From an uncultured Acidimicrobiales bacterium (lineage in GTDB: Bacteria > Actinomycetota > Acidimicrobiia > Acidimicrobiales > SHLQ01), in the NCBI GenBank assembly GCA_938041035.1, contig CALHYX010000021.1, positions 1-35,387 on the forward strand: a stretch of DNA of 35,387 bases, written 5' to 3'. The notes beneath the pieces were generated by a model. It saw nothing but the letters and a program-made list of their open reading frames with translations, did not search any database and was not told the DNA's origin. The translations under genes and the position numbers were made by a program. Below are positions 1-35,387 of this stretch, piece by piece. How positions within the stretch are numbered: the first letter of the stretch is position 1; each line of letters starts with the position of its first letter.

Positions 1-1
1 C

Positions 2-1036
2 ACCCAGACCGAAGCAGCCGCAGCCCTCGACGAAGCCCGGCGAGCAATCGAGGCCGGCGGGTTCCTCTTCGACGTCGAGCATATGACCTTCATCGAATAC
101 CTCGAGGTTTGGCTCGAAGGACTCCCACAAACCGACATGAAGCCCGGCACTATCAGCGACTACCGCAACGAGACCCGCCGATACATCAAGCCCCACCTCG
201 GCGACGTGAAGCTCACCAAGCTCACGCCCCTCCACCTCGAACGGCTCTACCGGACCCTCATGGCCGAAGGCGGCCAGAACGGTCGACCGCTGTCACCGAA
301 GACCGTGCTCCGAGTCCACCGAGTGATCCGCAAGGCCATCGGAGACGCCGAACGCAAAGGCATTCTGCAACGCAACGTCGCCCGCCTGGCCGACAAGCCC
401 AGCATCGCCCAGCTCGACACCGAACGCCCGGCATGGACCCCGGACGAACTGCGTACGTTCCTCGCGGCTGCGGAGGGTGACGAGCTCTTCGCCCTCTACC
501 GGCTCGCCGCGCTCACGGGCATGAGAAGGGGAGAGCTGTGCGGTCTCCGCTGGGAAGACGTCGATTTCGCTGGGCAGACGGTTCGAGTTCGCAAGGCCTT
601 GGCGATGATCAATGGCACACCATCGGTGGCTACCCCGAAATCACGCCGCTCCCGCCGAGTCATCGATATCGACGAGCGCACCACGCACATCATGAAGGAA
701 CACCGAGAAGGTCAGCGCGTTGCTGCCGAGTTCGTGGGTGCCGGCTGGCAGGACACCGGCTATGTGTTCACGACCGTTATCGGCACCCACCAACACCCCG
801 ACAACGTCAGCAAGCGCTTCGTCGCCCTCGTCCGCAGAATCGACGTGAAGTACCTCACCCTTCACGGGCTTCGCCACACCCACGCCACCCACCTGCTCGC
901 TATGGGCAAGAACCCGAGAATGGTCAGCGAACGCCTCGGCCACGCCGACGTCGCCTTCACCCTCCAGGTGTACGGACACGTCCTCCCCGGTCACCAACGC
1001 GAAGCCGCGGAGGCTGCAGCGGGGCTGCTGGACTGA
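2..1036 (+). CDS. Tyrosine recombinase / phage-type integrase, N-terminus outside window
   Basis: Site-specific DNA recombinase that would integrate or excise a mobile element. The frame is open from base 2 (TQTEAAAALDEARRAIEAGG...), which looks like an arm-binding domain, so the true start lies left of the window; the ATG at 83 is internal. Counting from that ATG, a SAM-like core-binding domain covers about residues 1-105 and the catalytic domain about 115-317. Catalytic residues are visible: Arg148 (TGMRRGEL), the hairpin Lys186 (TPKS), His261 and Arg264 (HGLRH), His287 (LGHAD) and nucleophile Tyr297 (QVYGH). All are present, so it looks active. It is followed by a low-GC two-gene unit and then tRNA-Lys, a usual attachment target for this family. 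The family call is firm; which element it serves is inference. Confidence 0.95.
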   Translation, partial: TQTEAAAALDEARRAIEAGGFLFDVEHMTFIEYLEVWLEGLPQTDMKPGTISDYRNETRRYIKPHLGDVKLTKLTPLHLERLYRTLMAEGGQNGRPLSPKTVLRVHRVIRKAIGDAERKGILQRNVARLADKPSIAQLDTERPAWTPDELRTFLAAAEGDELFALYRLAALTGMRRGELCGLRWEDVDFAGQTVRVRKALAMINGTPSVATPKSRRSRRVIDIDERTTHIMKEHREGQRVAAEFVGAGWQDTGYVFTTVIGTHQHPDNVSKRFVALVRRIDVKYLTLHGLRHTHATHLLAMGKNPRMVSERLGHADVAFTLQVYGHVLPGHQREAAEAAAGLLD

Positions 1037-1094
1037 GATACCCAACGTGCGGAAAGGACGCGCAAGCCAGGCTTCTGGCGCTCGTCGGCGACGG

Positions 1095-1100
1095 TAGCGT
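1095..1100 (+). promoter_or_regulatory. -10 box for the phosphorylase-fold gene
   Basis: TAGCGT lies six bases before the GTG at 1107, the spacing of a leaderless transcript. The same layout is seen before several other genes here. No clear -35 is seen. Confidence 0.45.
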
Positions 1101-1106
1101 GGACCC

Positions 1107-2231
1107 GTGTCGCTCCAAAATGAACAACGACTTCGCGAGGTGGAGGTCGTTGTGATCGCTCCGAAGTTTGACGAGGCCCTCCCGATGGGCAGCGTTTTCG
1201 GCATCGATATGGGTGAGGCAGCAGATCTCCAGATTGACGATCACTATGCGACGTGGCTGTTTGACCTCAGCGATCGCGCGTGTGCGCTCGTAGTCATGAA
1301 CGAGCAAGGCAGCTTGGATACGCAGCAAGCCACGAGTGCAATCCTGCGTCGTGCAGCGCCGCACTTGATATGCCTTGTGGGTACCGCCCTCGGGCGACAG
1401 GGAAGCGTGGTGCACGCCGATGTCGTCTTGGCGTCTCAGGTTATCGATGCGACGGAGGGCTTCCCGGGGGAGATCAGGCCCGACCACTTTCGCCCGTCCA
1501 GGGCAGTTCTGCAGGACCTCGCCAGGTTCGAAGCAACCGGTTTCGGATCTGACGTTCGCGCTGAATTGGAAGCTCTCTGCCCTGACGGTCAGGAGGATTC
1601 TTTACCCGACGGGCCAAACATCCGCGTGGAACCGTTGGCCGTGGTGCCAAAAGTTGTGAAGTCCGAGTCAGAACAAGAGGCACTGTGGAGGCTTCATCCG
1701 AAGCTGTGTGCCGCAGACATGGAATCCGCTGGCTTTCGGGCTGCTGTCGAAGCGTCCCAAACTGGTCATTGGGTCATTGTCCGGGGAGTATCCGACTTTG
1801 GGTCCGACAAGTCCGGCCAAGAGAAGCGCCGAAATATCGCAGCGTTGGCGGCTGGAATCGCCCTGAAAGTCTTCCTCACGTCGAGTCTGCATGAGGTAGA
1901 TGCAGAGCGAGGCCGAGTTCTAGAAACGGTCTGTTGTTTCTTCCCCGGCTGCGATGTGAAATCTGCCGGGATGGTGGATGGCGAGAGCTATTCACTGCTC
2001 TATCCGTTCGTGACGTTGACCGAGCCACGCCGGGGTGCACTGCTCTGCGACCTACACCACCAACACGCAACCCGAATGCAGATGCAAGACAACCCGGGGA
2101 CTCTCGAGCTATGGGCGAGCAGCGCCGCCGGCCCAGTTGGCTCGACTCGCCACACGTTTATCCAAGACATCCTGGGTGACTCGATCGAGTCGGGGTTGAC
2201 TCAATCGTCCACCATCGATCGAAGGCAGTGA
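1107..2231 (+). CDS. Nucleoside phosphorylase-fold (PNP/MTAN-like) protein with C-terminal Cys/His cluster
   Basis: 374 aa from a GTG start. Residues about 12-260 match the purine nucleoside phosphorylase / MTA-SAH nucleosidase fold. Visible are a VGTALG loop (91-96), the DMES motif (204-207, substrate ribose binding in the family) and a GVSDFG motif with the likely catalytic Asp230. Stand-alone and fused members of this fold occur as effector or sensor domains in bacterial conflict systems, besides their role in nucleoside salvage. Residues 277-318 add a C-x4-C (Cys277, Cys282) and a C-x2-H-H (Cys314, His317, His318), which suggests zinc binding. The next gene starts one base after the stop, so the two form a tight unit. 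Codon use is more A/T-rich than the flanks, suggesting transfer. A salvage enzyme cannot be excluded, but the partner gene and integrase favour a cargo role. Confidence 0.75.
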   Translation: MSLQNEQRLREVEVVVIAPKFDEALPMGSVFGIDMGEAADLQIDDHYATWLFDLSDRACALVVMNEQGSLDTQQATSAILRRAAPHLICLVGTALGRQGSVVHADVVLASQVIDATEGFPGEIRPDHFRPSRAVLQDLARFEATGFGSDVRAELEALCPDGQEDSLPDGPNIRVEPLAVVPKVVKSESEQEALWRLHPKLCAADMESAGFRAAVEASQTGHWVIVRGVSDFGSDKSGQEKRRNIAALAAGIALKVFLTSSLHEVDAERGRVLETVCCFFPGCDVKSAGMVDGESYSLLYPFVTLTEPRRGALLCDLHHQHATRMQMQDNPGTLELWASSAAGPVGSTRHTFIQDILGDSIESGLTQSSTIDRRQ

Positions 2232-2232
2232 T

Positions 2233-3906
2233 ATGGCAGATCCAGCACGCAACTACACACGTGCGACCCGTTCGGCACTCGTGGCTCTTTCGCAAGGAAC
2301 TTGCTACGAGCCTGATTGCATAAGGCCGTTGATCGAATTCGATGAAGAGGGCGAGCCGTATACCAACTTCGACATAGCCCATATACGCGATGCGAGGCCG
2401 GGCAATCGATACGTGGAGGAAATGACTGATGAGGAACGGGCAAACTTCAAGAATCTTGTTCTGCTATGTCGCATCCACCACACGAAGGTCGACAAAACCC
2501 ACCCCGAGCGGTACTCGATAGAGACTCTTGAGCAATGGAAGCGCGATGCGGCCGACGGGGATCTAGCGGAGGTAGACATCGCCGAAAGCGAAGACATGCT
2601 CGGGGACCTTCTGCGCAGTGCAGCCTCAGCGATCAAGGAGTCGACGACGGGCAACCAACTCGGCGACCTCTTCCGGGAAGTCGAGAGGTTTATTTCGCTC
2701 GCCAACGGCTGGGTGGACAAAGTCAACAGTGTCTGGGAGGAGCTCGAGGGGGCGCGTGCAGCGCTAAAGCCGCTTCGAGCGGTCCAGGATGGGAAACCTA
2801 TTGTTCTCCAACCCGAGCTGCCACCTTCGACAATTTCGGCTTACCAATCGCGAGCCGAGGCAGCGGTTCACTCCGGCATGGATGAGCTCAATGGCGCGCG
2901 ACCAGCAACCAGGGAGGCCGCGGCAGCAGTCGCCGGCGCATCAGGCGAGGATCTCTACGACTACACGGACTGGCTTGGGCGCGCGCAGGAGGAGCTAGTC
3001 AGAGCGTTCGGCGCATGGGACCAGTCTGGATATCGAGCCGCTGTCGACGGTCTCGTCCTGAGTCGTGACGCCTTCGCTCAGGTGGCTAGAGGTGAAGGTC
3101 GGCCTCCGATCCCGCCGCCGGCTGCCGAGCCGCAGAAGCCTGAACCAACTGTCTCCGATCATGCAACGTCTGAAATTGAGGACCTGGCTGAAAGAGCGCA
3201 GGCAGCACGTTCCCATCCCGAGGTGGCCAAACAGGTTCTTGCCGATCTTTTGCAAGCCGGCGACGCAGCATCCAATGCTCGGAAGATTGGCCCAATCGGG
3301 TCGGATCCATTCGAAACGTGTGGATTCTGGGTGGCTCACTTTCTGAAGATGCTTCCAGACATCGACTTGGAGTCGTCGCTTGAACAAATCGGAGGCTTGC
3401 AGCACTTCGAGTTCCGCCTTCACGCGGGAAAGCAGCTCTACCACGCATTCGACGGCGACAGCGATGCTCAGGCCACGATCGCAGCTGCTGGGCTAGAGAT
3501 GATCGAAACCGAAGCTGCGTCGACCGAGTCCGGTCTAGTCGCGCATGGCTACGTAGGTGACGCAGTTCGAGTGGCTATCTGGACTTGGGAGTGGTGGGGC
3601 GGCGCGCCTAGCGGGCCACGAGAGGACCTACTGCGCTCACTGGAGGCGGAGGGGCCGTGCCTCATCCTGCGAACGTTCGCCAATCACGCAACGATCAATG
3701 GCTCTAGCCAGCTGACTTTTTACGGGGGCCGTCAGGCCATTCCAGATGATCCGCTGCCGCTTGTCCGGGACGAGTTGCTTGACGCGATCGCTGAACACCA
3801 TGAAGACGTCCAACCTGCGCCGAGTATGCCTGCCAGCGGTGATGGCCAGGAAGCGTGCCTTAATCTCGTCAGCGAGTACCTGTTGATCACAGCAACTTCG
3901 GGGTAG
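2233..3906 (+). CDS. HNH endonuclease-like protein with long helical C-terminus
   Basis: 557 aa. Residues 20-105 are an HNH-type nuclease domain: zinc pairs C24-x4-C29 and C79-x2-H82-H83, a putative catalytic His50 (DIAHI), Asn74 (FKNLVLLC) and a closing L-x2-W-K segment. This form of HNH is common in bacterial defence effectors. About 110-280 is predicted mostly helical, possibly coiled coil. A Pro-rich linker (PPIPPPAAEPQKPEP) follows at about 285-300. The last 250 residues are alpha-rich, match nothing I recognise, and may sense or oligomerise. The gene starts one base after the preceding phosphorylase-fold gene and is the last before the tRNA pair. Its base composition is less GC-rich than the genes beyond the tRNAs. 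The nuclease call is good; the biological role is inference. Confidence 0.8.
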   Translation: MADPARNYTRATRSALVALSQGTCYEPDCIRPLIEFDEEGEPYTNFDIAHIRDARPGNRYVEEMTDEERANFKNLVLLCRIHHTKVDKTHPERYSIETLEQWKRDAADGDLAEVDIAESEDMLGDLLRSAASAIKESTTGNQLGDLFREVERFISLANGWVDKVNSVWEELEGARAALKPLRAVQDGKPIVLQPELPPSTISAYQSRAEAAVHSGMDELNGARPATREAAAAVAGASGEDLYDYTDWLGRAQEELVRAFGAWDQSGYRAAVDGLVLSRDAFAQVARGEGRPPIPPPAAEPQKPEPTVSDHATSEIEDLAERAQAARSHPEVAKQVLADLLQAGDAASNARKIGPIGSDPFETCGFWVAHFLKMLPDIDLESSLEQIGGLQHFEFRLHAGKQLYHAFDGDSDAQATIAAAGLEMIETEAASTESGLVAHGYVGDAVRVAIWTWEWWGGAPSGPREDLLRSLEAEGPCLILRTFANHATINGSSQLTFYGGRQAIPDDPLPLVRDELLDAIAEHHEDVQPAPSMPASGDGQEACLNLVSEYLLITATSG

Positions 3907-3996
3907 CTGTTCCTGGGTCGCTTCGACGAGAGTCGGAAGGCAAGGGCGGTCGCGTGAGAACCGTGGCCGCTCTTGACGAAAACATCGCGGAACCAA

Positions 3997-4016
3997 TGTG
4001 ACCACCGTGTGACCAC
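3997..4016 (+). repeat. Two 9-bp direct repeats, 11-bp period, near tRNA-Lys
   Basis: TGTGACCAC occurs at 3997-4005 and again at 4008-4016, about one helical turn apart. They lie between the HNH gene and the 3' end of tRNA-Lys. Short direct repeats of this kind are typical arm sites for tyrosine integrases; that role is inferred. Confidence 0.45.
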
Positions 4017-4041
4017 GGGCCCGTCTCGGGCGAAAACGGCA

Positions 4042-4082
4042 AGATCCCAGAACCGGCAAATTCGTTGCCAGCACTGGGATCT
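4042..4082 (-). terminator. Long imperfect hairpin just after tRNA-Lys
   Basis: A 9-bp outer stem (AGATCCCAG with CTGGGATCT) encloses an inner 5-bp stem (GGCAA with TTGCC) separated by symmetric 4-base internal loops. It begins five bases after the encoded CCA of tRNA-Lys on the minus strand and is followed shortly by a TTTT run. It may be the terminator of the tRNA-His/tRNA-Lys transcript. An alternative is an inverted recombination core for the nearby integrase. Confidence 0.5.
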
Positions 4083-4086
4083 CGAA

Positions 4087-4162
4087 TGGTACGCCCCCTG
4101 GGACTTGAACCCAGAACCTGCGGATTAAGAGTCCGATGCTCTGCCAATTGAGCTAGAGGCGC
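4087..4162 (-). tRNA. tRNA-Lys (anticodon CTT)
   Basis: A full cloverleaf on the minus strand: acceptor GCGCCTC with GGGGCGT (with G-U pairs), D arm GCTC/GAGC, anticodon loop CTCTTAA giving CTT, and T arm CTGGG-TTCAAGT-CCCAG. The discriminator A is at 4090 and CCA is encoded at 4087-4089. It lies downstream of tRNA-His, probably on one transcript. Its 3' end faces the integrase-bearing region, as expected for an att target. Confidence 0.95.
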
Positions 4163-4215
4163 CTGTACGAACCCGATGGTACTCCGGTCGGAGCCGGAAA
4201 CCTTCGGATTCGAAG

Positions 4216-4293
4216 TGGGGTGACCGACGGGATTCGAACCCGCGACAACCGCGACCACAACGCGGGGCTCTACCGGACTGAGCTACGGCCACC
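4216..4293 (-). tRNA. tRNA-His (anticodon GTG)
   Basis: A cloverleaf on the minus strand with acceptor GTGGCCG pairing CGGTCAC, anticodon stem CCGCG/CGCGG, loop TTGTGGT giving GTG, and T arm GCGGG-TTCGAAT-CCCGT. The extra G-1 (4293) opposite C73 (4219), a hallmark of tRNA-His, is encoded, as is CCA (4216-4218). It is upstream of tRNA-Lys with a 53-base spacer. AT-rich TAACAT lies upstream at 4313-4318 (minus) and may be the -10. Confidence 0.95.
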
Positions 4294-4422
4294 ATGTATG
4301 TATTGCGGCCCACATGTTACTCACTGGCGAGCCCGGCGCGACAACTAGTTACCGACGAGCCCGGCCAACCCCGTTCCGACCATACGGCGACTGGCCCAGA
4401 CAAAACTGTCTCACCCCCTCCG

Positions 4423-4428
4423 TACTGT
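4423..4428 (+). promoter_or_regulatory. -10 box for the DUF222/HNH gene
   Basis: TACTGT is six bases upstream of the ATG at 4435, consistent with a leaderless mRNA. This supports 4435 over the in-frame ATG at 4294, which abuts the 5' end of tRNA-His. Confidence 0.5.
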
Positions 4429-4434
4429 GTGTTC

Positions 4435-5814
4435 ATGGTCCAAACCCACCGATCCGACGCCACCGAGGAGGGGCAGCGAGGCGCCGATCGCCGCGCCGTT
4501 CCCGGCTCGGCGTGGCCGTCGCTTGGCGCGGGTCCGTCGGGTCCGTCGTCGGCGGGTCTCCACGCGTTGGGCGACACCATCCGGTCGGCGAACCTCGACA
4601 GTGCGGTTGCCCAGATCGCCGGACTGCGCCGTTGGATCGATGTCGTCGAGGTCGAGGTCGTGGCCCAGCACCAGGCCGCAGGCGTCGACAACCGCCACAT
4701 CGAACAGCAGCTCCAGCGCGTCGGTCGGGCCACCCGGCGCGACTCGCGTCGGCTCACCCGTCGCGGCGAGGCCGTGCAGGCCAACCCGGCATTGATCGAC
4801 CTGTTGGTGTCGGGCGAGCTCGGCACCGCGCACCTCGACGCCATCGCGTCTGCGGTGGCTGAACTCGGCCCCGAAGCGGCCTCGGCGCCCGACCTGCTGG
4901 CGTCGCTGGCCAATGTGTCTGCCGACCAGGCCCGCGGCACCGCCCGCGACTGGGTGCACGCCCAGAAGAGCCCCGACGACATCGAAGACGCCGAACGCAA
5001 ACGCCGCCGCCGGCGCGACATGCGCACGTTCACCGACGCCGACGACGATGTGTCGGTTCTTCAGTTGCGCGGCGACCGGGCATCGATCGGCGAGATGAAG
5101 CAGGCGATCCAGGCCGCGGCCAAGCGACTCTACGAGCGCGATGGCGGGCGAGACCGGCCGGCCAGCGAGCACCCTCGCACCTACGACCAGCGGTTGTTCG
5201 ACGCCGCCCACGGCCTGATCACCGGCGCCGATGCTGATACCGGCAGCGGTCTGGTCAGGAGCCCGGGAACGGCGCGCCCGACGGTCGTATTCGTCCATCA
5301 CCCCAAGGGGACGGGCGGCAGCGACTCGCCCGGCCGCAGCGAGCTGGTGGGGGAGGGGCCGGTATCGGCCGACCGGGTCGCCTCGGTGCTGGCCGACGGC
5401 GCCAACCTCGTGGGCATGATCTGCGACGACGACGGCGAGGTTCTGTGGCAGGGGCGGGCCAAACGCCACGCCACCAACCAGCAGTTCCTGGCCCTCGTCG
5501 TGCGCGACGGCGGCTGCGTGTTGTGCCGCGCCAGCCACCTTCATTGCGAGGCCCACCACCTGACACCGTGGAATGCCCCGGCGAAGGGGCGCACGAACAT
5601 CGACGAGATGGCCCTGCTGTGCAGTGGCTGTCACCACCAACTCCACGACGGCGAGCAGACCCTGTTCCGCGATCGCCGCACCGGGGTGTGGCGAACCCGG
5701 CCGGCAACGCCGGCGGAAACCCCGAATCGATCACCTCACCGGGGTTCGACGCGCCGCGGCGCGACAACCCGGGCCGATCCGGGGTGCCGCGCCGACACAC
5801 GAGCGGGGTTGTGA
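4435..5814 (+). CDS. DUF222 (13E12 repeat) / HNH endonuclease domain protein
   Basis: 459 aa from the ATG at 4435; an in-frame ATG at 4294 is rejected because it abuts tRNA-His. The helical DUF222 region covers about residues 50-300 and is rich in Arg, Asp and Ala. The C-terminal HNH domain has the C-x2-C pair (CVLC), the EAHHLTPW motif, an NIDEMALLC segment and a final C-x2-C-H-H cluster. This family is multicopy in actinobacteria and linked with REP13E12-type elements; no cellular role is firmly known. The last 50 residues are low-complexity Arg/Thr/Pro and probably disordered. GC-rich codon use matches the chromosome, unlike the other HNH gene across the tRNAs. Confidence 0.9.
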   Translation: MVQTHRSDATEEGQRGADRRAVPGSAWPSLGAGPSGPSSAGLHALGDTIRSANLDSAVAQIAGLRRWIDVVEVEVVAQHQAAGVDNRHIEQQLQRVGRATRRDSRRLTRRGEAVQANPALIDLLVSGELGTAHLDAIASAVAELGPEAASAPDLLASLANVSADQARGTARDWVHAQKSPDDIEDAERKRRRRRDMRTFTDADDDVSVLQLRGDRASIGEMKQAIQAAAKRLYERDGGRDRPASEHPRTYDQRLFDAAHGLITGADADTGSGLVRSPGTARPTVVFVHHPKGTGGSDSPGRSELVGEGPVSADRVASVLADGANLVGMICDDDGEVLWQGRAKRHATNQQFLALVVRDGGCVLCRASHLHCEAHHLTPWNAPAKGRTNIDEMALLCSGCHHQLHDGEQTLFRDRRTGVWRTRPATPAETPNRSPHRGSTRRGATTRADPGCRADTRAGL

Positions 5815-5837
5815 TGGAAGGTGTGATGGAGGGCGGG

Positions 5838-6152
5838 TCAGCCCATGTCAATGCACTCGGAGATCTGCACGGTGAGGCCGTTGGCCACCACCGGGCATCC
5901 CTTGGCGATCTCGGCCGCGGCGGCCGCATCGGCGGTCTTCACGATGGTGTAGCCGGTGAGCTGGGCCGGGGCATCGGTGCTGCCGTCGGCGTTGATAGCG
6001 GTATGGGTCGAGAACGGCGCACCGCCGTCGACCAGTGCGTCGCCCATGGTGCCGTACCAGGCACCCCATTCGGCCATGGCCGCTTCGATCGCCGCCGGGT
6101 CGCTCGGCATTTCGCCGCCGTCGCCGTGATAGCTGAGTACGTAGTTCGGCAT
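5838..6152 (-). CDS. YCII-related (DGPF-type) domain protein
   Basis: 104 aa, a normal length for the family. MPNYVLSYHGDG at the start, the central W-x2-W-Y segment, LTGYTIVKTAD and the final GLTVQISEC fit the YCII ferredoxin-like dimeric fold. Such proteins often sit beside ECF sigma genes, but here the neighbour is a divergent FHA-cyclase. GGAGG lies seven bases before the ATG, so this gene has a leader with a Shine-Dalgarno site, unlike the leaderless genes around it. Its precise function is unknown. Confidence 0.85.
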   Translation of the reverse strand: MPNYVLSYHGDGGEMPSDPAAIEAAMAEWGAWYGTMGDALVDGGAPFSTHTAINADGSTDAPAQLTGYTIVKTADAAAAAEIAKGCPVVANGLTVQISECIDMG

Positions 6153-6387
6153 TGCATTTCCTCCGTGGGTTGCGGGCCTCGTGTTGTGCCCGGGGTTCCG
6201 TTACTTGCTGTTGTCGAAGGCGGGTTGCCCCGGCTTCTGTCACTACGACGAACGCCGGCGCCGAGGATCGACACCTTTCGACACTATTCCTCCGAACTTT
6301 TTCGTGACGCCGCGAATCCGCTCGTGGGGCGGGTGAGGCTGGTGAGGCGGGCAAAACCGCGGCAGCCGACCGTTTTCGCTTCCCGGC

Positions 6388-6393
6388 TACGCT
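6388..6393 (+). promoter_or_regulatory. -10 box for the FHA-cyclase gene
   Basis: TACGCT lies six bases before the GTG at 6400, with no Shine-Dalgarno site between, consistent with a leaderless mRNA. Confidence 0.5.
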
Positions 6394-6399
6394 TGAGCG

Positions 6400-7362
6400 G
6401 TGGCCAGACCCGTCGTCGTGATCCGTCAACCGAACCGCACGCCGATTCATCTGGCCATCGATGGGCCCATCGATCTCGGCCGCGAGTGCGACGGCTTACT
6501 GCTCGCCGACGGCCAGGTGTCGCGCCGTCACCTGCAGCTCGACATGGTCGACGGCGAGGTGGTCGCCACCGACCAGGGGTCGACCAACGGAACGACCATC
6601 GACGGCCACTCGATCGACGGGCCGACGGTGCTCACCGCCGGGGCGAAGCTGCTCCTGGGTGGCACCACGATCGAACTCGACGGCGTCACCAGCGAGGGCG
6701 GGGGAACCCCGACCACGGCGGTCGGTGGGGCGACGCCGGAGCCGCCCCCTCGACCCCAGACCGGTATCGACATCGTTTCGGAGGCGGTGGTGCAGGCGGT
6801 GGGCGACAACGCCGTCGACGTGGGGGCGATCCGCAACGACGAGGGCACCGTCACCATCGTTTTCAGCGACATCGAGGCCTCCACCGAACGCAACGTGGCG
6901 TTGGGCGATGCGGTGTGGTTCGAGGTGCTGGGCAAACACAACGCGGTGGTCGAGTACCACGTGAATCGCCACGGCGGCACCATCATCAAGAACCAGGGCG
7001 ACGGGTTCATGCTCAGTTTCCCGAGCGCTCGGCGAGCGTTGCAGTGCATGATCGCCGTGCAGGGCGAGTTGGCCAAGAACGCCGAGAGCGATGGCGAGCG
7101 GGCCGTGCGCATTCGGGTGGGCATGCACACCGGCGAGGTGTTGCGCGATGACGACGGCGACATGTTCGGTCAACACGTCGTGGTCGCCGCCCGGGTGGCG
7201 AACCTGGCCGAGGGTGGCGAGATCCTGGTGTCGGCACTGGTGCGCGAGATCGTGGCCTCTCGCGGCGACGTCGTGTTCGGTGACGCACGCGAGGTCGACC
7301 TCAAGGGCATCGGAGGCCAGACCGTCTACCCGGTCGACTGGAGCCGACAGCTCCTCGACTGA
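6400..7362 (+). CDS. FHA domain-class III adenylate cyclase
   Basis: 320 aa from a GTG start. Residues 5-95 form an FHA phosphothreonine-binding domain: Arg28 (LGR), Ser41-Arg42-His44 (SRRH) and Asn63-Gly64 (STNG). A flexible linker leads to a class III cyclase domain at about 148-315. Metal-binding Asp157 (FSDIEAST) and Asp201 (NQGDGF) are present, Lys197 and Asp254 fit ATP recognition, and Arg265 (AAR) is kept. The usual transition-state Asn two residues before AAR is Val261, so activity may be low or of a variant type. It likely makes cAMP in response to a Ser/Thr-kinase phosphorylation partner; no kinase gene is in the window. It is soluble, with no membrane segment. Confidence 0.9.
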   Translation: MARPVVVIRQPNRTPIHLAIDGPIDLGRECDGLLLADGQVSRRHLQLDMVDGEVVATDQGSTNGTTIDGHSIDGPTVLTAGAKLLLGGTTIELDGVTSEGGGTPTTAVGGATPEPPPRPQTGIDIVSEAVVQAVGDNAVDVGAIRNDEGTVTIVFSDIEASTERNVALGDAVWFEVLGKHNAVVEYHVNRHGGTIIKNQGDGFMLSFPSARRALQCMIAVQGELAKNAESDGERAVRIRVGMHTGEVLRDDDGDMFGQHVVVAARVANLAEGGEILVSALVREIVASRGDVVFGDAREVDLKGIGGQTVYPVDWSRQLLD

Positions 7363-7505
7363 GCCTGTCGGGGTCCAGGAGCTCCCTCGGCCCGCGCCGG
7401 GGACCCAGTGCCGCCCCACCGGGCGTCCGGACGTGCCGGCCACCCTGGCCGGATGGCCAGGCGAGAACCAGCGGAACGGATGGCGACGGGGTCGGGCGGT
7501 CCGCG

Positions 7506-7511
7506 TACCGT
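7506..7511 (+). promoter_or_regulatory. -10 box for the deazaflavin reductase gene
   Basis: TACCGT lies seven bases before the ATG at 7519, which favours this start over the ATG at 7513. Confidence 0.45.
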
Positions 7512-7518
7512 GATGACC

Positions 7519-8028
7519 ATGTCTTCCAGCACGCCGTCTTCCTCCACGCCGCCCTCCGCCACCTCTGACAAGAAACGTGAACCGTTCCTGCCGCCCCGCT
7601 GGGTCATCACCACCGCCTGGAGGATCCACCGGGCGCTGTACCGCTGGAGCGGCGGCCGATTCGGTCTGCGCGATGCCCGCCCGGACCGGTACGGGCTGGC
7701 GCAGCTGACCACCACCGGTCGACGCAGCGGCGAAGCCCGCAGCGTGATGATCGGCTTCTTTACCGACGGCGACGACCTGGTGACCATGGCCATGAACGGG
7801 TGGGGCGAGGCCGAGCCGGCCTGGTGGCTGAACCTGCAGGCCGAACCAACGGCCACCCTGACCCTGCCCGACCGCACCATCGAGGTGGTCGGCGCCGCGG
7901 CGGAGGGCAGCGAACACGATCGGCTGTGGGATCGGTGGCGCGAACTCGACAAGGACCTCGACGGTTGGGCCGCCCGCCGTCCCGGCAAGACCGCAGTGGT
8001 GGTACTGACCCCGGTCGAGACGGGATGA
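7519..8028 (+). CDS. Deazaflavin (F420)-dependent nitroreductase-family protein
   Basis: 169 aa. The motif LAQLTTTGRRSGEARSV, followed by an Asp-Gly-Asp turn, an AWWLNLQAEPTATL segment and a final AVVVLTPVE strand, is the signature of the DDN-like split-beta-barrel family. Members use coenzyme F420H2 to reduce nitro compounds or quinones, and many have unknown substrates. The first 20 residues are Ser/Thr/Pro-rich and probably flexible. It is transcribed alone and converges with the MltG-like gene. F420 binding is expected from the family and is not proven by the sequence. Confidence 0.88.
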   Translation: MSSSTPSSSTPPSATSDKKREPFLPPRWVITTAWRIHRALYRWSGGRFGLRDARPDRYGLAQLTTTGRRSGEARSVMIGFFTDGDDLVTMAMNGWGEAEPAWWLNLQAEPTATLTLPDRTIEVVGAAAEGSEHDRLWDRWRELDKDLDGWAARRPGKTAVVVLTPVETG

Positions 8029-8060
8029 CCGGGCCGGGGCGTTATCTCGTTGGACCGAGC

Positions 8061-9710
8061 TCAGAAGTCCTTCGTGGTGGCACCCCAGACGAACCTGGTC
8101 ACGGCGGAAACGGGCACGTCGATCGAGAACCCTCGAGCCGCGGGAATCCGATCGACGCAGTTGACGGCCGGATCGACGAACAGCGAACCGGTCACGATCA
8201 CCTCCGTGCCCACCAGAACGGCGTCGAGGCCATAGGTCGAACAGCCGATGGCGTTGCCGAAAACGGTGATGGTCGACGAACCGTCGCCATCGTCGGTGAG
8301 GGTGATGTCGAACACGTCGAGACCGGTCGGGGTCCAACTATCCGGGATCTCGCTGCGGGGCACCACGCCAACACTCGAGGAGATCGCGAGCGGCTGGGCG
8401 TCGACCGGCGGCTCGCTGTCGGACGGCTGCGGTGGCACCGGCTGGGGAGCCACGTTCGGTGGCGCGGGCGGCGACACCGGTCGCACCGTGGCGTTGGCGC
8501 CGACGGGGCAGAGCCCGAGATCGCGGCACCGGGCGATGTTGGCTGCGTGTTCGTCGATGGTCGTGGCGAACGCATGAGCGCCCTCGACCCCGCCTTCGTT
8601 GGTGAGGGCATAGAACAGCCACGGGCCGTCGGCAGGGGCGAACGCGGCTCGCAGCGATGCCTCGCTCGGCGCCGAGATGGGCGTGGGGGGCAGCCCGATG
8701 CTGTCGGGGTGGCGGGTGTTGTACGGCGAGTCGGTCTCGAGGTCGTCCTGGGTCAGTGGTTCGCCGGCGGTCTTGCCCACGGCATAGCGGATGGTGGCAT
8801 CGATACCGAGCGGCGCCCCGGCATCCAGCCGGTTGTAGATGACCCGGGCGATGCGGGCGCGGTCGGCGTCGATGATGGCTTCCTCCTCGATGATCGAGGC
8901 GATGATGATCAGGTCGTACGCGGCGAGGCCGAGGTCGACGGCCTCGGCGGGCAGGCCCAGTTCGTCGTCGATGGCCGTCACCCGGTCCGCCATCGTGGTG
9001 ACCATGTTCTCCAGGAGGGCGGCTTCGTCGCTGACACCGACCTCGTCGGTGGCACTCGGAGAGGAGATCGCATACGTGCCCGGGGCCAGCGTGCCTTCGA
9101 CGAGTTGTCGGAAGTTGTCGAGGAGAAAGAAGCGGTCCGAGGGCACCAGCGCGGAGGAGAACTCACCGCGTTCGAGCAGGTCGTCGATCGTCGCGGCGTC
9201 GAGGTTCGGGTGCTCGGCCATCAGCGCGGTGATCTCGGCGACGGTGAGCCCGGCCGGGATGACGATCTGGTCGTCGGTCGAGGCAGTGCCGTCGTCCACA
9301 TCGCCGGTAGCAGCCGGGCCGGTGGCGTCGGCCGGGATGGTCGTGCCGGTGAGGTCGTCGCCCGGTTGGCCGGAGCCGGCGTCATCGCCGGGGCTGTCGA
9401 CAAACGGCACCGTTTCGGTGGTCTCGACCTCACCGGGTTCGTCACCCGGGAAGCCGGCCACCGCGCCGATACCGAGGGCCAGTGTCACGCCGAGGGCGCC
9501 GGTGAGCATCGCCGTTCGGCGGCGGCGCAGGGTGGTGCCCCGCCGGCGGACGTCGTGCAGCAGCTCGTCGCGGCCGCGCAGCCGCCGGTCGCCGGTCGCA
9601 GGTCCCCGGGTGCTGTGGTCGGCGGTGCTGTTGCCGACGGGCGAGCCATTGCCGGGGCCACCCTGGTGAGGACGGTCGGGAACATCGGGAAGATCAGGCG
9701 GTGGTGCCAC
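8061..9710 (-). CDS. mltG: MltG-like endolytic transglycosylase with C-terminal extension
   Basis: 549 aa from a GTG that overlaps the end of the sigma gene by 17 bases. Order: Arg-rich cytoplasmic tail (45-66), one membrane helix (about 67-88), acidic Pro/Gly/Asp linker (90-145), LysM-like entry domain (148-210), then the YceG/MltG catalytic region. Seen are ASIIEEEA (271-278, catalytic Glu275), VIYNRLDAG, SPYNTRHPDSIGLPPTPIS and a final HAFATTIDEH. The enzyme cuts nascent glycan strands at the membrane. Residues about 415-549 are a Pro-rich hinge plus a beta-rich domain that MltG normally lacks. The position directly after an ECF sigma gene is where an anti-sigma factor would be expected, and the Arg-rich tail could contact sigma; that is inference. 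It may not be the housekeeping MltG copy. Confidence 0.85.
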   Translation of the reverse strand: MAPPPDLPDVPDRPHQGGPGNGSPVGNSTADHSTRGPATGDRRLRGRDELLHDVRRRGTTLRRRRTAMLTGALGVTLALGIGAVAGFPGDEPGEVETTETVPFVDSPGDDAGSGQPGDDLTGTTIPADATGPAATGDVDDGTASTDDQIVIPAGLTVAEITALMAEHPNLDAATIDDLLERGEFSSALVPSDRFFLLDNFRQLVEGTLAPGTYAISSPSATDEVGVSDEAALLENMVTTMADRVTAIDDELGLPAEAVDLGLAAYDLIIIASIIEEEAIIDADRARIARVIYNRLDAGAPLGIDATIRYAVGKTAGEPLTQDDLETDSPYNTRHPDSIGLPPTPISAPSEASLRAAFAPADGPWLFYALTNEGGVEGAHAFATTIDEHAANIARCRDLGLCPVGANATVRPVSPPAPPNVAPQPVPPQPSDSEPPVDAQPLAISSSVGVVPRSEIPDSWTPTGLDVFDITLTDDGDGSSTITVFGNAIGCSTYGLDAVLVGTEVIVTGSLFVDPAVNCVDRIPAARGFSIDVPVSAVTRFVWGATTKDF

Positions 9711-10287
9711 GGGCGTCGGGCTCCTGAGAATCGGTGGGCTGAGTGGGCAGGGCGGGGAGCAGATCAGCGTTGGGGTCGAGTTCGCGTCGGAGTTTGTGCA
9801 GGGCGCGGTGCAGATGGGTCTTGACGCTGCCCGCCGAGATGCCGAGCGCGGCGGCGACGTCGGCCTCGCTCATGTCGGCGAGGTAGCGCATGGCCACCAC
9901 GTGGCGTTGGCGTTTGGGCAGCCGGTGCAGCGACTCCACGAGGGCGAGGCGCACGGCAACCTGGTCTTCCGGGGTGGTGGTTGCGGCGGTGGTCGATCGG
10001 TCGGCGGTGTGGTCGAGCGGCACGACCCGCTGGCGCCCGGTGGAGTGGATGAAACGGTCGCGGCGCCGAGCCCGGTCGATGGCCAGGTTGATGGTGGTGC
10101 GCAAAACCCAGGCTTCGGGGGCGGCGTGGCGTTGCACCCGGGGCCAGCGGGCATAGGCGCGGGCGAGGGCTTCCGCGGCGACATCCTCGGCGGCGAAGGC
10201 GCTGCCGGTCATGCGGCGCGCCACCTTTTCGGCCTGGGGGTAGACCAGGTCGAAGAAGTCCTCGAAGCTCTCGGGTGGGTGGGCCAT
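9694..10287 (-). CDS. ECF-family RNA polymerase sigma factor
   Basis: 197 aa from the ATG at 10287; a TTG one codon earlier is possible. Region 2 runs from about residue 8 to 80 (FFDLVYPQAEKVARRM, AYARWPRV, APEAWVLRTTINLAIDRARR). Region 4 runs from about 120 to 175 (LPKRQRHVVAMRYLADMSEADVAA then LGISAGSVKTHLHRAL). There is no region 3, as usual for ECF factors, and no extra SnoaL tail. Its end overlaps the MltG-like membrane protein by 17 bases, so the two are translationally coupled; no zinc-type anti-sigma gene is present. The divergent lipoprotein gene carries an ECF-type promoter and may be a target. Confidence 0.93.
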   Translation of the reverse strand: MAHPPESFEDFFDLVYPQAEKVARRMTGSAFAAEDVAAEALARAYARWPRVQRHAAPEAWVLRTTINLAIDRARRRDRFIHSTGRQRVVPLDHTADRSTTAATTTPEDQVAVRLALVESLHRLPKRQRHVVAMRYLADMSEADVAAALGISAGSVKTHLHRALHKLRRELDPNADLLPALPTQPTDSQEPDARGTTA

Positions 10288-10351
10288 CAACAGGTCTACG
10301 TTTCCACGGGGCGATCGGTTGACCGCCGAAAGGAAAATGTTCAGCGATGAC

Positions 10352-10377
10352 GGAACGATTCGGGCGCAGCCGTCGTC
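10352..10377 (+). promoter_or_regulatory. ECF-type promoter of the beta-propeller gene
   Basis: GGAAC (10352-10356), a 17-base spacer and CGTC (10374-10377) form the layout known for actinobacterial ECF sigma promoters. The ATG at 10389 follows with an AGGA Shine-Dalgarno at 10380-10383. Control by the adjacent sigma factor is inference. Confidence 0.45.
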
Positions 10378-10388
10378 TTAGGAACGAC

Positions 10389-12632
10389 ATGGTTGTACAC
10401 CCGCGGTCCCGTTTCCCGGCAGTCTCTGTCGTTTCACCTCGCCCACATGTCGGACCCGGCGCCCCGGTGCCATCCGGTCCGGCGCCCACGCCGGTCGCGG
10501 CCCGGCACCGCCGCCTGCCGGCTCTGCTGCTCGCCATCGCGCTGGTGGCCTCGGCCTGTGCCGGTGGTGGTTCCGCCGCCCCCGGTGCCGACGGGGCAGC
10601 CGGCGCCGATGGTGCCGCGGCCAACGCGGGGGACGACGCGGCCGACGGGACGGCGGGCGACGGGAACGGCGCGGGCGGCGACGCCGGGCCATCGGGCGCG
10701 GAAGCCCCGCCGTATCGGGGCTTTGACTCGTGTGACGAGGCCCTCGCCGCCCTCATCGACATCACCGCCGACAATCTCGACGGCCAGCTCTTCACCAACG
10801 CGTTGGTCTCCACCGATCGCGAGCAGGGGCCCGAGTTCTGGCCCAACGGTGCCCAGCCGGGCCGGGCGTGGCTCGGCCAGATCGAATCGCGCAACGCCAC
10901 CGACGGAGAGCTGCTCTACCAGGTGATCGACGAGCGGCTGGAGTCGTTTGGCCCCGATGGGCGGGCCGGTTCGATCGAGATCGAGCAGGCGTTCCCGTGG
11001 CGGGTCGAGATCGTCGGCGACCGAGCGATCGTGCTGTCGACGGTGCGGGGAGGCGACGAACACGAGGGAGGCCCCGTCTCCGACGTCTACCTGTCGTGGA
11101 GTCGCACCCGGGTGTCGGAGATCGACCTCGCCACCATGACCGAGGTGGCGAGTTTCGAGATCGATGGGATCTTCCAGGGGCTCCAGGCCATCGACGGTCG
11201 CGTTCGGATGGCCTTCGATGCCGTGCCGTTGTTGTTCGCCTTCGACGCCCTCAGCGCCCGAGGCAATCCTCAGGGTTTCGGTGGTCTGGTCGAGCGGTCG
11301 AAGATCTCGCACTGGCTGCCCGCCATCGAGGGCGACGGCGTCGGCGTGGCGGGGCTCGACAATCGCTGCGAGCAGCTCCGGGTGCCCGAGTCCTTCGAGG
11401 GCGGCACCATGTTCACGATGCTCGACCTCGGACCGGGCCTGAAGGGCTCGGTGCGCCACGTGCTCGGCGACGTGGGGGGCTGGAACACCGACGGTGTCGA
11501 CACCGTGATGATGACCGGGTCGGCTCGCGGAGCGGTGCTGCGCCGCTTCGATGCCGACTTTGTCGTGACCGCGTCCACGATGATCTCCGGTCGGGCCGGG
11601 CCCTTTCCCGTCATCGTCCACGGCGACGAGGTCGCGGTCACCGTAGTTGGCCCCGATCGGTCGGCCACGGCCGTGCTGTATGACCGCGAACGGTTGACCA
11701 AGGTCGACAGTGTCGGGCTCGGCCGTGACGTCCACGCCGTTCTGGCCGACGATGCCGTCGTGGTGGGCACGGGCTTCCGGGGCGGCGACATCACCGTGTT
11801 CGAACGCAGCGGCGACGGCGAGCGCACGCTCGATGTCGTCAGCCCCAACTACCAGTTCGCCGCGGCGGGCGCCGGCCGCATCGCCGTGTTCGGCATCGAT
11901 GAGGACGGTCCGGTCCTGACCGTCCTCGCCACGTCGGGCGACGCCGAGCCGCGCACCATCCGACTCGGCCTTGATCCGAACGCCCTCGACTGGCGGTCGA
12001 TGTTCTTCGTGGACGACCGCTGGATCGTCGTACCGAACGCTGCCGCCAGGCTCGATGGCGATGCCGATGCCGACGTCCCGGCCGATGGCAACGCACCGGT
12101 CGGCACGGTCGAGGTTCCGGCCAACGACGGTTTCGCCGAGGACGCCGCCGAAGCGGTGGACGGTTTCGCGGCGGCGGGGGCGGCCGCCATGGTGGTCATC
12201 GACCTCGCCGACCCCGAGGGCGAACCGATCCTCGTGACCCACGAACAACCGGGCGTCGAAGACAACGGCTGCACGCCTATCGACAACCAGGTGGCGCAGG
12301 ATGGCCTGGCGCCGGGCGTCGATCTCGAAGATCTCCTGGGCCGAGGCGCCTTCATCCAGGCGTGCGAGGCGGGCGCGATCGGTGGTGGGGGCGGCGGGTT
12401 CACGTGCCAACGGGTCGGCCAGGACCAGATCGACCAGTTCTCCGCCGATCCCGACGCGGTCGACGATCAGCTCGCCGAGGCCGGCGATGCCTTCATCGAG
12501 TGGTGCACGCCGGGCGGCGACGAACCCCAGCATGCCCGGGTGATCGACGGGGTGCTCTGGAGCGTTTCGTTCGCCGGTATTCTGCGCACCGACCTCGCCG
12601 ACCCGGCCGACCAGACGTGGTTCGGTCAGTAG
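10389..12632 (+). CDS. Secreted beta-propeller lipoprotein
   Basis: 747 aa from the ATG at 10389; ATG 10347 and GTG 10467 are alternatives. 10389 is chosen for its AGGA site and ECF-type promoter. A hydrophobic stretch LPALLLAIALVASAC ends in a lipobox-like Cys57, so the protein is probably a surface lipoprotein with a long n-region. A Gly/Ala/Asp linker follows, then FDSCDEALAAL, which resembles the head of the Beta_propel family (PF09826). Repeated strands of the type V-E-I-V-G-D-R-A-I-V-L-S run through the middle. The C-terminal part has a Cys-containing segment (DNGCTP, QACEAG, FTCQR, EWCTP) that could form disulfides. Ligand and role are unknown. It is divergent from the ECF sigma gene. 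Confidence 0.75.
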   Translation: MVVHPRSRFPAVSVVSPRPHVGPGAPVPSGPAPTPVAARHRRLPALLLAIALVASACAGGGSAAPGADGAAGADGAAANAGDDAADGTAGDGNGAGGDAGPSGAEAPPYRGFDSCDEALAALIDITADNLDGQLFTNALVSTDREQGPEFWPNGAQPGRAWLGQIESRNATDGELLYQVIDERLESFGPDGRAGSIEIEQAFPWRVEIVGDRAIVLSTVRGGDEHEGGPVSDVYLSWSRTRVSEIDLATMTEVASFEIDGIFQGLQAIDGRVRMAFDAVPLLFAFDALSARGNPQGFGGLVERSKISHWLPAIEGDGVGVAGLDNRCEQLRVPESFEGGTMFTMLDLGPGLKGSVRHVLGDVGGWNTDGVDTVMMTGSARGAVLRRFDADFVVTASTMISGRAGPFPVIVHGDEVAVTVVGPDRSATAVLYDRERLTKVDSVGLGRDVHAVLADDAVVVGTGFRGGDITVFERSGDGERTLDVVSPNYQFAAAGAGRIAVFGIDEDGPVLTVLATSGDAEPRTIRLGLDPNALDWRSMFFVDDRWIVVPNAAARLDGDADADVPADGNAPVGTVEVPANDGFAEDAAEAVDGFAAAGAAAMVVIDLADPEGEPILVTHEQPGVEDNGCTPIDNQVAQDGLAPGVDLEDLLGRGAFIQACEAGAIGGGGGGFTCQRVGQDQIDQFSADPDAVDDQLAEAGDAFIEWCTPGGDEPQHARVIDGVLWSVSFAGILRTDLADPADQTWFGQ

Positions 12633-12672
12633 CGGCAACGGCATTTCCCACTTGCCGTCGATCACCACGCTG

Positions 12673-12678
12673 TACCGT
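12673..12678 (+). promoter_or_regulatory. -10 box of tRNA-Arg
   Basis: TACCGT lies six bases before the mature 5' end. TTGCCG at 12652-12657 could be the -35, though the 15-base spacer is short. Confidence 0.4.
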
Positions 12679-12684
12679 GGCGGT

Positions 12685-12759
12685 GCCCCTGTAGCTCAGT
12701 TGGATTAGAGCAGCGGGCTTCTATCCCGCCGGTCGCAGGTTCGAGTCCTGTCAGGGGTG
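12685..12759 (+). tRNA. tRNA-Arg (anticodon TCT)
   Basis: Acceptor GCCCCTG pairs with CAGGGGT. D arm GCTC/GAGC, anticodon stem GCGGG/CCCGC with loop CTTCTAT giving TCT, and T arm GCAGG-TTCGAGT-CCTGT are all present. The discriminator is G and CCA is not encoded, unlike the two other tRNAs in the window. Confidence 0.95.
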
Positions 12760-12818
12760 CAGCGACACTGGCAACAAGACGGTAAGTGCGGTGGCGTCTG
12801 GTCCTCGGGCCGGGCGCT

Positions 12819-12838
12819 ACCGGCCGTTTTGGGCCGGT
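12819..12838 (+). terminator. GC-rich hairpin downstream of tRNA-Arg
   Basis: ACCGGCC and GGCCGGT form a perfect 7-bp stem around a GTTTTG loop, 59 bases after the tRNA. No T run follows, so it is only a possible terminator. The rest of the gap before 12958 holds a TACCGT (12890-12895) that may be the -10 for the next gene. Confidence 0.35.
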
Positions 12839-12957
12839 ATCGGCCACCCGATCGCCGATTTGATGGGTAATTCGGCCCAATTCGCCGTTTACCGTTCAAG
12901 TTTTTTGGGCTTCGCAACGATCCCCCTCGTACACACACGCGCGGGCAGCAGTCGACG

Positions 12958-15252
12958 ATGGATGCTGAAGGGTCGGGAATGGAACAGCAAGAATCGGTGG
13001 CCGAGGCCGCCGAAATCTCGGAATCCGGAGAGAACGGCGAGACGACCAAGACTCGGCGCGACGGGATGCGCCTCGGGCTGTTGGCCGCGGTGGCGCTGGT
13101 CGGCACGGCGTGTCGCAACCCCTTTGGCGACGACGAGGACCCGGGGGCCGAGTTCACCGGCATCAAACCGCTGACCGCCCCCGCCGACGACCGAGCGCAG
13201 GCCCAGGGGCCCGGACCACTGCCCTTCGGCGACGATGGCGAGACCTTCGCCGCCGTCGACGGGGGCGAGATCAAGTCCGCCGACCTGGCGCCGAAGCAGC
13301 CGATCGTCGACGGCAAGGTGCCCGAGGACGAGGCGCCCGCCGCCGCGGACAACAACGGCAACGCCGGCCCGCGCTTCGACGGCCCGCTCGTGGTGCTCCC
13401 GCCGGTGCGCAAGGTTCCGCCGACCACGACCTCACCCTCGACCACGGCGGCGCCACCCACCAGCACCGCCAAGCCACCGGCCCCGAAGCCGCCGGCACCC
13501 ACGCCCCCGGCACCGAAGCCGACGACCCCGAGCACCACCGCGGCGCCGACCACGGCTCCGCCGACGACGCTGGCGACGACCACCACCGCCGCGGTGGCGA
13601 CCACACTCGCCCCGACGACCACCGCGGCGCCGACGACGACGGCTGCGCCCACCACGACCGCCGCCCCGACGACCACGGCGGCCCCGACGACCACGGCCGC
13701 GCCGACCACGACGGCGGCCCCCACTACCACGGCCGCGCCGACCACGACCGCGGCTCCCACGACCACGGCGGCGCCGACCACGACCGCAGCTCCGACGACC
13801 ACGGCCCCGACCAACCCGGAGATCCCGGCCTCGCAGGCCCGGATGGTCGCCGCCCGCCTCACGTTCTCGCCGACCCCGGCCACCGACGCCGCCATGGTGA
13901 ACCTCGGTATCGCTGGCTGGATCGAGGATCAGCTCGCCAAGAACGGCCCCGACCCCGCCGTCGAGGCCCAGTTGGCGGCCGAACATCCGAGCCTGGCGAT
14001 GAACTTCGCCCAGAAGCGGCAGTACTTCCAGGACGTCAACCACTTCCGCGAGGAGATCGAGCTGGCGACCTGTTATCGGGCCCGCTACAGCGAACATCAG
14101 CTCTTCGAGAACGTTGCCCAGGTCTGGTACGACCACTTCAACGTGTCGTTCGAAGGCGAGCGTTGGTACCGCATCAGCGACTACCAGGAAGCGGTCATTC
14201 GGCCCCACGCCATGGGCCGCTTCGCCGACCTGCTCCGGGCCACGGCCGAGTCGTCGGCGATGATGCTGTACCTGCACAACTACCGATCCGACGCCCGCGT
14301 CGGCATCAACGAGAACTACGGGCGAGAGCTGCTCGAGCTGCACAGCCTCGGCATCGACCAGAACGGCAATCAGGTCTACACCGAGGAAGACGTCGCCGGT
14401 GCGTCGCACGTCATGAGCGGCTGGTCGGTGGAGACCAGCTCGTCGGCACCGAACTACGAGGAGTTCCGCTTCCGCCCCGAGTATCACTCCGACCAGGCGG
14501 TCTCGCTGCTCGGTGGGCAGTGGACCAACGCCGGGCTGTCGGGCAAGGCGGCCGGCGACAGCCTGCTCCAGTTCCTCGCCACCCATCCGTCGACCGCCCG
14601 CTACGTCGCCTACAAACTGTGCCGCAAGTTCGTGTCGGACCGACCGTCGGACGCGCTGGTCAACGACATCGCCCAGGTGTACCTGGCCAACGACACCCAG
14701 ATCGTGCCGGTGCTGCGAGCCATCTTCGCCAGCGCAGAGTTCATCGGCTCCGCCGGGCAGAAGGTCCGCCGCCCTCTCGACCTGCTCGTGGCCACGCTGC
14801 GCTGCCTCGATGCCACCTTGCCGCCAACCCCGACCGGTCAGGCCGGGCGGAACCTGCGCAACACCCGCCGCGACCTGCAACACGAAGGCTGGATGTGGCC
14901 AACGCCCGACGGCTACGCCGACAACACGGAAAGCTGGGCCACGTCGGCCAAGCTCCTCGGCCGATGGAGTGTCGTGGCCCGCATGGCCCGGGGGTTCTTT
15001 ACCAGCCCGTCCGACACCGGCCACGTGGTCGTCGATTACACGAACATCATCGGCCCGAGCGCGACGGCCGGCGAACTGCTGACCCGCATGGCGTACCTGT
15101 TCAACGTCGGCACGCTCTCGACCGAGGACATGAACGCCATCCTCGGCCTGTTCGGCCGCACGGTCGATTCGCCGATCGGCGACCTCCGCGAGGACGACAT
15201 CGAAGAGCTGGCGTCGTTCCTGTTCTCCCACCCCTTCTTTCAACTGCGCTGA
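12958..15252 (+). CDS. DUF1800 family secreted protein with Thr/Ala/Pro linker
   Basis: 764 aa; ATG 12979 is an alternative start. A basic segment and the hydrophobic run MRLGLLAAVALVGTAC suggest a lipoprotein or Tat-type export signal. Acidic residues and a long Thr/Ala/Pro linker (about 150-285) precede the DUF1800 domain (about 290-764). Recognisable are ARMVAARLTFSPTPATDAA, VWYDHFNV, NYGRELLELHSLGI, VAGASHVMSGWSV, STARYVAYKLCRKFV and DLLVATLRCL. DUF1800 genes are almost always paired with DUF1501 genes, as here (10-base gap). Function is unknown; the pair is often proposed to act at the cell surface. The linker is probably exposed outside the membrane and may be glycosylated; that is inference. 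Confidence 0.92.
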   Translation: MDAEGSGMEQQESVAEAAEISESGENGETTKTRRDGMRLGLLAAVALVGTACRNPFGDDEDPGAEFTGIKPLTAPADDRAQAQGPGPLPFGDDGETFAAVDGGEIKSADLAPKQPIVDGKVPEDEAPAAADNNGNAGPRFDGPLVVLPPVRKVPPTTTSPSTTAAPPTSTAKPPAPKPPAPTPPAPKPTTPSTTAAPTTAPPTTLATTTTAAVATTLAPTTTAAPTTTAAPTTTAAPTTTAAPTTTAAPTTTAAPTTTAAPTTTAAPTTTAAPTTTAAPTTTAPTNPEIPASQARMVAARLTFSPTPATDAAMVNLGIAGWIEDQLAKNGPDPAVEAQLAAEHPSLAMNFAQKRQYFQDVNHFREEIELATCYRARYSEHQLFENVAQVWYDHFNVSFEGERWYRISDYQEAVIRPHAMGRFADLLRATAESSAMMLYLHNYRSDARVGINENYGRELLELHSLGIDQNGNQVYTEEDVAGASHVMSGWSVETSSSAPNYEEFRFRPEYHSDQAVSLLGGQWTNAGLSGKAAGDSLLQFLATHPSTARYVAYKLCRKFVSDRPSDALVNDIAQVYLANDTQIVPVLRAIFASAEFIGSAGQKVRRPLDLLVATLRCLDATLPPTPTGQAGRNLRNTRRDLQHEGWMWPTPDGYADNTESWATSAKLLGRWSVVARMARGFFTSPSDTGHVVVDYTNIIGPSATAGELLTRMAYLFNVGTLSTEDMNAILGLFGRTVDSPIGDLREDDIEELASFLFSHPFFQLR
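13603..13815 (+). repeat. Tandem Thr-Thr-Thr-Ala-Ala-Pro coding repeat
   Basis: About a dozen copies of a roughly 15-bp unit encode TTTAAP-type repeats inside the DUF1800 protein. Synonymous codons vary, so selection seems to act on the peptide. The reverse strand shows a spurious Val/Gly/Ala open frame as a mirror. Confidence 0.85.
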
Positions 15253-15262
15253 TCGGACTCAC

Positions 15263-16561
15263 GTGACCACCCTCACCCCCTCCACCGATGCCCTCCGCTC
15301 CACCGGCCTGAGCCGCCGGCGCTTTCTCCAGGGTGCCGCCGCCGTCGGCGGGTTCACCGCGGCGACGGCCATGGGCCCGCGCTACGCGTTCGCCACGCCG
15401 TCGGAGCCCGGTCGTGGCGATGCCGTGGTGCTGATCAACCTGCGCGGCGCGGCCGACGGTCTCTCGCTCACCCCGCCGATCGGCACCGCGTTCGACACCT
15501 ACCGCGATCTGCGGCCCACGCTGCACATCACCCCGGACCGGTCGCTGCCGCTCGACAGCTCCAATACCAATGCGGTGTTCCCGCAGGGCATGTCCGGCAT
15601 GCTCGGGCTGCACCCGACGTTTCAGGCGCTCTACGACTCGGTCTGGGCCGCCGGCAACATGGCGATCATTCCGGCGGCCGGCTTCCCCGACGCCGTCACC
15701 ACCTCGCGCAGCCATTTCGAATCGATGCGTTTCTGGGACTACGGCACCCCTGCGGGCGATGTCCGCACCGGGTGGATGAACCGACTCATGCTCGGCCAGG
15801 CCGCCAGCGGCCCGGTCGGCGGGGTGATCCATCGGGCCCGAACCGCACCGTTTCGCGGCTCGTTCAACGCCTTCGCCGTCTCCCAGGCCGGCAATGGCGG
15901 TCTCGAGGCGGTCCGTAACCGCGACCGGACCTTCGCCGCCCTCCAGCAGCTGCACCAGGGGCCGGGGTTCATCAACCAGACCGGCCTGGGCACGCTGGGT
16001 GCGGTGACGGCGATCAGCGGCCTGGCCGACGATGCCACGGTGGCCTACCCCGACACCCGTTTCGCCACCAGCCTCAAAGAGGTGGCCCGCATTCTGCGCG
16101 GCAACGTTGGCTGCGTGGCCGCGACGGTCGACCTGAACAACTGGGATCACCACGATCAGATGGGTGCCGCCGCTCCCGGCGGTGCGTTCTGGGAGAACTC
16201 CGTTCAGCTGGCCGACGGTCTCGACGCGTTCATCCGCGACCTCGGTCCGGCGGGCATGGCCGAGACCACGATCATCGTGTTGAGCGAGTTCGGGCGCACC
16301 ATCGATGAGAACGGCAACCAGGGCACCGACCACGGCCGGGGCGGCACCATGTTCCTGTTCGGCGCCGGCGTCCGCGGCGGCGTGTTCGGCTACGACTTCC
16401 CGAACGCCATCGTCGACATCGGCGGCGCCAACCGCCGGGCCCTTCCCGTCTTCACCGACTGGCGTCAGCCGGTCGCCGAGATCGTGGCCACCCGCACCGG
16501 TGTCACCGGCCTGTTCCCCGGCTTCACCCCCGGCAGCACCCTCCTGGGCGTCGCCCGCTAG
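15263..16561 (+). CDS. DUF1501 family Tat-exported protein
   Basis: 432 aa from a GTG start, ten bases after the DUF1800 gene. A twin-arginine signal is clear: S17-R-R-R-F-L-Q, then an Ala/Gly-rich core and AFA cleavage region. The mature domain has VVLINLRGAADGLS, GLHPTFQALYDSV, SRSHFESMRFWDYG, a VDLNNWDHHDQ metal-like motif and ETTIIVLSEFGRT followed by DHGRGGTMFLFG. These fit the DUF1501 / alkaline-phosphatase-like superfamily. It probably binds metal and acts outside the membrane with the DUF1800 partner. Substrate is unknown. Confidence 0.93.
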   Translation: MTTLTPSTDALRSTGLSRRRFLQGAAAVGGFTAATAMGPRYAFATPSEPGRGDAVVLINLRGAADGLSLTPPIGTAFDTYRDLRPTLHITPDRSLPLDSSNTNAVFPQGMSGMLGLHPTFQALYDSVWAAGNMAIIPAAGFPDAVTTSRSHFESMRFWDYGTPAGDVRTGWMNRLMLGQAASGPVGGVIHRARTAPFRGSFNAFAVSQAGNGGLEAVRNRDRTFAALQQLHQGPGFINQTGLGTLGAVTAISGLADDATVAYPDTRFATSLKEVARILRGNVGCVAATVDLNNWDHHDQMGAAAPGGAFWENSVQLADGLDAFIRDLGPAGMAETTIIVLSEFGRTIDENGNQGTDHGRGGTMFLFGAGVRGGVFGYDFPNAIVDIGGANRRALPVFTDWRQPVAEIVATRTGVTGLFPGFTPGSTLLGVAR

Positions 16562-16634
16562 TCATCCCCCTAGCGATCGCCCGTTGGCAATCGTCCGCTG
16601 GCGATCGGCGGCCAACCATCGCCGGCGCGTCTGC

Positions 16635-16640
16635 GAGACT
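16635..16640 (+). promoter_or_regulatory. Possible -10 box of the first amidohydrolase
   Basis: GAGACT is six bases upstream of the ATG at 16647. It keeps the A2 and T6 of the TANNNT boxes seen elsewhere here. It supports this start. Confidence 0.3.
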
Positions 16641-16646
16641 GGCGCC

Positions 16647-17996
16647 ATGACGATCGTGCGCGGCGCTGTGATCACCATGGACCCGGATCGTCGGATCATC
16701 GACGACGGCGCGGTGCTGATCACCGACGACACGATCGCCGCGGTCGGAACATTCGCCGAGATCCGTACCGCGCACCCCGACGCAGCCGTCGTGGGCGGAC
16801 CCGGCGACCTGGTGGCACCCGGCTACATCAACGGCCACCAGCACCTCACCGGCGACCGGCTGATTCAGTCGTCGATCCCCGACGACCTGGCCCCGGGCGA
16901 GGCGATCTTCACCTGGGTGGTGCCCGTGCACGCCGAACACACCGGCGACGACGACGAACTTTCGGCCACGCTCACGCTGGCCGAATCCCTCCGCAACGGG
17001 ATGACGACGACGTTCGAGGCGGGCACCGTTGCCCACCCCGACCGGGTGGCCAAGGCGGCCGAGACCATCGGCGCCCGCCTCACCGTCGGTACCTGGGGGT
17101 GGGACGTCGAGCAGGGGCCCTTCGCCGGCCCGGTCGACGAGGTGCTCGATCGACAACGCCGGGCCCTCGACCTGGTGACCGGCCCGCTCGTGTCGAGCTG
17201 GGTCAGCCTGGTCGGCCACGACCTCATGTCCGACGAGCTGGTCGTGGCCGCAACCGAGTTGGCCCGCGAACGGGGGGTCGCCATGACCTTTCACCTGTCG
17301 CCGAGCACCAGCGACACCGAGAGCTACCGGGCGAGAACAAACCAGGCGCCGCTCGTACACCTCGACGGGCTCGGTGTGCTGGGCCCGCATCTGGCGATCG
17401 GTCACGGCGTGCACATCGACGATGCCGAGGTCGAGATCCTGCTCCGCACGCAGACCGCCGTGGTGTCGTGCCCGTGGGCCTATCTGCGCCTCGGCCAGGG
17501 CATCAGCCACCGGTTTCGGCACCTCGACCTGTGGAAGCGGGGCGGCCGGGTGGCCCTCGGGTGCGACGCCGAGAACGCGGGCGACATGGTCGACGGCATC
17601 CGCACCGCTGCGCTGTTCGCCGGTCTGGCCAAGGAGCGCGACCTCGACCCCACCGTGTTCGGTGCCCACGACGCCTTCGAACTGCTCACCATCAAGGGCG
17701 CCGAAGCGCTGGGTATCGCCGACCGGGTGGGCTCGATCGAGGTCGGCAAGCAGGCCGATCTGGTCGTGCACGACCGCACGCGGGTCGAGTGGATCCCGCC
17801 CAGCCCCGACCCGGTGCTCCAGCTGGTGTGGGGGTCCGACGGCCGGTCGGTGCGCGACGTCTGGGTGGCCGGTGCCCGGGTCGTCGCCGATGCCGAGGTC
17901 GTCAACGTCGACGTACCCGCGTTGCTCGAATCGGCCATCGCGGCCGGACAGGGTCTGCGCACTCGCAGCGGCATCCCGAACGCCCGCCGCTGGTAA
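16647..17996 (+). CDS. Amidohydrolase-superfamily enzyme
   Basis: 449 aa from the ATG at 16647; the reading frame extends upstream but only as a shadow of the DUF1501 gene. Metal-site motifs are in order: H64-x-H66 (NGHQHLTGD), the FHLSPS histidine, GHGVHIDD and the GCDAEN aspartate. It resembles the TrzN/AtzB/cytosine-deaminase-like branch, which hydrolyses C-N or C-Cl bonds of N-heterocycles. The branch's H-x-x-E motif is H-L-S-P here, so canonical deaminase chemistry is doubtful. It is paralogous to the enzyme at 19072-20460 and converges with the LLM gene (nine-base gap). Confidence 0.88.
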   Translation: MTIVRGAVITMDPDRRIIDDGAVLITDDTIAAVGTFAEIRTAHPDAAVVGGPGDLVAPGYINGHQHLTGDRLIQSSIPDDLAPGEAIFTWVVPVHAEHTGDDDELSATLTLAESLRNGMTTTFEAGTVAHPDRVAKAAETIGARLTVGTWGWDVEQGPFAGPVDEVLDRQRRALDLVTGPLVSSWVSLVGHDLMSDELVVAATELARERGVAMTFHLSPSTSDTESYRARTNQAPLVHLDGLGVLGPHLAIGHGVHIDDAEVEILLRTQTAVVSCPWAYLRLGQGISHRFRHLDLWKRGGRVALGCDAENAGDMVDGIRTAALFAGLAKERDLDPTVFGAHDAFELLTIKGAEALGIADRVGSIEVGKQADLVVHDRTRVEWIPPSPDPVLQLVWGSDGRSVRDVWVAGARVVADAEVVNVDVPALLESAIAAGQGLRTRSGIPNARRW

Positions 17997-18005
17997 CACC
18001 GGCGG

Positions 18006-19037
18006 CTACCGGAGCAGCTCCAGCACACGACCGCTGCCGGCGATGGTCTCGGCCAACCCGGCATACATCGTGTCGCGCTGCACCGCGGCGAGGTTGCAGC
18101 TCACCCCGGCGAAGCCCAGGTCGAGCAGCTCCCGCAGCTGCGCCGCACACTGCTCGGGCGTGCCGACGATGGCGAACTGACGGGCCAGGTCGCCGTCGAT
18201 CAGCCGCAGCATTTCGGGTGGGTCGTACCGGTCGAGGTCGAAGTACCAGCCGGTGGCCTCGGCCAGCGTGGCGACGATGGCCTCGCGGCGTTGCCGGTCG
18301 ACCGGGGGACCATACTCGCCGAGGATGTCGAGGTAGTGGGCCGCGTATCGCTTCACCGACTCGACGGCGAGACCCTCGTCGTCCGACACGCACAGCGTCA
18401 CCCGCGGCATCACTTCGATCTCATCGACCGATCGCCCCGCTCGGGCCGCGCCGGTGGCCAACCAGCCCCGGTAGCGGGCGACGATCTCGGACGTGAGGTG
18501 GCGGGCGCCGACGAGGGCGATGTCGGCGACCTCACCCGCCAGGGTCATCACCTGCTCGCTACGGGTGCCGATGGCGATCGGTACCCGTTGTTCGGGCGCT
18601 CGGATGAGGCGGCTGCCGGCGAGGGTGACGACCCGTCCATCGAGCTCCACCGCCTCGCCGGCGAGCAGACCGCGCACCGCCACGATGGTCTCGCGCAGCG
18701 TCTGCACCGGCGCGGGGTAGTCGATGCCCAGCTCCTCGAGCCCGGCGCCGACCCCCAGCCCAAAGAACGCCCGGCCGCCGGACAGTTCCTGCAGCGTGGC
18801 CAGCGCCGACGCGTGCACGGCGGCGTGGCGGGTGTAGGGGTTGGTCACCATCGAGCCGATGGCGATCCGGTTGGTGCGGGCTGCGATCAGGGCCTGGAGT
18901 TGGTAGGTGTCGGGCCACAACGCCACGCAGGAAATACCGAGCCGGTCGAACCCGACATCCTCGACCAGCGCACCCAGCTCGACCGCCTCGGCCGGTGACA
19001 TGCCGGGCGTGATCTCGGCCTCGAACGTGATGCTCAT
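18006..19037 (-). CDS. LLM-class flavin-dependent oxidoreductase
   Basis: 343 aa from the ATG at 19037. It has the bacterial luciferase-like TIM barrel: MSITFEAEI start, AAVHASALATLQELSGGRAFFGLGVGAG, then VPIAIGTRSEQVMTLAGEVADIALVGA, and an IVGTPEQCAAQLRELLDLGFAGVS close to the end. Members use reduced FMN or F420; the MER-like sequence VGTPEQC occurs in F420 enzymes, but the cofactor is not settled by sequence. It starts 34 bases after the amidohydrolase stop and is likely co-transcribed with it, so it may oxidise or reduce that enzyme's substrate or product. Confidence 0.9.
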   Translation of the reverse strand: MSITFEAEITPGMSPAEAVELGALVEDVGFDRLGISCVALWPDTYQLQALIAARTNRIAIGSMVTNPYTRHAAVHASALATLQELSGGRAFFGLGVGAGLEELGIDYPAPVQTLRETIVAVRGLLAGEAVELDGRVVTLAGSRLIRAPEQRVPIAIGTRSEQVMTLAGEVADIALVGARHLTSEIVARYRGWLATGAARAGRSVDEIEVMPRVTLCVSDDEGLAVESVKRYAAHYLDILGEYGPPVDRQRREAIVATLAEATGWYFDLDRYDPPEMLRLIDGDLARQFAIVGTPEQCAAQLRELLDLGFAGVSCNLAAVQRDTMYAGLAETIAGSGRVLELLR

Positions 19038-19071
19038 CGCCGAAGCCCCGGCAGCAGCGACCGGGGGATCA

Positions 19072-20460
19072 TCAGTAGACCGGCCACTTGGCCTTGTCCG
19101 GTAGCCCCGACCGGGCGGTGATGGCCTCGCCCGCCGCCTGGCACCGGCCGTAGAACGACTCCTCGTCGATGGTGGTCGTACGCCCGTCCTCGACCACCTT
19201 GGCACCGTCGACGTACACGGTGTGCACGCCCCGACCGTCGGCCGACCACACCAGTTGGTTGGCCACGTTGAGCAGGGGCCGCCATTCGGGCCGGTCGGTG
19301 TCGTGCAGCACCACGTCGGCCAGCTTGCCCGCCTCCAGCGAACCAATCTGGTCCTGCATCTGCATCGTGCGGGCCCCGCCGATGGTCGCCATCTCATAGG
19401 CCATCTCGGCGGGGAACATCTGCGGGTCCTGGCGGCCGTCCTTGAACAACCCGGCCACCAGGTAGGTGGCCCGCATGAGGTCGGAGTAGTTCGAGGCGTT
19501 GTTGCCGTCGGTGCCGATGCTCACGTTGATGCCCATCTGCATCATCTCGGGCATCTTGCCGACCTGGGTCACGCCGTAACTCACCTTCAGGGCCGTGGTG
19601 GGGCAGTGGGCCACGTTCACCCCGGCTTCGGCCATCACCGCCAGCTCCTGGTCGTCGACCTGCACGCAGTGGGTCATGGCCACGTCGGGGGCGAGCACGC
19701 CGAGCTCGGCGAGGTGAATCATCGGCCGGTGGCCAAACTCCGCGATGAACCCCTCGGGGTCGAGCTTGGCCGGCGACATGTGAAAGCTCATGCCGGTGCC
19801 GTGTTCGGTGGCCAATTGTCGCGCCGCCTTCCACAGCGGGTCCGACGCGGTGGTGTGGCCCACCAGGATCGACCACGCGCCGAGCCGGCCATCGGCCACC
19901 GAGGCGTGGTCGGTGAGCTGTTGTTGCATCATCGCGATGGCCGCGTCGGTGTCCTGCTTGTACACGTCGGGCTCGGGCGGAAGATCCCAGATCCAGTTGC
20001 CGACCCGGCCCCGTATGCCGACCTCGGTCAGCCCGGCCAGGACTTCGTCGAGAAACCGGATCGTCCCCGCCTCCAGAAAGGTGGTGGTGCCCGACTTCAA
20101 CATCTCGACTGCGGCCAGCTCGGCCGACAGCCGCTCCTCCTCCGCGGTGTACACCGAGTAGAGCGGGCACAGCCACATGAACACGTTCTCTTCGAACGGC
20201 GTGTCGTCGGGGACGTACCCCCGGGTCAACGGCTCGCCGGTGATGTGGATGTGGGTGTTGACCATGCCCGGGGTCACCACGAACCGATCACCGCCGCCGA
20301 CCTCGGCCGCGGTGTAGTCGGCTTCGAGTGCGCTGGCCTTGCCGACGGCGACGATTTCGTTGCCCCGCACGGCGACGGCGCCATCGCGAATGACGTCGCG
20401 CTGGTCGTTCATCGTGACGACGTAGGCCCCCTTGATGAGCAGGTCGACGTTCTCAGCCAT
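19072..20460 (-). CDS. Amidohydrolase-superfamily enzyme (paralogue)
   Basis: 462 aa. Motifs are H70-x-H72 (NTHIHITG), the FHMSPA histidine, THCVQVDD and GTDGNNASN, with the CPTTALKVSYGV segment typical of the subtype III (TrzN/SsnA/cytosine deaminase) branch. As in its paralogue at 16647-17996, H-x-S-P replaces H-x-x-E, so the two probably share unusual chemistry. A GGGGGA Shine-Dalgarno lies just before the ATG. It heads a minus-strand pair with the LLM oxidoreductase and is divergent from a Rieske oxygenase gene. Substrate is probably an N-containing ring or amide; not proven. Confidence 0.9.
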   Translation of the reverse strand: MAENVDLLIKGAYVVTMNDQRDVIRDGAVAVRGNEIVAVGKASALEADYTAAEVGGGDRFVVTPGMVNTHIHITGEPLTRGYVPDDTPFEENVFMWLCPLYSVYTAEEERLSAELAAVEMLKSGTTTFLEAGTIRFLDEVLAGLTEVGIRGRVGNWIWDLPPEPDVYKQDTDAAIAMMQQQLTDHASVADGRLGAWSILVGHTTASDPLWKAARQLATEHGTGMSFHMSPAKLDPEGFIAEFGHRPMIHLAELGVLAPDVAMTHCVQVDDQELAVMAEAGVNVAHCPTTALKVSYGVTQVGKMPEMMQMGINVSIGTDGNNASNYSDLMRATYLVAGLFKDGRQDPQMFPAEMAYEMATIGGARTMQMQDQIGSLEAGKLADVVLHDTDRPEWRPLLNVANQLVWSADGRGVHTVYVDGAKVVEDGRTTTIDEESFYGRCQAAGEAITARSGLPDKAKWPVY

Positions 20461-20496
20461 GCATTCCCCCGGGTGTTGCGGCGCCGCTCAGGCGAG

Positions 20497-20504
20497 CCGT
20501 ACGG
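20497..20504. promoter_or_regulatory. CCGTACGG palindrome in the divergent gap
   Basis: The 8-bp palindrome lies between the divergent amidohydrolase and Rieske genes. It overlaps TACGGT on the plus strand and TACCGT on the minus strand, which could be back-to-back -10 boxes. Confidence 0.25.
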
Positions 20505-20533
20505 TAAGACCATCAGTCCACCTGGCGAAGGAT

Positions 20534-21580
20534 ATGTCCAAACGAGCCATGAGCGATAGGACGGCAGCGGCCCTCGACCGGCAGTGGTACGCCGTCGCGA
20601 CGGTCGATGCGGTTGCCGCTTCGGCGGCCGCACCGCTGGCGATCGAGTTGCTCGACCGGTCCTACGTGCTCTGGCGCAGCGCCGACGGCCAGGTGGTCGC
20701 CGCCCGCGACGAATGCCACCACCGTCAGGCCCGGCTCTCGCTCGGCACCCTCGCCGACGGCTGCCTCCAGTGCCCGTATCACGGCTGGACCTTTGGCGCT
20801 GAGGGTCGGTGCGTCCTCGTGCCTTCATCGGGCGATGACGCGGCCATCGCGCCGGCCGCTCACCTGAGCCCGCTGCCGGTGGCCGAACGGTACGGCCTGG
20901 TGTGGCTGTGTCCGACACCGCACCCCGACGGGGCGACTGCCATCCCGCATCTCGGCGTCGACGACGACCCGAGCTTCACCCGGCTGAACACCGCCATGCA
21001 GGTATGGAACTGCTCGGCCACCCGCATGATCGACAACATGCTCGATGTCGCCCACTTCCCCTACACCCACGCGGGCACGTTCGGCCGCGAACAGGAGCAG
21101 GAGGTGCCGCACTACCGCCTGACCCAACTCGACGACACCTTTCACGGCTATGAGTACTCGGTGGTCGTCAACAACGAGGGCGAGGCCAAGTCGATGTCGG
21201 GCGAGGGCGCCGATGTGATCGGCCTCGACATGTCGACCGGGTTCGCGCTGCCGTATTCGGTGCGCTCGACCATGTCGTTCGCCAACGGCATCGACCAGGT
21301 GTTGTTCATGACCGCCGCCCCGATGTCGACCGCCGCCTCCGACGGGCCGTGCCGCAGCCTGTTCACGTTCGTGTTGTGGCGCAACGACGACGTGTCCGAG
21401 TCCGGGGCGGACATCGTCGACTTCGAACTCGAGGTCAGCCGCGAAGACCAGGCCATGCTCGAGAACCTGACCGGCGAGCTCCCGCTCGGCCACGGCGACC
21501 TCGTCGACGTGGCGTCCGACAAGGCGTCGCTCGAATGGCGGCGCCGCTACCGCGCCCTGCTCGAGTCGGGCGCGGGTTAG
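20534..21580 (+). CDS. Rieske non-haem iron oxygenase, alpha subunit (VanA/PaO-like)
   Basis: 348 aa from the ATG at 20534 (ATG 20549 is possible). The Rieske [2Fe-2S] site is C61-x-H63 and C80-x2-H83 (CHH, CPYHGW). The mononuclear iron site is N168-x2-D171-x2-H174-x4-H179. Length and motif spacing fit the O- or N-demethylating and ring-oxidising VanA-like group rather than large dioxygenase alpha subunits. It has a normal bridging Asp171. No ferredoxin or reductase is adjacent. It is divergent from the amidohydrolase and convergent with the GNAT gene (four-base gap). Confidence 0.93.
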   Translation: MSKRAMSDRTAAALDRQWYAVATVDAVAASAAAPLAIELLDRSYVLWRSADGQVVAARDECHHRQARLSLGTLADGCLQCPYHGWTFGAEGRCVLVPSSGDDAAIAPAAHLSPLPVAERYGLVWLCPTPHPDGATAIPHLGVDDDPSFTRLNTAMQVWNCSATRMIDNMLDVAHFPYTHAGTFGREQEQEVPHYRLTQLDDTFHGYEYSVVVNNEGEAKSMSGEGADVIGLDMSTGFALPYSVRSTMSFANGIDQVLFMTAAPMSTAASDGPCRSLFTFVLWRNDDVSESGADIVDFELEVSREDQAMLENLTGELPLGHGDLVDVASDKASLEWRRRYRALLESGAG

Positions 21581-21584
21581 CTGG

Positions 21585-22052
21585 CTAGGGCGAGGTGACC
21601 GCGCGTCGAAAGGTGATCGAGGTCGGCCGGGTGTACCCCGTGTGGGCCGTCCGCTCGGTCTCCACGAAACCGAGGGCGGCGAACGTGGCGTGATTTTTCT
21701 CCAGCTCGATCCGGGTCTGGAGCTCGATCCACGAAACGCCCAACTTCCTCGCTCGAGTCTCGGCGTGATCGAGGAGCATTCGGGCAAGACCGTTGCCTCG
21801 TTCCTTTGTCGCCACGGCGAGCTTGCCGACATACAAGACGTCGGTCTTCAGTGTCATCACAACGCAGGCCAACGGAGGGGCACCGATCACCCACGTTTCA
21901 CCCGGCCCCGAAGCGAGGTCTTCGATCGTCAACCGATGTACCGACGATGGGGGATCGATCACCCCGTCCATGTAGGAGAACTCTCGCTTCACCAGTTCGA
22001 GAACCGCTCCGAAATCGCCCAGCTCAGCGATCCGAACACGTCTTGTTGTCAT
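21585..22052 (-). CDS. GNAT-family N-acetyltransferase
   Basis: 155 aa from the ATG at 22052. The acetyl-CoA loop is KERGNGLA in VGKLAVATKERGNGLARMLL, preceded by a beta-strand pair and followed by the HAETRARKLGV helix and a final GFVETERTAHTGY strand. The start overlaps the stop of the Rieske gene upstream by four bases (ATGA), so the two are translationally coupled. The acceptor substrate is unknown. A long continuation of the frame upstream is only a shadow of the Rieske gene. Confidence 0.9.
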   Translation of the reverse strand: MTTRRVRIAELGDFGAVLELVKREFSYMDGVIDPPSSVHRLTIEDLASGPGETWVIGAPPLACVVMTLKTDVLYVGKLAVATKERGNGLARMLLDHAETRARKLGVSWIELQTRIELEKNHATFAALGFVETERTAHTGYTRPTSITFRRAVTSP

Positions 22053-23254
22053 TCGGCGGCTGCGGCCTGGTAGCGGTCGATGAGCCACGAGTTGAACTGG
22101 GCGAGCACGCCCTCCTGCCACGAGTAGCTGCCGCGCGGCGCGAACCTCGACCGCATGCCCATCTGGGTGGCGACGTTGGTGGGCATGTCCTGCCGGTTGA
22201 AGTTCGAGACGCCGGCGATCGCCGCTTCGAGGGTGGCGCCGAAGTCGGGCAGCTCGACGGTCGACGGCGGAAACAGGTACGCCATGCTGAGCGCATGGGT
22301 GGTGGGCCCGGTGGGGTCGACGTAGAACCAGAACGCTGAGTCGGACTGGAATCCCATCAGCAGCGTCGGTGCCACGAGGGCGAAGACCACCCGTTGGCGT
22401 TCGGCCATGGTCGTGCCGGGCAGCGGCGGGAACAGCGCCTTGAACGTCGGGTTGAAGCCACCGTCGGGCTCGATGGTCTCGTTGAACCCGAACATCGCGA
22501 CCGTGCCGGGTTCGTAGTCGGTGTACGACGCGCCCGACGACGGCGCGAAGTCGTGAATGCCGTTGTGCAATCGGCTGTTGTGGTACATCTCCATGAAGTT
22601 CTCGATCATGATCTTCCAGTTGAACGGAACATCGGGGATCGTCATGGGGTCGACCGTCACCAGCGAGGCGACGTCGTAGTTGGCGAGGGTGGCGTCGAGC
22701 TTGGCCAGCCGGGGCGCGAGGGGAGCGGGGTCGGGCGCAAAGTTGGTGAAGATGAACCCCTGCCACAGCTCGACGGCGAGGCCGGGCAGTTGCACGTCGG
22801 CCATGGCGAACCCGGTGGTCCGGTCCATCTCGGGCGCGCCGATCAGCTGCCCGTCGAGGTCGTACACCCAGTAGTGGTACGGGCAGCGAAACTGCCGGGT
22901 CGACCCCGATTGCAGGTCGGGCGGGTCGAGCATGTCGTCGTCGGTGCGCTCGACCGAGGCCGTGATGCACATCGCCCGGTGCTGGCACACCGCCGACATC
23001 ACGCCGATGCTGTCGTCGGGTCGGCGCACCACGATAAGCGGTTCGCCCGCCCGGGTCACCGACAAATAGTCGCCGGCGGCGGGAATCTGTTCCTGGCGTC
23101 CAACGCACAACCATTGGTCGCCGAACACCGCTTCGATCTCGAATCGGTGGAACTCGGGGTCGTGGTAGACCTCCGGCGGCAGGCCGACCGCGTCGGCGTA
23201 GGTACCCCGCGATCGCTCCAGACTTTCGCTCGTCAGACCGTGTGGTAAGACCAT
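22049..23254 (-). CDS. Rieske oxygenase alpha subunit with bridging Glu (GbcA/CntA-like)
   Basis: 401 aa. The Rieske site is C90-x-H92 and C124-x2-H127, with an unusual insertion of about 15 residues between the pairs. The iron site is N219-x2-E222-x2-H225-x4-H230. The bridging residue is Glu, as known for carnitine oxygenase CntA and related trimethylammonium oxygenases, and not the usual Asp. The C-terminal RSRFAPRGSYSWQEG segment is shared with the Rieske protein at 31702-32877. It is leaderless by its -10 (TAGCTT seven bases before the ATG) and coupled to a GNAT gene. A quaternary-amine or N-methyl substrate is plausible but inferred. Confidence 0.93.
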   Translation of the reverse strand: MVLPHGLTSESLERSRGTYADAVGLPPEVYHDPEFHRFEIEAVFGDQWLCVGRQEQIPAAGDYLSVTRAGEPLIVVRRPDDSIGVMSAVCQHRAMCITASVERTDDDMLDPPDLQSGSTRQFRCPYHYWVYDLDGQLIGAPEMDRTTGFAMADVQLPGLAVELWQGFIFTNFAPDPAPLAPRLAKLDATLANYDVASLVTVDPMTIPDVPFNWKIMIENFMEMYHNSRLHNGIHDFAPSSGASYTDYEPGTVAMFGFNETIEPDGGFNPTFKALFPPLPGTTMAERQRVVFALVAPTLLMGFQSDSAFWFYVDPTGPTTHALSMAYLFPPSTVELPDFGATLEAAIAGVSNFNRQDMPTNVATQMGMRSRFAPRGSYSWQEGVLAQFNSWLIDRYQAAAAE

Positions 23255-23261
23255 CAGGCCA

Positions 23262-23291
23262 AAGCTAGTTTGAGGCGTCTACGCCGTTCAA
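23262..23291 (-). promoter_or_regulatory. Promoter of the bridging-Glu Rieske gene
   Basis: On the minus strand, -35 TTGAAC (23286-23291), an 18-base spacer and -10 TAGCTT (23262-23267) precede the ATG at 23254 by seven bases. The -35 overlaps the AAAGGGAG ribosome site of the divergent VOC gene. Confidence 0.55.
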
Positions 23292-23307
23292 AGGGAGCCT
23301 CCAGCCA

Positions 23308-23835
23308 ATGACCTATCCAAACACGCTCGTGTTCGTCGACTTCCCGTCCGACGATGTCAACGCCGCCCGGGCGTACTACGCCGAGGTCTTTGGGTGGGAG
23401 GTGGAGGACCGCATCGCCGACACGTTCGCCCGCATCGTGCCGGGCCAGAACTTCAAGGTCGACGACGGCAGCCAGGGCCCGACGGGCAACCTGCACATGG
23501 GCCTTTCCAACGCCGCCGACATGCGGCCCCGCCCGCCGAGCGCGCCGATCGAGCCCACCAACCTCAACCCGGGTGGTCGCTCCATGCGGGCGTGGATCCT
23601 GGTGAGCGATGATGACTCCTTCGAGCGCATCCTCGAAGCCGCCGTTCGCCTCGGTGGCACCGAACTGTGGCGCGATCATTTCTGGACCGAGTTCGGTGGC
23701 GCCAACGCGTCGTTCATCGACCCGTGGGGCAACCAGCTCATGTTGTGGCAGCACCTGCCCGACGCCGAAACCGACGACGAGACCCATCAGGTGGTCGGCG
23801 AATTCTCCGTACCCGAGGGTTGGACCGTCGAGTAA
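23308..23835 (+). CDS. VOC (glyoxalase/dioxygenase fold) protein
   Basis: 175 aa with an AAAGGGAG Shine-Dalgarno ten bases upstream. Two beta-alpha-beta-beta-beta modules are visible: NTLVFVDFPSDDVNAARAYY...FGWEVEDR, then RAWILVSDDDSFERILEAAV...GGANASFIDPWGNQLMLWQ. The fold is shared by glyoxalase I, extradiol dioxygenases and resistance proteins. Metal ligands are not all obvious, so the reaction is unknown. It is divergent from a Rieske gene and ends convergently with the selenoprotein gene (33-base gap). Confidence 0.88.
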   Translation: MTYPNTLVFVDFPSDDVNAARAYYAEVFGWEVEDRIADTFARIVPGQNFKVDDGSQGPTGNLHMGLSNAADMRPRPPSAPIEPTNLNPGGRSMRAWILVSDDDSFERILEAAVRLGGTELWRDHFWTEFGGANASFIDPWGNQLMLWQHLPDAETDDETHQVVGEFSVPEGWTVE

Positions 23836-23868
23836 GTCCGGCGCCGCGGCGTCCGCGGGTCGGAACCG

Positions 23869-24384
23869 CTACTGGGTTTCGAGCCAGACGAGTTCGTCGA
23901 CGACGTCGTCTTCGTCCCAACCCGATTGCACCCGGTGGCTGCCGTCTTCGTTCACGAAGACGAAGTAGGGCACGGCGTCGATCCCGAACTCATCGATCAG
24001 GGCGTCGACCTCATCGGCGTCGGCATCAGGGGAGAGGTGTTCGAATCCGTCGATGCCGTGTTCGACGACGAACGCGTCGACCTCGTCGGCGCTATCGACC
24101 GGTACGCCGACAAACTCGATGCCGGGGTGCGATTCTTGGAGTCCTGCGACCGCAGGAGCTGCCGAGCGGCAATGCGGTCACCAGGGGGCCCAGAACCAGT
24201 ACATGGTGCCGCCGGCGGTGTTGCCGACCGCTTCGACCGGCTCCGCGGGGGCGGTCACGGTGATGGATTCGCCGGGCGCGGGGTTCGCCGGTGACCGGTC
24301 CAGTTCGGACAGCGCGGTCGCTCCGCCGCAGGCGGCGAGGACCAGCGCGAGAGCGAGAAGGGTGGCGGGGAGGCGGACGGGCAC
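23869..24384 (-). CDS. Thioredoxin-fold lipoprotein, in-frame TGA read as selenocysteine
   Basis: 171 aa if TGA at 24178-24180 is decoded. From the GTG at 24384: signal peptide with lipobox L16-A-A-C19, linker, then WFWAPW-U69-P-H-C72. That is the thioredoxin CxxC with Sec in the first Cys place. The frame then stays open for 102 codons to a TAG, with a cis-Pro motif VPYFVF (Pro139), DGSHRVQSG and a closing helix, all expected of TlpA/DsbE-like proteins. The start follows a TACCAT -10 by seven bases; the ATG at 24420 is an alternative. A SECIS-like hairpin follows the TGA. It would be an extracytoplasmic thiol/selenol oxidoreductase. A standard call would end at residue 68, just before the active site. 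A recent nonsense mutation is the main alternative, but the intact frame and hairpin argue against it. Confidence 0.85.
24140..24160 (-). promoter_or_regulatory. Bacterial SECIS-like hairpin
   Basis: Minus strand: TCCTGC, loop GGTC, GCAGGA form a perfect 6-bp stem. Below it a single bulged C (24158) and two more pairs (A-T, G-C) extend it. The loop starts 26 bases after the TGA, inside the range known for bacterial SECIS (about 16-37), and has G in its first two positions. The GGUC loop and 5' bulge match the features SelB needs in E. coli fdhF. Confidence 0.8.
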
Positions 24385-24391
24385 GTTACCG

Positions 24392-24397
24392 ATGGTA
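24392..24397 (-). promoter_or_regulatory. -10 box of the selenoprotein gene
   Basis: TACCAT, seven bases before the GTG at 24384, matches the leaderless layout of other genes in the window and selects that start. Confidence 0.45.
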
Positions 24398-24432
24398 GTG
24401 GGGACGGTCGTCGCGCTCATGAGCCGAGCGAC

Positions 24433-25536
24433 CTATTCCGATCCCGAGCCAACCGAAGCCGCCGGGCGGGTGGCCACGAAGCTCTGCTGAAACCCGATCG
24501 GTTCCACCAGCCGCAGCTGGGTGAAACCGGCCTCGCGCAACCATTCGGAGAACTCCTGGTGGGTGAAGGTGAAGCCCCGTTCGGTGCTCGCCATCATCGT
24601 GGTGCCCATGATCACGGCGTGGGGGTTGAACTTTCGTTCGATGTCGGTGAAGTAGTCGGCCAGGATCAACCGACCTTCGGGTTTCAGCGCGGTGAAGGCC
24701 CGTTCGATCAGGTGTCGGGCCCCCTCGGCGCCCTCGGTGCGACAAATGTGGCCGAGCACGACGATGTCGTAGCCGCCGGGTTCGATGTCGATCGTGTGGA
24801 AGTCGCCCGGCCGAAGTTCGCAGCGCTCCGCGACGCCGTGTTCGGCGATCTTGCGTTCGGCGACCTCGATGACCCCGTCGATGTCGTTGATCACCGCGGT
24901 GCCGTCGGGACATCCGTTGAGGATCGCGATCGCCCACGGCGCCCCGCCGGCGCCGAGGTCGAGCACCCGGGGAGCCGTGACTGCCGAGTAGCGAATCTTG
25001 AGATCGGCCCGGGTGGCGCAGCGGAACATGGTGGTGAACGTGCCCTCGACCAGTGGGACGTAGAACGCGGCGGGGTCGTCCTCGATGGGCGTCGCCGGGC
25101 GGCCGTTGCGCACGGTGTCGGCCAGCCGGGTCCAGTTCTCGTGCGGTCCGGGGGCCACGCCGATGAGGTCGGCCATGGTGGCGGGTCCGTCCGACACGAG
25201 GTACCGCTTCGCCGCGTCGTTCAGTTCGTAGATGTCGGTGAACTGGTCGAGCAGTTCGAGCGCCACCACGCCGTCGAGCAGCGATCGCAGGTGATCGACC
25301 GGAACGTCGAGTTCCTCGGCCAGCCGTTCGACCGTGGTCGGGCCCGTGCGCTGAAGTGCGTCGAAGATGTCGAGCTCCAGTGCGGCGACCAGGATGTAGT
25401 AGCGGCCGAGGCCTTCAATCGCGGCCCACACCGGCGCGGCCGGGGGTGGTTTGTAGTCGGTCCACGGGCGCCCTTTGTGCGCCATGGTGTGGGTCTTTTT
25501 CAGCTCGGGGTACGGCGCATCGCGCGGGGTGAACAT
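24433..25536 (-). CDS. Class I SAM methyltransferase (O-methyltransferase 2 type)
   Basis: 367 aa. An N-terminal winged-helix dimerisation domain (about 40-110; ALELDIFDALQRTGPTTVERLAEELDVP) precedes the Rossmann methyltransferase fold. Motif I is VLDLGAGG (191-198), the acidic strand-2 residue lies in VINDID, and LKPEGRLILADYF is the usual motif before strand 6. This layout is that of plant COMT and antibiotic O-methyltransferases. It starts seven bases after the stop of the MDR gene, so they form an operon. The substrate is probably a small hydroxylated or amino compound; not known. Confidence 0.9.
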   Translation of the reverse strand: MFTPRDAPYPELKKTHTMAHKGRPWTDYKPPPAAPVWAAIEGLGRYYILVAALELDIFDALQRTGPTTVERLAEELDVPVDHLRSLLDGVVALELLDQFTDIYELNDAAKRYLVSDGPATMADLIGVAPGPHENWTRLADTVRNGRPATPIEDDPAAFYVPLVEGTFTTMFRCATRADLKIRYSAVTAPRVLDLGAGGAPWAIAILNGCPDGTAVINDIDGVIEVAERKIAEHGVAERCELRPGDFHTIDIEPGGYDIVVLGHICRTEGAEGARHLIERAFTALKPEGRLILADYFTDIERKFNPHAVIMGTTMMASTERGFTFTHQEFSEWLREAGFTQLRLVEPIGFQQSFVATRPAASVGSGSE

Positions 25537-25543
25537 CGCTGGT

Positions 25544-26578
25544 TCAGGGCCGCAGCACGATTTTGCCGAAGAAGTCGCTGGCCAACATCTTGTTCTGGGC
25601 TTCGGCGGCGTCGGCGAGCGCGAACTCGCTGTCGATCACGACCTCGAAGTCGCCCGAGCAGAAGGTGTCCCACACCGGGCCGAACTCCTCGGGCCGGTAG
25701 GGGTCTGACCCCAGGATCTTGATGCCCGAGTGAAACAGGTATCCGAGCGACGGGATGGTGGCCTCGTCGCCGGACGAGTTCCCGCAGTTCACCAGGCGGC
25801 CGTGCACACCGATGGCGAACAGCGACGGGCCGAACAGCGCGGTGCCGACGTGATCGAAGACCATGTTCACGCCCGCTCCCTGGGTCACCTCCCGGGCAAA
25901 GGCGGTGACGTCGCCGGTGCGGTTGTTGACCGCATGGTCGGCGCCGAGGGCAAGGGCCCGTTCGCACTTCTCGTCGCTGCCCGCGGTGGCGAGCACCGTG
26001 GCCCCGGCGTTCTTGGCCAGCTGGATGCCGGCGGTGGAGACCCCGGAGCCGGCGGCGTGGATCATCACCGTCTCACCGCTCGTGAGGCCACCCACGTCGA
26101 ACAGCGCGTGGGCCGCGGTCAGGTAGCAGGTGGGGAACGTGGCGGCGTGCTCTATCGCCATGTCGTCGGGAACGGCGTACACGTGACTGGCCGGGACCAG
26201 ACACTTCTCGGCGTACCCGCCGGCCACCGTGCCGCCGATGATGCCCAGGTCGCCGAACAGGTCGCCCATGCCCGCGAGTTCGGACGCATCGTCGACACCG
26301 GCGAGCGACGGGTCGACCACCACGCGGTCGCCGACCGCCACGTCGGTGACCGCCGAGCCGACGGCGGAGACGACACCGGCGACGTCCATCCCGGCGATGT
26401 GGGGGTAGGTAAAACCGGGCATCTGGAACCACCCGTTGCGCTGCACCACATCGAGCCGGTTCAGGGCGGTGGCCCCGACATCGACCACCACGTCGGCGGC
26501 GCCGGGTTCGGGGTCGGGCACATCGATGTACTGCAGAACCTCGGGCCCTCCGGCCTCCTCGTACAACATTGCCTTCAT
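25544..26578 (-). CDS. MDR-family (quinone reductase-like) NAD(P)H oxidoreductase
   Basis: 344 aa. GroES-like N-domain (KAMLYEEAGGPEVLQYIDVPDPEPG, then NRLDVVQRNGWF, PHIAGMDVAGVVSAVGSAV) and Rossmann domain (HAAGSGVSTAGIQLAKNAGATVLATAGS). There is no four-Cys structural zinc lobe, so it is closer to quinone oxidoreductases than to zinc alcohol dehydrogenases. The nucleotide loop reads GSGVSTAG where GGVGxxA is usual. It precedes the methyltransferase on one transcript, 76 bases after the ABC permease gene. Confidence 0.9.
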   Translation of the reverse strand: MKAMLYEEAGGPEVLQYIDVPDPEPGAADVVVDVGATALNRLDVVQRNGWFQMPGFTYPHIAGMDVAGVVSAVGSAVTDVAVGDRVVVDPSLAGVDDASELAGMGDLFGDLGIIGGTVAGGYAEKCLVPASHVYAVPDDMAIEHAATFPTCYLTAAHALFDVGGLTSGETVMIHAAGSGVSTAGIQLAKNAGATVLATAGSDEKCERALALGADHAVNNRTGDVTAFAREVTQGAGVNMVFDHVGTALFGPSLFAIGVHGRLVNCGNSSGDEATIPSLGYLFHSGIKILGSDPYRPEEFGPVWDTFCSGDFEVVIDSEFALADAAEAQNKMLASDFFGKIVLRP

Positions 26579-26654
26579 GGGGTTGCCCTATCTCTCGGTT
26601 GACTCTTGTGGGTTGCGGTCTTGTGGCGTCGGCAGCAGTTCGGGTTGACCAGTC

Positions 26655-27590
26655 CTACTTCAATCCGCGGACGAACGGGCGGGCCAGCGCCGCCGGTGCC
26701 CGAACCCGGTGGGCGAACAGGGCCATGCCGACCAGGGTCACCACGAACGGCAACGACTGCAACAGCTCGCTGTTCACCTCATAGCCGAGGCCCTGCACCG
26801 AGAGCCGGAACGACAGCGCTCCGGCGAAGACGGCACAACCGGCGATGGTGCCTCGAAGCGTCCACCCGCCAAAGATCACCGCGGCGATGGCGATGAAGCC
26901 GCGGCCGCCGACCACGGAGTCCTCGAACAGGCCGATGACCCCGAAGATGAGGAACCAGCCGCCGATCCCGGAGGTGAACCCCGCGTAGTAGATGCTCTGG
27001 CGGCGGCGCCTGTTCACGTCTATGCCCGAGACGTCGGCCGACTGCGGGTTCTCGCCGACCGATCGCACCTCGAGGCCCCAGCGGGTGCGATACACCACCC
27101 ACCAGGTGAGCGGGATCACCGCGAACAGCAGGTAGAAGGGCCAGCGCTGGGCGAAGAGCGCATCGCCGACGAGCGGGATGTCGCTCAGCACCGGGATGAC
27201 CCAGCGGCCCGCGTGTTTGGTGGTCGGTTCGAGTTCGTTGTCGAGGAAACCGGCCAGCCCGAACACCAAGATGTTGAGCGTGAGCCCGACTACGAACTGG
27301 TCGGCGCTCAGCCGATGGCTCATCTCGGCCTGCACGGCGGCGACCACGAGTGAGCCGACGATGCCGGCGAGCAGCGCCACCGGCATCGATTCGGTGACGT
27401 CGTAGCCGACCGCGCTGGCGAACGCGCCGGCGAGCAGCATGCCCTCGACCGAGATGTTCAGCGTCCCGGCCCGCTCGGCCACCCACTCGCCCGACGCGGC
27501 GAAGATGAGGAACGCGGCGAACAGCGCACCGTTGATGTAGGTCGAATCGCTCGAGATGATGTCGATGATCGCGTCGAAAAAGGCGCCCAT
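26655..27590 (-). CDS. BMP-type ABC transporter permease 2
   Basis: 311 aa from the ATG at 27590; upstream frame is a shadow of the first permease. It has many membrane helices and the family segments ERAGTLNISVEGMLLAGAF and WGLEVRSVGENPQSADVSGIDV, where the latter is the coupling region toward the ATPase. It pairs with the permease encoded just upstream (two-base gap). Its homologues import nucleosides or other small solutes with a BMP binding protein. Confidence 0.93.
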   Translation of the reverse strand: MGAFFDAIIDIISSDSTYINGALFAAFLIFAASGEWVAERAGTLNISVEGMLLAGAFASAVGYDVTESMPVALLAGIVGSLVVAAVQAEMSHRLSADQFVVGLTLNILVFGLAGFLDNELEPTTKHAGRWVIPVLSDIPLVGDALFAQRWPFYLLFAVIPLTWWVVYRTRWGLEVRSVGENPQSADVSGIDVNRRRRQSIYYAGFTSGIGGWFLIFGVIGLFEDSVVGGRGFIAIAAVIFGGWTLRGTIAGCAVFAGALSFRLSVQGLGYEVNSELLQSLPFVVTLVGMALFAHRVRAPAALARPFVRGLK

Positions 27591-27592
27591 CG

Positions 27593-28738
27593 CTACACCC
27601 GCTCCGTCGCCGCGGCGCGGGCCCGGCGGCGATCGCGCAGGAACATGACCGCCGGGGGTATCAACAGCGCGAGCACGAGAAAGCCCTGGATGACATCGGT
27701 GATCCGGCCTTCGACACCGGTGGCGCCGACGAAGCTCGAACCGGTGCGGAGCCCGGCGAAGATGAACGCCACCGGGATGGCGACGAGCGCCTTCTCCCGG
27801 GCGACGAGGGCCACGAGCAGGCCGGTCCAGCCAATGTTGGTGGCGAAGCCGGGGACGAGTTGGTAGTTGCCGAACGAGAACCCGCCGCCGGCGAGCATGG
27901 CGGCACCGGCCAACCCGGCGAACGCGCCGCTGAGCATCAGGGCGGCGGCGCCGTAGCGGGTTTGGCCGACGCCGGATCGTTGGGCGGCTCGCGGGTTGCG
28001 GCCGAGCATGCGCAGCCGGAACCCCCACACGGTGCGGGCGAGCACCAGGCTCACGATGATGGCGAGGGCGACGGCTATGACCGCGGCGAGCGGCACCTCA
28101 TTGCCGAAGATTTCGGGGCGGGGGAGCCGGTTGTCCTCGGCGAGTTGGGTACTGACCTGATTGCGGTTACCCCGGTCGGCGAGGGGTGCGAGCAACAGCC
28201 AGGGCTGGCTCAGCCCGTAGGCGACGAGCTGACCGCCGACGGTCACCAGCAAGAGCGTCGACAACACCTCGGGGACGTTGCGCCAAAATTTGAGCAGGGC
28301 GGCGACCCCGGCCCACAACCCGCCACCGATCGCACCGAAGATCAGAATCAGGACGACGTTGAGCGGCCCCGGGCCGCCGATCAGGAACCCGAAGTAGGTG
28401 GCGAAGGCCGCGCCCACGAACAGCTGGCCTTCCTGACCGATGTTGATGAGCCCGGCCTTGCCCGAGATGATCGTGCCGACCGCCACGATGAGCAGGGGAG
28501 CGGCGGTGCCGAGGGTTTCACCCCAGCGGCCGGGTTTGCGCAGGCTGCCGTCGAGCAGGGCGTTGACGACGGGGCGCCAGTCGCCGCCGGTGGCTTCGAC
28601 CAGCAACGCCGACAACACCAGCGCTCCGAGCGTGCTGAGCCCGTAGAGCAGGAACCATTCGCCCGCGCGGCCGCCCTGGCGGGGCGCCCGGGCGGCGGCC
28701 GGGGTCGGCGTCGGGGTGGTCGGCGCGGTCGCGGTCAT
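27593..28738 (-). CDS. BMP-type ABC transporter permease 1
   Basis: 381 aa. A Pro/Thr/Ala-rich cytoplasmic start is followed by about ten hydrophobic segments. Typical motifs are SGKAGLINIGQEGQLFVGA and WGFRLRMLGRNPRAAQRSGV (coupling helix). Its start overlaps the ATPase stop by four bases (ATGA). It forms the membrane pore with the other permease. Confidence 0.93.
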   Translation of the reverse strand: MTATAPTTPTPTPAAARAPRQGGRAGEWFLLYGLSTLGALVLSALLVEATGGDWRPVVNALLDGSLRKPGRWGETLGTAAPLLIVAVGTIISGKAGLINIGQEGQLFVGAAFATYFGFLIGGPGPLNVVLILIFGAIGGGLWAGVAALLKFWRNVPEVLSTLLLVTVGGQLVAYGLSQPWLLLAPLADRGNRNQVSTQLAEDNRLPRPEIFGNEVPLAAVIAVALAIIVSLVLARTVWGFRLRMLGRNPRAAQRSGVGQTRYGAAALMLSGAFAGLAGAAMLAGGGFSFGNYQLVPGFATNIGWTGLLVALVAREKALVAIPVAFIFAGLRTGSSFVGATGVEGRITDVIQGFLVLALLIPPAVMFLRDRRRARAAATERV

Positions 28739-30354
28739 GCGGCGCCCCCCATGAGCAGACCCAGTTGCTCGAGGTCGACCTCGGATCGCGTCATCTCGCC
28801 GACGATGCGACCTGAATGCATCACGACGATTCGGTGCGAGAGGTCGAGGATCTCCTCGAGTTCACTCGAGATCAACAGCACCGCAACGCCGGCCTCCGCG
28901 GCCGCTTCGAGGCGTTCGCCCATGTATTCGATGGCGCCGACGTCGAGGCCCCGGGTGGGCTGCGCGGCGATCAGGACCTTGGGGTTCTGGGCCAGCTCCC
29001 GGGCCAACACCACCCGTTGCTGGTTGCCGCCCGACAGCGACCACATCGGGGCGTCGGGCCCGGCGCACTGAATGGCGAACTCGTCGATCATGGCGCGAGC
29101 AAACCGGTCGAGCGACCTGCGATCGAGCACGCCCCGTTGGGCCACCGCGCTCTGGTCGACCAGCACGAGGTTCTCGGCCAGGGTCATGTCGAGCACGATG
29201 CCGCTGTCGTGACGGTCCTCGGGGATCACGCCGATGCCGGCGCGGGCCATCGCACCGGAGCGGCCGTCGGGAACCCGGGTGCCATCGATCGACACGGAAC
29301 CGCTGTCCAGCGAGAGCAGGCTGGAAAGCAGATCGCCGAGCTCGCGTTGGCCGTTGCCCTCGACTCCGGCGACGCCGACGATCTCCCCGGCGTGCAGATC
29401 GAGCGAGAGGTCCTGCAGGGCCGGGGTGCCACCGGAACCGCGCAGCGAGGCGTTGGTGATCGAGAGCACCGGGCGGCGACCGTCCGACGCCGACGTAGCA
29501 GTCGAACCAGTGGTGGGAGCGATGGGGGTGTCGTCGAAGCCGTTGGCCTCGTCCACCGACAACACGCCCAGGGCTGCCCGTTCCGAGCGCAGCGACACCT
29601 CGCGGCCCACCATGCCGCGGGCGAGGGTGGGCGCGTCCGCCTCGGCGGCGAGCAGTCGGTCGACCACCTGACCCTGGCGCATGATCGAGATGTCGTCGGT
29701 GGCGTGGAGTACCTCGTCGAGTTTGTGGCTCACGAGCACGACCGCCCGACCCTCGTCGGCGACCACCTGGCGCAGCGAGGCGAACAGTTGCACCGACTCC
29801 TCCGGGGTGAGCACCGAGGTCGGCTCGTCGAAGATCACGATGTTCGGGTCGCGGCGCAGGCACTTGATGATCTCGACGCGCTGGCGCAGCCCGGCGGTCA
29901 GCTCGCCCACCCGGGCGTCCGGATCGATCACCAGTCCGTATTGTTCGGCGATCTCGCCGATGCGGTTGCGGATCGCCCCCGGGTCGAGCCGACCGGCCTC
30001 GCCCAGCGCGACGTTCTCCCACACGGTGAGCGCGTCGACCAGGCTGAAGTGCTGATGCACCATGCCGATACCCAGGTTGGCCGCGGCCAGCGGGCTGTGG
30101 ATCGCTCGACTCTCGCCGTCGATTCGGATCGACCCCTCGTCGGGCAGGACCAAACCGATGAGCATCTTCATGAGGGTCGACTTGCCGGCTCCGTTCTCGC
30201 CCAGGATGCCGTGGATACGCCCGCGATGAAGCTCGAGGTCGACCCGGTCACACGCGGTGACCGCCCCGAAGCGTTTGGTGATGTTGCGAAAGGCGACCGC
30301 CGGCGCGGCTCCCGCAGGAACCGCGCCGGCCGGATCGGTGGAACCAGATTCCAT
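28735..30354 (-). CDS. BMP-type ABC transporter fused ATPase
   Basis: 539 aa with two nucleotide-binding cassettes. The first has Walker A GENGAGKST (52-60), signature LTAGLRQRVE and Walker B IVIFDEPTS. The second has a degenerate Walker A (GVEGNGQRE, no Lys-Ser/Thr), signature LSGGNQQRV and VLIAAQPTRGLD. One dead and one live site is normal for the family (YufO/NupO and sugar importers). It overlaps the binding-protein stop by one base and the permease start by four. Confidence 0.95.
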   Translation of the reverse strand: MESGSTDPAGAVPAGAAPAVAFRNITKRFGAVTACDRVDLELHRGRIHGILGENGAGKSTLMKMLIGLVLPDEGSIRIDGESRAIHSPLAAANLGIGMVHQHFSLVDALTVWENVALGEAGRLDPGAIRNRIGEIAEQYGLVIDPDARVGELTAGLRQRVEIIKCLRRDPNIVIFDEPTSVLTPEESVQLFASLRQVVADEGRAVVLVSHKLDEVLHATDDISIMRQGQVVDRLLAAEADAPTLARGMVGREVSLRSERAALGVLSVDEANGFDDTPIAPTTGSTATSASDGRRPVLSITNASLRGSGGTPALQDLSLDLHAGEIVGVAGVEGNGQRELGDLLSSLLSLDSGSVSIDGTRVPDGRSGAMARAGIGVIPEDRHDSGIVLDMTLAENLVLVDQSAVAQRGVLDRRSLDRFARAMIDEFAIQCAGPDAPMWSLSGGNQQRVVLARELAQNPKVLIAAQPTRGLDVGAIEYMGERLEAAAEAGVAVLLISSELEEILDLSHRIVVMHSGRIVGEMTRSEVDLEQLGLLMGGAA

Positions 30355-31607
30355 CAGCCGCCGTATGCGGCGCCGGAGATGGCTCCCAGGTCGTCGTACA
30401 GCGCCTCATCGAAGGAAGCGAGAGCGCCAAACGAACCGTCGACCATGCCCTGGGCCGCGTCGGAGGCACCGCAGATGACGCCGCCGTTGAGACCGGGTTC
30501 GGTCGGGAACTGGAAGGTGGCCCCTTCGGTGAGCTCGCCGTCGATGATCAGGCGCAGGGCCTGCGAGGCGTAGACGCCGCCGTCGAACACCACGGCACCG
30601 GTCCACGGGATGTCGCGTTCGCACGCGTCGGCCGGGCCGGCGGCAAAGACCGCCATGCCTTCATCGATCGCCAACTGGCCCACCGGGTCGAGCGCGCCAC
30701 CGAGGTAGGCGTAGGCGAGCGTGGCGCCGTTGGCCTTGGCGTTGGTCAGCGCCGCGGTGGCGTTGGCCGAGTTGTCGAAGTCGAACTCGAAATCGCCGGT
30801 GCCCACGTACTCCATGGTGAAGTCGGGGTTGACCGACTGGAGCCCGTACAGCGTTGCCTCGTAGGCCTCGACCTCAAAGTTGATGTCGCAGCAGCCGAGG
30901 AACACCGCGCTGGTGCCGCCCTCTTCTTCGAGGATCGCACCCATGGCTACGCCGCCGGAGTAGTGAATCGCCGCACCCCAGTCGGTGGCCTGGGCGAGGC
31001 CGGGCAGTTCCTGGAACCCGGCGCCACAGTTGCAGTACCAGAAGATGTCGGGGAACTGCTCGGTGAGATCCGCGAGCGGTTCGGCGATCTCGCTGGCGCC
31101 CACCATCAAGATGTCGACGCCCTGCTGGGCGAGGTCCGACAACGACTGTGCGGCTTCCGCCGGGCCGATGTTGTCGCTGACGATCGGAGCGGCGAAGCCG
31201 TTCTCGGCCGAGTACTCCTCGGCGAAGTTCACGAGCGACTGGTAGTACCCGTTGTCGTCGCGGGGGCCGGCGGCGGCCACACCGATGGTCACGGTGCCGT
31301 CGCCGTTGGCGTCAAAGGCGGTGACGATGTCATCGGTCTCCGGCGGCGGTTCCTCGCCGTCGTCGCTCGGGGCCTCGGTCTCGGGCGGCGGTTCCTCGCC
31401 GTCGTCGCTCGGGGCCTCGGTTTCGGGCGGCGGTTCTTCACCGTCGTCCCCGTCGCCGGTGTCGTCTCCGCCGTCATCGTCGGCCGTGGCGGCGTCGTCG
31501 GCTGCGCCGTCGTCCCCGTCGCCGGCGCTATCGCTGCCGCACGCCGCGGCCACCATGGCCAGGGCGAGTAGCAGCGTCAGTAGGCGCATCATCGTGTTTT
31601 TCTTCAT
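30354..31607 (-). CDS. BMP-family solute-binding lipoprotein
   Basis: 417 aa from the ATG at 31607, chosen because GGAGGG lies about seven bases upstream; an ATG at 31643 is weaker. Signal peptide MKKNTMMRLLTLLLALAMVAA ends at lipobox Cys23. A very acidic linker (25-90) has three near-identical EEPPPETEAPSDDG units. The mature domain (about 95-417) has VTIGVAAAGPRDDNGYYQSL and FPDIFWYCNCG, AIHYSGGVAMGAI and DPVGQLAIDEG, as in the BMP/PnrA family. Known members bind purine nucleosides, but others bind different solutes. It heads the importer operon. Confidence 0.93.
   Translation of the reverse strand: MKKNTMMRLLTLLLALAMVAAACGSDSAGDGDDGAADDAATADDDGGDDTGDGDDGEEPPPETEAPSDDGEEPPPETEAPSDDGEEPPPETDDIVTAFDANGDGTVTIGVAAAGPRDDNGYYQSLVNFAEEYSAENGFAAPIVSDNIGPAEAAQSLSDLAQQGVDILMVGASEIAEPLADLTEQFPDIFWYCNCGAGFQELPGLAQATDWGAAIHYSGGVAMGAILEEEGGTSAVFLGCCDINFEVEAYEATLYGLQSVNPDFTMEYVGTGDFEFDFDNSANATAALTNAKANGATLAYAYLGGALDPVGQLAIDEGMAVFAAGPADACERDIPWTGAVVFDGGVYASQALRLIIDGELTEGATFQFPTEPGLNGGVICGASDAAQGMVDGSFGALASFDEALYDDLGAISGAAYGG
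31342..31445 (-). repeat. 42-bp tandem repeat in the binding-protein linker
   Basis: Two full copies and a diverged partial third of a 42-bp unit start at 31342, 31384 and 31426. The first two are almost identical, so the repeat expanded recently. It encodes the acidic/Pro linker. Confidence 0.85.
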
Positions 31608-31701
31608 TGGTTTCCCTCCGTATCCACGAACTCTGAAACTCATAGCGATTCGTCTTCCCCTCCGTAGTAATGCATCACATTAAAACGTCTGTGTCGAGAC
31701 C

Positions 31702-32877
31702 CTATCCCTCCGGCCACGCCGCGTCATAGCGCGCGACCAGCCAGCGGTTGAACTGAATGTGGCTCTCCTCCTGCCACGAGTACCGACCCCGCGGCGCGAA
31801 GCGGGACCGCAGGCCCTGCTGCACCTTGGTGGTTGCGTCCTGGTCCTGCTCGACGAACACCTGCACCCCGGCGTCGGACAACGCCATCTTCTGCTCGAAG
31901 AGCGGGTCCTCCAGCGCCGAGGGGTGAAAGATGTAGCCGATCTCCACGTCGATCGTCTCGGGCCCGGTCGGGCGCACGAGAAAGAAGAAGCACTGATCCG
32001 GCGCCGTACCGAAGCACAGGGTCGGCGGCACGAGCGCAAAGGTCGAGCGGGTGCGCTCCTCCTCGGTGAGTTTCGGGAAGACGTCCATGATCACCCGGTG
32101 GGTGGCGTTGAAGCCGCCATCGATGTGGGTGTAGCCGGCGGTGCGAAAGATGACGTTCGAGTCGTCGGACCACGGCACCGGGAACTCCGACATGCTCGAC
32201 GGACAGAAGTCCTGCACGAACTGGTGCAACCGGTTGGCGTGGTAGCCATCGTTGAAGTTCTCGAACATCACCTTCCAGTTCCACGGCATGCCTTCGAGCG
32301 TGAAGGTCCCGGGGCACACGGCGCTTTCGAGGTCGTAGTTGTCGAGGAACGGCGTGTAGCGCTCCAGTGTCGGCGCGAGCGGCGCCGCGTCGGCATCGAA
32401 ATTCACGAACACAAAACCGAGCCACTCCTCGACCCGAAGTTGGGGCAGGCCAAAGTCGGCCTTGTTGAAGTCGACCGTCTTCTCCATGGCCGGTGCGCCC
32501 AGCAGGCGACCGTCGAGGCTATAGTTCCAGTGGTGGTACGGGCATTTGAAGGTGGTGTTGTTGCCCTGGCCATCGCAGACCTGCATCGCCCGGTGCTGGC
32601 ACACCGCCGACATGGCCCGCACGGCGCCGGCCTTGTCCCGGGCGATGATGAGCGGCTCGTCGACGATGGTGACCGTGAACCAGTCGCCCACCTCGGGAAT
32701 CCGTTCGGCCCGGCCGACACAAAGCCATTCCTTCATGAACAGCGCCTCGGTTTCGAAGTCGAGGAACTCCGGCGAGGTGTAGATCGCCGGCGGCAGCGTG
32801 GCCGCCGACCCGACGTCGGTTATCGAGGCATCGAGGCTGGTCCGCAGCTCGGTGGTCAAAACGGTAGGCATCGTCAT
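31702..32877 (-). CDS. Rieske oxygenase alpha subunit
   Basis: 391 aa. Rieske site C93-x-H95 and C112-x2-H115 with normal spacing. Iron site N207-x2-D210-x2-H213-x4-H218. It shares the N-terminal WLCVGRAERIPEVGDW pattern and the C-terminal RSRFAPRGRYSWQE with the protein at 22049-23254, so they are paralogues, but it keeps the usual bridging Asp. The start overlaps the acyl-CoA-ligase-like stop by four bases. The 94-base gap to the BMP operon has no visible gene. It was probably transcribed from HyuB onward. No reductase gene is seen. Confidence 0.93.
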   Translation of the reverse strand: MTMPTVLTTELRTSLDASITDVGSAATLPPAIYTSPEFLDFETEALFMKEWLCVGRAERIPEVGDWFTVTIVDEPLIIARDKAGAVRAMSAVCQHRAMQVCDGQGNNTTFKCPYHHWNYSLDGRLLGAPAMEKTVDFNKADFGLPQLRVEEWLGFVFVNFDADAAPLAPTLERYTPFLDNYDLESAVCPGTFTLEGMPWNWKVMFENFNDGYHANRLHQFVQDFCPSSMSEFPVPWSDDSNVIFRTAGYTHIDGGFNATHRVIMDVFPKLTEEERTRSTFALVPPTLCFGTAPDQCFFFLVRPTGPETIDVEIGYIFHPSALEDPLFEQKMALSDAGVQVFVEQDQDATTKVQQGLRSRFAPRGRYSWQEESHIQFNRWLVARYDAAWPEG

Positions 32878-34424
32878 TGGCTGGCGCCCTCTTTGGATTG
32901 TTCGGCGAGCACGAACTTACGGATCTTGCCGACGCTCGTGCGGGGGAGTTCGGGGAGGAAGGTCACGTCTCTCGGCACCTTGGCCTTGCCGAGGTGATCG
33001 GCACACCAGGTGACGAGCTCGGCGGTCGCGGGTGGGTCGGCCGGGTCGGCGGCAACGACGAACGCGACCGGCACTTCGTCGCGCACGGCGTCGGGCGCGC
33101 CGACCACCGAGGCTTCGAGCACTCGGGGATGCGCGGTCAACACTTGTTCGACCTCGACGGTCGAGACGTTTTCGCCCGCCACCTTCAACACGTCGGACCG
33201 ACGGCCATCGAAGAAGAAGCGACCGTCGTCGCGGCGAGCCCGGTCGCCGGTGCGGAACCAGCCGCCGCGAAAGCTCGCTTCGGTGGTGGCGGGATCGTCG
33301 AGATAGCCGGCGAACAGGGTGATGCCGCGCGCACCGCCGACGACCACTTCGCCGACCTCGCCCGGCGCGACGGGCCGGCCGTCGGCGTCGTGGAGCTCGA
33401 CCGCGCAGCCGGGCGTGACGTAGCCCATCGACTCCGGGCGGGGCGAGGCAGCTTCGTCGGTGAGTACCGCGGGGATCGTCTCGGTCATGCCGTACAGCTG
33501 GCGGGGTCGGCAGCCGAACCACGTCGCGATCGTGTCGTACTGATCCTGGGCGATGTTCTGGGCGAACCAGCAGTGGCGCAGGGCAACGCCGTCGGTCGCC
33601 GAACCGCGGGCGAGAATCATGCGGATGGGGGCGGCGAACAGGCTGGCGCAGGTGGCCTGGTGGCGGGCGGCCTGGCCGAGAAAGCCGCTGGCCGAGAACG
33701 TGGACATCAACGCGACGGACGCCCCGGCCCACATTGCCGAGGCGAACGAGTAGTACTGCGCGTTGGCGTGAAAGAGCGGCAGGACGACGAGTTGGCGGTC
33801 GTCGGCGGTGAGCCCGGCCGCTTCGGCCATGGTCTTGCCGGCGAAGGCGTAGTTGGCCTGGGTGATCTCCACGCCCTTGGGGCGCCCGGTCGTGCCGCTG
33901 GTGAACATCACCGCCGCCCGGTCGGTGAGCGAAGGGAGGGGGACCTCGCTCACCCGGCCTGACGGCGGCGGTCCGACGTTTCCAGAGCCAATCTTGTTGG
34001 CGTCGGCTTCGTCGACTTCGATGATGGTCATGGCGGCCGGGGCCACGCTGCGGTAATCGTCGGCCCGGGCCACCGAACAAAACCCGACCCGGGGTTTGGT
34101 CCGGTCGAAGTGGTCGGCCAGTTCCGCGGGGCGGGCCATGGGGTCGCTCGGCACGATCCAGGCGCCGATGCGGTTGGCGGCCAGCCAGGCGGCGACGAAC
34201 GTCGGGTGGTTGGTCAGTGCCAGGTGCACGGCCATACCCGGCTCGACGCCGTGGTCGAGCAGGGTGGCGGCCAGGTCGACCACGCATGCGTCGAACTCGG
34301 CATAGGTCCACCGGGCGACCTCGCCCCTGGGCGCTTCGAAAACGAGGAACGGCGATGACCCGCGCGTCGCGACCGCGTTCGCCCAAACCTGGGCGATCGT
34401 CGTCGGGTCGGGCCAGTCGCTCAT
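32874..34424 (-). CDS. AMP-dependent acyl-CoA ligase (CaiC-like)
   Basis: 516 aa, normal for the class I adenylate-forming family. P-loop FTSGTTGRPKG (174-184), YGMTET, GGWFRTGDRARRDDGRFFF and the hinge GRRSDVLKVAGENV, ending with the catalytic Lys in PRTSVGKIRK. Overall similarity is greatest with crotonobetaine/carnitine-CoA ligase-like enzymes, which also act near Rieske trimethylamine oxygenases. It activates a carboxylate with ATP and CoA; the acid is unknown. It starts three bases after HyuB ends. Confidence 0.92.
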   Translation of the reverse strand: MSDWPDPTTIAQVWANAVATRGSSPFLVFEAPRGEVARWTYAEFDACVVDLAATLLDHGVEPGMAVHLALTNHPTFVAAWLAANRIGAWIVPSDPMARPAELADHFDRTKPRVGFCSVARADDYRSVAPAAMTIIEVDEADANKIGSGNVGPPPSGRVSEVPLPSLTDRAAVMFTSGTTGRPKGVEITQANYAFAGKTMAEAAGLTADDRQLVVLPLFHANAQYYSFASAMWAGASVALMSTFSASGFLGQAARHQATCASLFAAPIRMILARGSATDGVALRHCWFAQNIAQDQYDTIATWFGCRPRQLYGMTETIPAVLTDEAASPRPESMGYVTPGCAVELHDADGRPVAPGEVGEVVVGGARGITLFAGYLDDPATTEASFRGGWFRTGDRARRDDGRFFFDGRRSDVLKVAGENVSTVEVEQVLTAHPRVLEASVVGAPDAVRDEVPVAFVVAADPADPPATAELVTWCADHLGKAKVPRDVTFLPELPRTSVGKIRKFVLAEQSKEGASQ

Positions 34425-34427
34425 CGG

Positions 34428-35387
34428 CTAGACCGGCTCCCCGTAGCCGCCGCCTCCGGGTAGCTCGAGCCGGACGACGTCCTCGCCGGTGAGGCTGATC
34501 CGGGCCTGGGTTTCGACCGGCTCGCCGTTGACCTGGAAGCTGCCGGCCGCCCCCGGTTCACCACCGAAGACGCCCAGCGGTGGGTCGGCCAGCCGGCTGG
34601 TCACCGCGTTGAGCTGCCACGGCTTTTCGGTGTCGACGGTGAATTCGATGGTCTGGCCCAACCCGCCGGTCTGGGCGCCATCGCCGCCTGAGTCGGGCCG
34701 CAGCGACTTCTCCCGGAAGCGGATCGGCGCCGAGGCCTCCACGACCTCGATCGGCACCGCCGAAACGCCGGTCGGGTAGCTGCAGGCGTTGAGCCCGGGC
34801 TTGGACGCCCGAGCGCCGACGCCGCCGGCGTAGGTGAACATGGCGGTGATGAACGGGCTGCCATCGGGGTGGTTGCCGTTGACCTGCATGGTCCACACGG
34901 CGCCGGATCCTTCGGCCATCGCCGCCTCCGGCCGCACCTGGGCCAACGCCTTGAGCAGCGCATTGGGGAGGAACATGCCGACCACGTGCCGGGCGGTTCC
35001 CGGCTGCGGGGTCACGGCGTTGACGATCGACCCTTCGGGGGCTCGCACCTTGATCGGCCCGAGGCTGCCGTGGTTGTTCGGGATCTCCGGGTTCAGCACC
35101 GAACGGACGGTGAAGGTCGTGTAGGCGTGGGTGTAGTTCATCACCACGTTGATGCCCCACGGCGACGCCTCGGACGTGCCCTCGTAGTCGACGGTGATCT
35201 CGCCCGCCGCGGCGTCGACGATCAACGCGCACACGATGTCGACCTTGCTTCCGTCGGCCAGGTCGAGAACCGCGCTGGCATCGTAGGTGCCCGACGGGAG
35301 TTCGCGAATGCTGGCCCGGGTGGCGGCCTCGGATCGATCGATGATCTCGTCGGCCAGGGCTTCGATGTCGTCGAGGTCGTGGGCCTC
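34428..35387 (-). CDS. Hydantoinase B / oxoprolinase family, C-terminal part (cut by window edge)
   Basis: 320 codons are visible; the N-terminus is beyond the right edge. The frame is open through 35387. Typical segments are ALADEIIDRSEAATRASIRE, LPSGTYDA, YEGTSEASPWGINVVMNYTHAY, NPEIPNNHGSLGPIKV, APEGSIVNAVTPQPGTAR and the C-terminal ELPGGGGYGEP. These enzymes hydrolyse hydantoin-like rings or carboxylate ketones and normally pair with a HyuA subunit, expected outside the window. It heads the HyuB, ligase, Rieske operon seen here. Confidence 0.93.
   Translation of the reverse strand, partial: EAHDLDDIEALADEIIDRSEAATRASIRELPSGTYDASAVLDLADGSKVDIVCALIVDAAAGEITVDYEGTSEASPWGINVVMNYTHAYTTFTVRSVLNPEIPNNHGSLGPIKVRAPEGSIVNAVTPQPGTARHVVGMFLPNALLKALAQVRPEAAMAEGSGAVWTMQVNGNHPDGSPFITAMFTYAGGVGARASKPGLNACSYPTGVSAVPIEVVEASAPIRFREKSLRPDSGGDGAQTGGLGQTIEFTVDTEKPWQLNAVTSRLADPPLGVFGGEPGAAGSFQVNGEPVETQARISLTGEDVVRLELPGGGGYGEPV

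Follow-up and report, generated by a model that had tools for sequence, protein, structure and literature searches.

A predicted thioredoxin-fold selenoprotein with a conserved hairpin behind its UGA in an uncultured Acidimicrobiales bacterium, and its UxxU sister branch

The window analysed here is the whole 35,387-nt stretch of contig CALHYX010000021.1, from an uncultured Acidimicrobiales bacterium whose genome comprises 4.89 Mb in 113 contigs and is 94.6% complete. On its minus strand lies a frame with the active site WFWAPW, TGA, PHC; the features of this gene are listed in Table 1. An earlier, sequence-only reading held that the TGA stands exactly at the first catalytic Cys of a thioredoxin motif and that the frame continues intact for 102 codons, with a cis-Pro region and a C-terminus. 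Both statements are confirmed, the former from the window sequence and the aligned relatives, and the latter by 102 codons up to the TAG stop, with VPYFVF at residues 138-143. Upstream, 12 nt separate the stop of a methyltransferase gene from the alternative ATG (24420) of the putative selenoprotein gene, and a promoter and terminator scan returned no site. From its lipobox, the product is predicted to be a lipoprotein; a simple lipobox pattern is found at 58 of the 63 places of the family described below.

The neighbouring minus-strand genes (19072-23254 and 26655-34424) encode an amidohydrolase, two Rieske ring-hydroxylating oxygenases, an ABC transporter and an AMP-binding ligase. The transporter genes comprise two permeases, an ATPase and a frame with a lipobox-like start (30354-31643). 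Together, these one-strand genes possibly form an uptake and degradation cluster around the putative selenoprotein gene. The short loci of the UPHC relatives L011-L015, with at most 1.5 kb of flank, contain none of the methyltransferase, alcohol dehydrogenase and ring-hydroxylase genes that neighbour the window gene, so the context gives no function; two weak ring-hydroxylase matches occur, in L050 and L028. Elsewhere in the window, a phage-integrase family protein (83-1036, plus strand; PF00589, 87 bits) lies near the contig end, and a tandem repeat with units of 18/36/54/72 bp (13549-13813) lies within the frame of a DUF1800 protein (12958-15252, plus strand).

Table 1. Coordinates of the putative selenoprotein gene, its predicted elements and the UxxU copies
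Feature	Position	Strand	Details or basis
Putative selenoprotein gene	23869..24384	minus	GTG start, 171 residues through TGA, TAG stop
Alternative ATG start	24418..24420	minus	183 residues; 36 nt upstream of GTG
Predicted lipobox L16-A17-A18-C19 (LAAC)	24328..24339	minus	sequence, by eye
In-frame TGA, predicted Sec69, first catalytic position	24178..24180	minus	frame and alignment
TGC codon of Cys72, the predicted resolving residue at the second catalytic position	24169..24171	minus	frame and alignment
bSECIS-like hairpin, stem UCCUGC/GCAGGA	24142..24157	minus	loop GGUC 24151-24148; 26 nt behind TGA
Pro139, cis-proline position of the thioredoxin fold	23968..23970	minus	sequence and family comparison
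UxxU copy in the same genome	L044:9471-9959 (G000 C106)		
Other 15 UxxU copies	L022, L036, L037, L050, L051, L055, L057, L059, L065, L066, L072, L074 (twice), L195, L196		

The openness of the frame is weak evidence by itself, because 136 open reading frames of at least 90 aa overlap this GC-rich window. The base composition past the TGA is codon-like, with GC fractions of 0.78, 0.35 and 0.76 at the three positions. A protein search at 1e-8 of this genome and 58 related ones found family matches in 26 of the 59, at 62 places plus one at the L022 edge. After removal of L043, a duplicate of L038, the 64 aligned rows represent 63 places (the first set), of which 41 are UxxC, 14 UxxU and 8 CxxC at the active site. 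At the codon corresponding to residue 69, only TGA or a Cys codon was found, and no codon other than TGA or TGC/TGT occurs at the first catalytic position of any of the 63 places. As 23 of the 59 genomes carry copies with an active-site TGA, the standard code cuts these family copies short, and standard annotation would probably truncate the window gene. In the tree, the window gene has a long branch, and its group contains four further UPHC copies (support 95/97).

These data bear on the possibility that translation simply ends at the TGA, or that this codon is a sequencing error, in a gene that is decaying or truncated. The window gene offers some room for this view: besides its long branch, its comparisons with L012, L013 and L014 give dN/dS values of 0.52-0.66 that are uninformative, with dS near saturation. 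However, 54 other first-set copies carry TGA at the same codon, which makes a read error implausible. The relatives have open frames and are under purifying selection past the TGA, with dN/dS of 0.027-0.213 in 11 close pairs, so the frameshifts and decay that would have spoken for a pseudogene are not seen in them. Together with the codon-like composition and the covarying hairpin (see below), this leaves the stop, error or decay explanation extremely improbable.

The genome contains the complete set of genes for Sec decoding that was named beforehand as a check (selA, selB, selC and selD), and each scores over its cut-off. The tRNA-Sec gene has the anticodon TCA and 65.3 bits against a cut-off of 47; selB (TIGR00475, 266 bits), whose copy is cut by the end of the locus, lies downstream of selA (TIGR00474, 389 bits) in the same orientation; and selD (TIGR00476) reaches 363.5 bits. 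Among the best 120 matches listed, the closest named SelA proteins come from Acidimicrobiales/Acidimicrobiia metagenome-assembled genomes, with 74-77% identity, and assign the genome to the class Acidimicrobiia. The selD gene (L040, G000 C107:4695-5612) itself has an in-frame TGA, in the context GAG-U-GCKL, at the position that Sec or Cys occupies in other SelD proteins. Among the 23 genomes with TGA copies, 22 have SelA, 22 have tRNA-Sec, 21 have both and all 23 have at least one; SelA is missing from G014 (73% complete) and tRNA-Sec from G015. Three genomes have Cys copies only, and two of them lack both SelA and tRNA-Sec, while the third (G025) has both. The presence of the machinery does not imply a family gene, because SelA matches occur in 45 of the 59 genomes and TGA copies in 23.

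A second alternative is that the UGA is read as Cys or Trp, without selenium, by a suppressor tRNA or after a change of the code. Cys is indeed the alternative residue at this site, and some bacteria have Cys tRNAs that read UGA. Against this stand the presence of selA, selB and selD and the UGA of SelD at its usual Sec place; moreover, the sole TCA-anticodon tRNA seen in a tRNA scan of part of the genome scores as tRNA-Sec. In addition, six Pfam-recognised genes of the window end in TGA, so the code is not simply reassigned, and the hairpin behind the TGA is missing from Cys relatives. Read-through as Cys or Trp is thus judged very improbable, and decoding of the window TGA as Sec is very likely from these sequence data.

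The sequence-only reading had also named a bSECIS element past the TGA as a check, and a hairpin of this type is present. Its GGUC loop, 6-bp stem, distance of 26 nt and energy of -9.4 kcal/mol all lie within the published ranges, namely a loop of 3-9 nt with G within its first two positions, a stem of 4-16 bp, 16-37 nt from the UGA and an MFE of at most -7.5 (PMC13188914). Taken alone, the window hairpin is mildly more stable than its shuffles (z -2.2, 7 of 200). In a gapless alignment of the 60 nt from the TGA in the 55 TGA rows of the first set, an 8-pair stem encloses the GGUC loop (columns 30-33), about 20 nt behind the TGA; of its 440 cells, 84.8% are paired, against 72.7 ± 1.0 in shuffled alignments. 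The covariation score of the stem is 0.431, against 0.208 ± 0.016 for shuffles and 0.084-0.131 for versions of the stem slid along the alignment, and neither value was reached in 500 shuffles. A held-out set of 21 TGA rows from later class-wide searches gives the same picture, with 81.0% paired (shuffled 66.2 ± 2.1) and a covariation score of 0.450 (shuffled 0.191 ± 0.027), each again reached in 0 of 500 shuffles; a new pair type, UA, appears at pair 28/35 in 10 of these rows. The third-codon-position pairs 27/36 and 24/39 covary, and on the tree they agree in 4/4 and a mean of 4.8/5 independent comparisons, respectively, too few for significance. RNAalifold alone predicts 3 of the 8 stem pairs, and pair 25/38 is mostly a mismatch.

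The GGUC loop with four core pairs is found in 51 of the 55 first-set and 17 of the 21 held-out TGA rows (68 of 76), and 8 of the 76 lack the loop or core pairs. The first-set rows without GGUC (L031, L035 and the L022 edge) seemingly have another, later hairpin, as judged by eye. Among Cys relatives, the same combination occurs in none of the 83 motifs in the best 80 Cys loci, where the letters GGTC are present in 12 and the four pairs in 2. These loci are the best 80 of at least 564 relatives encoded in at least 591 stretches found by a contig scan with the pattern WFWAPWC (Cys codons only), and as a control set they give nothing on the frequency of the Sec form. A pattern scan of contigs with the window protein matched 593 stretches, none of which encodes a relative. 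None of the 8 first-set CxxC rows has the loop; in L073, one of these rows, all four column pairs form when 60 nt are folded. The loop is also complementary to the GACC at the TGA (window 24180-24148, minus strand); when 51 nt of the window, L013 or L014 are folded, this competing pairing, GACCGCA/UGCGGUC, prevails, though it does not in the 45-nt and 60-nt folds of the window. An Rfam search of the gene region gave only four sub-threshold matches, and RF00031 matched neither this genome nor 14 control genomes, which makes that result uninformative.

With Cys written for the TGA, the window product matches Pfam Thioredoxin with 40.4 bits (cut-off 23.5) and AhpC-TSA (PF00578) with 27.1 bits (cut-off 26). 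No NCBIfam model reaches its cut-off: the protein scores 16.1 bits with NF041054 (WAxxUGC_long, curated cut-off 300), 33.2 bits with TIGR01068 (thioredoxin, 96.8) and 27.9 bits with the ResA model, far under its cut-off of 170, which sets it apart from the ResA/TlpA thiol-disulfide oxidoreductases. By profile, the nearest solved structures are Mycobacterium tuberculosis DsbF (3ios, 1.6e-43) and DsbE/MPT53 (1lu4, 1.4e-36). DsbF 3ios also ranks first in the fold comparison, and the structural alignments give identities of 30% (3ios) and 26% (1lu4). These proteins share with the window protein the WFW-PW-xxC active site and a single thioredoxin-like domain, but they have Cys at the position of the predicted Sec. 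They are exported, as the window protein would be, judging from its predicted lipobox.

Based on the results presented above, we have high confidence in one explanation: the gene encodes a thioredoxin-fold predicted lipoprotein, whose first-site TGA is predicted to be read as Sec via the conserved hairpin and which probably acts as a selenol/disulfide oxidoreductase on the outer face of the membrane. In the proposed mechanism, Sec-tRNA would be brought to the UGA by SelB bound to the hairpin. The U69 selenolate of the product may then attack a disulfide or other oxidised sulfur, the mixed bond would be resolved by C72 as a selenylsulfide, and a membrane electron carrier could finally reset the selenylsulfide. 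As to the direction of electron flow, gene content weakly favours reduction, since the genome has one DsbD_TM/CcdA-type gene and, at 94.6% completeness, no VKOR match. The DsbD_TM/CcdA-type gene adjoins a separate family copy without TGA, on contig C78.

The same selenoprotein might instead work as an oxidant and, like Mt-DsbF in vitro, introduce disulfides into exported proteins; this direction is possible but rather unlikely. Both DsbF and DsbE perform oxidative folding of hirudin, and DsbF is an oxidant in vitro (PMC3853704). The nearest solved relatives thus lend the oxidising direction some support, although the missing VKOR match argues against it. The UPHC motif also resembles the CPHC of oxidising DsbA. 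On the other hand, Sec usually gives a more reducing pair.

A further alternative is that the main substrate is a peroxide and the protein a surface peroxidase. Sec is a strong nucleophile, the AhpC-TSA profile matches all 58 family members scanned at E 0.001, and, as in peroxiredoxins, an Arg stands in the cis-Pro place of a sister branch. The window protein, however, keeps Pro there, and by sequence and fold it is nearest to DsbF rather than to peroxiredoxins. Bcp4-type entries excepted, peroxiredoxins are absent from the 50 fold-comparison rows used, which is no proof against kinship. A peroxidase role is therefore considered improbable for the window protein.

This sister branch carries two TGA codons in the active site. 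All 14 UxxU rows of the first set form one branch of the tree (100/99) and belong to the family of the window organism, where the branch occurs in 12 of the 19 searched genomes. When 395 genomes of the class were searched (match limit 1e-24), two genomes of another family, G313 and G353, yielded further UxxU copies. The cis-proline is missing in all 16 UxxU copies, and 13 have Arg there: the first 14 comprise 11 Arg, 1 Ser, 1 Gly and 1 Gln, and the two later copies both have Arg. In peroxiredoxins, the Arg at this position is catalytic. In the first set, with the truncated L022-edge row left out, the cis-Pro is kept in 40/40 UxxC, 8/8 CxxC and 0/14 UxxU copies. The wider set of 35 loci, of which two lack the pattern and five repeat first-set places, rules out that this loss is exclusive to UxxU, as it also occurs in two UxxC copies (L202, L205) and one CxxC copy (L208). 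The UxxU profile is nearest to DsbF (8e-30), and the two UGAs, 9 nt apart, are followed by one GGUC hairpin in 14/14 copies. In one genome (L074:1453-2232 and 2240-3043; G009 C253), two UxxU genes follow each other on the same strand, with 7 nt between them if the longest starts are taken.

The genome studied here has at least four family genes with TGA, namely the window gene (UPHC), a UPTC copy on C34, the UPFU copy on C106 and a copy on C11. It also has a CxxC copy on C35 and the C78 copy. We tentatively suggest, as a scenario less probable than not, that Acidimicrobiia exchanged sulfur for selenium stepwise in the active site of a single surface oxidoreductase, the two steps being represented by U-C in the window gene and then U-U in the C106 copy, without the cis-proline and usually with Arg. 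One hairpin would decode two UGAs, and a diselenide surface peroxidase or a selenolate metal binder would have evolved from an oxidoreductase of the DsbF type. With UxxC and UxxU sisters side by side, the genome offers a natural experiment on the effect of a second selenium in a thioredoxin active site, and the same pair bears on whether a single SECIS suffices for two UGAs.

The earlier view that such a protein is uncommon does not hold for this group, in which it is multi-copy and TGA copies occur in 23 of 59 genomes, and UxxC thioredoxin-fold selenoproteins were already listed in an existing catalogue (PMC13188914). UxxC and UxxU forms of this fold are both catalogued (PMC13188914, PMC9312934), so the window gene adds a member to a known kind; UxxU is also reported in a Prx-like 2 family (PMC2398784). 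The listed thioredoxin (PF00085), thiol-disulfide isomerase-like (cd02966) and redoxin (PF08534) selenoproteins share the Sec-first UxxC and the thioredoxin fold, a comparison made by table description (PMC13188914). The Prx-like thiol:disulfide oxidoreductase (PF00578, UxxC/UxxU) is alike in its PF00578 match and in having both motifs within one family; by Pfam match and motifs, the window family may be the same as this one, whose representative is WP_010940744.1. SelA and SelB are present in most sponge-symbiont bins according to one study (PMC5649159), and the main text of the deep-Sep paper does not contain the words Actinomycet, Actinobacteri or Acidimicrobi (PMC12013277). In the open-access journal papers searched, selenoprotein, thioredoxin and Acidimicrobiia were not found together. 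Nor did searches of this literature turn up a DsbF-type identity, a spread of multiple copies through Acidimicrobiia, a covarying GGUC hairpin or a U-U branch that lacks the cis-proline. This U-U branch, to which the C106 copy belongs, is more unusual than the window gene itself.

The hairpin is usable as a search model. Its covariance model gave 19 matches in this genome (E-values rough), among them the three known TGA copies. Fifteen of the 19 (E 1.3e-3 and weaker) were set aside: the eight inspected for a frame (L079-L085, L089) show no convincing one by eye, and the other seven are L086-L088 and L090-L093. The fourth place, C11:43008-43067 (E 5e-8), was not listed by the protein search at 1e-8 and encodes a lipobox protein reading LLLWFYAPH-TGA-PTC. 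This thioredoxin-like frame (L078:1261-1947; G000 C11) has a later hairpin, TCGAGCAGTTTGCTCGA, in place of the GGUC type. In L031 and at the L022 edge, WFYAPH or a similar stretch is likewise followed by TGA-PTC, and a later hairpin takes the place of the GGUC one.
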